NCBI GenBank assembly: GCA_000526255.1
Contig: JAFS01000001.1
Span: forward strand, 310,001 to 374,000
Direction of reading: 5' to 3'
From: Verrucomicrobia bacterium LP2A
GTDB lineage: Bacteria; Verrucomicrobiota; Verrucomicrobiia; Methylacidiphilales; Methylacidiphilaceae
DNA: 64,000 bases
Under the pieces are notes generated by a model. It saw nothing but the letters and a program-made list of their open reading frames with translations. It was not told where the DNA came from and made no database searches. Each line of letters begins with the position of its first letter. Position 1 is the first letter of the stretch. Shown here in pieces: positions 1 through 64,000 of the stretch. The translations under genes and the position numbers were made by a program.

Positions 1-1743
1 CACTTTCGCCGCTACCGTGAGCTGCTGGATCAGCTTCGAGGGTCATGTCCCGAGCTCACAAGCCTCCTGCAGGCAACCCAAGGCAATCCGGAGTGGAAGG
101 ATCGATTGCGTCGGCTCGAACGGGCATGGGCTTGGGCCGCTGCAAGGACGTGGCTTCGCAAGGTGGCGGATCTGAGGCGCTACGAGGAGCTCACCGAAAG
201 AGGACAGCGGCTGCAAGATAAGAAAGAGGAGAAGCTCAAGAAACTGGTGGCGCTCAAAGCCTGGCACGCCTTCTTTCTGCGACTTGACGACCGGACGGAA
301 CAGAATCTCATGGCTTGGACACAGGCAATCGCGCGGATCGGAAAGGGAACGGGCAAGTACGCCTATCGGCACCGGGGGACATCCCGCAAATATCTGATAG
401 AGTGCCTCCCCAAGATGCCATGCTGGATTATGCCGCTCCACAAGCTGTGGGAGACCACGGACCCAACGCCGGGGGTTTTCGACACGGTGATCGTGGATGA
501 GGCTTCACAAGCTGGAATCGGGGCCCTGGCGTTGCTTCTCCTGGCCAAGCGAATCGTCGTCGTCGGAGACGATAAGCAGAATAGCCCCGAAGGGGTAGGT
601 ATCCTCGAAGATGACATTGCCCGCCTCGCGCGCGATCATCTTCATGAGTTTCGATTCCGGGACGAATTCCGGCCTGACACAAGTCTCTACGACCATGCCG
701 AGCGAGCTTTTGGACACCCTATCTCCCTTCGCGAGCATTTTCGCTGCGTGCCCGAGATTATTCGCTTCAGCAACGACCTCTGTTACACAGACGTCCCCTT
801 GATCCCCTTGCGTCAGCCGCCTCCCAATCGATTGGAACCGCTGCAATCCATCTTTGTGCCGCAAGGCGCCTGCGAAGGCAGTGGGGAGCGTATCCTTAAC
901 CGTGCGGAGGCAGAGGCAATCGTGGAGGGAATCCGCGCGTGTATCGATGACGATACCTATGACGAGAAGACCATGGGGGTGATCGTCCTGCAGGGACACG
1001 CCCAAGCGGAGTTGATTGAAAAGAAACTGGCCGAGGTCCTCGAGTCCGAGGTTCGTGAGAAGAGAAAACTGCGCTGCGGAGTGCCTGCTTCCTTCCAGGG
1101 GGACCAGAGGGATGTGATTTTTTTGTCGCTGATCGTCGCCCCCGATCATCAGTTTAGGGCATTGACGGAGATCGAAGCTCAGCGGCGCTTCAATGTCGCC
1201 ATGAGCCGGGCGCGAGATCAGGTGTGGCTTTTCCATAGCGTCCAGCCGCATGACCTCAGTCGTGAAGATCTGCGCTGGCGCCTCTTGCAATTTTTTTCGA
1301 GCCCCGAGCAGATCCAGCCGGTCTATCAGGAGCTCGAGCGACTCGAGCACGAAGCACTACGGACCCATAGACGACCAGGCAGCCAGCCGGACCCATACGA
1401 AAGTTGGTTCGAAGTCGATGTCGCCTTAGAGCTGCTTCGTAAGAATTATAGGGTTTATCCACAGTATGAAGTCGCGGGCTACCGCATTGATCTCGTGGTC
1501 GAGGGATTGTCCAATCGGCTCGCCGTGGAGTGTGACGGTGACGCTTGGTATGGGCCCGAGAGATTTGAATCCGACATGGCGAGGCAGCGGCAGCTTGAGC
1601 GGGCAGGATGGAAGTTCGTGCGTGTTCGGGAGTCGGAGTGGTATGCCGATCGAAATCGCACGGTATGCCTCCTTGAGCGTGAATTGCAAAGGATCGGTAT
1701 TCGGCCGGTTCGAGAAGAAGTTGGGCAAGAGGAAGTGGAGTAA
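1..1743 (+). CDS. SF1 DNA helicase fused to a C-terminal restriction-endonuclease-like domain (5' partial)
   Basis: The reading frame is open to the left edge, so the start and Walker A motif lie outside the window. Visible superfamily 1 helicase motifs are DEASQ (motif II), GDDKQ (motif III), EHFR (motif IV area), the FQGDQRD segment (motif V area) and NVAMSRARDQ (motif VI). The last ~110 residues look like the MTES_1575/Vsr-like nuclease domain: a YRIDLVVEG strand followed by AVECDGD, giving the D...ExD pattern of a PD-(D/E)XK-type site. Upf1-like helicases with this tail occur in anti-phage defence islands, so DNA cleavage coupled to unwinding is the likely activity (inference). It is followed by a 290-base gap and a DUF3800 gene on the same strand. 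The call is firm for both domains; the biological role is not. Confidence 0.85.
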   Translation, partial: HFRRYRELLDQLRGSCPELTSLLQATQGNPEWKDRLRRLERAWAWAAARTWLRKVADLRRYEELTERGQRLQDKKEEKLKKLVALKAWHAFFLRLDDRTEQNLMAWTQAIARIGKGTGKYAYRHRGTSRKYLIECLPKMPCWIMPLHKLWETTDPTPGVFDTVIVDEASQAGIGALALLLLAKRIVVVGDDKQNSPEGVGILEDDIARLARDHLHEFRFRDEFRPDTSLYDHAERAFGHPISLREHFRCVPEIIRFSNDLCYTDVPLIPLRQPPPNRLEPLQSIFVPQGACEGSGERILNRAEAEAIVEGIRACIDDDTYDEKTMGVIVLQGHAQAELIEKKLAEVLESEVREKRKLRCGVPASFQGDQRDVIFLSLIVAPDHQFRALTEIEAQRRFNVAMSRARDQVWLFHSVQPHDLSREDLRWRLLQFFSSPEQIQPVYQELERLEHEALRTHRRPGSQPDPYESWFEVDVALELLRKNYRVYPQYEVAGYRIDLVVEGLSNRLAVECDGDAWYGPERFESDMARQRQLERAGWKFVRVRESEWYADRNRTVCLLERELQRIGIRPVREEVGQEEVE

Positions 1744-2032
1744 CTAACGGCCAGCGCTTAAGCAAAAGCGGGGCTGCTTGGGCATGAGCACGAGGGAAGG
1801 AGAACGATGCCGAACGGCGCCAACCTCAGCACAGAGTTCCCTATGATACGAGAAACGAGTCAGGGCTCGTGTCTTCCGCTGAGTGCTTGTGGGAAGCCGA
1901 GGGTCCTTTTTAAATTGAAGCCATCGAGGCCACTCAGGCGGAGACTAAAGAACTGAACTTCCAGGAGCAGTCGATCCTGGATAAGGCTGTTCTGGCGAAG
2001 CCGTAATCCTCAATCCGGAGAACATTTTCGTT

Positions 2033-2866
2033 GTGCAACATGGGGAGTATTGCGTCTTTCACGATGAGAGCATGCCCAACAAGCGCTGGTTTCTCATCGG
2101 TCTATCTTTCGTTAAGAAGGCGGATATCGATCGCGTAAGGGAGAAGCTTCGCGCTACGCGTAACAACTACTGTGGTGAGATCCACTTCAGCAGTCTTCCG
2201 GGGTCGTTTGATGGATTATATGGGACAAAAGCTCGTGTCGCCCTTTCGTGGATGCAGTTATTTCAGGATCGTCGCCTTGACAGTGTGTGCTTTTCTTGTC
2301 TTGCTGTAGACCGTTATAGCCAGGCATATGAGCATCGCCGATTCACCCATGACTTCCATGCGTACAACCGGTTTACTGCTATGGCACTCAAGGCAGGTAT
2401 CGCCTGGCATATTGGTCCAGAAAAGCTCGACCGGATCAATATTACCTTTGTTTCCGATGCCAAAGACCGAGCCACTATGCCCGATCGGAATATGGTGGAT
2501 AATTTTGAGGACTACTTGCCGCACCGCGCTAAGCTTGACAGCCGTCGTTCGCAATCTATCGGCAGGACGTTTCCTGCCGTCCAGATGAGAATTGAACTTC
2601 GGGATTCTGCAAGTGACGACCTACTCCAACTCACCGATTTGCTTCTCGGGGCCGTTCAGATGGCGCTGGTAGCGAAATCAAGCCGCCCAGTGAAGCGTAA
2701 ATTGGGAAAGTTGGTCGTTCAGTGGCATGAAGATTGTCATCGGCCGCCGTTAAAACGGCAGTACCGACTCCATGGTCCATTTGATCTATGGGGATTCCCA
2801 AACGATAAGGGGCGCTATTATAATAAGCTACCTTTCGAGCTCAGGGATAACCTCTGTGATATGTAG
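2033..2866 (+). CDS. DUF3800 domain protein
   Basis: A 277-residue protein with the DUF3800 layout: an N-terminal strand carrying FHDES near residue 10 (family motif is a D-E-S/G near the N terminus), a central FTHDFHAYNRF segment, and a late SDDLLQLTDLLLGAVQ helix that matches the conserved D-x-x-Q-x-x-D-L-x-x-G region. DUF3800 proteins have a predicted RNase H-like/nuclease fold and are often found near defence genes and mobile elements; the function is not established. The start is GTG, 12 bases after a GGAG. Codon use is less GC-biased than in the housekeeping genes of this window, consistent with acquisition. An ISL3 remnant begins about 55 bases after the stop. Confidence 0.8.
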   Translation: MQHGEYCVFHDESMPNKRWFLIGLSFVKKADIDRVREKLRATRNNYCGEIHFSSLPGSFDGLYGTKARVALSWMQLFQDRRLDSVCFSCLAVDRYSQAYEHRRFTHDFHAYNRFTAMALKAGIAWHIGPEKLDRINITFVSDAKDRATMPDRNMVDNFEDYLPHRAKLDSRRSQSIGRTFPAVQMRIELRDSASDDLLQLTDLLLGAVQMALVAKSSRPVKRKLGKLVVQWHEDCHRPPLKRQYRLHGPFDLWGFPNDKGRYYNKLPFELRDNLCDM

Positions 2867-2922
2867 AGGCGTTAAAAAGGGTGCTGCTGCCAGAAATCGG
2901 TCTCATGAGGGCTTTGGAAAGC

Positions 2923-3888
2923 GCCTCTTCGCTATTTTCGGCGGGTAGTTCCGGAAGATCGAGCGGCAGCTTTCCGGCTTTGAGGAACGCGGCAATGCTT
3001 CGGTAGCGGAAAAGCTTCGAAAGCCTCTGGCAATCCTTTTGGCAAGCTCGATCCGCCCCTGGATCGCTTCGATGGTGCCGCCAGTGATCCGGCTCTGGAG
3101 AAAGGCGATGATTCCCCCCAGGTGCTTTTGGATGGTTTTGGAGAGTCTTCGGAAGGGGCAAGCCGATTGCGATCTGCCCACCGGAGTGACCAGCGAAACT
3201 CTTGTGGATCCTTCTGGGAGAGGATCTCTTGGAGAGCCTCTCGTAACCCAATGGCTCTTCCCAACCGAGGATCGGCGGCTCAAAGGGAACTCCGCAGACC
3301 CATCTACTTCTCGCTTCGCGTCCATTCGTTGCCTCGGAGCGCCCAAAGACTTGCTTTCGGAAGCAGCCCGTGGTGCGGGAACTCCTTGCGCACCTAGTCG
3401 GGCCCCTCTCCTGCCTCCATCAGTTGAACTCGATGCTCTGGACACTCGATCCGAGGAGCCCGAGCAATCCACTCGGTCCGGTACCGCCAGAAGTCCATCT
3501 GCCTCCATCGCTTCCCCACCGTGTCGTGTATGGGGAAAGCTCTTCGACATTCCGGACAGGGAAACCGATGACCGTGCTCAAAACCGTAGCCAGATCTTCA
3601 GAGCATGCTCCTTCGCGGAGAGCCCACTCCGGGTCATCTTTCCTTCCGAACCTAGGTGCAGCGCCGCAGCAAAAAGCTTGTTTGCGTCCATCCCGCAAGC
3701 ATCCACTAGGCAGCCCGGCCCGGCAATCCGCCGTCAAGCAGGATCGACGGAGTCGAAGTGTTTTCGCTAGCCTCCGGCCTCCTCTCTTCCCAAAAATCCG
3801 TCGAAGACGGATGGCAAGAACCCCGCTTCTTGCCATCCCTTAACCGAAATCCGCTCCCCCCCTTACCCACTCAATTCAGCGAGGAGCC
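2923..3888 (-). mobile_element. Degenerate ISL3-family element (copy A)
   Basis: Both ends match the intact ISL3 copy at 50666-52079: the transposase-distal end GCCTCTTCGCT at the left and, reversed, GGCTCCTCGCTGAATTGAG at the right. The body holds transposase pieces on the minus strand (C-terminal region at the left, the MDAN-type N terminus at 3640-3700) but is about 450 bases shorter than the intact element, with several frameshifts. It cannot encode a functional transposase. No matching 8-base target duplication is visible. Confidence 0.8.
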
Positions 3889-3898
3889 CGGAAAATGC

Positions 3899-3930
3899 GC
3901 TCCCTTACCCACTCCATGCAGTGGAGAGCC
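3899..3930 (-). repeat. Isolated ISL3-type terminal inverted repeat
   Basis: A second terminal repeat sits 10 bases beyond copy A. Reversed, it reads GGCTCTCCACTGCATGGAG followed by TGGGTAAGGGAGC, resembling the transposase-proximal ISL3 end. Its outer edge abuts the stop codon of the following minus-strand gene. It implies a second insertion or a rearrangement at this spot. Confidence 0.6.
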
Positions 3931-4656
3931 TTACAGAGAAAGGTAGACATCGACCGCTGGATAAGTCGTGATCGTCCCCCCGAGCGTCATGTTCAATGTG
4001 AATTCTGACGGTATAGCAATTCCAATATCATACCAGCCCACCGCATTAGGTATGGTCCCCATGATGGTTGCCATTGGAGAGTTGAAGAGTTCGTACTGCA
4101 TAAGCACGCTCGAACCTGCTGCGGCTACTGCGGAAGTGATAACTAAAAATCCGTTCAACGATCCACCGATGCGGAACTCGAACGATTTGTCTCTGTGTGA
4201 GCCTGGGGTCCATTTTTGCACCCTGTTGGTTACATACGGAACTATAGCTGAGTCAATAGAACGACAATACGCCACAATATGCCCCGAAGAATCATTTATT
4301 GCTGTAAATACGGGAATAAGCGAACCATCGAACGGAATCTGCTGAATGCTCAAATTCCCGGTCGCAGCTTTGTCGTCGATCGGAAATTTCATTACAACGG
4401 GACGAAGGAGGACCATATAATTGGCAAACGTGCTCTGGTCGCATGTAGCTGCTACTTTGAAATCCGCTACCTTATTTCCGGTATGCTGATCATATAGTTC
4501 AATAGAACGAACAGGAGAGTGAAGCAGATACATTCCAGGATCTACCAGCAGTCCTTCCGCTAAGCTACCTGCCGAGAACTCACCTGCGGGGATATAGTAG
4601 TAGGGAGCAGGAATGTGAATGCGCGATGATGGAGTGTTGAGACGGGCTACGGGCAT
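3931..4656 (-). CDS. Orphan hypothetical protein, AT-richer than surroundings
   Basis: I do not recognise this 241-residue protein. It has a well-formed start: ATG with GGAG 9 bases upstream, followed by an uninterrupted frame with no signal peptide and no obvious membrane segment. The sequence is rich in beta-branched and small residues (PAPYYYIPAGEFSAGSLAEG near the N terminus, many T/S/V/I stretches later), suggesting a mostly beta protein such as a virion, appendage or surface component; that is only an inference. Base composition is clearly less GC-rich than neighbouring genes. It is bracketed on both sides by ISL3 ends in the same orientation, so it may be cargo moved between two IS copies. 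Upstream of the start, 4670-4730 is AT-rich and could hold its promoter. Confidence 0.65.
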   Translation of the reverse strand: MPVARLNTPSSRIHIPAPYYYIPAGEFSAGSLAEGLLVDPGMYLLHSPVRSIELYDQHTGNKVADFKVAATCDQSTFANYMVLLRPVVMKFPIDDKAATGNLSIQQIPFDGSLIPVFTAINDSSGHIVAYCRSIDSAIVPYVTNRVQKWTPGSHRDKSFEFRIGGSLNGFLVITSAVAAAGSSVLMQYELFNSPMATIMGTIPNAVGWYDIGIAIPSEFTLNMTLGGTITTYPAVDVYLSL

Positions 4657-4739
4657 AGGTGATTCTCCGGGTTACAAAATGATCATATATTTTACAAGAA
4701 ACGTAACATTACGCGAATCCGCGGACAAGGTACTTTTCG

Positions 4740-5058
4740 GACCTCTTCGCTATTTCCAGCGGGTAGTTCCGGAAGATCGAGCCGCAGCTTTCCGGCTTTG
4801 TGGAACGGGGCCATTCTTGGGTAGCGGAAGATTCGAAAGCCTCTGACCATCCTTTTGGCAAGCTCGATCCGCCCCTGGATCGCTTCGATGGTTCCGTTGG
4901 TGATCCGGCTCCGGAGAAAGGCGATGATTCCCCCCAGATGCTCTTTGATGGCTTTGGAGAGTCTTCGGAAGGGGCAAGCCGACTGCGATCAGCCCACCGG
5001 AACCACCAGCGGAGCTCTTGGCGATCCTCCGGGGAGAGGATCTCTTGGAGAGCCTCCT
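4740..5058 (-). mobile_element. ISL3-family fragment (C-terminal third of transposase)
   Basis: Starts with the ISL3 transposase-distal end (CCTCTTCGCT, then the GCGGGTAGTTCC stretch) and continues as reverse-strand transposase sequence equivalent to the last ~105 codons of the intact copy. Frameshifts are present. Homology stops abruptly near 5058, so the rest of the element was deleted. Confidence 0.75.
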
Positions 5059-5845
5059 TTCCTTTCCTCTCAGGCAGGAAGAGCCGCTTCCGGCTCGCTG
5101 GATTGGCGGCGATCGTCGCGTAACGGTAGCCCTGCTTGCTTCAGGCACGTTGGCGTCTTCGATTCTGCTCGAGTAGAGCGTGCGCCGCAAGCAGAACGGC
5201 TACAGTGACGTTCGTATGTATGTGGCGGCGCCGGACCGTAAGACATGCTTCAACTCTCTGTCCATTGGTAATCCGGCGGGAGCCATCAGCCACGAGGAGG
5301 AAGAGGAGGTCATCTGGGCGGACATCGTGGCGGTTGGGAAGGATCGGCAGACCAAGGACCAACCTACGGGGCAGTCGCGGTGTAGCAGGTCATCCGGGGA
5401 TTGAGGCGAGGATTCCGTCCCATGCTCGGAGATTCTGCTCAGGGCTCTGCGGGCCGCCTTCGCAGCCTGTCTGGTGATCTTCTCCAAGGCTGAGTAGATT
5501 TTTCCTGGGCTGCCCGTGAGGAGCTATGCCTTCGTCGTCGGACATGGGATCACGGAGGGGGCCCGCCCCGAGGCCAACAAGGGCGGAGCTTCAGGAAGCT
5601 TGGAGTCCCCAAACAGTGATCGCAAGCCGCTCAAGCCATTGCTGGGGCGACGGAAGGCGTTCTGCCGCGATTGCTTGGCGCGCTACGGCGGGACATATTG
5701 GCGAGATGGACAAGCGGGTCCGAATCCAGAATCCGCCGATCCGCCTCGACCACGTCAAGGGCGAGATCGTAGCGGCGCGCTGCCTTGCGATTCCGGCCGA
5801 GGCGGTCGATCTCGCGGGCGAGTCAGAATCCCAGCGGAGAGCGGA
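5059..5845 (+). other. Gene-poor mosaic of IS debris
   Basis: No frame here has convincing coding character. Around 5320-5400 the plus strand resembles the tail seen at 13370-13450 (a VGRERQT-like stretch; here VGKDRQT), which looks like the end of a TnpB-type gene; this is a weak match. Frames at 5526-5864 are open but I cannot tie them to a family. Confidence 0.35.
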
Positions 5846-6226
5846 ATGCCCAGAAAAGAACTGAAGAACAAACCCCTCGTCGAAGTCATCCTGGAGCTGA
5901 GGTGGACCCTACCGGCTGCGGGGATGGGAGGAGACCCGGATTACCATCTCTTGCTTGGCCGATTCTCGGAAAGAGTGGAGAGCGCATATCCGTTCCATGA
6001 GATGCTGCCCACTGCCCAGATTCCCGATGCGATGGCTATACAGATGGTGCAGCACCGTTTCAGGACAGGGAAGGACCGATGGCCTCTGATACAGATGGGC
6101 GGCGCGACCGTACACCATCCATCCCTGACGGATTCTCGACGTGGCTGGACAAGGCGCACGATCTGACCGACGACTGGTTCTTCAGGCTGATCGAGGGCGA
6201 ACTGGAGAGCACATTCTCTGCTGAGT
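5846..6226 (+). pseudogene. TIGR04255-family gene, internally deleted and frameshifted
   Basis: Begins with ATG preceded by GGAG and encodes the typical N terminus of TIGR04255 proteins (NKPLVEVILELRW, then a HEMLPTAQIPD stretch and VQHRFRTG). After the WPLIQMGG segment most of the middle domain is missing, and a frame change leads into AHDLTDDWFFRLIEGELES, which looks like the normal C terminus of the family. An intact but divergent member lies at 35408-36214. The role of the family is not established. This copy is almost certainly dead. Confidence 0.7.
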
Positions 6227-6329
6227 AGCGAGCTGGCTACGATCGATGTCCAAACGGGCTCGACGGGCATGGACGTGTCGGCGTCCGGTGCGTGGAGAGA
6301 AGGCTCTGTCGAGCGGCCGGACATGCCCT

Positions 6330-6625
6330 GCGTGACGAGCTGGCTGCCCCAGGCTGGGCCTGGCCCGCGACGCCAAGGATCCCGCCAAGGCGCGCCGGAT
6401 CCGGCGGAGCAACCTTGGGCGGAGGAAGCTGGCGCGTCGGCTATCCAGGGCTCGGGCGGAGGAGGAGAGGCGGGTCAACACGGCGGTCCGGGAGTTTCTT
6501 GGGGAGCGGAGGCCGTCGGTCTTCGCCAGGGAGATTCTGGATTTGCGTGGCAAGACCAAGAGCCTAGAGATGTCCCGGCGGATCATCCGGATGCGCGTCG
6601 GCGCATCAAAACCGCCCGGTCAACC
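6330..6625 (+). pseudogene. TnpB (IS605/IS607 OrfB) remnant
   Basis: One frame reads LARDAKDPAKARRIRRSNLG, then RRKLARRLSRARAEEERRVN, then VFAREILDLRGKTKS, a Lys/Arg-rich helical stretch typical of the middle of TnpB-like RNA-guided nucleases just before the second RuvC acid. No RuvC aspartate, zinc ribbon or start codon is present, so it is a short internal fragment. Confidence 0.5.
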
Positions 6626-6976
6626 GGAGAGCGAAACGGCCATGGCAATCCGGGCCCAGCCGGTCAAAACCGTGACGAAAAGGATGCGCTCACTCATCCA
6701 TAGGCATGTTTGGGCACATTTTTAGGAGCAGACCGCTTCTAGGCTGGCTGGGAACGGACGCCCGGCGCTCATCACCGGGACGCTCGGGCAACCGTCGGCG
6801 GAAGGCTGGTGACCACGGACGCGAGCCGGATCAAGGGTGATCCAGCCTGGACTGCCTGGCCGCAGCGGCCCGCGAGGCAATCTCGATGTCCGCGGAGACC
6901 TTCTTGAGCGCCTTGTCCGGCGGAAGTCCGCGGGCGCACCAGCGCAGCGTCTTCCTTTCGCAATGACGGCGATGAA

Positions 6977-7228
6977 TCAGTTGGCTAGCGCATCGCCCTT
7001 CACCGGAGCCTTGCCCTTGCCCGTTCGGCAAAGGATGTCGAGCGCCCTGGGGATGTCAGCGCGAGCCGCACGTTCCGCGAAATAGGCCTCCGTGCGCAGG
7101 GCCGAGAGTTTCTCGGCCACCGCCACGTTGATGAACTGGTTGATCGCCACCCCTTCCGTTTCGGCCACCTTGCGCACCTCGTCCATCAGCGAGGGCTGAA
7201 GCCGCAGCGCGAAATTGCTCTTCCTCAT
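6977..7228 (-). CDS. Ribbon-helix-helix antitoxin (HicB/CopG-like)
   Basis: An 83-residue protein whose first 50 residues fit an Arc/CopG-type ribbon-helix-helix: NFALRLQPSLMDEVRKVAET (strand and helix 1) followed by EGVAINQFINVAVAEKLSAL (turn and helix 2). Such proteins bind operator DNA as dimers and neutralise the partner toxin with their C-terminal tail, here rich in charged residues. Its ATG overlaps the stop of the upstream PIN toxin gene by 4 bases (ATGA), so the pair is translationally coupled with toxin first. The antitoxin role is inferred from this pairing. Confidence 0.8.
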   Translation of the reverse strand: MRKSNFALRLQPSLMDEVRKVAETEGVAINQFINVAVAEKLSALRTEAYFAERAARADIPRALDILCRTGKGKAPVKGDALAN

Positions 7229-7653
7229 CTTTTAACCTCCCATGCTTTCCATGCCTCGCCTGGAGCGAGGACCTTGATCCCAAAATTCCCCGCGGCTTCC
7301 CGGAAGTCGCGAAGATTGAACGTCACGATGGCATCAGCCCTGCCGTTCGTTGCTGCCTCCAGCACCATGTCGTCGTCCGGATCGCGCAGCGTCGGCCGCC
7401 ACAGAAACGCCAGTCGCACCGGTTCGGCCACCGCCGCCACGGCGTCCAGCAACGCAGTAACCTCGTCCACCGACAGCCCGGATGCCTCCAGATGCTCAGA
7501 TCGCGTCATGACCGCCTGATACTCGATCATCAGCGGCATCGAGGCGAGCAGCGTGAAGCGCCGTTCCAACGCCGCAACCAGCAGGCGGCGGGATGCTCCC
7601 GCGTCGCTGCGAATGGCGGCGACCATGGTCGCGGTGTCAAGGATCAGCCTCAT
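7225..7653 (-). CDS. PIN-domain toxin (COG1569-type putative RNase)
   Basis: A 142-residue single-domain PIN protein. The acidic metal-site residues of the family are visible: D6 in LILDTATMV, E44 or so in MIEYQAVM, the DPDDDMVLEAA stretch near residue 93-97, and the aspartate of VTFNLRDF near the C terminus. Proteins of this type (often annotated 'putative toxin-antitoxin system toxin component, PIN family') cleave RNA in VapC-like systems. It is the first gene of a two-gene unit with the ribbon-helix-helix antitoxin. All parts needed for activity appear intact. Confidence 0.85.
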   Translation of the reverse strand: MRLILDTATMVAAIRSDAGASRRLLVAALERRFTLLASMPLMIEYQAVMTRSEHLEASGLSVDEVTALLDAVAAVAEPVRLAFLWRPTLRDPDDDMVLEAATNGRADAIVTFNLRDFREAAGNFGIKVLAPGEAWKAWEVKR

Positions 7654-8471
7654 GGAGACATGATGGGATCAATGACAAAATATTGCATGCGATATGTGCA
7701 AGTCCAACCGCAAGGCTGGCGTGGATGAACCGCCATTTCTCACCAATGCAAGGTTCCGCGCGAGCAAGGAAGGCCCGAGTCGACTGCGAGGATGTCCGGC
7801 GGGGAAAAGGGCCTTCGTGAGCGGGGATCGAGCAAGATTTCTCCGCAATTGGGCTGAATGCGAGCTCTGTAAAGGATAGAAGCTCGCTTCGGGAGCAAGG
7901 CTCCGCCCGAGGGGATCTCCTGGCGAACGGGGAAGCACTCTGACCAGCGCGCCGATCTTGAAGAGCTTGAGCCAGAGGGAGTCAATCTGGGCGTTGGCCC
8001 ACTCCGTTCCTACCGGCGAAAGGTGGCCTTCCCTTTACTCTTTTGCAGGCCTTCCTGCTTCCCCCTAGGGTCGACCTTCGTGAGAAATGGCAGCTAGTGG
8101 CCACCGCGATCCTCGATTAGCTCAACGCGAAACGGCGCTCTGACCTGCAGCAGCAGCTCACCCCTTTGCCGCAACCGCTCAGAAAACCGCATCGGGGGGG
8201 GGCAGCTCTCCTTCTCCATAAGGCCAAGGAGTCAGTTTCCGATGTCGCTTGAGAGCACAAAGACTTCCGCGGGGCATTTCTCGCGACACCACGATTTCTT
8301 CACCTTTCGTCCGCGGACCCAACTTTGGCGTGAGGCCCTAGGCCCAGCAAGAGGAGCTATCCACTGTGCCACGGTTGGCCGACGACCTGTGGGACGATTT
8401 AGCTTGCAGACAATCCGTTCATGGACAATTCTAGATAGAAAATCAATCATCCAATAACAAAAGGAACGAAC
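7654..8471 (-). other. Gene-free stretch with an IS1380 transposase scrap
   Basis: No intact gene is visible over about 800 bases. At 7936-7992 the minus strand reads AQIDSLWLKLFKIGALVRV, closely matching AQVDTLWLKLLKIGTLVRV of the IS1380-type pseudogene at 33-34 kb, so a C-terminal IS1380 fragment is present. The promoter of the Xre-ImmA gene at 8472 probably lies in the AT-rich stretch 8400-8460. Confidence 0.5.
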
Positions 8472-9695
8472 ATGGAGATGACGAGAGAGGAGCTGGGACG
8501 GCGGATTCGCTCCGCGAGGGAAAGCTGCGGGCTCACCCAGGAACAACTCGGCGAGTCCGTTGGACTGAGCCGCGTCGCGCTCGGCCAGATCGAGTCGGGA
8601 GCTCGGTCCGTCTCGAGCCTGGAGTTGGATCGCCTCGCGCGGGCGCTGGGCAGGGACATCAAATCCTTCTTTGTCACGGCCTTCGCGGAGCGTGACGCGC
8701 TTTCGGCGCTTTTTCGCTCGGACGCCGAACTCGCCCAGCAAGTAGACCTCCGAAAGGCGTTACAGGACAGCATGGCGCTTGGGCACGAGCTGACCAATCT
8801 CGAGCGGCTGCTCGAGATCGATCGCGTCCAGCCTATCACCGCAACCTATCAATTGCGATCGGCGAAGTCGCGTTGGGACGCGATTGGGCAGGGGCAAAAA
8901 GTGGCCACCGAGGAGCGGCAGAGACTGGGGCTTGGCGTGGCCCCCATCGGGGCCCTGAGCGAGCTGCTCGAGTCGCAAGGAGTGCGTACTGGTACGGTCG
9001 CGCTTCCGGAAAACATATCGGGGCTTACCCTTATCGACAGCACGATTGGCCTGTTCGTGGTGATCAACGCGAACCATGCACCTGTGCGTCAGCGTTTTTC
9101 CTTGGCCCATGAGTATGGACACGTGCTGATGGACCGAGATCGAGCTGGTGCGGTTAGTCGGGTGGAGAAGCGTTCGGACCTCCTCGAGGTCCGCGCCAAT
9201 GCCTTCGCGGCGGAGTTCCTGATGCCGGCCGAAGGCGTCGCGCAGTTCATCCTCGAGTTCGGCAAGGGGGCGGCGAGCCGTGCCCAGATGGCGGTTTTCG
9301 ACGAGGCCGAGGTAGTGCAAGTCGAGCAGCGCGCCACGCCCGGATCGCAAGCGATCCAGCTCCACGACGTCGTATTGCTCGCTCATCATTTCAGAGTGAG
9401 CCGGATTTCGGTCCTCTATCGCCTAATGAATCTTCGGCTGATCGACGAGCGCGAGTTCCAACGCCTCAAGGCCGCGGAAGACCGCGGAGATGGCCGGAAG
9501 ATTGCGGGCTTCCTTGCTGCCCCGGAGGTCCCGACCGAAGACAGGTCTGATTTCCGCCGTCGTTTTCTCGCCCTTGCGCGAGAAGCCTATCGTCGAGAGG
9601 AGATCACGCGCAGAAAGTTCGCCGAGTTGGCTTCCATGGTCGGCCTTGGTCCACAGGAGGTGGAGGACTTCATCGCCTCTGCAAATTGGGAGTGA
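8472..9695 (+). CDS. Xre-family regulator with ImmA/IrrE-type zinc metallopeptidase domain
   Basis: A 407-residue protein of the COG2856 class. Residues 6-60 form a helix-turn-helix (RRIRSARESCGLTQEQLGE, then LSRVALGQIESG). The metalloprotease site is HEYGH at residues 213-217 with downstream acidic residues in RANAFAAEFLMP. Related proteins (ImmA, IrrE, PezT-associated proteases) cleave or regulate repressors and antitoxins. An AAGGA-type site precedes the ATG. The PIN-domain gene starts inside its last codons, so the two form one operon; this protein likely acts as the DNA-binding/antitoxin side (inference). A decayed relative of the whole pair sits at 52.4-53.6 kb. Confidence 0.85.
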   Translation: MEMTREELGRRIRSARESCGLTQEQLGESVGLSRVALGQIESGARSVSSLELDRLARALGRDIKSFFVTAFAERDALSALFRSDAELAQQVDLRKALQDSMALGHELTNLERLLEIDRVQPITATYQLRSAKSRWDAIGQGQKVATEERQRLGLGVAPIGALSELLESQGVRTGTVALPENISGLTLIDSTIGLFVVINANHAPVRQRFSLAHEYGHVLMDRDRAGAVSRVEKRSDLLEVRANAFAAEFLMPAEGVAQFILEFGKGAASRAQMAVFDEAEVVQVEQRATPGSQAIQLHDVVLLAHHFRVSRISVLYRLMNLRLIDEREFQRLKAAEDRGDGRKIAGFLAAPEVPTEDRSDFRRRFLALAREAYRREEITRRKFAELASMVGLGPQEVEDFIASANWE

Positions 9696-10234
9696 TCGTG
9701 GGAAGCGACCAACCAACGGCCACGGATTGCCAGAGGGCTGCCATCGTCACCGATACGAACGTCCTCATCAACCTGTTGCACATCGGGCAGTTGCCGCTTC
9801 TGGGTGTGCTCGAGCCGTACCAATTCCTCGCGCCAGAAGAGGTGCTCGGCGAGATGATTGATCCAGCTCAGCGCGAGGAGACTGACGCTGCGATCTGCCG
9901 TGGCGATCTTAGCCTCCTTGACATCGATAGTGTGGAATACCTTGCGTTGTTCAGCGAGCTGCGCGACGTGATGGGCCGTGGCGAAGCGGCATGCCTTGCG
10001 CTGGCCAAAACCAAGCGGTGGCACATCGCGTCGGACGAAAAGAAGTGCTTCCGTCGGCGAGCAATCGAGTGGATCGGGAAGGAACGCATCCTCCGAACGG
10101 AGTTGATCTTGCTCGAAGCGATTCGCTTTGACTGCATCACGGTGCCCGAGGCGGATGGCTTCAAAGCGGTTCTGGAGGCGAAACGCTACTCAATGCCATT
10201 CAAAAGCTTTGCTGATCTGCTGGGAGGGCTGTAA
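9692..10234 (+). CDS. PIN-like domain protein, probable toxin partner of the Xre-ImmA protein
   Basis: About 180 residues. The PIN fold signature begins at AIVTDTNVLINLL (first aspartate), continues with an EEVLGEM acidic segment, then GRGEAACLALAKTKRW and IASDEKKCFRR (late aspartate). This resembles DUF3368-like PIN nucleases. GTG starts occur at 9692 and 9698; the latter has GGAG 6 bases ahead, and both place the start within or just after the stop of the upstream gene, indicating translational coupling. A ribonuclease toxin controlled by the protease/HTH protein is the simplest reading, inferred from the gene pair rather than shown. Confidence 0.75.
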   Translation: MIVGSDQPTATDCQRAAIVTDTNVLINLLHIGQLPLLGVLEPYQFLAPEEVLGEMIDPAQREETDAAICRGDLSLLDIDSVEYLALFSELRDVMGRGEAACLALAKTKRWHIASDEKKCFRRRAIEWIGKERILRTELILLEAIRFDCITVPEADGFKAVLEAKRYSMPFKSFADLLGGL

Positions 10235-10239
10235 GGCCG

Positions 10240-10368
10240 ATGAAGATCCCCTACGTCCAGCATTTGCTTGGGGCTACTCCGCTCGGACGGATCAACGGCC
10301 GCCGGGGCTGGCTGTCAGTTGGAGTGGTTTCGTCGATTCCCTGGCCGCAGGATGATGTCTGGATTTAA
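10240..10368 (+). CDS. Small ORF directly after the PIN gene (42 aa)
   Basis: Starts 5 bases after the PIN stop and reads MKIPYVQHLLGATPLGRING... to a TAA. It lies in the same transcriptional direction and so could be a third gene of the unit, but it may be the remaining N terminus of a truncated gene. I recognise no family, and the ribosome site is weak. Confidence 0.3.
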   Translation: MKIPYVQHLLGATPLGRINGRRGWLSVGVVSSIPWPQDDVWI

Positions 10369-11152
10369 CTCCTAGCCACCAGAGAGATGGCGCTCCACGT
10401 CTCTGTCATAAACCGAGATTTCCCAGATGAACGCCCCATCTGCGCATCGCTGGTTAGGATAGCGCCTCTGACGGGTGCTGTGAAGCTCATCTCATGCGGC
10501 GCAACATCTGCTTCAGCGGCAAAAGCCGTGCGATTCGCCCCAAGGGCGGCGTCCATGACGGGATTTGCACATGCCTTGGCATGAGCGAGCGACCCTTCGA
10601 CTGTTCTTTGGTTCGCAGGCGGCTGTCATTCCTCGTTCTCCGGCGGGAAATCTGTGCGTCAACCGGCAAATCCGGCTTCGGACACCTTTCATGTTCCCCG
10701 AAGGTTCAACACCGGAGAGGCATCAGTCAGCTCTCCGCAGGTCGATCCCCACCTGCTTAAGCGCATTTTTCACCGCCGCTTCGCATGGCAGGTCTTCCTT
10801 GGCGGCGGGCACGTGCTTGAAAAGGTGCGCGGCGCCGGGACACCCCCGGGATAAGTGCTTGTGCATGCCCTTCACGCGCCGGACTTTGCTCAAAAGCCGC
10901 CTCAGCCACGGGACAAAAGTCGCTTGATCATCCCGAGTAAACATCAGTCTCTGGAATGTCTTCTGAAACGCGGCCGGGGCGGCGGCGCTCGGCTTCGAAA
11001 CGAATCTGCGCTGGATCTCGAAAAGGGATACCGGCCGCTCGGCCAGCTGGAGCCTGATGACGAGGGCGCCTCTGGGCGTCCGGGTGTGCGGGTCAATGTA
11101 AGCCCAGGCGTTTGATCCTTCGGCCGGGCCGCCACGATCGGCGTGGAACGGC
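10369..11152. other. No supported gene
   Basis: Short open frames exist on both strands (for example a 73-codon minus-strand frame ending at 10723 and a 63-codon one ending at 10365), but none shows a recognisable domain or convincing start. I see no structural RNA or IS end here. Confidence 0.4.
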
Positions 11153-11395
11153 TTGAGCGCCGTGATCTACGGAATCTTCCACCAGATCGACAAGCGCTTC
11201 GAGCAGGTTGACAAGCGGATCGGCGACCTGCGGGACGCCATGGATGCGCGCTTCAAAAGCCTGGAGGCGCAGATGGATGAGCCATTCAAAAGCCTGGACA
11301 AGTGTATCGACGATTCGCAAGCCCAGACGAACTCGCGATTCGACCGGCTCGAAAGGCGTTTGGAAGCCGCTCCGCGGCACCAGGCGGGCGCGTAG
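11153..11395 (+). CDS. Short coiled-coil protein
   Basis: An 80-residue frame from a TTG codon. After a short N terminus it is a nearly continuous heptad pattern (FHQIDKRFEQVDKRIGDL, ARFKSLEAQMDE, FKSLDKCIDD), like the DUF1640/haemolysin-XhlA type of small coiled-coil proteins or the tail of a larger one. Function is unknown. The start codon choice is weak, so it may be a fragment. Confidence 0.45.
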   Translation: MSAVIYGIFHQIDKRFEQVDKRIGDLRDAMDARFKSLEAQMDEPFKSLDKCIDDSQAQTNSRFDRLERRLEAAPRHQAGA

Positions 11396-11420
11396 CTCCA
11401 AGCAGCAATTGCGGCTGCGC

Positions 11421-11993
11421 TCAGCGGATGTCCGCCCGCGGCGGCTCCGGCATCTCGGCGATGAGCCACCGGGTATCCATGCCCGGCCCCAGCTTGGACG
11501 CCGGATCAAGCGGGGGCATCTGGTCGATGCTAAGGTCGAGCCGCGAATGCCCATCCTCCAGCCGCCAGAACTGCGTCTTGCTGCGGCCAAGGGGTTGACG
11601 AACAGCCCTTGCATCGACAGGAAGGCGCAGCCATTGGCTGATCCGGCGCGTGTCCTCAGCCGCCGAGACCAGGGGGATCGCCAGCAGCAGAATCGCCGAG
11701 CCGCTGGCATGCGGACGCCACGATCTCGGCAGCCAGAGCGCGACCATCACCAGCCCGATCACCCATAAGAGGGAAGAACTGCCGAAGGCGATGGTTCCGA
11801 AGACGCTAACGCCAACCGGCGCAATGCTCGCCACGGCGATCAGGATGGGCAAGAACAGAAGAACGCCCAGGGAGGAGAGGCTGGGAGGCCATGTCGAGAT
11901 ATTGCCGCATGGCGGGAAAACTTTGCAGGATCGTTGCCGGCAAGCCAAGCGTATCTCACTGGTCGCCGAGGCATTGTGCTGGAACAGCGTCAC
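11421..11993 (-). CDS. Hypothetical membrane protein with about three hydrophobic segments
   Basis: A 190-residue frame. It contains a hydrophobic stretch beginning SLGVLLFLPILIAVASIAP, a second around FGSSSLLWVIGLVMVALWL, and a third ILLLAIPLVSA, followed by a soluble tail of ~90 residues (RKTQFWRLEDGHSRLDL-like). The pattern is that of a real inner-membrane protein, but I know no family. The GTG start lacks a clear ribosome site, and an internal start is possible. It converges with the small coiled-coil gene. Confidence 0.5.
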   Translation of the reverse strand: MTLFQHNASATSEIRLACRQRSCKVFPPCGNISTWPPSLSSLGVLLFLPILIAVASIAPVGVSVFGTIAFGSSSLLWVIGLVMVALWLPRSWRPHASGSAILLLAIPLVSAAEDTRRISQWLRLPVDARAVRQPLGRSKTQFWRLEDGHSRLDLSIDQMPPLDPASKLGPGMDTRWLIAEMPEPPRADIR

Positions 11994-12110
11994 GGATCGC
12001 TTGACGATATTTTGTTAGCCAACTACGGTATGCCTGTTTCGTAGTATTGCTGAATTTGCTCCATTCCAGTTTTCTACTGCGGCAAAGAAAAACATTTGGC
12101 AGGTTCCACC

Positions 12111-12305
12111 ATGAGCGCGCAGCCTAGGACCGAGTCGAAACATTCCCTCGTTCCCAACGAAGCCGCTGAGGTCAGCCGAGTGATCAAACTGTCTCCAGAG
12201 GGGTGGGAAGCTTTTGTCGCCGAGCTTGACGCTCCACCTCGGGATTTGCCGCGCATGCGCATGCTGCTGAGCGAACCGACCGTCTTCTCGAATGGCAAGC
12301 GCTAG
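12111..12305 (+). CDS. DUF1778/TacA-like antitoxin, shortened at the N terminus
   Basis: A 64-residue protein whose C-terminal half (VIKLSPEGWEAFVAELDAPP...) matches the toxin-binding tail of DUF1778 antitoxins, which pair with GNAT acetyltransferase toxins. The usual ribbon-helix-helix DNA-binding N terminus (about 35 further residues) is missing or unrecognisable. It overlaps the GNAT frame by 14 bases, the standard gene order for tacA-tacT modules. Because the partner is broken, this half may be relic. Confidence 0.6.
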   Translation: MSAQPRTESKHSLVPNEAAEVSRVIKLSPEGWEAFVAELDAPPRDLPRMRMLLSEPTVFSNGKR

Positions 12306-12710
12306 AGAGCGGCTTGCGATCGCCAAGCTTGACGCGCGGCATGACCTTTCAGCTTTCGATTGCGGAGAAAAGGCGCTCAACGATTTCCTGGCCAAATACG
12401 CCCTGGTGAGTCAGCAGGCAATGCCTCGCGGACTTACGTTGGCCTTGTCGGCGAGAACACTGTCGTCGGTTTTTCTACTCTCGCGGTCGGAGCAGTCAGT
12501 GCGGACAAAGCGCCAGAGCGCCTAAAAAAAGGACTAGCCAGTTATCCAATCCCGATCGTGCTTCTTGCGCGACTCGCCGTGGATCAGAAATGGCAACGGA
12601 AGGGAATCGGCGCTGGCCTTTTGCGCGACGCGGTTCAGCGCGCTGCGGAGATTGTCGGGGTGCGCGCGATGGTGGTTAATGCCAAGGACAGCAGGGCGAA
12701 AGCATTTTAG
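12292..12710 (+). pseudogene. GNAT-family acetyltransferase toxin (TacT-like), frameshifted and truncated
   Basis: The first frame gives the typical TacT N terminus (AKLDARHDLSAFDCGEKALNDFLAKYA), then near 12420 the frame changes and continues as RTYVGLVGENTVVGFSTLA and LLARLAVDQKWQRKGIGAGLL, where the RKGIGAGLL segment is the acetyl-CoA loop (Q/RxxGxG/A). The 3' end is cut off by an ISL3 end at 12710. Such toxins acetylate aminoacyl-tRNA. This copy cannot make an active enzyme. Confidence 0.7.
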
Positions 12711-13337
12711 GCTCCTCGCTGAATGGAGCGGGTCAGGGGAGCGGATTTTCCGTTCAGGGGTGGCAAGAAGCGGGGTTCTTGCCCTCCGTCTTCGAGAGAG
12801 TTTTGGGGAGAGAGGAAGGGGGGTGGACGCGGCGATCAGGAGTTCTCCCCGGCGTCTTTCGATGGCTCCTCGGCGCAAGATCCGGTGCGGTCCGGCGCGG
12901 AGGCGGGGCTTGCGCTGCTGGAAGCTGGGGGAGACTTCGCCGACGGCATCATCGCGCAGGGAGGCAAGCGGCTGGGCGGCCAAACCTTTGCCTCCTTCGA
13001 CAAGAAGGCGGTCGCGCTCCTCTCCAAGCGGGAAAGGCCACGCGGCTGCCGCCATTGCTGCCATAGGGGAAAGGCCCGCCTCGACCACCAATAGCCTCTT
13101 CCCCCCGCCATCGGCAGCTCCTCCACCCGCTTCGGGTAACGGAGCGAGTTCTGCGCGCTCTTGTCTGCGATGGTGCATCTCCCCCGGGCCAGATCCGCCG
13201 AGCTGCACCGGAAAAGGAGCCAAAAGGATGGCCAGAGGCTTTCAAGGCTTCAGTTCCCTGAGGATTGCCGCGTTCCTCAAATCCGGAACGTTGCGGCTCG
13301 ATCGTCCCGCTCCCCCCACGGGAAGGAGCGAAGAGGC
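12710..13337 (+). mobile_element. ISL3 shell with a PIN-gene fragment in place of most of the transposase
   Basis: The left end (GGCTCCTCGCTGAATGGAG) plus about 120 bases of ISL3 upstream region, including the GGCAAGAAGCGGGGTTCTTG hairpin, is joined at ~12835 to foreign sequence. From ~13195 the last ~45 codons of the transposase (RMARGFQGFSSLRIAAFLKS) and the right end GAGCGAAGAGGC return. No 8-base target duplication flanks it, so either the ends recombined or the flanks diverged. Confidence 0.7.
12873..13046 (+). pseudogene. VapC-like PIN toxin, C-terminal fragment
   Basis: One frame reads ALLEAGGDFADGIIAQGGKR followed by TFASFDKKAVALL, which is the C-terminal half of a VapC PIN domain: DFAD supplies the third acidic residue and TFDK-like TFASFDKKA the fourth. 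The N-terminal half is missing. The fragment lies within an ISL3 shell. Confidence 0.6.
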
Positions 13338-14000
13338 TGGCAAGGTCAGCGACGACTCCAGCCAGGTGAAGGCCACGGATGTGCTGTCGGTTGGCAGGGA
13401 GCGGCAGACCAGGGAGCCGGTCGGCGTGGCGGTTATGGTCTCAGCCAAGGTGCGTCCTTATGAGCTGGAGCCGGCGGAAGCTCGGTCGAAGGCGTTCCTC
13501 AGGGCGGCGGAGACGTGATCTTCGCCTAGTTTCATCCTGAGCGGGGAATGGAGGACCCTTAGCGTCGATCCTAGCCAGCTAGCTTCTCCGCCCGCGATTT
13601 CGGCGCAATTCTCCTTGGAGCCGAACCAAGAAGCGCGTCAAGCCTTCGGAAGCCGTTGCGTCTCCTGGTGATCCCGTGCTCGGGATTGTCGCCAGGTATC
13701 GGATGAAAGATCCCCCCGGGGCTTTTAGCCCGTGGCCTGTGGGAAGAGAGAAAAAAGAGCGACCTTGCCCTGCTCGTCGATGGCGCGAGGGGATGACCCG
13801 GTTGGAGCTGGAGAAGCCAAAAGCCGATGAGAAGGGAGATTTTGGCGGCCGTCCGGCCCGGGAGCATGGCAAGCATGGGATCCCGTCAGTGATCGATCTT
13901 GAGGGCGCGCCCTGGGGCAGGCCCCTGGGAAGAACCTCTCCGGCAACGACTGGAAAGTGGCGCGCTTCGGGTGCCGCCGGCGAGAAGTACTTTGTTCAGC
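13338..14000 (+). other. Mostly non-coding; possible TnpB tail
   Basis: 13340-13518 continues in frame from the ISL3 transposase remnant and contains DVLSVGRERQTREPVGVAV, similar to a segment at 5320-5400 and suggestive of the variable tail of a TnpB-type gene. From 13520 to 14000 I see no gene. There is a GC-rich hairpin-like run around 13710-13740. Confidence 0.35.
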
Positions 14001-14897
14001 ATGGAAGAGAACAACCAGAGCTCGCCGGGAGCGCCGACCGGCGACAGATGGGGATTGGCGCTGGAGGAATCGAGGACCTACAGGTGGCAGATGGTCCATG
14101 GGCCGGTGATGTCGGCCGTCGAGGGTGACGTTGGCCGGGAGTATATCCGGGCGATGGCAAAGGCCAAGGCGGCCTTGGCTGAGGCCGGGAGGAATGCCAG
14201 CGGTACGGAGCGGTATCGGTATGGCAGCTTGGCATCCATCTTGGACACGCTGGCTGAGCCGCTTCGGGCCAACGGCTTCGAGATCTCGCAGCCGCCGGTC
14301 GTCTTGCCGGGATGGGCAGGGGCGGTGACCGAGGTTGCCCATGAGAGCGGGCAATACCGCGCTGTAACGGTCATGTTGCCGGTAACGGCCGGGAGGAGGA
14401 TGGAGGGAGGCAAGGAACCGGCGGCTCCCACGGCCCGGGAGTATGGGGCCGCAATTCGCCATGCCCGGCGTTATGGGCTGCTGGGCATCCTTGGGCTTCC
14501 GTCCGAGGAGGTAGAGGAGGTGGAGGGCTTCTCGCCAACGCTGGAGGTTTGGGGAGCCGATTGGCAGGATCGCAGCGTGGTGGTGACGGTGCTCAAGTCG
14601 GAGATCCAGCAGGGGAGCTCTGGGGGCAAGGCCTGGAGCTGCTTCCGCTTGTTGGTCCGGGAGAAGGCTGGGGAGGAGTATTGGCTGACCACCTTGGAGA
14701 GCGAGGTGGCCAACCAGCTGCTTGCGGCCCGCACCGCGGTGGTCGAGATCGAGGAGGTGAGGAGTGGTGGCAAGGCCTATCGCAAGCTGAAGCGGGTCAT
14801 TGGGAGCCCCCTGGGGTCGGCTTCTGCGTGCGATCCGGCCCATGCCGACTTCTGGCCCGACGATCTGGCCATCCCGGACGAAGAGCCCCCCTTCTAG
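14001..14897 (+). CDS. ERF-family single-strand annealing protein
   Basis: A 298-residue protein. The ERF signature lies at residues 45-85: KAKAALAEAGRNASGTERYR, then YGSLASILDTLAEPLRANGF, followed by the LTHxSG-type strand here seen as VTEVAHESGQYRAV and the YGAAIRHARRYGLLGILGL helix, a classic match to the conserved 'xYAxxYALxxLLGI' region. ERF proteins, like Redbeta and Rad52, anneal single strands and come from phages, prophages and plasmids. The C-terminal ~130 residues (AWSCFRLLV, YWLTTLESEVANQLLAARTA) form a second domain I do not know. It stands upstream of four tandem paralogues on the same strand. The start is taken at ATG 14001; a longer frame exists but is less protein-like. Confidence 0.75.
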   Translation: MEENNQSSPGAPTGDRWGLALEESRTYRWQMVHGPVMSAVEGDVGREYIRAMAKAKAALAEAGRNASGTERYRYGSLASILDTLAEPLRANGFEISQPPVVLPGWAGAVTEVAHESGQYRAVTVMLPVTAGRRMEGGKEPAAPTAREYGAAIRHARRYGLLGILGLPSEEVEEVEGFSPTLEVWGADWQDRSVVVTVLKSEIQQGSSGGKAWSCFRLLVREKAGEEYWLTTLESEVANQLLAARTAVVEIEEVRSGGKAYRKLKRVIGSPLGSASACDPAHADFWPDDLAIPDEEPPF

Positions 14898-15144
14898 GGC
14901 AAGGGAGCGTGAAGCCTGGAGCCGCCCGTCCGGCGGTCGGAGAGACCGTGCAGCAGGCCGGGCGGCTCCCGGCGGCTGGGCGCTATCGGAAGAGGCGGAA
15001 AGCCACTCTTGCGGGGTTCCGGAAGCCAGGATCGCCCGCGAATGGGCATGCCTTTGCGCTTGGCCGGAAGCTGCGGATCGACCCCTGGGTGCTTCCCTCC
15101 CTTTGGATCTTGTGCAGCCATGGGGAAGTGCGCACATTGCCCCA

Positions 15145-15879
15145 ATGGCAATCGAGAATCCTTGCGCGGAGGAGATCCTGAAGGCGCTTGGCGCCAATCC
15201 CGAATGGCGGGAGGCGGTTCGCAAGGAGCTCTGCGGCGAGGAAGCGCCCCAATTGAGCCCGGAGGAGGGGGAAGCCTGGCGGCAGCTTCTGGAGACCCAT
15301 GCGATCCTTGAGAGCGGGATCCAGGAGTGGATGCGGTTCGCGGCCGCAACGGGAAAAAGGGTGGAGTCGATGGCGAGGCGTGTCGAGGAGCTCCGCAAGC
15401 CCATGGACCTCATCGACTCCTGGGCTCTGGCCGAGTGGGCTTCGGAGCGGATCGGGAAGATCGTGTGGCAGAGCGGCGTGAAGCTGGTTGCCGGAGGGGA
15501 GCGGGATCTTGTCGCGCATCTGATCGAATGGGCGGCGGAAGCGCAGGTCTTGAGCGGGAATGAGCGACGGGATCTTCTCCTGGCCGATTTTTTGGGCCTT
15601 GGCATGGAGCGATGGTCGGGGGAGCCCGTCTGCGTGGCTCTCCTCTTCTCCAAGAGCTGGAGCTTTGAGGATATTGAGTGCGCGGCAAGGCACGGGGATC
15701 TTTGGCTTAAGGTGGTGATGGCCGCGGAGGCGGCCAGGCCGGGCACGGTGACGAGCTTCCTGGCCCGGCCACCTTCCAAGCGGCACGCCGTGGTGGCCAG
15801 CTTTTCGAGGAATTGCTTGGAAGAAGAAAAGGCCATTCGGCGGCAAGTCTGCTACGAAACGATCGTTCGGGAGATCTGA
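15145..15879 (+). CDS. Tandem paralogue 1 of an uncharacterised DFLG-motif family
   Basis: A 244-residue protein. The N-terminal ~50 residues are charged and helical (EEILKALGANPEWREAVRKE), followed by a coiled-coil-like region. A conserved module starts at WALAEWASERIGKIVWQSGV, passes through an EAQVLSGNERRDLL helix into ADFLGLG, a buried strand VCVALLFSK, and a helix DLWLKVVMAAEAA. The topology resembles the DUF3782-like proteins with a C-terminal PD-(D/E)XK-like domain (D in the ADxxxxG strand, then VEVS), but the E of the next strand is absent. Three similar genes follow directly. Whether it is a dead nuclease or a binding protein is open. Confidence 0.65.
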   Translation: MAIENPCAEEILKALGANPEWREAVRKELCGEEAPQLSPEEGEAWRQLLETHAILESGIQEWMRFAAATGKRVESMARRVEELRKPMDLIDSWALAEWASERIGKIVWQSGVKLVAGGERDLVAHLIEWAAEAQVLSGNERRDLLLADFLGLGMERWSGEPVCVALLFSKSWSFEDIECAARHGDLWLKVVMAAEAARPGTVTSFLARPPSKRHAVVASFSRNCLEEEKAIRRQVCYETIVREI

Positions 15880-15882
15880 TGG

Positions 15883-16611
15883 ATGAAGAGTGAGGTTAAG
15901 GACGAGGAGATTCTGGCCAAGGCGAGGGAGAGCGCCGAGTGGAAGGCTGCCGCCCGGAGGGCGATGGTAGCGGAGAGGAGCGCGAGCCTTCCGGAGGAGA
16001 AAGGGGAATTCTGGAAGAAGTTCTTGCAGGTCAATAGCGGCCTTCAAGCCTCGATCGAGGCTGGAGAGTTGTCGCGGGCGGCATTGGATCGAGCCGAGGG
16101 CCTTTTTGAGGACACGGTCGATCGGCTCACGGTCAAGCTGAACCTAATGGCCGGATACAAGCCGATACGCAACCTGGAGGAGCGGATCGAAATTCTGCTA
16201 GGGAGCGCCGGGCTTTTTGCTTATGGGATGGAGCGCCGCGAATTCTGGAAGGTCATTCAGGAGGCGAGCGATGCGGGGGGTCTGAGCCCTGAGGAGGAGG
16301 ACGACCTCCTTCGTGTCGATTTTTTGGGAGTGGGAACCGATGTTGACACCGAGGAGCGGGTCTGCATCGCAGCGGCTGCGTCCCGAGTCGTGCATCGGCG
16401 GGTGATTGCCCGTGCTGCGCGAGGGGCCCGCCTCTGGTTCCAGGCGGTCAGGGCTGCCTTGGAGGTCGACCCGGGGCTCCTGGCCGAGTACCTGCCGGCG
16501 CCACCGACCGGCTCTCGCGCCGTCGCTGTCGGCTTTTGGATGCGGATCTCGGATGTGGATGAGGCAGAAAGGCTGGGGGTTCGATTCGGGAGGGTGGGCT
16601 GGAAGCCCTGA
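15883..16611 (+). CDS. Tandem paralogue 2 of the DFLG-motif family
   Basis: A 242-residue protein starting 4 bases after the stop of paralogue 1. The same layout is visible: EEILAKARESAEWKAAARRA at the N terminus (like the NPEWREAVRKE stretch of paralogue 1), a long helical middle, then GGLSPEEEDDLLRVDFLGVG, strand VCIAAAASRVV and helix ARLWFQAVRAALE, and a last strand GSRAVAVGFWM. The aspartate of VDFLG is kept; the following strand has A-A-A where an active nuclease would carry E-x-K. Likely co-transcribed with its neighbours. Confidence 0.65.
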   Translation: MKSEVKDEEILAKARESAEWKAAARRAMVAERSASLPEEKGEFWKKFLQVNSGLQASIEAGELSRAALDRAEGLFEDTVDRLTVKLNLMAGYKPIRNLEERIEILLGSAGLFAYGMERREFWKVIQEASDAGGLSPEEEDDLLRVDFLGVGTDVDTEERVCIAAAASRVVHRRVIARAARGARLWFQAVRAALEVDPGLLAEYLPAPPTGSRAVAVGFWMRISDVDEAERLGVRFGRVGWKP

Positions 16612-16672
16612 GCGCACCGCCGCGAGTCGCACTTCGCATTGCCGGTAGCCTTCTTTGGGAGGATATTCGGTC

Positions 16673-17419
16673 GTGGCTGAGGAAATGGGCTCTTTGGAGG
16701 AGATTCTTTCGGCGCTCGAGGAGCGTCCGGACTTGAGGGAAGCCGTTCGCGCGAAGCTGATGGCTGAGGATGGCACCCAGCCGTCCGAAAGCCCGGAAGG
16801 CTTGCTCGACGGGCTCCGGGAGACCAACGCGATCCTCAAGTCCTTCCTGCAGGAGTCACTCCGCTTTCAGAGCTCGGTGCGGGGCGCGATGCAATCGCTC
16901 GACGAAGCGCTCCGGGCGCTCAGCCAGCAGCTCGATCTCATTGTCGGGCAGGGCATGATGAGATGGGGGAGAGAGCGCATCCAGAACATCGTGCGGCGCT
17001 CTGGCGTGCGGCTGGCCTATCCGTTGGAGTGGCAGATCCTCGAGGAGGTCATCGAGTGCGCCGTGCAAGCGGGAGTGCTGAGCAGAAGCGAGATGGATGA
17101 CCTCTACGAAGCGGATTTCCTGGGGGTGGGCCAAGAGCTTGCCACGGGCACTCCTCTCTGCGTCGCGGCGGCGATCTCCTGCGTAGTCGATCGGACAGTC
17201 ATCGAGCTGGCGGCCTCGCATGCGGATCTCTGGCTCAAGGCGGCGAGGGCCGCGATGGAGAGGCGGCCGGAGCTGCTTGCCAAGGTCCTGCCGACCGCGC
17301 CGGTCGATCGGCGGGCGTTGGCGGTTGGCCTCTGGATCGGCTCGGTGGACGCCGACCATGCCGACTCCCTTCGCGTCGACTTTGAGAAGGTGATCGAGGA
17401 TCCTCTGTGGCATTTCTAG
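16673..17419 (+). CDS. Tandem paralogue 3 of the DFLG-motif family
   Basis: A 248-residue protein from GTG, with GGAGGA about 10 bases upstream, which decides this start over the TTG further 5'. The N terminus EEILSALEERPDLREAVRAK repeats the opening of paralogues 1 and 2. A coiled-coil follows (FQSSVRGAMQSLDEALRALS), then GRERIQNIVRRSGVRL, GVLSRSEMDDLYEADFLGVG, LCVAAAISCVVDR, DLWLKAARAAMERR and RRALAVGLWIG. Of the four copies this one looks most like the DUF3782-type architecture. The acid expected in the strand after DFLG is again missing. Confidence 0.65.
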   Translation: MAEEMGSLEEILSALEERPDLREAVRAKLMAEDGTQPSESPEGLLDGLRETNAILKSFLQESLRFQSSVRGAMQSLDEALRALSQQLDLIVGQGMMRWGRERIQNIVRRSGVRLAYPLEWQILEEVIECAVQAGVLSRSEMDDLYEADFLGVGQELATGTPLCVAAAISCVVDRTVIELAASHADLWLKAARAAMERRPELLAKVLPTAPVDRRALAVGLWIGSVDADHADSLRVDFEKVIEDPLWHF

Positions 17420-17487
17420 CCACCCGGCTGGAAGGGTCGGAAAAGGCAATTGGAGTGGCAGAGGGCTCAAGGGGAGGAAGGCAAGCG

Positions 17488-18195
17488 ATGGCCAAGGATC
17501 GATTGGAGCTCAAGGAGGCCCAGGCCCGGCAGATCCTCGCCGAGGATCGATCGAAGCTTCCCGGAAGGGTCGGTGAGGTATGGGCCGCCATCGGCGAGGC
17601 GAATGCGGTCCTGCTGGAGTCGGTGGCGCACGGATCGCGATCGCAAGCCTTGCTGCAGGAAGCCAAGTTGCGGATCGACCAGAGGAGGAAAGCCTTTGGT
17701 TGGAAGATCGAGCGCATGGCCCGGGCCGACCCCATCGCCTGGGCGAGGGATCACATCCCGAGCATCGTTTGGCGGTCGGGCATCCGGCTCGAGCTTGGGA
17801 TCACGGGGAGGGTGGTCGAGGATCTGCTGGAAGGCGCGCTTCAATCTGGGGCGCTGGCGGAGGCGGAGCGGCAAGAGCTCCGTTCCGCGGATTTCCTGGG
17901 AATCGGCTGCGAGTCGCGGCGGGCGCTCACGACCTGCGTTGCTCTCGGTGCCTGCCAGATCGTGGAGCCGGAAGGAGTCCTCCGCGCAAAAAGGAATGCG
18001 GAGCTCTGGCTTCAGGCGGTGAAGGCCGCGACGGCGGCGAAGCCCGAGGCATTTTCCCGGCTTCTACCAAAGGCTCCCGAACGATCTGTGGCGATCATCG
18101 CCGGGGCTTGGATGAGCTTCCGGTGCTTCCGCGAGATTGGCCTCTATAGCTGGAGCAATGGGATGCGCTTCCAGAGGGTTCCGTGGCCGGTCTGA
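17488..18195 (+). CDS. Tandem paralogue 4 of the DFLG-motif family
   Basis: A 235-residue protein; the ATG is preceded by GGGAGGAAGG at good spacing, so the longer upstream frame that overlaps paralogue 3 is not needed. It has lost the EEIL-type opening but keeps the module: ARDHIPSIVWRSGIRLELG, ALAEAERQELRSADFLGIG, CVALGACQIVE, AELWLQAVKAATAAKP and SVAIIAGAWMS. It is the most diverged copy. Function unknown; same comments on missing nuclease residues apply. Confidence 0.65.
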   Translation: MAKDRLELKEAQARQILAEDRSKLPGRVGEVWAAIGEANAVLLESVAHGSRSQALLQEAKLRIDQRRKAFGWKIERMARADPIAWARDHIPSIVWRSGIRLELGITGRVVEDLLEGALQSGALAEAERQELRSADFLGIGCESRRALTTCVALGACQIVEPEGVLRAKRNAELWLQAVKAATAAKPEAFSRLLPKAPERSVAIIAGAWMSFRCFREIGLYSWSNGMRFQRVPWPV

Positions 18196-18272
18196 TGGGC
18201 TTCCGCCAAGCTCTCCAGCAGCGAAGAGCCGGCTTTGGAAGTCAGTCGTGGGGAGGAGGGGAAGCGCAAGGA

Positions 18273-19381
18273 TCAGAGGCTTGGCTCATCGGGCACCACC
18301 ACCGAGAAGCTGGCCTTCTTGCGATCGCCAGGGTCCCTCGAGAGCACGCCGAGCTCGAGAAGCTCGCGCATATCGCGCTCGACCGTCAAGAGCGGGCGGT
18401 GGGCGATCTTCGACCATTTCCTGGCCGTTAATTGACCTTTGAAACCCTCCAAGCAGCGGCTGAGCATGAGCTTCTGGCGCTCGTTGAGCGGCGACCGGGC
18501 GTGGATCGTCCAGAAGCGGGCCTTCCGCAACGCCTGGCGGTGCATCTCCCGCGCTCCGTCCACGGCGCGGGAAAGGCAGCCCAGGAACCAGGAAGCCCAC
18601 CCGGTCAGGTCCAATCCGCATCGATCGGCGTTCTCCAGGCTCCCAGAGTATCCCTTCCGCTCCTTCGCGATCTGGCGCGAGAGGCTATGGAAGGTTCTCC
18701 CCAAGTCCTCGGAACGCGCCAAGGCCAAGCCTGCGATCGCCCTGCCGATGCGGCCATTGCTATCCTCGAATGGATGGATCGTGACGAACCAGAGATGGGC
18801 AATGGCCGCCTTCAGGACGCCGTCGATCGCCTGCTCGGCGTTGACCAGGCAAGGAACCTGCCCATTTCCAGCGGCGGGCGGGATGCCGGAGGCGCCTGGA
18901 AGTGGATCTTCTCCCTTCCGATTGGGCCAGAGGCAATGACCATCGGCCCTTTGACGTCGTCGCGCCACGCGGCTGTCCGGATCTTCCCCGAGCGGGAAGA
19001 GCCTTCCGGGAAAAGGGCCGCATGCCAGCCGAACAACCGCTCCTCGGTGAGCGGAGCTCGAAAATTCCGCGTTGCGTCCAGGACGATCTCAGCCGCCCCT
19101 TCGGCTTGCCGGTGGAAGGCGAAGGGAGCCTCAAGGCCAAGCCGCCGCGCCACGGCGGACCGCACGGCATCCCGGTCGAGCCTTTCGCCTTCGATCTCGC
19201 TGTTCCAGAACGCCTCTTCTGTGATCGCCAACGCCTCAGCCTCAGCGGACTGCGGGATTCCGAGCGCGAAGATGGCTTCCCGGAGGCTCCCCTGCTTCCG
19301 CCGAACGGTGGCAAGCTGCTCTCGGATGGCCTCAGCGTCGAGCTTGAATGCCGGCCACTCCCGCTCTTCCCAGAGGTGCAT
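18273..19381 (-). pseudogene. Fic-family protein with DUF4172 N-terminal domain, one frameshift
   Basis: The upstream frame (from ATG 19381) encodes EREWPAFKLDAEAIREQLAT, the DUF4172 domain, then SEIEGERLDRDAV, close to the inhibitory-helix motif [S/T]xxxE[G/N] but with N in place of the first S/T. The Fic core follows in another frame: HPFEDSNGRIGRA, matching HPFxx[G/S]NGRxxR, the AMP-transfer loop. The frames switch near 18850, where one base seems missing in TGGT-CAACGCCGAG. A winged-helix-like C terminus (RKWSKIAHRPLLTVERDM) ends the gene. Fic proteins of this class modify proteins with AMP. A single indel makes this either a recent pseudogene or an assembly error. Confidence 0.75.
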
Positions 19382-20287
19382 ATTGGCACGCCGCTTCTCT
19401 CTATCTCAGCCGCAGCGTTCTTGGCGTGATCGAGGGGTGCACGGCTTCCTTAGCCAAACGCGACGGGTCACCGTAGCGCTTGCCGCTCTGACCCCCGGAG
19501 GAGCAGGAGGCCGGGCCCCGTGGAATGGGGCCGGCTCCCAGCCCGCGGGACTGGGGGTAAGGCTCCGCGAAATCGCGATGGTGTCCGGCGAGATGACCCC
19601 GATGCGCGGTGAAGGCCCCCGATCGGCAATGGTGGCCTTCTTGGCCCCATGGGAGCCCGCGGTGCTCCCGGGTCGCGGCATCAAAGGTCGCAAATGACGG
19701 AGATCTAGCCCTCGGCGCTGAGCGCCATAACCTACCCATGGCCGCCCGAGTCCTTCTTCACCAACCCACCCAAAGAAACGCACATTGCTGCAATCGATTG
19801 GGCGGCCGGTGTCAAGATGATGCTCGGCGGCCTGGCGGTCGGCATTCGTGAGCGCACGCGCGCATTCGACCGACGCGAGGAAGCCATCTACTTCTCTTTG
19901 CGATTGCGTTGCTTTGGGCATGCTGCTTCCCCTGGCACCCCGGCTGATGGATCCAGGCGCGGCTTGCCGATCTCCGGCGGGCCATCTTACATCGTTCTAT
20001 GGCCAATGCGCCAGACGGCAAGAACCGAGGCCAGCAAGGTCGCCTGGCATCCGGACCTCGTTCAAGTGGGACGCAATCAGGGCAGGTAGTCGCGAACGGA
20101 GGTCAGCCTCTTCCGCCAATCGGCCATGGCCAAAGAATGTTGCCTGGTCCGGACGATCGAAAAAAGCACCCGTAAGATGCTGCGGAGATTCCGATACTGG
20201 AAGGGAGAGGCGTTCTTCCTCCTAGGCGGGAAGTGGCATCGCGCTCTTCCGGCGCTGGCGACTGGACAGAGTGGAGAGGCGGAATTT
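19382..20287. other. Long intergenic stretch before the cas operon
   Basis: About 900 bases without a convincing gene. 19440-19697 has a plus-strand frame (LTPGGAGGRAPWNG..., MTPMRGEGPR...) that looks like a TnpB-type tail, with strong GC hairpins at 19520-19560. 19900-20287 precedes cas3 and should hold the operon promoter; I could not pick a convincing -35/-10 pair. Confidence 0.35.
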
Positions 20288-22930
20288 ATGATACCAACTA
20301 TGGAGGCTTGGGGAAAATACAAGCGGGAAACCGGGGCGATGCACCCGTTATCGGATCATTGCATTGATGTTGCGGCAGTATTCCTGGCAATTTTGGATAG
20401 GCCGAATATGTCTGGACCGCTCGCTGCTCTGGATAAGCCTCAGAAATCTAGATTGGCCGTCTTTGCGTTCCTTCATGATTTTGGAAAGTGCAACTGGGGA
20501 TTTCAAGCAAAGTCCAGTCGCGAGAAAACGCGCACGGCTGGGCATGTGTTTGAGGCTGTGGCGTTCCTGTGCGAAGAGGCCATTCGGAACAGATGGCCTC
20601 CGGAATGGAGCCAAATGCTGGAGGAGCTCTCAAGCTGGTTTGCTGGTGGAGCCGAACAAGCGAGCTCCATGCTGCTTGCCGCGCTCTCACACCATGGCCG
20701 ACCCGTGTCGCTAAATGACTATGAGGACAGTAACGCCAGGAACTTTGCCGAAACATTTTGGCGGGACAAGGGCGGACTAAGTCCGGTTGTCACGATAGGG
20801 CGGCTTGCGGCGTTGGCGGGTGAGTTGTTTCCAGATGCCTTCGCGTCGACGACGGAGGCCATGGATGCTACGCCTGGGTTTCAGCACCGTTTCGCGGGCC
20901 TTTTGATGTTGGCGGACTGGATAGCCTCGGACGAGCGGTTTTTCCCTTTTCGAAGATGCGAACGGGAGGATCGCTTTAGTCTGGCCGTTCGCGCCGCAGA
21001 GAATGCGCTGCGCACCATCGGAATTGTCACTCCGGAGCGCCAGGATGTCAAAGGTTTCAAGTGCATATTTGGCAAAGAGCCATTCCCGATGCAACGCGCC
21101 GTATGCGAGAAGCTCGCTATCGATGATTCGAGCAGGCTGATCCTGATCGAATCCGACACGGGATCAGGCAAAACGGAGGCTGCCATCTATTGGTTTTGCC
21201 GTCTGTACGCAAAGGAGCTTGTCGACGGAATGTATTTTGCCCTCCCAACGCGGGTGGCCGCCCGCGAGATCTACAACCGTGTGCGCACCGCCATGAGGTC
21301 GGCCTTTGGACCGCAAGAACGTCCAATCCCCATCCTACCGGCAATTCCGGGCTACATGGGCGCGAAGGGCAAGTACGTCCTTCCGGAGTCGGAGAATGCT
21401 TTATGGGACGATGACAACACGGACCGCAGACGGGAACGGCTATGGTCATACGAACATCCAAAACGATTTTTGGCGGCGCCGGTGGCTGTGGGCACGATCG
21501 ATCAGGCTCTCCTGTCGGTGCTTCAGGTTAAGCACAGCCTCATGCGCTCAGTTTGCCTAGACCGCCAGCTCCTAGTGGTTGACGAGGTGCATGCGTCGGA
21601 CCCATACATGCGCCAAGTGCTCCGCATGCTACTCAGGAAGCATCTGGGGCGGGGGCGGTGGGCCATGCTCCTCTCTGCAACTCTGGGTGAGTCGGCGGCG
21701 GCGGAGTTTTTCCAAAGGGAGAGACGCTCGCTGGGCTTGGCTATAGCTAAGCCATACCCAATGCTGTCGACGAGCTCCATGGAACTTCCGGTCGAGTCGA
21801 CATGCCACAGAAGCGTCAAAGTAGACCTCCATTCGTCCATGATGAGCGACAATGATATCGTTGGGCCGCTGGTGGAAGCGCTCGCCCACGAGGCGCGAAT
21901 ACTTGTCGTGTGCAACACGGTTGGAAGGGCAAACAGCCTATTCCGTCTAGTGGAGAGGCGGCTGGAGGATGAGCGGCGGGAGCTTCTCTCCGGCATGTTC
22001 TCGTTGAGCGGGGTGCGCTGCCCGCATCACGGACGGTTCGCGCGCGAGGATCGCAAGATGTTGGACAAGGCTGTCTCCGAAAGGCTGGGCAAGAAGTCTC
22101 GGTCTGGCGCATGTCTGCTAATCGGCACGCAGACGCTGGAGCAAAGCCTGGACATAGATGCGGACTGGCTTGTGACCGACTTGGCTCCAATGGATGTCCT
22201 TCTGCAACGGCTTGGGCGCCTGCATCGGCACAACAGGAAGCAGCGTCCAGAGCGGTTTGCAGTCCCAACCGCAACGGTGCGGGTGCCGTCGCCTAATGTT
22301 CGCAGTGGCGAGGCTGTTCTCGGTACCATGATTGGCTGCACATCCGGGGGGACGGGAACTGTCGATCCAGTGGCCAAGAAGCGCGGTGAGGCTGCTGGCA
22401 TTGGGAGCGTTTATAAGGATGTGAGGACCATCCTCTTGACGTGGCAAGAGCTTGAGGGGCGCGGGACGCTGAACCTGCCAGACGACGCCCGCGTACTGAT
22501 CGAGAGGACAACCCATCCCGAGGCGTTTGAACGCTTGCCAGCATTCTGGGAAAGCCATGGCCGGGAGATTGAGGGGGAAGCGATGGCCAGCGCCGGACTG
22601 GCGCGCGACTCCGTGGTTGGTGAAGAACCATTCGGGAAGCTTCAGTACATGGAGCGCGATGGACGGATACTGACAAGGATCGGGGATCCAACATTTGATA
22701 TTCCGCTGAGGAGCCCGCGCGAATCTCCATTTGGCAACATTGTCAGAAGCGTCCAGATCCCTGCCAGATGGTTGTCAGACGACGAAAACGGGCCACCATT
22801 GGCGCTAGCGGACCACGAAAGGATCCCAGACAGTGTGGACGCGACACCGACAGAACCTGGATTCCGCTTTGCGATAAAAGATAATGAGTTCGAGTACACA
22901 AGATTGGGATTGGAGAGGCGTAATGCATGA
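20288..22930 (+). CDS. cas3: CRISPR-associated helicase/nuclease Cas3 (type I-E)
   Basis: About 880 residues. The N-terminal HD nuclease is marked by HPLSDHCIDV (residues 19-24) and FLHDFGKCNWGFQ (63-64 HD). The SF2 helicase follows: SDTGSGKTEAA (Walker A, ~residue 287), VVDEVHASDPY (DEVH, ~432), LLSATLGESAA (motif III) and QTLEQSLDIDADWLVTDLAP with QRLGRLHRH (motifs V-VI). Cas3 is recruited by Cascade and degrades target DNA. An open frame extends about 50 codons upstream, but ATG 20288 has an AGGCGG site close by and gives a normal N terminus. Its stop overlaps the start of cse1. Confidence 0.93.
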   Translation: MIPTMEAWGKYKRETGAMHPLSDHCIDVAAVFLAILDRPNMSGPLAALDKPQKSRLAVFAFLHDFGKCNWGFQAKSSREKTRTAGHVFEAVAFLCEEAIRNRWPPEWSQMLEELSSWFAGGAEQASSMLLAALSHHGRPVSLNDYEDSNARNFAETFWRDKGGLSPVVTIGRLAALAGELFPDAFASTTEAMDATPGFQHRFAGLLMLADWIASDERFFPFRRCEREDRFSLAVRAAENALRTIGIVTPERQDVKGFKCIFGKEPFPMQRAVCEKLAIDDSSRLILIESDTGSGKTEAAIYWFCRLYAKELVDGMYFALPTRVAAREIYNRVRTAMRSAFGPQERPIPILPAIPGYMGAKGKYVLPESENALWDDDNTDRRRERLWSYEHPKRFLAAPVAVGTIDQALLSVLQVKHSLMRSVCLDRQLLVVDEVHASDPYMRQVLRMLLRKHLGRGRWAMLLSATLGESAAAEFFQRERRSLGLAIAKPYPMLSTSSMELPVESTCHRSVKVDLHSSMMSDNDIVGPLVEALAHEARILVVCNTVGRANSLFRLVERRLEDERRELLSGMFSLSGVRCPHHGRFAREDRKMLDKAVSERLGKKSRSGACLLIGTQTLEQSLDIDADWLVTDLAPMDVLLQRLGRLHRHNRKQRPERFAVPTATVRVPSPNVRSGEAVLGTMIGCTSGGTGTVDPVAKKRGEAAGIGSVYKDVRTILLTWQELEGRGTLNLPDDARVLIERTTHPEAFERLPAFWESHGREIEGEAMASAGLARDSVVGEEPFGKLQYMERDGRILTRIGDPTFDIPLRSPRESPFGNIVRSVQIPARWLSDDENGPPLALADHERIPDSVDATPTEPGFRFAIKDNEFEYTRLGLERRNA

Positions 22931-24464
22931 TCTGCTGACAGATGAGATCATTGGTGTGCGGATGCGTGGCGGCGCACGGCAAATGACCCTTCCGGGCCTT
23001 CTGGCCGCATTGAGCTGCGGATCCGTGGAGGGTTACGTGAGCATCCAGCCGCACCAAAGCGACCCATGGCATGCATTCCTGGTCCAGCTTGCGGCTACCA
23101 TCCTAGCTCGCGCGCCGACGAAGCGCCTGCCGACGGATCCAGAATACTGGCGGGATGGCCTGCTGAAACTGGCGGATGGCAAGGAAACCGCATGGAGCCT
23201 TGTGGAGGACGTTAACAAGCCCGCATTCCTCCAATATCCATGGAACAGCGGGGATGAGGACAAATACAAGACCGAGCTGAAGTCGCCGGACGAGTTGGAT
23301 GCCCTTGTGGCATCCAAAAACCACGAGATCAAGAAGAGGTCGGTTTACCCGGCATCCGTGGACGACTGGGTTTATGCCATTGTCCTTTGCCAGACGACGG
23401 CCGCGTTCGGCGGAAGCGGGGTCTGGGCCGCGTCCAGGATGAACGGGCAGAGCGGGGGGCGTCTGTTCGTATCCTGGGTGCGTGCGCTTGACCCGTCCAC
23501 ACGATTCCAGGACGAGGCGATTGAGTTGCAGCGTCTACACCAAGACAGAGTTAAACGATACGGCTTCAAGCAAGGTGGAGTCGTGCTCACGTGGCTTAAG
23601 GCATGGGATCTGGAAAGCCCGCAATATAGGATTGACGAGCTTGACCCATGGTTTATCGAGGCAGCCCGCGCCATTCGGCTACTGCCAGCGCAGGAGGACG
23701 GAATGCGCGCTCTCAGGGCAAGCACGGGCAAGCCGCAAATCGACGTGGGTCCATGGAAGCGGGGAAACTTTGGTGATCCGTGGATCCCTTTAGAGAAGGA
23801 CAAAGAAGGAAATAGGAAGGCGATAAAAATCAAACGCGAGGGATTCGGCACGGAGCTTCTCAAAAACATCGTTTTTTGCGACAGCCAACTCCATGTCACG
23901 GAGATGCAGAAGCCGAGACGGTCCGACGGGCCAGGATGGCTTATAGCCAGCGGCTTGGCCTACAACAGGGCAAGGACGGACGGATTTCATAGGGCGGAGG
24001 TTCTTGTTCCAAAGGAAGCTGTGAACCTGCTCGAGCGGCCCGCGGACAGGGATATGCTTGCGAAGCTTGCCAAACGGATGCTGAGCGATTCAGCCAAGGC
24101 AAGAAACGCCCTGAGGGATGCATTGAAAGAGTTTGTCACTAACGGAAAATCGGAGCGGAGGACGGGGAGGTCTGTTGCAAAATGGATAAGGTCCGTTCTC
24201 ACTGAGTTTGATGCGTTTTGGAGGGCGGAATACTTTCCCGCGCTATGGCGCGAGGCTGGGAACAGGGACGCGAGAGTTCCTAAGAGCTGGCTGGACATGC
24301 TGGCCAAGCATACCGATCGACTACTAGTGAATGCGGTCAAATCAGCTCCTCTGGCGCATGGACTGGCGAGGATGGCCGCCGTACGGGCGTCCATGGCGTT
24401 GCGGCGCGGATTGATCAAGGGCGGCATCATTGCAATCCAAAGAGGGCAAGCCGAGCGAGGTTAA
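22923..24464 (+). CDS. cse1: Cascade large subunit Cse1/Cas8e
   Basis: 513 residues, overlapping the end of cas3 by 8 bases. The opening HDLLTDEIIGVRMRGGARQMTLPGLLAAL is the standard Cse1 start ('lL.d.wi.v......LpgLLa'), and the family's AFLQYPW segment is visible near residue 95. Cse1 recognises the PAM, stabilises the R-loop and recruits Cas3. Its C-terminal four-helix bundle should occupy about the last 130 residues (AKRMLSDSAKARNALRDALK onwards). Length is typical for the family. Confidence 0.92.
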   Translation: MHDLLTDEIIGVRMRGGARQMTLPGLLAALSCGSVEGYVSIQPHQSDPWHAFLVQLAATILARAPTKRLPTDPEYWRDGLLKLADGKETAWSLVEDVNKPAFLQYPWNSGDEDKYKTELKSPDELDALVASKNHEIKKRSVYPASVDDWVYAIVLCQTTAAFGGSGVWAASRMNGQSGGRLFVSWVRALDPSTRFQDEAIELQRLHQDRVKRYGFKQGGVVLTWLKAWDLESPQYRIDELDPWFIEAARAIRLLPAQEDGMRALRASTGKPQIDVGPWKRGNFGDPWIPLEKDKEGNRKAIKIKREGFGTELLKNIVFCDSQLHVTEMQKPRRSDGPGWLIASGLAYNRARTDGFHRAEVLVPKEAVNLLERPADRDMLAKLAKRMLSDSAKARNALRDALKEFVTNGKSERRTGRSVAKWIRSVLTEFDAFWRAEYFPALWREAGNRDARVPKSWLDMLAKHTDRLLVNAVKSAPLAHGLARMAAVRASMALRRGLIKGGIIAIQRGQAERG

Positions 24465-24468
24465 GACG

Positions 24469-25083
24469 ATGGACGAAGAACAAGCGACAAACATCGACGA
24501 ACTCTTTCCAAAATTGAAGGGGGAATCGTCGCTGGTTCCGGATGGGGCGAAGCAGGGCGAACCTGTCCAAGCAGAGGGATCGGAACCATCGCTGCACCAG
24601 ATAATCGGGACAATCGCCGCTGTGATCGGTTCCGACGCTCTGCCAGAGCCGGACCGCACGGAACTGCGCCGATGGGCGCCTTGCAAGCCAACTCCGTTCG
24701 CCTTTCACTGGCTATGGTTGAGCTATGTGCCCGACAAGATGCGCCAAGAGTCCAAGCGCGTCGGATGGATGACGATCTTCTGGGGAATTGCAGCAATGGG
24801 TGCAAAGTCGCATCGACCGGGGCGCAAGTTCGGGGCGGCTCTGGGGAAAAGCGGATATTCCAGGATGCGGTTTGAGCGGATGCTCAACGCGACCGACCGG
24901 AACCGCGCCGCGCTTCTGATGAGCGGGGTGCATTTTCTCAAAGCGAAGGAGGAGCGATTCGACTGGTGCGATCCCGCAGCGTTTCTGTTGACGACCGATG
25001 CCGTCAAATGGAACCGGATTCGCGACAGGATCATTGAAGACTATATACGAAACGAAATGAAACATGCAAAAAAAGGAAGCTGA
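24469..25083 (+). CDS. cse2: Cascade small subunit Cse2/Cas11e
   Basis: 204 residues, starting at ATG 24469 with GAGG 8 bases upstream and 4 bases after cse1. The Cse2 fold is helical; here residues 65-200 carry the characteristic GWMTIFWGIAAMGAKSHRPG and SRMRFERMLNATDRNRAALL (family: 'lgr.L......se.R...Ll'). The first 50 residues are acidic and low-complexity, an unusual extension relative to the E. coli protein. Two copies normally line the inner face of Cascade and hold the non-target strand. Confidence 0.9.
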   Translation: MDEEQATNIDELFPKLKGESSLVPDGAKQGEPVQAEGSEPSLHQIIGTIAAVIGSDALPEPDRTELRRWAPCKPTPFAFHWLWLSYVPDKMRQESKRVGWMTIFWGIAAMGAKSHRPGRKFGAALGKSGYSRMRFERMLNATDRNRAALLMSGVHFLKAKEERFDWCDPAAFLLTTDAVKWNRIRDRIIEDYIRNEMKHAKKGS

Positions 25084-25085
25084 AC

Positions 25086-26396
25086 ATGTTGCTGCAAATC
25101 CATACGCTGACGACTTACGGGCCAAGCCTTCTCAACCGGGACAGAGATGGCATGGCGAAGAGGATCCAGTTTGGAAATGCCTCGAGGATCAGAGTGTCGT
25201 CCCAATGTCTGAAGAGGCATTGGCGCGACGAGATGAAGCTGGCTCTGGCGGACATTCCGGACGGCTGGCGCACCCGGGCATTTTTCACGCATCAAGTACG
25301 TCCAAGGTTTGAGGATGCCTACGCCGAGTGGCAAGCCACGGAACACGAGAAAAAACCACTGGATGCAACGACCGTCGAAAGGCTGCTGGAGGTTCTCAGG
25401 AAGAATGTCGTGCCAGACAAGGAATCCGACGATGGCGATGGGAGCGCGGACGGTGAAGATCGTCCTGACAAAAAGCGCAAAGGGAAGAAGAGCAAGCACG
25501 CCAGCAAGGACGCTCAGCAGGAACTGCTCCCGGATCAGCAGGCCAAAAGCGAAAATGGAGCGGAAGAGGACGAGGAGGAGGACAGCAACGGCATTGACAC
25601 CAAGCAGCCAATACTCTTCGGCATGCGTGAGGCCGACTATTTCGCCCAGATGATGCTGCGCGCCTGCAAGGAGTCGAAGTCGAATCCGGCAGAGGCGTTG
25701 GACGTCGAGATGAAGAGGAAAAAAAAGAACATACAGGCGATGAGCAAGTCGGCTGCGGGACTTACGGCGGCTCTTTTTGGAAGAATGAGCACTGGCGACA
25801 TTCTTGCCCGAGTCGACGCTCCCGTTCATGTGGCGCATGCATTCACGACGCATGAGGCGAACACGGTTTGGGATTATTTCGCAGTGGTCGACGACATCCT
25901 CAAAGAAAAAGGGTCCGGCGCGGCGCACATTAATGAAACCGAGCTGGGATCGGGAACGTATTACGGCTATGTGGTCGTGGACATCCCGCTTCTGTTGTCA
26001 AACATGACGGGATGCCTTCCGAGCGCCTGGCGGGGACAGGACCGGCAGATGGCGATGCGCGTGCTTGGGGAGTTGATCCGCTGCGTAACATCGAAGAGCC
26101 CTGGGGCCAAGAAGGGATCGACGGCACCATACGCGGTGTCCGATTTCACTTTGATCGAGGTCGGAAAAGCGCAGCCGAGAGCGCTGGCTAACTCATTCCT
26201 GGAGGCTGTGAGTTGCAACGAGGACGTAAGGGTCGAGTCCGCCAGAAGGTTGCTGAAATACATGGATAGGCTGGACCGCGCTTATGGGATGGAGGCAAAA
26301 AGGTTCCTGTCGACCAGCCTGGAGATGGATGTCCCAATTATCAACGAATCCAGACAGGACGCGATCGATCACGCGCTGGACGCCATCTGGATCTGA
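25086..26396 (+). CDS. cas7: Cascade backbone subunit Cas7e/Cse4 with an acidic-basic linker insertion
   Basis: 436 residues, 70 or so longer than the E. coli protein. The start LLQIHTLTTYGPSLLNRDRDG, the KRIQFGNASRIRVSSQCLKR segment and the late ESARRLLKYMDRLDRAYG region are standard Cas7e. Residues ~111-172 are a low-complexity, highly charged block (EEDEEEDSNG, KKRKGKKSKHASKD) inserted before ILFGMREADYF, in the region that normally forms the thumb/helical part. Six copies coat the crRNA. The insertion should be disordered and surface-exposed. Confidence 0.92.
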   Translation: MLLQIHTLTTYGPSLLNRDRDGMAKRIQFGNASRIRVSSQCLKRHWRDEMKLALADIPDGWRTRAFFTHQVRPRFEDAYAEWQATEHEKKPLDATTVERLLEVLRKNVVPDKESDDGDGSADGEDRPDKKRKGKKSKHASKDAQQELLPDQQAKSENGAEEDEEEDSNGIDTKQPILFGMREADYFAQMMLRACKESKSNPAEALDVEMKRKKKNIQAMSKSAAGLTAALFGRMSTGDILARVDAPVHVAHAFTTHEANTVWDYFAVVDDILKEKGSGAAHINETELGSGTYYGYVVVDIPLLLSNMTGCLPSAWRGQDRQMAMRVLGELIRCVTSKSPGAKKGSTAPYAVSDFTLIEVGKAQPRALANSFLEAVSCNEDVRVESARRLLKYMDRLDRAYGMEAKRFLSTSLEMDVPIINESRQDAIDHALDAIWI

Positions 26397-26400
26397 GCCA

Positions 26401-27111
26401 ATGGAATGCCTGATTCTGCGGTTCGACGCGCCCATGATGAGCTTCGGGTCAGTCGTTGTGGACCATATGGGTCCAACCTGGAGGTTCCCAGGCAAGTCCA
26501 TGCTTGTTGGCCTCTGCGGGAACGCGATGGGGTGGGACCATCGCGATGGGAGGCGCCTTTCAGCGTTGCAGGACAGCCTGCGGCATGCGGCCAGATGGGA
26601 CGCACAGCCGAACAAGCTGACCGACTACCAAACGGTCGACTCGTCTCAGGACTTCATGGTCGGCACGGGCTGGACGACATGGGGGGACAGAATTGACCGG
26701 TCTGGCGATCCAAGAAACACCACCCATGAGCGATGGAGGGACTACTGGGCTAATGGTGTAGCCACCGTGGCTATCGCGTTGGATGAAGATGACGAGGTGA
26801 CGGTTGACGGTCTGGAAAGCGCTCTGAGGACGCCCGCTAGGCCGCTCTTCATAGGAAGGAAGCACTGTCTGCCGTCCACGCCCATCCTGATCGGACGACG
26901 CGAGGCGGCTGGAGTCAAGGCGGCTCTGGCGGCCGAGCCACTCGCCGACGTGGGGCCGAGGACAAGGACGGAGAAGATCGAGGCCATGTGGCCGCTCGAT
27001 GAGGGGGAGGGGGTGTCCATCAGCGAGCCCTTTCATCTGCGGGATTGGGCACGGAACTTCTATCTCGGAACCGAGCGATACGCCGTGGGTGTCCTGGAGG
27101 TGTCAGGGTGA
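26401..27111 (+). CDS. cas5: Cascade subunit Cas5e
   Basis: 236 residues, starting 4 bases after cas7. The N-terminal LILRFDAPMMSFGSVVVDHMGPTWRFPGKS segment matches the Cas5e RAMP fold and its 'L.L.ap..sfG......r.t...PtkS' pattern; GLCGNAMGW, and FIGRKHCLPSTPILIG near residue 160-175, are also typical. Cas5e caps the 5' handle of the crRNA. The stop overlaps the GTG of cas6e. Confidence 0.92.
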   Translation: MECLILRFDAPMMSFGSVVVDHMGPTWRFPGKSMLVGLCGNAMGWDHRDGRRLSALQDSLRHAARWDAQPNKLTDYQTVDSSQDFMVGTGWTTWGDRIDRSGDPRNTTHERWRDYWANGVATVAIALDEDDEVTVDGLESALRTPARPLFIGRKHCLPSTPILIGRREAAGVKAALAAEPLADVGPRTRTEKIEAMWPLDEGEGVSISEPFHLRDWARNFYLGTERYAVGVLEVSG

Positions 27112-27806
27112 GGGAATTGTATCTAGTGCGGATACCGGTTCGCCATGAGCCACTAGTCAGGTTCCTCATCCGTCGCAAAATAGGGCGGGAGGACGGAATA
27201 ATGGGATATGCCATGCACGTGTGGTTGTGCGCACTGTTTGGAGGACAACCAACAAAACCATTCCGATATTTTGGCAACACCATGGAGGTGTTGGCGTATT
27301 CGCCTTCCAACGCGGTAGGATTGCTACAGCAGGCCAGGGAATTCGCGCAGCCGGACGCATGGGCTGCGCTGGATCCGGACGGAGTCAAAAGCAAGCCAAT
27401 GCCGGAGCGCTGGACGGTCGGGAGGCGTATAGGGTTGGAGGTGATGGCATGCCCTGCATCTCGCGGCAGCGGCGAGGAAAAGGACGTATACCTGCGTGCA
27501 CTCGAGCAATTAGGACCATCCGCTCCGACTCGCGGCGAGGTGTATCAAGAATGGCTCAAAGCCAAGTTGATGGGTGCCGTTCAGCTAAATAGTGTGGATC
27601 TTCTTGGTGTAAGGACGAGAGTGAAATTGCTCCGGAGCCGCCATGACGGTACAAACAGGTTGCGAGTAGTGGAACGTCCATGCGCTATATTTCGCGCTGA
27701 TGGCGTCATAGCGGACGAGAAGCAGTTTTCTGAGCTTATTGCTCGCGGGATTGGCCGCCATCGCACGTTCGGATTTGGCATGTTGTTGCTGCTGCCGCCA
27801 CGATGA
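27108..27806 (+). CDS. cas6e: crRNA endoribonuclease Cas6e
   Basis: 232 residues from a GTG that overlaps the cas5 stop. The catalytic histidine is H37 in GYAMHVWLCALFGG, aligned with H20/H26 of the E. coli and Thermus enzymes. The C-terminal glycine-rich motif GIGRHRTFGFGMLLL is intact. The enzyme cuts the repeat hairpin (CCCCGCGCAAGTGGGG in this array) and stays bound as the Cascade head. Confidence 0.92.
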   Translation: MRELYLVRIPVRHEPLVRFLIRRKIGREDGIMGYAMHVWLCALFGGQPTKPFRYFGNTMEVLAYSPSNAVGLLQQAREFAQPDAWAALDPDGVKSKPMPERWTVGRRIGLEVMACPASRGSGEEKDVYLRALEQLGPSAPTRGEVYQEWLKAKLMGAVQLNSVDLLGVRTRVKLLRSRHDGTNRLRVVERPCAIFRADGVIADEKQFSELIARGIGRHRTFGFGMLLLLPPR

Positions 27807-28711
27807 GCGATAACACTGGGCTGCTACGCGGGCGCCTTGGGCTGGCGTCTTCGCGGATGCCGCATGCAGACAGGCACGGCCTACTTTGGCTGGAACGCGG
27901 AACGCTTTCGGTGGAGGAGGGAACGCTCAGGTTCATTGCGGTGGAGAGCGAGACGCTGAAGGCCGGGGATTACGCAATACCATACCAATCAGTCTCAATG
28001 ATCCTTCTCGGCCCAGGAACGAGCATCACTCATGATGTGTTCAGGTTGTGCGCACGTCACGGAACGCTCTTGGCCGCTGTAGGAGAGGGCGGGGTCAAGT
28101 GCTACACCGCGCCGCCAATTGGACAGGGGCGTTCCGAAGTGGCTAGAATACACGCCGAACGATGGGCGAACGCGAAACAACGGATGGAGACTGCGCGCCG
28201 TCTTTACGAATGGCGTTTTGGGTGCGCACCGTCAGTGAACGACCTCGACTCGCTTCGTGGCATGGAAGGCGCTAGAATCAAGGAAAGCTATAGGCTGTTG
28301 GCAATGCGCTATCGCATTGACTGGACAGGAAGGCGCTACGATCGCGACCGACCGGAGGCGGCCGACCTCCCAAACCAAGCGATCAACCATGCGGCCACAT
28401 TCATGGAGGCCGCCGCCGACATAGCCGTTGCGGTGACTGGAGCATTGCCGCCGCTTGGATTTGTGCATGAAGATTCGAGCAGCGCGTTCACGCTGGACAT
28501 CGCTGACCTGTGGCGTGTATCGATCACCATTCCGTTGGCATTTGCGTCGGTCAAGGAATTCCAGAAAGACATGACGGATGGCTTGGAGCGGATAGTGCGC
28601 CGCCTAGCGGCAAGGCGGTTTAGGCGGGAAAAGATCATTCCATGCATGATTGATAGAATTAAGGAGCTGTTTGGAATCAATGACGGTCGTAGTGACGCGC
28701 AATGTTTCTGA
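27803..28711 (+). CDS. cas1: CRISPR integrase Cas1e
   Basis: 302 residues; ATG overlaps the cas6e stop by 4 bases. Metal-site residues are E155 (GMEGARIKESY), H222 (GFVHED) and D235 (LDIADLW), with the same H-to-D spacing of 13 as the E. coli enzyme. Cas1 with Cas2 inserts new spacers at the leader end of the array, which is immediately downstream. Nothing suggests inactivation. Confidence 0.94.
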   Translation: MSDNTGLLRGRLGLASSRMPHADRHGLLWLERGTLSVEEGTLRFIAVESETLKAGDYAIPYQSVSMILLGPGTSITHDVFRLCARHGTLLAAVGEGGVKCYTAPPIGQGRSEVARIHAERWANAKQRMETARRLYEWRFGCAPSVNDLDSLRGMEGARIKESYRLLAMRYRIDWTGRRYDRDRPEAADLPNQAINHAATFMEAAADIAVAVTGALPPLGFVHEDSSSAFTLDIADLWRVSITIPLAFASVKEFQKDMTDGLERIVRRLAARRFRREKIIPCMIDRIKELFGINDGRSDAQCF

Positions 28712-28967
28712 TCGTGTGCGAGGATTTGTGGCATCGGTGATGCTGGAGATCGCGCCTGGTGTCTATAGCGCTCCTCGCATTTCGCCAGCAGTCCGAGAGC
28801 GTATTTGGGATATATTGTCGCGGTGGTTCCACAACGAGCGCGACGCGTCGATTGTCATGCTATGGCGAGAACGAGAGGTGCCAGGAGGACAATCCGTACG
28901 GGTTTTGGGAAGTCCACCTATTCACTTCGCGGAGGTGGACGGAATGATTCTCGCGAGACGGCTGTAG
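28680..28967 (+). CDS. cas2: CRISPR adaptation protein Cas2e
   Basis: 95 residues from ATG 28680, overlapping cas1 by 32 bases. The Cas2e family pattern is clear: TVVVTRNVSDRVRGFVASVM, LEIAPGVYSAPRISPAVRER, W at WDILSRWF, and DASIVMLWRE. It forms the central dimer of the Cas1-Cas2 integrase. The leader of the array starts right after the stop. Confidence 0.93.
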   Translation: MTVVVTRNVSDRVRGFVASVMLEIAPGVYSAPRISPAVRERIWDILSRWFHNERDASIVMLWREREVPGGQSVRVLGSPPIHFAEVDGMILARRL

Positions 28968-29102
28968 CGAAACGCATGGGGAAGTGGCGAAAGTGCCAAA
29001 AGCAATATGGCCAACCGCCATATTAGCAACAGCTTGCAGGTAAGATATATTGTAAGCCGCGAACTTCGCAAGACGTTCGCAGACTGTTCTTTGGAAATAA
29101 GG
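28968..29102 (+). promoter_or_regulatory. CRISPR leader
   Basis: 135 AT-richer bases between cas2 and the first repeat. It contains a perfect 8-base inverted repeat, AATATGGC (29004-29011) and GCCATATT (29017-29024), and near the array a second dyad GCGAAC/GTTCGC (29059-29064 and 29075-29080). The array is transcribed away from cas2; the leader end is assigned because the only mutated repeat lies at the far end. Confidence 0.7.
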
Positions 29103-30655
29103 GTTTGCCCCGCGCAAGTGGGGATTCACCGGCATCGGATCACCGCCAGGTACTCGGCCTCGTGTTTGCCCCGCGCAAGTGGGGATTCACCGGTAGAAGT
29201 CTCTGAGCGCGGAGATCCGCTTCGGTTTGCCCCGCGCAAGTGGGGATTCACCGATCACGTCTCCCGAATTGGTCATCGTCACGACGTTTGCCCCGCGCAA
29301 GTGGGGATTCACCACTTGTAGTCAAGGACCAAGGCCACATCTTTTCGTTTGCCCCGCGCAAGTGGGGATTCACCGATTGTAATAACCACCGCCGCCACGA
29401 CGCTAAAGTTTGCCCCGCGCAAGTGGGGATTCACCGTAAAAGAACGAAGAGCGGAACGTCAGTCGTGAGTTTGCCCCGCGCAAGTGGGGATTCACCGGGC
29501 TTCGACGCGGCCGATTTTCTTGAATCCGGGTTTGCCCCGCGCAAGTGGGGATTCACCCGCGCCAGACATTAGCAAGCCGCAGATCATTGAGTTTGCCCCG
29601 CGCAAGTGGGGATTCACCGGTGAGCGGCGATCGTGAGGCGTACCAGACGGCGTTTGCCCCGCGCAAGTGGGGATTCACCCGGGCTGCATCCCAGGACGGG
29701 AGAGCCCATCGCGTTTGCCCCGCGCAAGTGGGGATTCACCCGAAAGCCAGACCATCAATTCCGTCCCGGAGGAGTTTGCCCCGCGCAAGTGGGGATTCAC
29801 CGTCATTCATGCCGATGCGTCCCGACGGTACGATGTTTGCCCCGCGCAAGTGGGGATTCACCGTCATTCATGCCGATGCGTCCCGACGGTACGATGTTTG
29901 CCCCGCGCAAGTGGGGATTCACCGAACCTAGCGAGCCCGCCTGGCGTCGAGGAAGCGTTTGCCCCGCGCAAGTGGGGATTCACCAGGCACGACATCGCTC
30001 TGGCTTGCTGTCAGCGTGTTTGCCCCGCGCAAGTGGGGATTCACCGGATGAAGCGGAGACCGGACCGCGCTCAGGATTGTTTGCCCCGCGCAAGTGGGGA
30101 TTCACCCTCGCGCCATGGCTCAGGCTGGCCAGTAGCCAAGTTTGCCCCGCGCAAGTGGGGATTCACCGTGTAAAATGCTGCTGAGGAACAGCCGAGGCCG
30201 GTTTGCCCCGCGCAAGTGGGGATTCACCGAAGCTTGAGGCGGTTCAACCGCCGGTAGAGGAGTTTGCCCCGCGCAAGTGGGGATTCACCGACGGAGTGTT
30301 CCCGCATGACCGGATAGATCAGGTTTGCCCCGCGCAAGTGGGGATTCACCGCATCAAAGGTGCGACGTACATCACCGCGTAGGGTTTGCCCCGCGCAAGT
30401 GGGGATTCACCTCTACAAGGGCAAGGACAAGAAAGAATGGGAAAGTTTGCCCCGCGCAAGTGGGGATTCACCGGAGGAGTGGCGCGACGGGAAGAAGTGA
30501 AAGGTGTTTGCCCCGCGCAAGTGGGGATTTACCGGATCAAGGAGATGCGCAGGGACATAGCCGCTCGTTTGCCCCGCGCAAGTGGGGATTCACCGTCACG
30601 GATTTGGATGCGTTGCTTAAGCAGAAGGTTTGCCCCGCGCAAGTGGGGATTCACC
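29103..30655 (+). CRISPR. Type I-E CRISPR array, 26 repeats and 25 spacers
   Basis: Repeats are 28 bases, starting every 61 bases from 29103 to 30628; spacers are 33 bases. The repeat opens GTTTGCCCCGCG, carries the CCCC...GGGG stem around a GCGCAAGT loop, and ends GGGGATTCACC. All repeats are identical except the one at 30506, which has T for C (GGGGATTTACC). Spacers 12 (29802-29834) and 13 (29863-29895) are identical. The repeat hairpin fits cleavage by the Cas6e encoded upstream. Array repeats also generate long spurious open frames, which are not genes. Confidence 0.97.
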
Positions 30656-30676
30656 GGAATGCAAGGTTTGAAAAAA

Positions 30677-30942
30677 GCCTCTTCGCTGTTTCAAGTGGGT
30701 CGAGCGGGAAGATCGAGCCGCAACGTTCCAGCTTTGAGGAACGCGGCAATTCTCAGGTAGCGGAAGCTCCGAAAGCCTCTGGCCATCCTTTTGGCCAGCT
30801 GGATCAGCCAGTTGATTGCTTCGATGGTGCCGTTGGTGATCCGGCTCTGGAGAAAGGCGATGATTGCCCCCCAAGATCCCATTGGATGGTTTCGGAGAGT
30901 CTTCGGAAGCGGGCCAGCCGACTGCGGTCAGCCCACCGGCAT
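30677..30942 (-). mobile_element. ISL3 fragment abutting the CRISPR array
   Basis: Begins with GCCTCTTCGCTGTTTCAAG only 21 bases after the last repeat and continues as reverse-strand transposase sequence for about 85 codons (matches include RITNGTIEAINWLIQLAKRM). It stops where HTH-antitoxin sequence begins. The opposite end of an ISL3 element lies at 32165. Confidence 0.75.
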
Positions 30943-31010
30943 CAACCCCTCCGATCGAGCAGGCGGGAGGAGATCCGAGGGAGAAGGCGATCGTGGCAAG
31001 GAAAAGGGAG

Positions 31011-31250
31011 ATGGAAGGCAGCATCGTTACCTCGGTCCATAAGGCTGCGGTCGGCATCTACAGAGCCGGTCTTGTGGACAAGGCGACCATGCGTGAGTTT
31101 GACGTCCGGTTCCTTACCCCGGTCGGGCCATTCTCAAGCAGTCTTTGGCCACCACCTCAATATCCGGAAGGACGCTGTCGGCAAATGGGAGCGAGGCGGG
31201 AGACGACCGGACGGCTCGTTACCAAAGCATCATCTAATATAGACGATTGA
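31011..31250 (+). pseudogene. Xre-family antitoxin (NadS/HigA-2-like), deleted and frameshifted
   Basis: The start reads IVTSVHKAAVGIYRAGLVDK and TMREFDVRFLTPV, the typical opening of this antitoxin family (MREFD followed by L.PV). About 20 residues of the helix-turn-helix are missing and the frame changes before AVFGHHLNIRKDAVGKWERG, which is the recognition helix region. The gene cannot yield a working repressor. Confidence 0.6.
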
Positions 31251-31279
31251 CGTATTACGTCAATGGAGACAGCGTCTAT
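31239..31279 (+). promoter_or_regulatory. Nested palindromic operator-like site before higBA
   Basis: A perfect inner dyad ATTGACGT-ATT-ACGTCAAT (31246-31264) is flanked by an outer pair ATAGACG (31239-31245) and CGTCTAT (31273-31279). It lies directly before the GTG start of the toxin frame, contains a TTGACG hexamer, and is the expected place for HigA autorepression. This is inferred from position and symmetry. Confidence 0.6.
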
Positions 31280-31284
31280 TATGG

Positions 31285-31570
31285 GTGATTTTAGGATACC
31301 GAGACAAAAGGACGGAGCAGTTTGCGATGGGAAGATTCGCCAGAGCTTTTCAGGGCTTCGAGGAGCAAGCCGAGCGTCGGCTACCCATCCTCAATGCGGC
31401 CCCTTCCCTCGATACGCTGCGCGCCTTGCCGGGCAACCGGCTTGAGGCACTCCACGGAAATCGCGCCGGCCAGTACTCCATTCGGATCAACCAGCAATGG
31501 CGCATCTGCTTTCGAGTGGCCAGCCGGACAGAGCGGGCCGAGCAATGTGGAGATAGTGGCCTACCATTAA
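31285..31570 (+). pseudogene. higB: HigB-type toxin with a one-base insertion near the 3' end
   Basis: Starts at GTG with ILGYRDKRTEQFA, then FARAFQGFEEQAERRLPILN, LRALPGNRLEALHGNRAGQY and SIRINQQWRICF, the full RelE/HigB (HigB-1) core. After RICF an extra T (CTTTCGAGTGG instead of CTTCGAGTGG) shifts the frame; the correct ending EWPAGQSGPSNVEIVAYH is readable one frame over, ending at 31570. In the new frame translation runs without stop into higA. The last strand of the toxin is lost, so it is probably inactive. Confidence 0.75.
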
Positions 31571-31587
31571 GGAAAGGAACTTGTGTC

Positions 31588-31884
31588 ATGCTCATGCGAT
31601 CTGTTCATCCAGGCGAAGTCCTCAAAGCCGAACTGGACGAACTGGGGATTACCCCAACCGAGTTGGCGCGGTGCATCTGCGTGCCGCCGAATCGAATCAG
31701 CCAGATTATCGCTGGCAAGCGCGCCGTGACCGGAGACACCGCGTTGCGCCTCGGCCACTGGTTCGGCGTCGAACCGCAATTCTGGCTCAACCTCCAAAGC
31801 GCCTACGATCTGCGGCTGGCCCACGAAAAGGCGGGGCAGGCGATCGCACGGCTTCCCGTTCGGATCAACGCGGCCTCGCGGTGA
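31588..31884 (+). CDS. higA: HigA-family antitoxin
   Basis: About 98 residues with the HigA signature: SVHPGEVLKAELDELGITPT, ELARCICVPPNRISQIIAGK (helix-turn-helix), then TALRLGHWFGVEPQFWLNLQ and AYDLRLA. It represses its own promoter and neutralises HigB. AAGGAAAGGAAC precedes the ATG at good spacing, so it can be translated by itself, but because of the indel in higB the same frame is open from the toxin start at 31285, giving a possible 199-residue toxin-antitoxin fusion. Confidence 0.85.
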   Translation: MLMRSVHPGEVLKAELDELGITPTELARCICVPPNRISQIIAGKRAVTGDTALRLGHWFGVEPQFWLNLQSAYDLRLAHEKAGQAIARLPVRINAASR

Positions 31885-31924
31885 TGGGGGGGAGTCCATT
31901 GGATTCTGTCAGCGGCTAAAACCA

Positions 31925-32165
31925 CCTGCCATTCCGAACCCAGTGGCAGCGCCGCAGCGAAAAGCTTCTTCGCATCCATCCCGCAAGCCTCGACCACGCA
32001 GCCCGGCCTGGCAATCCCCCGTCAAGGAGGATCGACGAAGTCGAACTGTCCTTCATGGCCTGCTCTCTCCCCAAAAATCCGTCGAAGACGGATGACAAGA
32101 ACCACGCCTCTTGCCATCCCTTAACTCAAAAGCCGCTCTGTTGACCGACTCAATGCAGCGAGGAG
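31925..32165 (-). mobile_element. ISL3 transposase-proximal end
   Basis: Reverse-strand copy of the first ~15 transposase codons (KLFAAALPLGSEW) and the upstream region of ISL3, including the ATCCGTCGAAGACGGAT hairpin, ending in CAGCGAGGAG where the element terminus should read CAGCGAGGAGCC. Together with 30677-30942 it encloses the HTH and HigBA genes. Confidence 0.7.
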
Positions 32166-32283
32166 TTTTTTCGGCCTGCGAGGCAGTCTTTTGGAGCAGG
32201 CCGTTTGTTTGCTGAGAAGCAGGCCTGGTCGGCTTGTGCCTTTTGCGGCACGATGCACTATATAAAGTGCAGGAGGGACGGGG

Positions 32284-32634
32284 ATGATCCTCAGCCGCAG
32301 AAAATCCCTCTGATCTTTTTCCGTACGCGTGCGGGAAGCGAGCCAGTGCGGGAGTGGCTGAAGGAATTGCCCGAAGCGGAGCGCTAGGCGATAGGGAAGG
32401 CCCCGTTGCGGGCGCAATGGCGTTGGCCGGTGGGCATGCCGCTGCGCCGGCCGATGGGAAACGGGATTGTGGGAGATTCGAAGAGACTTGCCAACGTAAA
32501 GGACGGCGCGCGTCCTGCTCTGCCTTTATTGCAAGTACTTGGTAGCACTCCAGGAGTTTATCCGGAAAAGGCGCGCAACGCCGGATGAGGATTTGGCGTT
32601 GGCGCGGAAACGCAAGAAGGAGTGGGAGGAATGA
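32284..32634 (+). pseudogene. Gp49-like (RelE superfamily) toxin, multiply broken
   Basis: Readable pieces are KIPLIFFRTRAGSEPVREWL, then after a TAG at 32385 AQWRWPVGMPLRRPMGNG, then in another frame RTARVLLCLYCKYLVALQEF and TPDEDLALARKRKKEWEE. These are consecutive parts of a phage-derived Gp49-like HigB toxin. At least two stops and one frameshift separate them. Its end overlaps the antitoxin start as ATGA. Confidence 0.7.
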
Positions 32635-32909
32635 GCGAGCAACAGATGGGTTCGAGCATCGACAACTTCCTCAGGGAGGAGGGGATCTTTGAAGAGGCAC
32701 AAGCGTAGGCCGTCAAGGAGATCGTCGCCTGGCAGCTTGCGGAGGCCATGAAGAAAAAGAAGATCTCGAAGAGCAGAGTGGCGAAGCTTCTCAAAACGAG
32801 CCGGACGCAAGTGGACCGGCTTTTGAGTGGGAAGCATGACATCACGCTGTCGAGCCTGCAACGGGCGGCGGCGGTCGTGGGCCACCGCATTACGATCGAA
32901 TTGGTGTAG
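32631..32909 (+). pseudogene. Xre-family antitoxin partner of the Gp49-like toxin, one in-frame TAG
   Basis: From ATG the frame reads SSIDNFLREEGIFEEAQA, then TAG at 32706, then AVKEIVAWQLAEAMKKKKIS and KSRVAKLLKTSRTQVDRLLS, a complete helix-turn-helix ending at TAG 32907. Apart from the single amber codon the family's full length is present. A short product starting after the stop could still bind DNA. Confidence 0.65.
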
Positions 32910-33029
32910 GGCAGGGAAGTGCTAACCGCCATGTCTCACGAGGGCCGACCAGAAACGGGAAGCAAGAAAGCCGGCAAAAGAGCATAGGAAAGGCCGCCTC
33001 TGCCTGGTATAAAGTGCGTTCAGGAGAAG

Positions 33030-34130
33030 TACTTACAACCAGGAGCAAAAACGGCCTTTCCTGACAGAGCGTCGTCAAGAGACCTCTGGGGTTTACAGCC
33101 TATTTTTCGCGTCGGGTGGAAGCGGGGTTCCCCTTGGTCGGGCTTCGAGCGATGGGGGCGCGATCCTCTTGCGAGAAGCCGATCGGAAGATCGGTTGGTG
33201 AAGACGGCTGGGTTGCCTCCGGGATCAAAGCCATCTGAGGCCCCTGGTGCATCGGGTGCGGGAGACGCAGACGCAGCGCATCTTCGGGATGGCGCTGGGC
33301 TACGAGGATCCCAATGACCACGAGCCACTGCGAACCGATCCGCTGGTAGCTCTCCTGAGCGGGGAAAGGGATCGGGAAGAGGATCTAGCGGGCAAGAGTA
33401 CGCTTGAGCCGTCTGGAACCGGTGGGTCGAAGCGAACGCTACCACAAGATCGATTCCCCGGCCGAAGCCATCAACCGGCTGTTGGTCGATCTCTCCTTTC
33501 GCTTGGTATCCCCTGCCTCCCAAGGAGGTGGTGCTCGGGTTTGATGCGACCGATAGTCCTCTTTACGGACAAGAGCCCGAGTGCTTCTTCTACGGGTATA
33601 TGATGTGTATTGTTCTTTGCCGCTCTCCATCTGCGCCGAAGATCAGCTCCTCGGTGAGCGGCTTTGGCCATCGAACCGGGATGCGGCGGCGGGATCCCTT
33701 GCCGAGATCCTCCGGATCGTGGGACAACTCGGCACCCATTGGCCCAAGGTCAAGATAGGGCTCCGGGCCGACTCGGGCTTCTGCCGGGAAGAGATCATGG
33801 CCTGGTGCCAAGCCAATCGGGTCGACTTCCTCTTCGGCCTGATTTGCAACGAGCGCTTGCGCCCCCCATTGAGGGATGGGTGGAGCAAGCCCGTCGTCTG
33901 CCCGTGTCAGTGCGCAAAGCGGCTCGCGTCTTTGCCTACCGGCTCTCGATAACAAAATAGCCAGCAATCCGCTTCGCCTCTCCTTCTCGGCTTTGGCCTA
34001 CACCCTGGTCGAAGCGTTGCGAGGGCTGGCCCTGAAAGGAAGGGAGTGGACCCAGGCCCAGGTCGACACCCTCTGGCTCAAGCTCCTCAAGATCGGCACG
34101 CTGGTCCGTGTCAGCGTCCGTCGCGTCCTC
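33030..34130 (+). pseudogene. IS1380-family transposase, many frameshifts
   Basis: Segments in changing frames match IS1380 transposases: VRETQTQRIFGMALGYEDPN, NDHEPLRTDPLVALLSGE, PPKEVVLGFDATDSPLYGQ (first catalytic aspartate region), ILRIVGQLGTHWPKVKIGLR with ADSGFCREEIMAWCQAN (second aspartate), and a C-terminal SFSALAYTLVEALRGLALKG. No frame joins them, so the gene is dead. A related C-terminal scrap is at 7936-7992. Confidence 0.75.
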
Positions 34131-34477
34131 TTGTCGAAACAGCGAAGAGGCTTTTTCCGAATCCAATTCCTGGAGGGCTCCTCGATCAGCATCTTCCCTG
34201 ATCGACCGTCCAGGACGAGATCTGCATGGATCGAAAGGCCCTTGGACTTGACGGCTGCGCTTCGCCCAAGATCCTCTGGCTCCCGCCTTCAGGCTGTCCA
34301 TCGCGGCGAGCACTTCTTCTCGAAGCTTCCGCGCTTCCGGCGCCAGGCAGGTCGCTCGAAAGAGAGCCTCCAGCTCCCGATTGCGACTAAAACATTGGGC
34401 TTGCCTGAAGCGATGGCATCGATGTCGATGGCGAAGGTTGCTCCATCAGAGCCCCCTTTCGAAATCGGGGTGCAGCT
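34131..34477. other. Non-coding IS junction
   Basis: Begins with a 15-base ISL3 end (ACAGCGAAGAGGCTT at 34140) directly behind the IS1380 C terminus, then about 300 bases in which I see no gene or structure. Confidence 0.35.
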
Positions 34478-34960
34478 TCACGAGATCGGTCCAGGGACGG
34501 AGGGCTCGGGTGCTCCCGGCGACAGTTCTCCTTTGCTCTGCCTACGCATGATAACGATCGGATCGCCGTACATGTTGCTGCGCATTGCGTCCGGGTCGGC
34601 ATGCTTGATGTCTACATCCCTGCCCAGCTTGCTCGTCCACGTTCCATCCGGCAGTTGTCGTGCCGCATGGGTTGGCGTGTCCCCGTCTTTGGCATAGATG
34701 GCGATCTTTTCCCACCCCGCTTCTCGGGACGCATCGCCACATCGCTCATACCCCAGGCAGCGAAAGGCCTTCACGAAGGCTTCGACGGTCGGATGCGGGG
34801 GCAGGCTTGACGGCCAGTACGTCTGGTCCGTGGGCCACCACCAACGCGCAGTCTCCCCTGCCGCCCAGGCGATGCAATTGTACGAGGGGTCTCGCGGACT
34901 GGTAATCTCATAGCCTCCCCGAGCCAGCCCTGGGAAAGCACGTTCCAAGTCATTGCTCAT
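34478..34960 (-). CDS. DUF7689-like protein (third gene of the TIGR04255 operon)
   Basis: A 160-residue protein with SYNCIAWAAGETARWWWP near residue 27, YWPSSLPPHPTVEAFVKAF, GYERC and the block THAARQLPDGTWTSKLG followed by DIKHADPDA. This reads like the DUF7689-type family (my recollection of the name), whose N-C-x-A-W and T-H-A-x-R motifs suggest a papain-like cysteine/histidine pair; that is an inference, not shown. Its start overlaps the preceding gene by 11 bases, and the three genes surely form one transcript. Confidence 0.6.
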   Translation of the reverse strand: MSNDLERAFPGLARGGYEITSPRDPSYNCIAWAAGETARWWWPTDQTYWPSSLPPHPTVEAFVKAFRCLGYERCGDASREAGWEKIAIYAKDGDTPTHAARQLPDGTWTSKLGRDVDIKHADPDAMRSNMYGDPIVIMRRQSKGELSPGAPEPSVPGPIS

Positions 34961-35411
34961 TGCGAACCCATCCGTTTGCCGCTCCCCAATGAAGCCAGCG
35001 TCGGATCATCGCCCCCAGGTTGCCCTTCTCTTCGGGCGGCACCGGATCTTCACCCGTAATCGCATGCAACGCCCAGAACCAGTGATCCGGTTGCCGTTTT
35101 AATTCCTCAAAGAGAAAGGGGAGAGCGTCTCTACCCATGCCGATGATTTGCTGATACGCCGGATGCAAAACCATGTCATGGACGGAAGACAAATAGCGTG
35201 TTTCTTCTCTCCACGTCTTGGCCAAGGATTGAAAGCGGCGCGCTAGCGCAGTCGGCCTGATGGTTGATTCGGTTTTCGTCAGGGACGTGTCGGCGCCGCT
35301 CTCCCGTCCAACCTCGAAAAGACTCCGGATCAGGAGAAGCGATTGAGAAGACCCCTCAGAGAGGTACAGGTCCTCGAAAGGACAGCCTTGCCGTGTGGCA
35401 ACGTTCATCAT
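34950..35411 (-). CDS. Uncharacterised protein (second gene of the TIGR04255 operon)
   Basis: 153 residues. Family-like blocks are RFQSLAKTWREETRYLSSVH, then MVLHPAYQQIIGMGRDALPFLFEEL and PDHWFWALHAITGEDPVPPE, with a helical tail MIRRWLHWGAANGW. I have seen this pattern in uncharacterised proteins found beside DUF7689-type proteins, but know no function. The ATG overlaps the stop of the TIGR04255 gene by 4 bases and its own 3' end overlaps the next gene, so all three are translationally coupled. Confidence 0.6.
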   Translation of the reverse strand: MMNVATRQGCPFEDLYLSEGSSQSLLLIRSLFEVGRESGADTSLTKTESTIRPTALARRFQSLAKTWREETRYLSSVHDMVLHPAYQQIIGMGRDALPFLFEELKRQPDHWFWALHAITGEDPVPPEEKGNLGAMIRRWLHWGAANGWVRNEQ

Positions 35412-36214
35412 CGCTCCTCCTCCAGTTCGAAGAGCGAGCGAAGCTGATCAGTGATGCTGTCTTCAAAGGCGACGACGATGTTGTCGTGAGCGCACCGAAT
35501 TTCTCTCTTGATCGTTTCTTCGTCCGCTGGCGCGTTGGCCACAAAGATATCGTAAAGGTCCAGCATGAATGCCTGGGCCGACTCCCGGGCAGGGGGTGGC
35601 GCGGTGCCGAACGTGATCACCACTATATGACCTTGCTCGGATTGCGGTACTTCCACTCGAACCAAGAAGGTGCCATGCATGTCACCGAGCCTTGGAGGAA
35701 GGTTCGGATAGATAGTGAAATAATCCCCCATCCGGATCTGTTGTCCAGGGATCTCAACTCGATTGATGTAACGAAGGCCCAGACGGGCCACATTCTTGGG
35801 TTGGGCCAATTCTCGGTAGAGGCCCAACGCACAAAAGATGTCTGGTTCCCACTCCTTGAAGTGAGGGTATGGGGCTAGTTGATTCACGACTAGGAGGTCC
35901 TGAGCCAATTGGATCATTCGATGCGTTTCATCAGAGACGAATTGCATCCAAGGCGGAAGCTGGCGAACACCGGCTGCAGCCTGTTCCGGTCCCAGCTTGA
36001 TCTGCGCCTCCTGAATCGGCCGCTGCCGCTTTTGGGGAAAGTCGTCCTTGACCCGCTCGTAAAAAGCTCCGGGAACCGTTTCGTCCCAGGCCGAACCGGC
36101 GAAGTAAATTTCGCAGAGCGCCTCGATCACTGGCGGTTTCCGGTATCTTCGCTCGGGGCCCACCCGGGGAGAGGCTTCATTGTGATCATTTCTCTCTTCG
36201 GGCTCCTCATTCAC
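35408..36214 (-). CDS. TIGR04255-family protein (first gene of the operon)
   Basis: 268 residues. The opening RYRKPPVIEALCEIYFAG matches the TIGR04255 N terminus ('y..pPl.Eav.ei.f'), and LGLRYINRVEIPGQQIRMGDYF in the middle is its second conserved region; the tail AHDNIVVAFEDSITDQLRSL resembles the family's 'aH......F...it...r..f'. The start is GTG with GGAGG 10 bases upstream. The family is widespread but uncharacterised and often sits in variable, defence-like loci. A broken relative lies at 5846-6226. Confidence 0.75.
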   Translation of the reverse strand: MNEEPEERNDHNEASPRVGPERRYRKPPVIEALCEIYFAGSAWDETVPGAFYERVKDDFPQKRQRPIQEAQIKLGPEQAAAGVRQLPPWMQFVSDETHRMIQLAQDLLVVNQLAPYPHFKEWEPDIFCALGLYRELAQPKNVARLGLRYINRVEIPGQQIRMGDYFTIYPNLPPRLGDMHGTFLVRVEVPQSEQGHIVVITFGTAPPPARESAQAFMLDLYDIFVANAPADEETIKREIRCAHDNIVVAFEDSITDQLRSLFELEEER

Positions 36215-36217
36215 TGG

Positions 36218-36690
36218 TTATCGTCCTCCGGTATCGAACAGGGTTCCTTCATCCATGGCCAGCCGCTGGTCGAGCCGCGCCCGCCCGTTGGCAACCAGCT
36301 TCTCAAGCGCCGCCTGCTCGGTCCCTGGCATGCCCACGGGATGTTCCGGCCCGTTCTCCTTCTTGCTCACGAGGGCCTCTCCGGCCAGGGTCTGGGCCAT
36401 CGGGCGCGGGCGTTCCCAGTCGGGCTGTGCCTCGTCGAGAAAACGGTTGAGGTTGCAGGGCTTGTTTTCCACGAACTATTGAATACGACGCAGCTCGTCG
36501 ATGGGCGGCACCAGCGCGCCCAGTTTTCGTCCTCTCCCGCTCCGTAAAAGCTCAAAGGCGGTGCTTCCCCTTCTTCTTTTCGGCCAGCCAGGGCAGGGAG
36601 ATGTGACTCGGCCCCGTCCACGGCCGCCACGTCGCTCCCCGGTATGGCAAACATCTTGTCGATCATATTGGACGCGCTTCCGCAAGCGCC
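36218..36690 (-). pseudogene. Unrecognised gene with an in-frame TAG
   Basis: One minus-strand frame is open on both sides of a single TAG at 36476-36478: upstream it ends ALVPPIDELRRIQ, downstream it continues FVENKPCNLNRFLDEAQPDW and AALEKLVANGRARLDQRLA to a TAA 4 bases before the TIGR04255 start. Further upstream the frame shifts to SHLPALAGRKEEGEA. I cannot name the family. It may be the decayed first gene of the operon that follows. Confidence 0.4.
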
Positions 36691-36692
36691 TT

Positions 36693-36802
36693 TTCGCGGA
36701 AGCCCTCCGACAGGGCCCTCGGCGTGGCCAGACCCACAGAAACGCCCAGCAGCTTGCCGAGCCGATGGCGAATGGCAGCGATGTCGAAGGGAGTTGTGGC
36801 TC
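36693..36802 (-). pseudogene. MNT-type nucleotidyltransferase fragment
   Basis: One frame reads FDIAAIRHRLGKLLGVSVGL followed by ATPRALSEGFREKALAEA, the second half of a minimal nucleotidyltransferase (MntA-like, partner of HEPN toxins). The catalytic GSxxxG...DxD part is missing, cut at the ISL3 remnant. Confidence 0.55.
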
Positions 36803-36814
36803 CCCACTAAAGGG

Positions 36815-36930
36815 AGTAGCTCAGGAGAGCAGATTTTCGGTTCAGGGATGGCAAGCTTTTCGCTGCGGTGCTGCCCCCGGGGTCCGGAAGGGAAGGGGAT
36901 CTTTTGGCTCTAGCTACTCGAAGCAGAGAA
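36815..36930 (+). mobile_element. Miniature ISL3 remnant
   Basis: About 115 bases keep the left part of the ISL3 upstream region (CAGATTTTCGGTTCAGGGA, the GGATGGCAAG stretch), a few N-terminal codons (FRCGAAPG region equivalent to LFAAALPLG in another frame) and the right end AGCAGAGAAGAGGC. The rest of the element is deleted. Confidence 0.55.
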
Positions 36931-36944
36931 GAGGCACCGGAACT

Positions 36945-37095
36945 GCCAAGATCGCTTCGGCAAAGCGGTCGCCTCTGCCCCGGCTGGTCGTGAATCACCC
37001 GCTTGGGGGTGAGGCAAGGGTGGGGAGTCTCTCTCCCAACTCCCTTGTCGAGCGAGAGCGCAAGTTGCACGGCCGCTTGTTACCCAGCCAGCGGC
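36945..37095. repeat. Structured repeat, copy 1
   Basis: Shares several blocks in order with 50405-50600: CAAAGCGGTC, GTGAATCACCCGCTTGGGGG, a GTGGGGAG/GTGGGAAG block and a final GCCGCTTGTTxCCxAGCC. The central part forms a hairpin in copy 2. Probably an IS end or a mobile small element. Confidence 0.5.
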
Positions 37096-37119
37096 GGACC
37101 GCAGCCCGCAGAACCCCCG

Positions 37120-37458
37120 CTACAGCCAACCTTCCAGCGCCAGCCTGACGAGGCTGATCACGACGGCGCCGCCGACGGCGGAGCCGAAGGAGGGGACGAT
37201 GAAGCCCGAGACGAGCTTGCCCGTCCAGTAGAGGAGGAGAGCGTTGATCAGGACCAGGAAGAGCCCGAAGGTCAGGAGGATCAGCGGAAAGGAGAGGGTG
37301 ACGAAGATCGGCTTGAGCAGCGCGTTGATGATGCCGAGCACGAGCGCCGCCACCAGGAGGGAGTTGAGGCTTTCGTAGCGGATCCCGATGAACTTGATGT
37401 GGGCGGTGACGAAGAGCGCGATCGCCAGGATCAACCAGCGGATCAGGATCGTTCCCAT
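37120..37458 (-). CDS. Phage holin family / DUF360-type small membrane protein
   Basis: 112 residues with four hydrophobic helices: ILIRWLILAIALFVTAHI, then LLVAALVLGIINALLKPI, TLSFPLILLTFGLFLVLINA and a last VGGAVVISLVRLALEG. The 'GIINALLKPIF..L..Pl....lGLF.lviNa' core is the hallmark of the COG1950/PF04020 family. Despite the name these are common chromosomal inner-membrane proteins with unknown role. GGAG precedes the ATG by about 11 bases. Confidence 0.85.
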   Translation of the reverse strand: MGTILIRWLILAIALFVTAHIKFIGIRYESLNSLLVAALVLGIINALLKPIFVTLSFPLILLTFGLFLVLINALLLYWTGKLVSGFIVPSFGSAVGGAVVISLVRLALEGWL

Positions 37459-37728
37459 GCCGCGCCTTTTTCTCCGGGACCGCTGCGGTTGACAAGCACA
37501 AAAGGAATCGGCCGCCTTTCATGGTTTCGTCCTGTCAATTCCTGCGTGGGTCCGCTCGCAGCATGATGCCGCAGCCATTCCGCAGGCCCGACGGCGCTGC
37601 AACCGGGGATGTGTGTCGCATCGCCCAAGAAGGGGGAAGCCGCATCGGTACCGCGAGGCGATCGCATTGGCCGCCGCCGGGGCCCAGGTGCGGTGTGAAG
37701 CCGCGGCCGATGCGCGCTCGATTGCACC

Positions 37729-38874
37729 CTAGGGGGCTCGAAGCCGCCTGGGGCTGAAAGTCGCTTCGCTAACGCCCTGGGCGGCAATGTGCGGGGGGAA
37801 CGGGGCGGCGGTCAGGAGGGCTGCGGCGATCTCCCCGACGGCGGGAGAGGTCTCGATTCCAAAGCCGCCCAGGGCCGCGACCCAGAAGAAGCCGGGAAGG
37901 TCGGGGTCCCATCCCAAGACCGGGCACTCGTCGGAGACGAAGGAGCGGAGTCCCGCCCAGCGGCGGAGGAAGGAGTCGGGCCCGAGGGGAAGGGTCGTCG
38001 CCTCGGCCAGCCGTTCGAGAAGGATCTGGCAGTCGCGTTCCTCGGGCTGGGCATCGCAGGGGGGGAGGGGAGTCTGGTCGGCGGGGGAGGCGAGGAGCTC
38101 TTCCCCCCAAGGCCGGAAATAGAATCGCTCGTGGACCTCGAGCACCATCGGCCACCGCTCGATCCCGGCTTCGGGATCGGGCCGGAAGGTCATCACGGTT
38201 CTCCGCTTCGGGACGATCCCGAGGGGAGCCGCCCCGGCCATGCGGGCGACCTGGTCGCACCAGGCTCCTGCGGCGTTGACGAGGAGCGGAGCCGTGAAGG
38301 CCCCGGCAGGAGTCTGCACCCGCCAGAGCTCGCCCTTCCTTTCGATCGCCTGAGCTTCCGCGCGGAGCAAGATGCGCCCTCCAAGTCGGAGAAGCCCTTC
38401 CTGCAGGGCCTGGAGGAGTGCGGGAAGGTGGATATCCATGCCCCCGGCTTCGATCACGCCTCCGCCGACGAAGGAAGGGCGCAGGACGGGCACTTGGGCG
38501 CAGGCCTCCGCGGGAAGAAGGCGCTCGAGCGAGCTTCCTTCGGCGGCCATCCTTTCGGCGAAGGAGTCCAGGGCGGGGAGATCGGCCGGAGAGGCGACGA
38601 AGAGAGCATCCCGGGGTGAGGCGAGATTTCGTGCGGGAGGGGCTTCTTGTGGATGCGTAAAGAAGGGCCGGCTGGCGCGGCAGAGGGCACGAACGGGAGC
38701 GGTCCCGTGGGTTCCCCGAAAGAAGACGGCCGAGCGGCCGGTCGAATGGTATGCGGTTCTCTCCTCCCGCTCGAGGAGGAGGACCGAGCGGCCTTTTTGG
38801 GCAAGGTGGAATGCGCTGGTGAAGCCAGCGATGCCCCCGCCGATCACCAGAGCATCCATGGGGCCGCTCGTCAT
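37729..38874 (-). CDS. FAD-dependent oxidoreductase (DAO/DadA-type)
   Basis: 381 residues. The dinucleotide-binding motif is VIGGGIAGFTSAFHLAQKG (GxGxxG at the N terminus), followed by the ERE acidic end of the second strand and STGRSAVFF. The late GLRSFVSDECPVLGWDPDLPGFFWVAALGGFGIETSP block is the FAD-contact signature of the DAO family (COG0665). Substrate is probably an amino acid or amine; the sequence does not say which. The start ATG is adjacent to the stop of the upstream lipoprotein gene, and a second ATG 15 bases in is possible. Confidence 0.85.
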   Translation of the reverse strand: MTSGPMDALVIGGGIAGFTSAFHLAQKGRSVLLLEREERTAYHSTGRSAVFFRGTHGTAPVRALCRASRPFFTHPQEAPPARNLASPRDALFVASPADLPALDSFAERMAAEGSSLERLLPAEACAQVPVLRPSFVGGGVIEAGGMDIHLPALLQALQEGLLRLGGRILLRAEAQAIERKGELWRVQTPAGAFTAPLLVNAAGAWCDQVARMAGAAPLGIVPKRRTVMTFRPDPEAGIERWPMVLEVHERFYFRPWGEELLASPADQTPLPPCDAQPEERDCQILLERLAEATTLPLGPDSFLRRWAGLRSFVSDECPVLGWDPDLPGFFWVAALGGFGIETSPAVGEIAAALLTAAPFPPHIAAQGVSEATFSPRRLRAP

Positions 38875-39279
38875 CTACTTCTCCTCGGAGCCCTTCTGGA
38901 GACCGTTGACGAAGGCGTCGACCTTCGCCTTGGTGAAGTCGACATTGAGCTGGGCGCGCTTGAGCTCGAGCTTGGCGAGCGAGGCGGTTTCCTTGGGCGT
39001 CTGGTTGCCCTTCATCGTCTCCTTCTCACGCTCCCGGATGGCTTCGCTGAGGGAGGCCAAGGATTCCGCCGCGGCCCGCTTCGTCCTTTCCGAAGGATGG
39101 CGCCGGAACTCGGCGATCCGCTCCTCGGCCGTGGTCGCCTTCTGCTCGGCGCTGCATCCGAAGAAGAAGAGCAGGGGTGCGGCCAGGACGAGGAAGCGGG
39201 CGGTCCGTCGCCAACGAGAGCGTTTGGGAGCGAGCGAGGGCGTGGACGATGCACGTCGTCGGAATCCATGGCCGGCCAT
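38875..39279 (-). CDS. Small lipoprotein with helical domain
   Basis: 134 residues. A basic N terminus (FRRR...KRSRWRRTARF) leads into LVLAAPLLFFFGCSAEQ, a lipobox with cysteine at about residue 42. The rest is helical and strongly charged (EERIAEFRRHPSERTKRAAA, LAKLELKRAQLNVDFTKAKV), likely a coiled coil in the periplasm. No family recognised. Transcribed with the FAD oxidoreductase directly downstream. Confidence 0.65.
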   Translation of the reverse strand: MAGHGFRRRASSTPSLAPKRSRWRRTARFLVLAAPLLFFFGCSAEQKATTAEERIAEFRRHPSERTKRAAAESLASLSEAIREREKETMKGNQTPKETASLAKLELKRAQLNVDFTKAKVDAFVNGLQKGSEEK

Positions 39280-39357
39280 GCCAGCGATCGAAAGCGAAAA
39301 TCGGTCGGGAGGCGAGCCGGAAATGACCCAAGGAGGGGAGATCGTCTTCCGGCGGGA

Positions 39358-40149
39358 TCAGACCAGGATCCGGGGATAGAGCTTGGCCGCGAGGGCGGTC
39401 AGGGCTATGAGCGTGAGGGCCAGGACCGCCAGGTCGGTGCCCAGGCCGACGGTGCTCGAAGAATGGACGAGCATGAGGGTGCGCAGGGCGTCGACCAGGT
39501 AGGAGAGGGGGTTGATGCGCGAGACGAGGCTGAGCCAGCCCGGCATGAGATGGATCGGATAGATCGCGTTGCTGGCGAAGAAGAGCGGCATGGTGAGCAG
39601 CTGGCCGATGCCCATGAGGCGTTCCCGCGTCTTGACGAGGCAGGCGACGATCAGGGAGAGGGTCGAAAAGAGGGCCGAGCCGAGGAGGGTGAAGGCGAGG
39701 ATGGCGAGCATCGCTCCCGGCTCCCAGCGGATTTGGACTCCGAGGGCTGCCGACAGGCCGAAGATGACGACCGCCTGCGAAAGGCTGCGGACGCCGCCGC
39801 CGAGCGCCTTTCCCAACACAAGAGTCCAACGCGGCGCTGGGCTCACGAGGTAGCGGGTGAGAACGCCGGAATCCCTCTCCCAGATCGCGGAGATGCCGTA
39901 GAAGATCGAGATGAAGAGGGCACTCTGGGCAAGGATGCCGGGTGCGAGAAAATCGAGGTAGGGAAGGCCCCCGGTGGGGATGGCGCGGATCCGGTCCATC
40001 ACCTTGCCGAAGATTAGAAGCCAGAGAAGAGGTTGGACGACCCGGGTGAAGAGCTCGATCGGATCGTGACGCAGCTTCCGGAGCTCCGCTTCCGCAATCG
40101 CGGCGGTCTGGTCCCAGGTCGCCAGCAGCTCAGGAAGTCCCTTAGCCAT
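39358..40149 (-). CDS. ABC-2 type transporter permease
   Basis: 263 residues from ATG 40149. Six hydrophobic segments are visible, with VVQPLLWLLIFGKVMDRI at the start, LAPGILAQSALFISIFYG, LTRYLVSPAPRW and the signature GQLLTMPLFFASNAIYPIHLMPGWLSLVSRINPLSYLVDALR, characteristic of DrrB/ABC-2 exporters. The start lies inside the last codons of the ATPase gene, so the pair is coupled. Substrate unknown; a drug, lipid or polysaccharide exporter is typical. Confidence 0.88.
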   Translation of the reverse strand: MAKGLPELLATWDQTAAIAEAELRKLRHDPIELFTRVVQPLLWLLIFGKVMDRIRAIPTGGLPYLDFLAPGILAQSALFISIFYGISAIWERDSGVLTRYLVSPAPRWTLVLGKALGGGVRSLSQAVVIFGLSAALGVQIRWEPGAMLAILAFTLLGSALFSTLSLIVACLVKTRERLMGIGQLLTMPLFFASNAIYPIHLMPGWLSLVSRINPLSYLVDALRTLMLVHSSSTVGLGTDLAVLALTLIALTALAAKLYPRILV

Positions 40150-40975
40150 GGCGCCGGATCGCCTTGCGGGTGCGAAGCGCGTCCGCATACGAGCTGCCTT
40201 CGGAGGGATGAGGCTCGCCCGCGATGTCGAGGAAAACCTCCTCCAAGCTCCGTTGCCCGCTTCCGGAGCGACAAAGCTCTTCGGGAGAGCCGAGGCGGAC
40301 GAGCCTTCCCGAGCGGAGAAAGCCCACGGTTTCGCAGAGCTCGCTTGCTTCTTCCATGTAATGGGTGGTGAGGAAGATCGTCATCTGCCAACGCTCCCGG
40401 AGCTCATGCAGATGGTGCCAGAGGGTGCGTCGGGCGACGGGGTCGAGTCCGGCCGTCGGCTCATCGAGAAAGAGGACCCTGGGCTGGCTGACGAGCGCCT
40501 GCGCGATCTCGAGTCGGCGGATCATTCCGCCGGAATAGTGGCGGACGAGCTCCGCGGGCTGCTCGATGCCCATGAACTCGAGGGCTTGCTCGATCCGGTC
40601 GCGGCGCTCCGCGCGGGGGATGCGGTAGAGCTTGGCCCCGATCGAGAGGTTCTCGTAGCCGGTCAGATCGGGATCGGCGGAGAGCATTTGCGGGACATAG
40701 CCGATGCGGGCGCGGACGGCGGTGGGGTCCCGGACCACATCGTGCCCGTCGACGCGGGCGCTCCCCGAAGAGGGAGGGAGCAGGGTGGTGAGCATGCGGA
40801 TCGTGGTCGTCTTGCCCGAGCCGTTAGGTCCCAGAAGAGCGAAGATGGCGCCGGCACGGACCTGAAGCGTCAGCCGGTCGACGGCGCGGAAGGAGCCGAA
40901 GCGCCGGCTGATCTCCTGCGTTTCGATCGCGAAGGGAGTGGAAGGATCTCGCGCCATCGGGGAGAGGCCAAGCAT
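40142..40975 (-). CDS. ABC transporter ATP-binding protein (DrrA-like)
   Basis: About 277 residues. Walker A is [16 protein letters not shown], the Q-loop VPQ in IGYVPQML, the signature [16 protein letters not shown], Walker [13 protein letters not shown] and the H-loop [10 protein letters not shown]. This is the DrrA/NodI type that pairs with ABC-2 permeases, here the next gene. ATG codons at 40975 and 40957 both fit; a longer open frame upstream has poor protein character. It is divergent from the beta-helix protein gene at 41103. Confidence 0.9.
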
Positions 40976-41102
40976 GAGGTTGTCCCCAAGCGGGACCATC
41001 CTCTTTTTGTCCGGCGCACCGGAGAATTGCAACCCTTCGAAGCGCATCCCGAAAGGGAACCGCTTGCTGGACGGTTCCGCTTGAGGCAGTCTGGCAGGCG
41101 GA

Positions 41103-43670
41103 ATGGCCCGGGTCGCATCTCTGGCGTTTGCGCTCTTGCTCCCCTCGTTGTGCCTGCCGGTCCGTGCGGCCAAGATTTTCTGGGTCTCGGAACCGATTGC
41201 ACCCGGGGAGATGGCGCTCCTCTACGGCGGCGACCTGGGAGGGGTGCGGTCGATCACGACTTGGCCCTTGGAAGACGGAGAGCCGAAGCTCCCGCGGAGC
41301 GGCTTCCCGTCGCCGCCTTTGGCGGTGGTCTCGGTGTCGGTGTCGCAATCCTCCTCTTCCTCCCTCAAGGTCCCCATTCCCGGAGCCTTTGAAGCGGGCA
41401 TCTTTGCCGTGGACGCCGATGGGGAAAAGCTTTTCGTCAACCGTCCGAAGCCCGAATGGAGCCAGCCGGAGCGCCTGCTCCCGGGCTTGGGCGAAAACGA
41501 GGCGGTGGCGGGGAGTCGGATCGAGGTCTTCGGACGAAATTTCCTCCTCGACGTGGAGGAGCCGAAGCACGCTCTCCTCCTGCTCCGGGAGAGCGGAACG
41601 GGCAAGACAATCCTGGTTGCCCCCGATCGCGCGGAGCGGTATCGCCTTTCGGCCCGTCTGCCCCAGAGCATCGCCCCGGGTAACTATGAGATCTGGGTTC
41701 ACAATGGGCACGGAGGCGAATGGGGGTGGGGAGGGGGAGCGACGCTCGTCGTCAAGAGCGCCGAGGCCTGGCCTTCGACCCTCTTCGACGTGCGGGAGTT
41801 TGGGGCGAAGGGGGATGGCGTTTCCGACGATTCGGAAGCGCTGCGGAAGGCGCTGGCCGCCGCGGAAAAGGCGGGAGGAGGCATCGTCTACCTGCCCGCG
41901 GGCACCTACGCGGTCCGGGAGGCGTTTTTTCTGCCTCCGAAGACCCTCCTCGAAGGAGACGGCAAGGACTTTACCTGGCTCAAGTGGCCGCAACACGCTC
42001 CTCGCCGGCCGAGCGACTTCCTTCCCGCCGTGCTCTACGGCAGCGGCCAATATTCGATCGAAGGGCTCTCCCTGCTGGTGCGGAACGCACGAAGGGTGCT
42101 GCTCGACCTTTCGGTAGTCGCCGATCGACTCGTCTCGGCGGATCTGGTGGAAGCGGAGGTTCCCGTGGCGTTTCGGAAGAGGGCGGCCGGTGCGCCTTGG
42201 GAGACGCGGGATCTTTTTTTGCGCAACGTGCGGATCGACTACCTCCCTTTTGCGGGCTCCCCTGGTCGGAAGCCCGAGCATGATCCGCAGTGGGCTTTGG
42301 GCCGGTGGGGCTTGGCGGGTCGGGAGGATGAGGAGCTTTCCCTCTTCTTGGGAGGAGTCCGCAACGTCGAAATTTCGGGCTGCGAGTTTCTTGGGATGCG
42401 CCATAGGCTGCTTGACCTCCGCAACGGTCGGATCGTCGGTAACGATTTCTCCAACCCGATGGGGGCTTTTTCCCACACCGACCTGGGCGGGCGCTACCTT
42501 GCTCTCCTCGACAACTGGGTGGCCGACGGCAGCGTTCTCCAAAGCCATCTCGACGGCTGCCGCTTTTTCGTGGTCGCCCACAATAGCTTCAGCGATTTCG
42601 GACGGGGAGAGCGGATGGCGTTGACTTTCCGGGGCGAGGCGCTGCGAGGAAAGTGGCTCGGCAAAGGCGGCCTTCCGGTCCGCTGGCTCCCGGTGGAGCG
42701 AATGGAGGGGAAGACGATCACGCTGCGCGGCGAGCGATTGGCTCCGGGAGAGCTGCGGGGTGCCGGAGTGCGGATCGAGCGGGCCGACGGCTCGGAATTC
42801 TGGATTCCCGTGCAGAGCAACACCGAGCGGTCGATCCTCCTGGCTTGGCCGGTGGGGACCGGCTCGGCAGTCCCCGACTGGGTCGAGACCGCCGGGTACC
42901 TGCCGCCCCTGCTTTCCGCGGTCTCCCGGATCTTCGGGAGGGATCTTTTTCTCGTGGACAAGGTTGCGGGAGACTACGCCGGGCTCGATGCGCAGATCGT
43001 GAGCGGCCGGGGGGCGGGACAGGTGCGCACTGTCGTCCAGGCGCAAGGGGATCATCTTACGGTCGATCGCGACTGGGAGGTGGCTCCAGACGCGACGAGC
43101 CAGATCTTGCTCCACCAAGTGCAGGGCAATGGGATCTTCTTCGGAAACGAGGCGGAGGATCCAAACGGTCTCTTCGTCGGTGAGGGCGATCTCTACGACT
43201 CGGTCTTCGACGCGAACACGGTGCGCCGGAGCTCGGGCATCTGGGAAAGTTCGGGGACCTTTCTCCAGTTTCTGGAAAACGTACTCGACGTCGCGGTCAG
43301 CTATGGGGAGCCTCCCCCTGGAGCTCCCCCTCTTCCCGATCACGGAATCCTCGGCGTGCTGGCGGGCGGGGAGATCGGAGAGCGCTTCTCGAGCCCCTTC
43401 GAGCTTGTCCGGGGTCTGGTCTTTCGCCGCAATCGTCTGGCCTTCGGTCACCGCATTCAGGTGGGATCGAGGCCGGGGGCGAGCGGGCTTGCGGCCGTGG
43501 TCGCGCGGGATCTGGTGATCGACCACAACTGGTTCGAGCACGGGACGGTAGGAATCGAGCTCGAGCGCGGAGTCCGGCAGGCGGTGATCTCCCGAAACCT
43601 TTTCTTCGACGTCGCGGTTCCCCAGCAGGTGAACCAGGCGACCGAGGTGGAGGTCATTCCGGGGCCGTAG
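41103..43670 (+). CDS. Secreted right-handed beta-helix protein (pectate lyase superfamily)
   Basis: 855 residues. The signal peptide is VASLAFALLLPSLCLPVRAA. A ~200-residue N-terminal region of IPT/Ig-like character (VAGSRIEVFGRNFLL, APGNYEIWVHNG) is followed by FDVREFGAKGDGVSDDSEAL and GGGIVYLPAGTY, the Pectate_lyase_3 (PF12708) opening. Repeated short strands with asparagines (RNVEISGCEFLG, NGRIVGNDFS, RFFVVAHNSFSD, LVIDHNWFEHG, AVISRNLFFD) mark helix turns. It likely binds or cuts a polysaccharide outside the cell. The exact substrate is unknown. Divergent ABC exporter genes sit next door. Confidence 0.8.
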   Translation: MARVASLAFALLLPSLCLPVRAAKIFWVSEPIAPGEMALLYGGDLGGVRSITTWPLEDGEPKLPRSGFPSPPLAVVSVSVSQSSSSSLKVPIPGAFEAGIFAVDADGEKLFVNRPKPEWSQPERLLPGLGENEAVAGSRIEVFGRNFLLDVEEPKHALLLLRESGTGKTILVAPDRAERYRLSARLPQSIAPGNYEIWVHNGHGGEWGWGGGATLVVKSAEAWPSTLFDVREFGAKGDGVSDDSEALRKALAAAEKAGGGIVYLPAGTYAVREAFFLPPKTLLEGDGKDFTWLKWPQHAPRRPSDFLPAVLYGSGQYSIEGLSLLVRNARRVLLDLSVVADRLVSADLVEAEVPVAFRKRAAGAPWETRDLFLRNVRIDYLPFAGSPGRKPEHDPQWALGRWGLAGREDEELSLFLGGVRNVEISGCEFLGMRHRLLDLRNGRIVGNDFSNPMGAFSHTDLGGRYLALLDNWVADGSVLQSHLDGCRFFVVAHNSFSDFGRGERMALTFRGEALRGKWLGKGGLPVRWLPVERMEGKTITLRGERLAPGELRGAGVRIERADGSEFWIPVQSNTERSILLAWPVGTGSAVPDWVETAGYLPPLLSAVSRIFGRDLFLVDKVAGDYAGLDAQIVSGRGAGQVRTVVQAQGDHLTVDRDWEVAPDATSQILLHQVQGNGIFFGNEAEDPNGLFVGEGDLYDSVFDANTVRRSSGIWESSGTFLQFLENVLDVAVSYGEPPPGAPPLPDHGILGVLAGGEIGERFSSPFELVRGLVFRRNRLAFGHRIQVGSRPGASGLAAVVARDLVIDHNWFEHGTVGIELERGVRQAVISRNLFFDVAVPQQVNQATEVEVIPGP

Positions 43671-43833
43671 CCTGCGGAAACAGATTCAACTAGGACGCAG
43701 TCAGCCGCCTTGGGAGGTCCTGATTCCTGTTCGCAGGCTTTCCTTTGGCGGAGCTCCGCATGCGGGCTTGTCTTGCCGTCTCCCGCTTTGGAGAAGGAGA
43801 CAGATCACGTTCTTCGAACCGTTAAAGCCCTCT

Positions 43834-44583
43834 TCAGAGCTCCTGGAAGGTAGGCCGGATCAGGATCTCGTTGACGTTGACGTGCGGGGGCTGCGTCACG
43901 GCGTAGACGATGGCTGCGGCGATGTCCTCGGCTTGGAGCGCACGCCCTTCCTGAAAGTTTTTCTGGATTTCCTGGAGGGCGGCTTGGTCGGTGATGGTTT
44001 CGAGCAGCTCGGTGATCACCGCTCCGGGCTCGATGATGGTGACGCGGATGTTGTCGGATGGGGAGAGCTCCATCCGGAGCCCTTCGGCGAGCGCACGGAC
44101 GGCATACTTGGTGGCGCAATAGACGGCACTTCCTGGATAGACCTTTCTTCCGGCCACCGAGGAGAGGGTGACGATATGTCCGCTCTTCTGCTCGAGAAAC
44201 TTGGGAAGCACGGCCGCGAGGCTGGCGAGCACTCCCTTGAAGTTGACGTCAACCGTCGCCATCCATTCGGCGACGTGGAGATGGCGCATGAGCGAGATGG
44301 GCATGATCCCGGCGTTGGCGACAAGGATATCGATGCCACCGAAATGCTTGCAGCTGGTCTCGACGACATTTTCCACGTCTCGCGCTTCCCGGACGTCGCA
44401 ACGGAGGGGAAGAGCTCTTCCCCCTTCCTCGGCGATCTGGCGGGCAAGCGCTTCGACGCGGTCGAAGCGGCGAGCAGTGGCTACGACGCTCGCTCCCTTG
44501 CGCGCCAGCTCGAGCGCGGTCGCTCGGCCGATGCCGCTCGAAGCTCCGGTAACGATGGCGGTCTTGCGGGAAAGAGGCTTCAT
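43834..44583 (-). CDS. Short-chain dehydrogenase/reductase
   Basis: 249 residues from ATG 44583, with GGAG 8 bases upstream. NAD(P)-binding motif TGASSGIGRA at residues ~14-23 with ARRF at the end of the second strand (NADP preference), NAGI at ~90, the catalytic LSSVAG serine and YCATK tyrosine/lysine pair. This is a classical SDR of the YdfG/serine-dehydrogenase-like type. Substrate cannot be fixed from sequence. Confidence 0.9.
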   Translation of the reverse strand: MKPLSRKTAIVTGASSGIGRATALELARKGASVVATARRFDRVEALARQIAEEGGRALPLRCDVREARDVENVVETSCKHFGGIDILVANAGIMPISLMRHLHVAEWMATVDVNFKGVLASLAAVLPKFLEQKSGHIVTLSSVAGRKVYPGSAVYCATKYAVRALAEGLRMELSPSDNIRVTIIEPGAVITELLETITDQAALQEIQKNFQEGRALQAEDIAAAIVYAVTQPPHVNVNEILIRPTFQEL

Positions 44584-44705
44584 TTCGGCTCCTTTTTGGC
44601 AAAACCGTAGCAAATCCGGCTTGGAAAGGTCGAGTGGCCACCGCCTTCCCTCTTCTTTTTCCCATCGAAATCGCCGCGGGCGCAGGGTAGGCTTTTGCGA
44701 TAATC

Positions 44706-45137
44706 ATGCGGATGCCCCCCTTTGCTCGTATCGCCTTTGGCTTGGCGTTCTGCTGCGTCACGATTCTTTCGCTCGGCGCCTGCGTCCGTCAGGAGAGCTG
44801 TCCCGTAGTGACCGAGCAGGATAAGCGGCAGTTTGCCGAAGCCCTCCAGGCAAGGCCGCTTGTCCGGGTGACCGTGCTTTCGATGGTCCCGAGCCACGTC
44901 TACCGATGCGGCGTCGCGGTGCGCTGGTCGACCTCGGTGAACATGATTGCTTTTTCGTCCGAGGGGAGGCCGACGACTACCTATTGCGGCAGCTTCGAGA
45001 TGGCGGCCGACTTTCCCCGCAATTCCTTCGGGGAGATCGCCGTGGCTTCGTCTCTTCCCGCCTACTGGTCGGATACGGTGCGGGACATTCAGGGCTACGC
45101 CTTGATGAGCCGCCGACCGTCGGGCGCTCCGCGGTAG
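44706..45137 (+). CDS. Putative lipoprotein
   Basis: 143 residues. RIAFGLAFCCVTILSLGACV gives a hydrophobic signal with lipobox LGAC. The mature part has two later cysteines (HVYRCGVAV, TTYCGSFEM) that could form a disulfide. No family recognised. The ribosome site is weak; ATG at 44712 is an alternative start. Confidence 0.6.
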   Translation: MRMPPFARIAFGLAFCCVTILSLGACVRQESCPVVTEQDKRQFAEALQARPLVRVTVLSMVPSHVYRCGVAVRWSTSVNMIAFSSEGRPTTTYCGSFEMAADFPRNSFGEIAVASSLPAYWSDTVRDIQGYALMSRRPSGAPR

Positions 45138-45242
45138 CAAGGTCGACCTGCCTTTCGACCACCGTCGTGCCCGGATTTCCCCGATACCCCAGCGACGGAG
45201 TGGCGGAAAACGACGATTCTGATTCCAGGCGATAGAGGCTGT

Positions 45243-45479
45243 TTATGGGGAGCGGAAGATGAGCTTCCGATCACCCGTCACAGGCACGATCCCGCTCAGT
45301 GGTGGGCGGATGAGTCGTCCATCTGGGAAATAGGCGCTGAAAGACCTCTCCTCCCGCCATCTTTCCAACCGGGCCTCGACTGACCGCAGGCGACCAAAAC
45401 CTAGATGGGATGCGAAGAGCCGACTTTCAAGGCGGTTCGTTCGAAATTCCACCGTAGTTGATCTATATGTGACAACCAT
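45243..45479 (-). CDS. Hypothetical fragment
   Basis: A 78-codon frame (VVTYRSTTVEFRTNRLESRL, FSAYFPDGRLIRPPLSGIVP). It reads like protein but matches nothing I know and lacks a clear ribosome site. Just upstream, on the same strand (45500-45570), another frame reads FLPEAEIEQALLEQLPTGHD, which resembles the N terminus of HsdR; this whole stretch may be decayed restriction DNA. Confidence 0.3.
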   Translation of the reverse strand: MVVTYRSTTVEFRTNRLESRLFASHLGFGRLRSVEARLERWREERSFSAYFPDGRLIRPPLSGIVPVTGDRKLIFRSP

Positions 45480-45572
45480 CGTTCGATGGTCTAACCATAA
45501 ATCAGGTCGTGGCCGGTAGGGAGCTGCTCCAGCAGCGCCTGCTCGATCTCGGCTTCCGGCAGAAATGCCACT

Positions 45573-45625
45573 TGACATCCTCTCCGGCCTAAAGTTCGGA
45601 GATTCCTACGGCGCTCAATCCGGGC
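45573..45625 (-). ncRNA. Right end / omega-RNA hairpin of the TnpB element
   Basis: Overlapping and following the tnpB stop, the minus strand reads TCTCCGAACTTTAGGCCGGA GAGGATGTCAA, a stem CTCCG/CGGAG with the terminal GTCAA typical of IS200/IS605 right ends. In TnpB systems this end forms the 3' part of the omega RNA and the bases just beyond it act as guide, here GTGGCATTTCTGCCGG. Assigned from pattern only. Confidence 0.6.
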
Positions 45626-46860
45626 TTGAACCGGAATGAGCCGCTTCGGTGGGTTCCTGCTGCTGGCGACTCGATGCCGCTCACTTCACAGGCGATCCGG
45701 GCGTGCCCCGCCCTTAAAACATTGATCGCGCCGACCAAATCGGCGTTTTCCTCAAAACCGCACTCCACGCACTCGAACCGGGCTTGCGTCCGACGGTTGT
45801 CCGCCGACACGTGGCCGCAACACGGACAAGCCCGGCTCGTGTTCCGCGGCGGCACGACCAGAAGGCGGCCGCCTCTCCACTCCATCTTGTACTCCAGCTG
45901 CCGCCGGAACTCGAACCAGCCTTGGTCGAGGATGGACTTGTTCAGTCCAGACTTGGCCCGAACGTTTCTTCCCGGTGCATCCGCCGTGCCCGAAGCCGAC
46001 TTGGACATGTTCCGCACCTGCAAGTCCTCAATGCACGCCATCGCGTGGTTTTTGCTGATCGTGGTCGTGACTTTGTGCAGGGAGTCGCGGCGGGCATTGC
46101 CGATGCGGGAATGAATCTTCTGGATTCGGGCCTTGGCCTTCTTCCAGTTGTTGCTGAACTTGACCTTGCGGCTCATGGCCTGCTGCGCCTTGCGCAGGGC
46201 GGTTTCATGCCGCTTGAAGCTGTTGAGCGGCGCATAGAACGTGCCATCCGAAAGCGTGGCGAACCGCGCCACGCCCATGTCGATGCCGACCGCGCCGCCC
46301 TTCGGGATGGGTTGCTCGACTTCGCGCTCGGCCAGGATGCTCGCGTGCCACTTGCCGCAGGACTGGCTGACGGTGACGCTCCTCACTTCTCCCAACACGT
46401 CCCGGCTGAGGCGATAGCGCAGCCAGCCGAGCTTGGGCAGGAAGAGGCGGCCATTCGCCTGGTCGAGCTTGATCTGCTTCGGGTCGGGGTAACGGAAGCC
46501 ATCCGACTGGCCCTTCCTCTTGAAGCGCGGGAAGTCGGCCCGCTTGGCGAAGAAATTACCGTAGGCCCGCTCCAAGTCCTTGAGCGCCTGTTGCAAGGGA
46601 TGAACGGGCGCATCGGCCAGCCAAGGCGCGACACGCCCGGAAGGCATGGGATCGCCGTTACGCCATTTCGTAAGCTCCTTGCACAGCCCGGCGTAACCGA
46701 GCCTCTTCTCTCCGGCATCGTAACGCGCCATCTGCAAGTTCAACGCCTCGTTGAACACAACCCGACACGAGCCAGCGAAGCGGCGCATTTGCCGCTCTTG
46801 CTGGCCGTCTGGCCGCAGTTGAAACCTGAAGGCTTGCAGCCGCCGCATGCGCTCAATCAT
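45589..46860 (-). CDS. tnpB: TnpB RNA-guided endonuclease (IS605 OrfB family)
   Basis: 423 residues, full length. RuvC acids: D194 in GIDMGVARF, E278 in ACIEDLQV, D374 in NADLVGAIN. The zinc ribbon is CPCCGHVSAD...CVECG (C345, C348, C364, C367). The N-terminal QAFRFQLRPDGQQERQMRRF and FFAKRADFPRFKRKG segments are standard. No tnpA lies nearby, so this is a stand-alone (IS1341-like) element. A hairpin CCCCGCCC-TGAA-CGGCGAGG at 46973-46992 upstream may mark its left end. All residues for nuclease activity are present. Confidence 0.92.
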   Translation of the reverse strand: MIERMRRLQAFRFQLRPDGQQERQMRRFAGSCRVVFNEALNLQMARYDAGEKRLGYAGLCKELTKWRNGDPMPSGRVAPWLADAPVHPLQQALKDLERAYGNFFAKRADFPRFKRKGQSDGFRYPDPKQIKLDQANGRLFLPKLGWLRYRLSRDVLGEVRSVTVSQSCGKWHASILAEREVEQPIPKGGAVGIDMGVARFATLSDGTFYAPLNSFKRHETALRKAQQAMSRKVKFSNNWKKAKARIQKIHSRIGNARRDSLHKVTTTISKNHAMACIEDLQVRNMSKSASGTADAPGRNVRAKSGLNKSILDQGWFEFRRQLEYKMEWRGGRLLVVPPRNTSRACPCCGHVSADNRRTQARFECVECGFEENADLVGAINVLRAGHARIACEVSGIESPAAGTHRSGSFRFKPGLSAVGISEL

Positions 46861-47008
46861 ACGGGCGTATCATGATGGATGCAAACGTTCCCTGGTCTCC
46901 GTGAAATGTCCAGTGACGAGTCCATCCAGCAACGGACACTCAGCCAAAGCTAACGCCTCCCCCGCTATCCTTCCCCGCCCTGAACGGCGAGGCTTGTCGC
47001 GCTCCAGG

Positions 47009-48003
<995 letters not shown>

Positions 48004-48007
<4 letters not shown>

Positions 48008-48183
48008 AGGCCGCGCTCCTTGAGGAAGGCCTCGGCGTCTTTCACCCGCATCTCGCGGTAATCCATGGAATCAGCGCCGGGCGCATGGAGCACGGTGTCC
48101 GGGCCGTGGGCGACCTGCCAGCCGGTGGCCGCGAGCCAGTCGAGGGCGGCGGATTCAACGGTGGATTCGGTGAATGGGTTCAT
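48004..48183 (-). pseudogene. Chimeric short ORF: HsdR N terminus joined to an RVKDAE tail
   Basis: 59 residues from [23 protein letters not shown] is the classic first helix of HsdR; after ~40 residues it jumps to MRVKDAEAFLKERGL, which is like the usual C-terminal end of HsdS ([11 protein letters not shown]). It overlaps DUF3644 (ATGA) before it and rhuM (GTGA) after it. I read it as a deletion product, though a real small protein is conceivable because both overlaps are exact. Confidence 0.55.
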
Positions 48184-49252
48184 GCCGTAACCCGCTTGGC
48201 CTTTCCGACGCGTTTTCGCCAGATCTCATCTGCGGTCTCCTCTTTCAGGGCCTCCTTGATTGAGTCGATGGCCTTCTGGGAGTATCGCTTGAACACGGCC
48301 TTGCCGATCTTGATCTCCTTGTAGCAATCGGTTTGTTCGCGAAGGCGGAGGTAATCGACGATCGCCACCACCTTAGGCATCGTCAGCCCAACCTTCTTGG
48401 CAAGCTGCTTCGCGCCGAGGCTGTAGAAGCTCAGCTCATCGACGCGCTTCACGGCAACGACCGACGCGCCGGGCGTGCCCTCCGCGACCAGCTGGATTGG
48501 AATACCTTCCTTCTTCCACAAGCGCAGGGAGAGCCTCGGTCCCATGCCATCTGCAGCAAGCTCCACAGCGGCGGCACCTGGGAATATGCTGGCCCAATCC
48601 TTTCCGTCCGACACGTCCTTACAAATCCGGCGCAGATCCGAATCACTGGGTTGCCCTTTCTCACCACGGATTGTCGCGTCCAGGATTACCAGTGGGCGCA
48701 GCCGCACGAAGGCCTCGATCTGGCGCCGACGCCGAGGCTGCAGGAGTTTCTTGATCTCCTTAATTTCAGAATCGAAAAGAGTGGCCAGATCTGTCGGTGG
48801 CGAGGTCGAGACGGGGAGGACCCGTTTCGGCAGGTGGCTAGCGAGTTCCTGATCGAAGACGCTCTTCAGCAAGTCCCGGAAGAGCGTGACGCCTGACTGC
48901 ACGTGGTCGTAGAGCTGGACCTCGGAGATGTCCAGCAGGTAGTGCTGCGCAGCGTCCCGCAGACCGTTGATCATCTGCAACACGAGCGCCTGCTCCTCGG
49001 ACAGATACTTGATCGTGCCGTCGCTGAGTGATCGCCGCACGCAGGCATCGAACCCAATGGTCTCCTTGGCGCGTTTCTCGCGTATTTGCCCTCCCCGATG
49101 CAGGATCGCAGCCTTCATCAGCATCTCGAAGGCGTGGTCGAGCTGGATGAGCGTACTGCTGACCCGCCCTCGGTCGTACGGCCGGTTGAATAGTTCGATG
49201 GCCAGGATCAGCGAGTCGCTAGCTTTCTCCATGAGCAGCTTCACCTCGCGCT

Positions 49253-49256
<4 letters not shown>
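48180..49256 (-). CDS. DUF3644 protein within restriction operon
   Basis: 358 residues. [40 protein letters not shown] and [20 protein letters not shown] are the DUF3644 core, a helical HEPN-like region. The C-terminal half ([32 protein letters not shown]) looks like a winged-helix DNA-binding segment. The ATG overlaps the hsdS stop (ATGA) with AAGGA ahead. The function in restriction loci is unknown; an RNase-type toxin or regulator is plausible by analogy with HEPN proteins. Confidence 0.8.
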
Positions 49257-50392
<1,136 letters not shown>

Positions 50393-50404
50393 GCCGTCAA
50401 CCCG

Positions 50405-50600
50405 AATCGGCGAGACCGCTTCCGCAAAGCGGTCAGCTCTAGCCGGGCCGGTTGTGAATCACCCGCTTGGGGGTGATTCAAGAGGTGGGAAGCAACTCTC
50501 CACTTTCTCATGGCTTCAAACGGCCTCCGTTGTAAAAAATCGCTCGCCGAACGGGATCGCGAATTGCCCAGCCGCTTGTTTCCAAGCCGGAGGCGGTTTT
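50405..50600. repeat. Structured repeat, copy 2
   Basis: Contains a perfect 9-base stem GAATCACCC/GGGTGATTC around GCTTGG, preceded by GCTTCCGCAAAGCGGTC (another small stem) and followed by GATTCAAGAGGTGGG. The same blocks occur at 36945-37095. The hairpin followed by TTCAA resembles an IS605 right end, but no tnpB joins it; it may instead belong to the IS256 element whose transposase ends at 50603. Confidence 0.5.
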
Positions 50601-50602
50601 TT

Positions 50603-50665
50603 CTACTTCTTGGTGATGTTGCGTAAAGCCAGATAGATCAATTTGGCGGCTGCTTCATCGCCAGG
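50603..50665 (-). pseudogene. IS256-family transposase, 3' piece
   Basis: Minus-strand codons read DEAAAKLIYLALRNITKK and stop, the usual C-terminal end of IS256 transposases. The gene continues on the other side of the ISL3 insertion at 52080. Confidence 0.75.
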
Positions 50666-52079
50666 GGCTCCTCGCTGAATTGAGTGGGTAAGGGGGGGAG
50701 CGGATTTCGGTTAAGGGATGGCAAGAAGCGGGGTTCTTGCCATCCGTCTTCGACGGATTTTTGGGGAGAGAGGAAGCCGTCAAGGACACTTCGACTTCGT
50801 CGATCCTCCTTGACGGCGGATTGCCAGACCGGGCTGCCTGGTTGAGGCTTGCGGGATGGACGCGAACACGCTTTTTGCTGCGGCGCTGCCACTGGGTTCG
50901 GAAGGGAAGGTGAGCCGGAGTGAGCTCTCTGCGAAGGAGCATACTCTGAAGATCTGGCTCGGGTTTGGAGCAAGGTCATCGTTTTCCCTGTCCGGAATGT
51001 CGAAGAGCTTCCCCCGTACACGACACGGTGGAGAAGCGGTGGAGGCAGATGAACTTCTGGCAGTACCGGACCGAGTGGCTCGCCCGGGTTCCTCGGATCG
51101 ACTGTCCGGAGCAGGGAGTTCGGCTGGTGGAGGTTCCTTGGGCCAGGGCGGGGAGCGGGTTTACTCTCATGATGGAGGCGGTCATTTGGATGCTTTCCCG
51201 GGAGATGTCGGTTTCCGCGATGGCGGAGATGCTCAAGGAGCAAGATACCCGGCTCTGGCGGGTCTTGGGGCACTCCGTGGAAAAGGCCTACCGACGCGAG
51301 GACTGGGGCGAGGTCAAGAAGATCCTGGTGGATGAGACCAGGAGCAAGCGGGGCCACCGTTCCGTGACGGTCGTTCCCGATGCGGAGAGCCGGAAGCTAC
51401 TCTTCCTGGCCCAGGGGAGAGGAAAGGAGGCTCTGGAGGCCTTCGCCAAGGAGAGGAAGGCACAGAATGCCGATCCGGGGCAGATCGAAGCGATCTGCAT
51501 GGATATGAGCCCCTCCTCCATCTCTGGAGCCCGGGAGGTTTTTCCGAAGGCGGAGAGGATTTCTGATCCTTTCCCTCTCATGCCGATGGCGGGAGAGGCG
51601 GTCGACCAGGTGCGCAAAGAGTTCGGGCGTCAAGCGTTGCTGCCGAAAGGAAGCCTCTGGGCGCTCCGAGGCAACGAATGGACGCGAAGCGAGGAGCAGA
51701 AGGGTCTGCGGAGTTCCCTTTGCGCCGCCTATCCTCGATTGGGAAGAGCCATTGGGTTGCGGGAGGCTCTCCAAGAGATCCTCTCCCAGGAGGATCCCCA
51801 AGAGCTCCGCTGGTGGTTCCGGTGGGCGGATCGCAGTCGGCTTGCCCCCTTCCGAAGACTCTCCAAAACCATCCAAGAGCATCTGGGGGGAATCATCGCC
51901 TTTCTCCAGAGCCGGATCACCAACGGAACCATCGAAGCGATCAACGGGCTGATCCAGCTTGCCAAAAGGATGGCCAGAGGCTTTCGGAGCTTCCGCTACC
52001 TGAGAATTGCCGCGTTCCTCAAAGCCGGAAAGTTGCGGCTCGATCTTCCCGCTCTACCCACTTGAAACAGCGAAGAGGC
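50666..52079 (+). mobile_element. ISL3-family insertion sequence, complete ends and 8-bp target duplication
   Basis: 1414 bases. Ends are GGCTCCTCGCTGAATTGAG (left) and, reversed, GCCTCTTCGCTGTTTCAAG (right), both continuing with GTGGGTA, i.e. ~30-base imperfect inverted repeats. The 8 bases TCGCCAGG occur just outside each end (50658-50665 and 52080-52087), a target duplication of the size expected for ISL3. Joining the flanks restores an IS256 reading frame, which shows it is a genuine, fairly recent insertion. A GGCAAGAAGC...GCTTCTTGCC type hairpin lies before the gene. Confidence 0.92.
50856..52065 (+). CDS. ISL3-family transposase with a +1 frame change near residue 37
   Basis: From ATG 50856 the frame gives MDANTLFAAALPLGSEGK and KEHTLKIWLGF; one base later the reading continues as EQGHRFPCPECRRASPVHDT (zinc-binding CPEC) and on to TGA 52065, about 366 residues from a TTG at 50965. 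DDE-family residues are expected around KKILVDETRSKRG (first D), EAICMDMSPS (second D) and the C-terminal NGTIEAINGLIQLAKR (E). The change occurs at GGG-TTT-GGA. A decayed sister copy has a change at the same place (TTT-TGA). It is either a mutation inherited by both or a deliberate frameshift. Confidence 0.8.
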
Positions 52080-52345
52080 TCGCCAGGAAAGTGCCCTCTG
52101 GTTGTGAGCACCTTCCGCAACTGCATAGTCAGGCTCTCCATGGCGTTCGTCGTATAGATGATTTTTCGGATCTCCAGTGGATAGGCGAAAAACGGAATGA
52201 CTTCTTCCCAAACTCTCCGCCAGCTCTGGACGATGGCCGGGAATTTTTTGCCCCATTCGCTGCCGGCGAACTCTTCGAGTCGTTTGGCGGCCAGCTCGGC
52301 GTTCTCGGCATTGTCAATCCGCTTCAATTCCCGGGCCACTGCCTG
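52080..52345 (-). pseudogene. IS256-family transposase, internal piece
   Basis: Minus-strand frame ELAAKRLEEFAGSEWGKKFP, WRRVWEEVIPFFAYPLEIRK and IIYTTNAMESLTMQLRKVLT is the C-terminal third of an IS256/Mutator transposase, in frame with 50603-50665 once the ISL3 element and one copy of TCGCCAGG are removed. The N-terminal two thirds are missing; the upstream boundary near 52345 runs into the ImmA-like remnant. Confidence 0.8.
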
Positions 52346-52394
52346 CCGCTCTTTCCCGCTACAGAAGGAGAGCGAGCTTCCAATTACGAAACCG

Positions 52395-52925
52395 GTTCAA
52401 GCGGTCCCGCTGCGCGGGTCCATTTCAGTCGGCCCCTTCATCGCCGTCAACGAGCGTCACCATCTCCCGCGACGGAATTTCTCGTTCGCCCATGAATATG
52501 CCTATGTCCTGCTCGATCGCGATGGGCAGGGCAGAATCATCCGCGAGAGCCGCCATAACGATCTTGCCGAGGTTCGTGCCAATTGGTTCGCGGCCACTCT
52601 GCTGATGCCCGAATCGGGCGTCCGGCAGTTTCTCGCCACGCGGGGCAAGGGCGGCAAAGCCCGAGGCAATCCCGCCGCGTTCGATGTTCAGCTCTACGAC
52701 ATCGTATTGCTGGCCCATCACTTTGGCGTCAGCTTCAGTGCTGCGCTCTATCGCTTGCCCAATCTCGGAATCATACGCCAGCGCGAGTTCCAAACCCTAA
52801 AGGAGCAAGATGACAAAGGAAAGGGCCTCAAGCTTGCCCGCCTGCTTGGCCTCTCGGAACCGGATCATCACGCGGAGCGTCAATTCTTTCGCGATCGTTT
52901 TCTTGACTTGGCGCTAGAGGCCTAG
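52395..52925 (+). pseudogene. ImmA/IrrE-type protein remnant
   Basis: Similar to residues ~195-400 of the protein at 8472: PFIAVNERHHLPRRNFSFAH, EVRANWFAATLLMPESGVRQ, YDIVLLAHHFGVSFSAALYR and REFQTLKEQDDKGKG. The zinc motif is HEYAY instead of HEYGH and the entire helix-turn-helix half is gone, replaced by IS256 debris. It is dead as a protease. Confidence 0.75.
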
Positions 52926-53084
52926 TGCTGCGAGGCGATTACCCGCTCGAAAGTTGCCGAGTTGGCCGCAAGCGTCCGCGATGCGGCTAGGGCTCAAAGA
53001 CTGCTCGACGAGTTGACTGCCGACGACCCGGATGGACCCGCCGATGTGTTGCTGCCGGCCAGAGGATCGAGCTCGCCCGTGTCC

Positions 53085-53590
53085 ATCCAGACCGTCGTCA
53101 CCGATGCCAACATCCGGATCAATTTGATCCATGCGCAGGCATTGGAGCTGTTGGGGCGTCTGGACGGCTATGCATTCGTCATTGTCGATCAGGTCGAAGA
53201 GGAAATCACTAGATCTGAGCATCTGAGCAAGCGGCCGAGCTGCGGCGCGCGATCGACCGGGCCTGGGTGCGCGGCGAGGCGGTAACCACGATGGAAGGCT
53301 TGGCGATTTTCGCTGGTCTCACCCGGCGCATGGGACGCGGCGAGGCCGCCTGCCTGGCCTTAGGCGAGACCCGGCGCTGGTGCGTCGCGTCGGATGAAAA
53401 TAAAGTGTTTTGCCGCAAAGCGCTCGTCCGCCTTGGAAAGGAACGGATCCTGACAACGGCTGGACTAATCCGGCTGGCCATTCGGGCCGATCTGCTCACG
53501 ATTGAGCAAGCGGATGCGATCCAGTGTGTCCTGGAGCGGAAAGCTTCCGTATGCACTTTACCTGCTTTGGCGATATCGTCTGAGCCAAAG
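53085..53590 (+). pseudogene. PIN-domain protein remnant
   Basis: Related to the PIN gene at 9692. The opening TVVTDANIRINLIHAQALEL and VDQVEEEITRSE is followed by a frame change near 53215 and then LTRRMGRGEAACLALGETRR, CVASDENKVFCRKALVRLGK and LLTIEQADAIQCVLE. It follows the ImmA-like remnant in the same order as the intact pair. Confidence 0.75.
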
Positions 53591-53735
53591 AGCCTCTGGC
53601 GGGGCAGCGAGATCGGGCGTGACGTCCTCCACTTCTCCAGCGTGGCAGGCACGGTCGCGGAAATCATCGTCGAGGCTCGCGGTCGCCCGATCTCCATCGG
53701 TCGACCGCGCCTCGATCGGCAGCAGGAAATGGCGG

Positions 53736-58037
<4,302 letters not shown>

Positions 58038-58207
58038 GATCTTTCCCAAGAAGGATGGACCGATCGCGGCTTGCCGCAAGCTCGGAGAGGCGTCTACCCG
58101 GCTCGTAGGCTCCCTCCCTTTCGGAGGAGCGATCGAGGCGTTGCTCAACGGTTGCCAAGAGGAAATTATCCATAGACATAAATCAAACGATATGGCATTT
58201 GTTTTCC

Positions 58208-58804
58208 ATGAAGCTGAGCGTCTGGGCGAGACAGCAGGGCCTTTGCTACAAGACGGCTTGGCGGATGTGGAAGGACGGGAAGCTGCCCGTGCCGGCCGAG
58301 CAGCTGCCGACCGGGACGGTGATCGTGCATGCGGAGGAGAGGCAGCCCAGCGGCGTGGCCCTCTACGCCCGCGTCTCCAGCGCCGACCAAAGGGCGGATC
58401 TGGACAGGCAGTTGGCGCGGCTGACGGAGTTCGCCCTTGCCAAGCGGTTATCGATCGTCGAGGCCGTCAAGGAGGTGGGCTCGGGAATGGACGGCCAGCG
58501 CAAGGGGCTCTTGCGGCTTTTGCGCGATCCCAAGATCGGCACCATTCTCGTCGAGCATCGGGACCGGTTGATGCGCTTGGGATTCGAGCAGGTCGAGGCG
58601 GCCTTGGCCGCACATGGCCGATCGGTGCTGGTTGTCGATCCGGAGGAGAGGACCGACGACAGGGTCTGCGATCTAGAGGAGGTCATCCTCTCCCTGGGTG
58701 AGAGGCTCTACGGCAAGCGCGCCGCCAAGGACCGGGTGAAGAACGCATTGGAAGCTCTCATAAGCAAAGCCAATCTCCCGTCTTCACCCGCCGGATGCGC
58801 TTGA
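58208..58804 (+). CDS. tnpA: IS607-family serine recombinase TnpA
   Basis: 198 residues from ATG 58208. The MerR-like helix-turn-helix is MKLSVWARQQGLCYKTAWRM, and the serine recombinase domain has ALYARVSSADQRADLDRQLA, where the serine of RVSS is nucleophilic, then GSGMDGQRKGLLRLL and VEHRDRLMRLGFEQVEAAL. All key parts are intact. IS607 elements normally also carry tnpB directly downstream; it is absent here. The element interrupts nothing obvious but lies beside a truncated gene copy. Confidence 0.9.
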   Translation: MKLSVWARQQGLCYKTAWRMWKDGKLPVPAEQLPTGTVIVHAEERQPSGVALYARVSSADQRADLDRQLARLTEFALAKRLSIVEAVKEVGSGMDGQRKGLLRLLRDPKIGTILVEHRDRLMRLGFEQVEAALAAHGRSVLVVDPEERTDDRVCDLEEVILSLGERLYGKRAAKDRVKNALEALISKANLPSSPAGCA

Positions 58805-58833
58805 GGCGGGCGCCAGGGTAGGCCGCGGCTCTC

Positions 58834-59139
58834 TTAAGGACCGTTCCTCTCCCGCTTCGGTGGAGAGATCGGGGAAAGGAACCGACCAACGGGCCGCGAG
58901 GCCGATTGGGTGAGGTATCCCTGGGGGCCGATCTGGTCTTGGGCTAGGGCGATCGAGGGCAGGTTGTACTTGGTTTCGAAGAGGGAGTTGAGTCCAGGAT
59001 AGGTCTCGTCCGGGGCGGCTTCCGGCAAGTGCTCATTGGGCAGGAAACCACTGTGGTCGCGGCCGACGAACACCAGCACTCGGCCATGCGCGGCATAGGG
59101 AGCGGCCGTGGCGCTCATTGACTCGTTGCGGTCATTCAT
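58834..59139 (-). pseudogene. Truncated duplicate of the TIKI/ChaN-like gene
   Basis: Encodes SATAAPYAAHGRVLVFVGRD, HSGFLPNEHLPEAAPDETYP and LPSIALAQDQIGPQGYL, nearly identical to the C-terminal ~80 residues of the gene at 60409-61836. The DNA from about 58905 to 59140 matches 60420-60660 with few changes. The N-terminal 350 residues are missing. Confidence 0.75.
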
Positions 59140-59264
59140 TCCCTTCGGACTGAACGTATAGGCCAGGAGCTCTTCGGAGTTGGGATTCTGCGTAATGAGC
59201 TAGCCCGACTCTTTGTCCACAGCACCGTTTGCCTCAAGAGCCGTGGTCTCCTCGCCCGTGGCGC

Positions 59265-60221
59265 CTAACGCCGCACTGCCTTTTGCAATTCCGGATGGTC
59301 GGCATCGAACTGGGCATTGATCGCATCGATCCCTTTCATCATCCGATCATCCTTCAGGGCGCGGGCGAGGAAGACGAGCCCAATGTGCGCGTTCATGTAG
59401 GCGCCACCCAGCATCATGGAACCCATCTCCAGCAGGGAGAAGGTCGGGGCGGCATTGGGTCCTTCCGTAAACTCGGCGATCTCTTGCCAAAACCAGCTCG
59501 GCATCACCGAAAGCTTCCACTGCAGCTTTTCTAAGAGGAAGAGTATTCCAAAGGCCTTGAGGAACTCGGCTGCGGACCAGGGCGCTTCTAAGACCTGATG
59601 GAGCTTTTCCGGTCCCCATTGGGTGAAGAGCGCATAATATTCTTTTATCGACTCCGCTACCTCTGGGTCGCGTTTAAGATCAGAGATATCCAGATCGTGG
59701 AGCTCGTTGACCGCCTGCTGCTGCACCGGGCTAAGCCGCGAGAGGAAAGCCCCTGCGCGGAATGCATCCTGAGTATGGAGAAGCTGCTGCTCTTCTTCCT
59801 CAGGGAGATGGAGATCTGGGCAAGCAACGTAAAGCCTCCAGTAGCCGAGCGGATCGATGACGGCTTGGGGAACTGTGGCAAACTCCCGGGAGATCTTCTC
59901 CATTTGCTCGCGGAGCGCCGCCTTTCCGGCGTCGGTGCTGCTCTCCGGGAGAGGAGTCGACCAGCGGCAAGCGAGCATCATTGCACAGCCCCCTTCCGGG
60001 GTCTTAAGGGCTTGGGCAAAGACCTTGGGGTCGACCCGCTTAAGAAAGGCGAGCGTTTCGGGGATCCGGAGGTTTTTGAGCTCTTGGATGACGGCTTGCA
60101 CCTCCGGGGAGGGTGGAGAAGAGGCTGGTTTCTCCTGGGCCGTTGCACCAATGGCTACCCCTAGGAGGAGGGTAAGCGGAAGGAGGAAGTGGTAAGAGAC
60201 TCTTTGCATTGGCTTTTCCAT
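59265..60221 (-). CDS. Secreted hypothetical protein
   Basis: 318 residues with a signal peptide (VSYHFLLPLTLLLGVAIGAT, cleavage near TAQE). The mature protein is helical and acidic (EVQAVIQELKNLRIPETLAF, LHLPEEEEQQLLHTQDAF, WGPEKLHQVLEAPWSAAEFL). No known domain. It lies between the ChaN-like gene and its truncated duplicate, all on one strand, suggesting a duplicated operon-like unit. Confidence 0.65.
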   Translation of the reverse strand: MEKPMQRVSYHFLLPLTLLLGVAIGATAQEKPASSPPSPEVQAVIQELKNLRIPETLAFLKRVDPKVFAQALKTPEGGCAMMLACRWSTPLPESSTDAGKAALREQMEKISREFATVPQAVIDPLGYWRLYVACPDLHLPEEEEQQLLHTQDAFRAGAFLSRLSPVQQQAVNELHDLDISDLKRDPEVAESIKEYYALFTQWGPEKLHQVLEAPWSAAEFLKAFGILFLLEKLQWKLSVMPSWFWQEIAEFTEGPNAAPTFSLLEMGSMMLGGAYMNAHIGLVFLARALKDDRMMKGIDAINAQFDADHPELQKAVRR

Positions 60222-60408
60222 TTGTTACTCGTTTTTCATCTCTTGCTGTGGCTGCTGCGTATCGATTTGCCACCGCCGCCTGCGTCTTACGGCATCGGGC
60301 AGGCTTTCTTCTGCCGGTTGATTCGGATGGATCGGAGCTCGATATGGGTCTTGGGCGGTTGCCGCGGCCTGTTGCTGGTTCTTCTCGGTTAGGCTGACCC
60401 CTTGCTTG

Positions 60409-61836
60409 CTATAGAGCGGGGACGGCGGATTGCGCGAGGTATCCCTGGGGGCTGATCTGGTTTTGGGCAAGGGCGATCGAAGGCAGGTGGTACTTGGTTT
60501 CGAAGAGGTAGTTGAGTCCGGGATAGGTCTCGTCTGGAGCGGCTTCCGGCAAGTGCTCATTGGGCAGGAAACCGCTGTGGTCGCGGCCGACGAACACCAG
60601 CACTCGGCCATGCGCGGCATAGGGAGCGGCCGTGGCGCTGATTAACTCGTCGCGGTCATTCATTCCCCGCCCATTCAACCTATATGCCCAGATCTGCAGG
60701 GAGTTGGGGTGCTGAGTGACCAGCTTTCCGGTCTGCTTGTCTAACCCGACGGTGAGAGAGAGGTCCCCGGCCTTTACCGCAAAGCCGTTGCGATACGCGA
60801 AAAGCCAAAGATGGGCCTGTTGGAGATAGGCTCGAAGCAAGGCAAGTTGGGCATCGGTGAGGTGATGGGCTTTTTGCGCTTCTCTAGGGCTCCCGTCGGC
60901 CGCTTCGAGTAGGATGGCAAGGGTAGCTTCTGCTTGGGCTCTTTTCTTTGTGTCCAACCCGACAAGATCGGGATCCATCTCAAAGAGCGCAGCGGCCATA
61001 TTCGCATAGCTAGGATCGTGGAGGTAGCGGTCGAGCGCTGGCTGCTTGTCCTTAGGATACTCGACCACCACGGTGCGGGCCCCATGTCCATAGGCCGAGA
61101 GGAGGAAGTTCTGCTCGTTCTTCATCATCACGGAATCCAGATGGAGCTCTCCAAAGACCATGACCCGGATTCCCGCCTGATCGAGCCAGTTCCAGACTTG
61201 CTTATCTTCCGCATCGGCGGGAGAGGGGGTTTTTGGCGGCGCAAACCAGGGAGCCTTGGGGGCGTTTGCTGCTGCATCGGCCTCCGCTGCCGTCGCATCC
61301 GCCGCTGGCGCGCTCGCGGATCCGGATCCCGATCCGGCAGGGGAAGCGGGGTTGGGGAAAGGTGTCGGCAGCGATGCGCCAGTGGCGCCGGACGAAGGAA
61401 GCGGCGGACAGGCATGGCAGGGGTTGGCGGTCGGTGAGGTGTCCCCTTCTTGGGTTGAGCCGTCTGGTCCCGGAAGGGCGACTTGGCCGAGGCTTGGAGG
61501 AGTTGTCGCGTTGAGAAGAACAAGGAAAAGAAGGAAAAAATGCCTGCGGTCTGGGCGAGGACCTGGGAACGGTTCGGCGCGTTGGGTTTCCTTTGCACGA
61601 GGATCTGTCTTCTTTGATAGGACATCGGGCCTGCGTGCGGATCCGGTCCCCGGAAAAACGCGGCTTGCCCGGTCGGCTTGCCCGAGAAGAGTCGGCTCGT
61701 GTGAAGGAAATCGTCTGCTTTGGGGAATCCCGGCCTTTTGGTGCTGGGCGTCGATCAGCTGCTTCGAAGCAGCGGGAGCTTCCCGCGCCCGTGGCGCATC
61801 CGAAGTGCTCCTGGGAGAGGCATGCTGGCCTGTCAT
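60409..61836 (-). CDS. Exported TIKI/ChaN-like superfamily protein
   Basis: The frame is 475 codons, but the likely protein starts later, just before RRHFFLLFLVLLNATTPPSL, a signal peptide around residue 97. A Pro/Ala/Gly-rich linker leads to the domain VMVFGELHLDSVMMKNEQNF and GARTVVVEYPKDKQPALDRY, which fits the haem-binding ChaN/TIKI fold (GExH...E). Near the C terminus HGRVLVFVGRDHSGFLP supplies the conserved G-x-x-H. TIKI-type proteins are metalloproteases and ChaN binds haem; this one's activity is unknown. No good start codon could be chosen. Confidence 0.6.
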   Translation of the reverse strand: MTGQHASPRSTSDAPRAREAPAASKQLIDAQHQKAGIPQSRRFPSHEPTLLGQADRASRVFPGTGSARRPDVLSKKTDPRAKETQRAEPFPGPRPDRRHFFLLFLVLLNATTPPSLGQVALPGPDGSTQEGDTSPTANPCHACPPLPSSGATGASLPTPFPNPASPAGSGSGSASAPAADATAAEADAAANAPKAPWFAPPKTPSPADAEDKQVWNWLDQAGIRVMVFGELHLDSVMMKNEQNFLLSAYGHGARTVVVEYPKDKQPALDRYLHDPSYANMAAALFEMDPDLVGLDTKKRAQAEATLAILLEAADGSPREAQKAHHLTDAQLALLRAYLQQAHLWLFAYRNGFAVKAGDLSLTVGLDKQTGKLVTQHPNSLQIWAYRLNGRGMNDRDELISATAAPYAAHGRVLVFVGRDHSGFLPNEHLPEAAPDETYPGLNYLFETKYHLPSIALAQNQISPQGYLAQSAVPAL

Positions 61837-61935
61837 CGACGGCAGCGAGCAGGCTGGATTTGGGAGAAAAAGGATCGAAAATCGTCGGTGTCGGTACGAC
61901 GATTGCTTGCTGTGCAGGCAAACGGGAAAGGGAAG

Positions 61936-63435
61936 ATGGAGCCGCGGGAGGCAACGGGTGGCGAATCACCGAACCGGCAGCAGCCGCCCGCTGAGCTCTG
62001 TCGCACGCTCTCGGCGCTCGATTTGATGCTCCTCGGGGTGGGAGCGATCGTGGGCGCAGGGATCTTCGTCCTCACCGGCGTCGCGGCAGCGACCGCGGCG
62101 GGACCTGGCCTCTCTCTCTCCTTCGTGGTGGCGGGTCTTGCTTGTCTGTTTGCCGCTCTCTGCTACGCGGAGTTCGCTTCCGTGGTACCCACCGCCGGGA
62201 GCGCCTACGCGTATGCCTCGCTGAGCATGGGAGAATTCGCAGGCTGGCTGACAGGGTGGAACCTGATCCTGGCTTACCTGCTGACCGGCGGGGTGGTGGC
62301 GATCGGCTGGTCGGGCTATTTTCAGGAGCTCTTGTCGGGATTCGGGCTCTCCCTGCCTGCCCTCTTGGGCAAGGCCCCGCATGAAGGGGGGTTGCTCAAC
62401 CTTCCGGCGGCGCTGATCGCCTTGGGCCTGAGCGGAGTTCTCGCCGTGGGAGCGCGGGAGAGCGCGCGCTTCAACCACTGGATCGTCGGAGTGAAGCTCG
62501 TGGTGATCGGGCTCTTCCTGCTTGTCGCTGTGCGCCATATAAATCCGCAAAACTGGCATCCGCTGCTTCCCTTCGGCTGGAAGGGGGTGATGACAGGGGC
62601 GGCACTCATCTTCTTCGCCTACGTCGGTTTCGACGCCGTTTCGACGGCGGCGGAGGAGGCGAAAGAGCCGCAGCGCGACCTGCCGCTGGGGATCCTGGGA
62701 TCGCTCGTCGTCTGCACCCTGGTCTACATCTTGGTGGGCGTGGTCTTGACCGGAATCGTTCCGTACCGGCTTCTCAACGTCAAGGACCCGGTCGCTTTCG
62801 CCCTGGTTCAGGTCGGGGAGCGGGTGGCCGCGAACTTCGTGGCCGTCGGGGCTATTGCCGGAATTACCTCCGCGCTCCTGGTGAACATGTACGGGCAGTC
62901 CCGCGTCTTCTTCGCCATGTGCCGGGACGGCCTGCTACCAGGCTCCTTGGGCAAGATTCATCCGGTCTCCCGGACCCCGGCGCGCATGATCCTGCTCATC
63001 GGAGCCCTCGTTGCGGGAATCGCGGGCTTCCTGCCGATCGAAGCGGTCGCGGAGCTCACCAACATGGGGGCGCTGGCCGCCTTTATCGTCGTCGCCCTGG
63101 GAGCGCTCGTCCTCCGAAAGAAGAGGCCGGGGCTGCCGCGGCCGTTCCGGGTCCCGGCCATGCCGTGGAGCGCCTTGGCCGCGATCGGGTCTTGCGGCTA
63201 CCTGATGACCAACCTGAGCCGCAGAACCCTGGTCTGGTTCCTGGTCTGGATGGGCTTGGGCGCCCTCGTCTATCTCGTTTTCCTGTGGGGTCGTCCGGGC
63301 CGACCGGCCCACGCGGCCCTGACGCGGGGCGACACCGCTTTCGAGGAAGCGGTGCCCCACCCCGAGGGCATCTGGTTCGCGACGGGGGTGAGCCGAACGC
63401 AATCAACGGTGCGCGACGGCCTTTTGGGCGGCTAG
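61936..63435 (+). CDS. APC-family amino acid permease
   Basis: 499 residues with about 12-14 membrane helices. The opening LSALDLMLLGVGAIVGAGIFV carries the substrate-backbone loop GAIVGAGIF, and CYAEFASVVPTAGSAYAYA is the CAT-type helix 3. FAYVGFDAVSTAAEEAKEPQRDLP is the well-known signature of cationic amino acid transporters (YfnA/CAT-like). AGGG-type purines precede ATG 61936, a start that removes a 72-codon low-quality extension. Its 3' end overlaps the convergent kinase gene by 33 bases. Confidence 0.9.
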   Translation: MEPREATGGESPNRQQPPAELCRTLSALDLMLLGVGAIVGAGIFVLTGVAAATAAGPGLSLSFVVAGLACLFAALCYAEFASVVPTAGSAYAYASLSMGEFAGWLTGWNLILAYLLTGGVVAIGWSGYFQELLSGFGLSLPALLGKAPHEGGLLNLPAALIALGLSGVLAVGARESARFNHWIVGVKLVVIGLFLLVAVRHINPQNWHPLLPFGWKGVMTGAALIFFAYVGFDAVSTAAEEAKEPQRDLPLGILGSLVVCTLVYILVGVVLTGIVPYRLLNVKDPVAFALVQVGERVAANFVAVGAIAGITSALLVNMYGQSRVFFAMCRDGLLPGSLGKIHPVSRTPARMILLIGALVAGIAGFLPIEAVAELTNMGALAAFIVVALGALVLRKKRPGLPRPFRVPAMPWSALAAIGSCGYLMTNLSRRTLVWFLVWMGLGALVYLVFLWGRPGRPAHAALTRGDTAFEEAVPHPEGIWFATGVSRTQSTVRDGLLGG

Positions 63436-64000
63436 CGCTTGAAGGGCTCCGGAAACGGCGGCGTCCGGATGTTCCCGGCAGGGGAGCACGAGCAGGGCTT
63501 CCTTGGAAAGTTCGTCGGGCGGCTCAAACTGTTTGTCGAGAGAGGCGAGGTTCTCCAGTCGCGCGTCGGAGACGATCTCCGGTTCTTTCTCCCGTGCAAA
63601 AAGCCGATCCTTCCGGTCGGCTTCGTCGGCTTGCGCCTCCAGGAAGAAGAGGTCTGCTCCCGCTTGCCTGCAGAGCTCCTGGAGCCGCTTCCGCTCCTCC
63701 CGACGGGAGAAGGTAGCATCGAGAACAGAGCCCGAGTCCGTCCTGAGAATCTCTTCGGCGCGCCGGAGCAGCTCCCGGTAGGTCTTCTCGGAGAACTCCG
63801 GGGAATAGAGCCAGGAGCGCACCTCTTCGCTCGGCCTGCCTTCGGAGGGAAGCCCGGCGAGCTCCTTGCGCAGAGGATCCGAGGAGAGAAGCTTCCAGCC
63901 GAGAGCGGCGGCGAGTCCCGTCGCCAAGCTTGTCTTGCCGGATCCGATCCGGCCCATGACCGCAAGGATGGCCGGTCGGGAGCCGACGGTGGCATAGCGG
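63403..64000 (-). CDS. P-loop kinase-like protein (COG0645 type), 5' partial
   Basis: The frame is open to the right edge: RPAILAVMGRIGSGKTSLATGLAAALG is Walker A preceded by a strand, so ATG 63957 within it is not the start. Later features are SSDPLRKELAGLP, TYRELLRRAEEIL, VLDATFSRREERKRL and LPCREHPDAAV. This is the AAA_33/COG0645 kinase module, which is often fused behind an aminoglycoside-phosphotransferase-like domain (COG2187); that part would lie beyond the window. Substrate unknown. Confidence 0.75.
   Translation of the reverse strand, partial: RYATVGSRPAILAVMGRIGSGKTSLATGLAAALGWKLLSSDPLRKELAGLPSEGRPSEEVRSWLYSPEFSEKTYRELLRRAEEILRTDSGSVLDATFSRREERKRLQELCRQAGADLFFLEAQADEADRKDRLFAREKEPEIVSDARLENLASLDKQFEPPDELSKEALLVLPCREHPDAAVSGALQALAAQKAVAHR

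Follow-up and report, generated by a model that had tools for sequence, protein, structure and literature searches.

The Tandem Array and Its Coding Status

The window analysed here, a stretch of 64,000 nucleotides (G000:C1:310001-374000) in the 2.47 Mb genome of an acidophilic, methane-oxidising verrucomicrobium, most likely a Methylacidimicrobium, carries four adjacent homologous genes on the forward strand. Specifically, copy 1 lies at 15145..15879 (244 aa), copy 2 at 15883..16611 (242 aa), copy 3 at 16673..17419 (248 aa, with a GTG start) and copy 4 at 17488..18195 (235 aa, a basic protein with a shortened N-terminus). All frames are open, and the gaps between them are 3, 61 and 68 bases; a range of 4-68 bases had been noted, of which the upper value holds and the lower one is replaced by 3. 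Upstream, on the same strand, is a gene for an ERF-type single-strand annealing protein (14109..14897, 262 aa; a longer form starting from a TTG at 13899 is possible), and downstream, on the reverse strand, is a Fic gene (DUF4172 plus Fic, 18273..19381) that is split into two frames.

The four proteins could be aligned from end to end; copies 2-4 are 26-37% identical to copy 1, and 26 columns are invariant, as expected from the original prediction of four paralogues with one common layout. The invariant residues include, in copy 1 numbering, E140, D148-G151, G153, C163, L186-W187 and A193-A194, and the motif endings VALLF, IAAAA, VAAAI and VALGA read exactly as had been described. Identity among the copies at second codon positions was 0.48-0.62, compared with ~0.25 when codons were paired at random, whereas identity at third positions (0.38-0.48) was near the chance level of 0.33-0.35. 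This contrast indicates that selection acted at the protein level during a long divergence, and hence that the frames are coding. In addition, all four ORFs were called by a codon-bias gene caller, and a second species (G004, locus L044) has the array in intact form as well. These results rule out non-coding frames and confirm the earlier observation of four adjacent, homologous coding genes. Note that a scan for promoters and terminators found such sites no more frequently than in shuffled sequence.

A Coiled-Coil Family in Methylacidiphilaceae

Judged by sequence comparison, the tandem copies are members of an unnamed coiled-coil family in Methylacidiphilaceae whose other members are mostly single genes, hereafter called single copies. 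None of the tandem copies matched a named family in Pfam, NCBIfam, PHROG or PADLOC; NCBIfam returned nothing, and Pfam and PHROGs gave sub-threshold chance matches only. For the single copies, the profile databases gave matches to scattered coiled-coil models only. A profile of the four tandem copies and a profile of the single copies were nevertheless aligned with each other from end to end (hhalign probability 99.9%), so that single copies such as L048, L041, L039 and others are homologous to the tandem copies over the full length.

The genome of the window has further family copies at 475 kb and 977 kb of contig C1 and at 854 kb and 1118 kb of contig C2. Many of the Methylacidiphilaceae genomes that were searched have the family; besides the genome of the window, several, though not every one, of those from Methylacidimicrobium and from the wider taxonomic family contain it, and one complete genome (G005) is without any copy. 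Among the 388 genomes of the phylum that were searched, matches were confined to the taxonomic family to which the window belongs. A first contig scan with the four-copy profile gave zero matches, and a contig scan with single copies recovered members in Methylacidimicrobium together with distant relatives in Thermoflexus, Dormiibacterota and an unclassified bacterium. Neither the family nor the array was found in the phages, plasmids and viral contigs searched.

The neighbourhoods of the single copies are unlike one another, and their neighbours, as we read them from their proteins, presumably include kdp, nif and citrate synthase genes. A comparison of the DNA flanking the single copies, made to see whether they travel as a mobile unit, turned up no more than short matches, except in pairs that seem to be orthologous or duplicated. 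The N-terminal start of the single copies resembles S-x-DILAALRxHPEWREAxRREILTEELLxLP, a motif mostly lost in the tandem copies, and their C-terminal domain carries the motif ADALAVGxDxxTGxxVCVAVEVSxxVxxxDVERAxRRSxLFLKA. Compared with the tandem copies, their coiled coils are usually longer and the repeats are variable. For example, the orthologous single copies near nif at L040:9627-10571 and L045:10012-11325 differ in how often a coiled-coil unit of 14 residues (AAAQEKTEARVGQL-like) is repeated, so that stalk length varies across species by tandem-repeat expansion. Another stalk-length change was seen in the single copy at L042:9497-10771, which has an extended array of ~25-residue coiled-coil repeats (LETTLKSFMEATDRRFSEVEGRLDS).

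Predicted Fold of the C-Terminal Domain

An AlphaFold2 model of copy 3, built on 20 family members and thus, like the other models, resting on only ~20 sequences, comprises a long helix at residues 41-90 with modest confidence, followed by a confident alpha/beta domain (pLDDT 83-98; approximately residues 91-243). The predicted order of elements in this domain is that of the alpha-beta-beta-beta-alpha-beta core of the PD-(D/E)XK superfamily. When the domain was compared with solved structures by VIA-align, 2vld (Z 9.2, rmsd 2.8 over 100 residues) and 5gke (Z 9.1), both NucS/EndoMS nuclease domains, were matched, and we take the remaining rows with Z of at least 5 to be PD-(D/E)XK proteins as well. 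The domain of a single copy (L052) was modelled with a pLDDT of 95 and was matched to 2vld with Z 9.9. On the other hand, the best Foldseek E values (0.007-0.013) were not significant by themselves, and sequence-profile searches of the PDB gave only chance matches to coiled-coil or designed-helix entries; the fold assignment is therefore based on the two independent predictions, which agree with each other. The models indicate that the C-terminal domain has a PD-(D/E)XK nuclease fold with NucS/EndoMS as the nearest solved structures, which bears out the guess made from the letters of the sequence, and with this predicted fold the result defines an unnamed coiled-coil PD-(D/E)XK family of verrucomicrobial methanotrophs.

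The likeness to NucS/EndoMS is limited to the fold of this domain (Z ~9-10 over ~100 residues). Identity to the tandem copies is 9-15%, the N-terminal half of NucS/EndoMS is unrelated to the long helix of the tandem copies, NucS/EndoMS gave no sequence match in the PDB searches, and the active-site residues are lost in all four tandem copies.

The original prediction had also pointed to DUF3782, which was described as coiled-coil segments of PD-(D/E)XK endonucleases (eLife 2016, PMC4786415). The layout is indeed alike, since proteins with Pfam DUF3782 (PF12644) and PDDEXK_10 (PF07788) likewise consist of an N-terminal helix, a coiled coil and a PD-(D/E)XK domain. Furthermore, the Thermoflexus relative, which has only the N-terminal module in common with the single copies and retains an intact E-V-K, scores just over the DUF3782 gathering threshold (24.9 vs 24.4). 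Formal membership did not hold, however: none of the four tandem copies reached the gathering score of PF12644 or matched PF07788, and the E-x-K is missing from them. PDDEXK_10 gave a sub-threshold match to one single copy (E 0.055, 13.8 bits against a cut-off of 21.2).

Loss of the Active Site

The single copies share a conserved constellation of acidic and basic residues. In L048 numbering, it comprises E128 and D130, both on the helix that opens the domain, together with D179, E198-x-S, R210 and R214, each kept in 9-10 of the 10 single copies among which conservation was scored. Note that nearly all single copies already have S in place of the K of E-x-K. In tandem copies 1-4, by contrast, E128 is replaced by A/I/M/I, D130 by W/N/W/W, E198 by L/A/A/G and R214 by H/G/H/N, and the K position is S/S/S/C. 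The catalytic E is thus missing from all four copies, as had been claimed. The residues A161, E171, D179, L181, G184, C194, A196, A211 and P241 are essentially kept in the tandem copies. Having D179 but neither E198 nor the K, the tandem copies lack the residues of an active enzyme of the superfamily and are likely to be pseudo-nucleases.

Residue migration is known among PD-(D/E)XK enzymes, and the tandem copies could in principle still be nucleases whose catalytic residues have been relocated. D148, E140 and C163 (copy 1 numbering), which are invariant in the four copies and nearly so across the family, are candidates for such a role. Yet E128, D130, E198 and R214 have all been replaced by non-equivalent residues, often hydrophobic ones or tryptophan, and we regard persisting catalysis as very unlikely.

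The tandem copies also share new features, namely DFLG and LW. Their C-terminal domains contain 4-7 tryptophans each, compared with 0-3 in the single copies, and this contrast, seen in one clade, may represent a single evolutionary event. In addition, the only basic protein among the four is copy 4, the other three being acidic, and plain DNA binding by charge was rejected on that account.

The ERF Gene

The annealing protein was identified by PF04404 (26.2 bits against a cut-off of 25) and by an Erf-like PHROG (3.1e-12), and its best phage relatives are annealing proteins with ~28-36% identity. In phages, a nuclease of the PD-(D/E)XK fold often accompanies the annealing protein, and the original prediction had proposed a functional module of ERF and the array; in such a recombination module, the PD-(D/E)XK proteins would partner the annealing protein as in a phage exonuclease/annealase pair. 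The two are adjacent on the same strand and are linked in two species, and an adjoining ERF gene is also what phage ERF recombination modules have. However, just 2 of the 15 related genomes searched have ERF, in each case at the array locus, and the two loci derive recently from a single one, which amounts to one linkage event in the 15 genomes. No ERF lies beside any other family copy examined, and none was detected in viral contigs by a pattern method. Furthermore, ERF and copy 1 are separated by 247 bases with a 40-base indel between the species. The active site that an exonuclease partner would need is lost from the array, and the array family occurs on no phage or viral contig searched. 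The single origin of the linkage, the eroded neighbourhood described below, the missing active site and the lack of phage or viral relatives of the array do not support a joint machine; we consider the module quite unlikely, and ERF is probably a neighbour of the array, not its partner.

Divergence of the Copies and Probable Recent Exchange

The family tree groups the tandem copies in a single, fast-evolving clade (support 98/95) whose stem is long (0.99), and the branches leading to the individual copies measure 0.5-1.6 changes per site, in line with the proposed tandem amplification with strong divergence. The array, together with the Fic gene behind it, was found in one other species (G004). 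The DNA of the two species at 15240-19239 is 98.2-99.8% identical, and the dS values of the four array genes are 0.006-0.017 (pooled, ~0.011; 8 synonymous changes in ~710 sites). In comparison, the median dS of 11 orthologues around nif, a yardstick of genome divergence taken from this one region only, is 0.249. This difference indicates that the block was probably exchanged recently between the lineages, long after their split, or that it reached both recently from a third. Among the 26 changes in the array since the two copies parted, 18 are nonsynonymous, a ratio that fits neutrality (P 0.29); we therefore make no claim of present-day selection on the array.

An Eroding Neighbourhood

Two further family copies in the window are degenerate. 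A fragment on the forward strand upstream of ERF, at 13339..13512, was recognised by hmmsearch (i-E 1e-9), and a frame-broken remnant in two pieces lies at 5231..5587, also on the forward strand. The ORF at 13228-13518 appears to be the end of an ISL3-type transposase fused to the family fragment, and an insertion may have broken the copy upstream of ERF. The Fic gene inside the exchanged block is broken in the window but intact as one open frame in G004 (L044:10414-11523), where it resembles the SoFic of PADLOC. The broken family copies and the broken Fic gene show that the region is eroding.

Such surroundings raise the possibility that the array genes were formerly useful and are now drifting, with no present function, in a decaying IS-rich island. 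The near-neutral ratio of nonsynonymous to synonymous changes between the two species and the decayed neighbours are as this explanation expects, and the complete genome without the family implies that the genes are dispensable. Against it, neither species has lost any of the four frames, which diverged by 0.5-1.6 changes per site with constraint at the protein level, and the block seems to have been retained after a recent exchange; the counts since that exchange are small. On balance, drift appears unlikely.

A Proposed Non-Catalytic Assembly

We lean towards the explanation that the tandem copies are nuclease-derived, non-catalytic proteins that assemble through their coiled coils and have binding or scaffold roles. 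Under this explanation, tandem amplification would have started from a family gene whose active site was nuclease-like. Before that amplification or in its course, the active-site residues would have disappeared, the fold would have persisted, and DFLG, LW and the extra tryptophans would have arisen as a newly conserved set. The homology, the single clade and the loss of residues were computed, as were the predicted fold and the low divergence of the block between species; the non-catalytic role, the oligomerisation and the mixed assembly are what we infer from them. Specifically, the proteins would multimerise through the long N-terminal helix of the models, perhaps as oligomers in which the four are mixed, and their nuclease-fold domains would offer surfaces on which protein or nucleic acid is bound or scaffolded. 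The extra tryptophans and the opposite charge of copy 4 relative to copies 1-3, contrasts that derive from a single clade, fit protein interfaces and mixed assembly. A bolder version, in which a laterally exchanged four-gene set of dead nuclease-derived subunits comes together as a single mixed coiled-coil complex whose task is binding (e.g., sensing or shielding DNA, or holding proteins), is put forward tentatively. To our knowledge, such a role has not been described for an array of PD-(D/E)XK fold. What makes the array of interest is that a branch of the family without its active site was nonetheless multiplied into four genes that have lasted and, it appears, moved between species. Should the four proteins act jointly, they would be a clean case in which to ask how a nuclease fold turns into a multi-part binding assembly.

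Defence-Related Genes near the Array

The array could also be imagined as a new defence system acting as a sensor or decoy, since it has probably been exchanged laterally and has a type I-E CRISPR locus, the SoFic-like Fic gene and an RmrA-like gene in its vicinity. Nevertheless, PADLOC models of known defence systems matched neither the four copies nor ERF (E up to 0.01), contrary to the suggested defence module, and most family copies elsewhere have no recognised defence neighbours. A link to the CRISPR locus was rejected as well: cas3 starts 2 kb downstream of the array, but beside the intact array of G004 no more than the start of cas3 can be recognised. A defence role is accordingly highly improbable.

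The type I-E locus itself extends over 20126-30700, with PADLOC matches to Cas3 at 20126 and Cas8e at 22923, and includes a repeat array at ~29103-30700 with a 61-base period and ~26 repeats. ARAGORN called a tRNA-Gly at 23353-23446 within the cas8e frame, which is probably a false positive. On the other side of the array, at 8472-10234, a gene for an HTH plus M78-peptidase (IrrE-like) protein resembling the RmrA of PADLOC is followed by a weakly PIN-like gene, and the two are possibly a toxin-antitoxin or defence pair.
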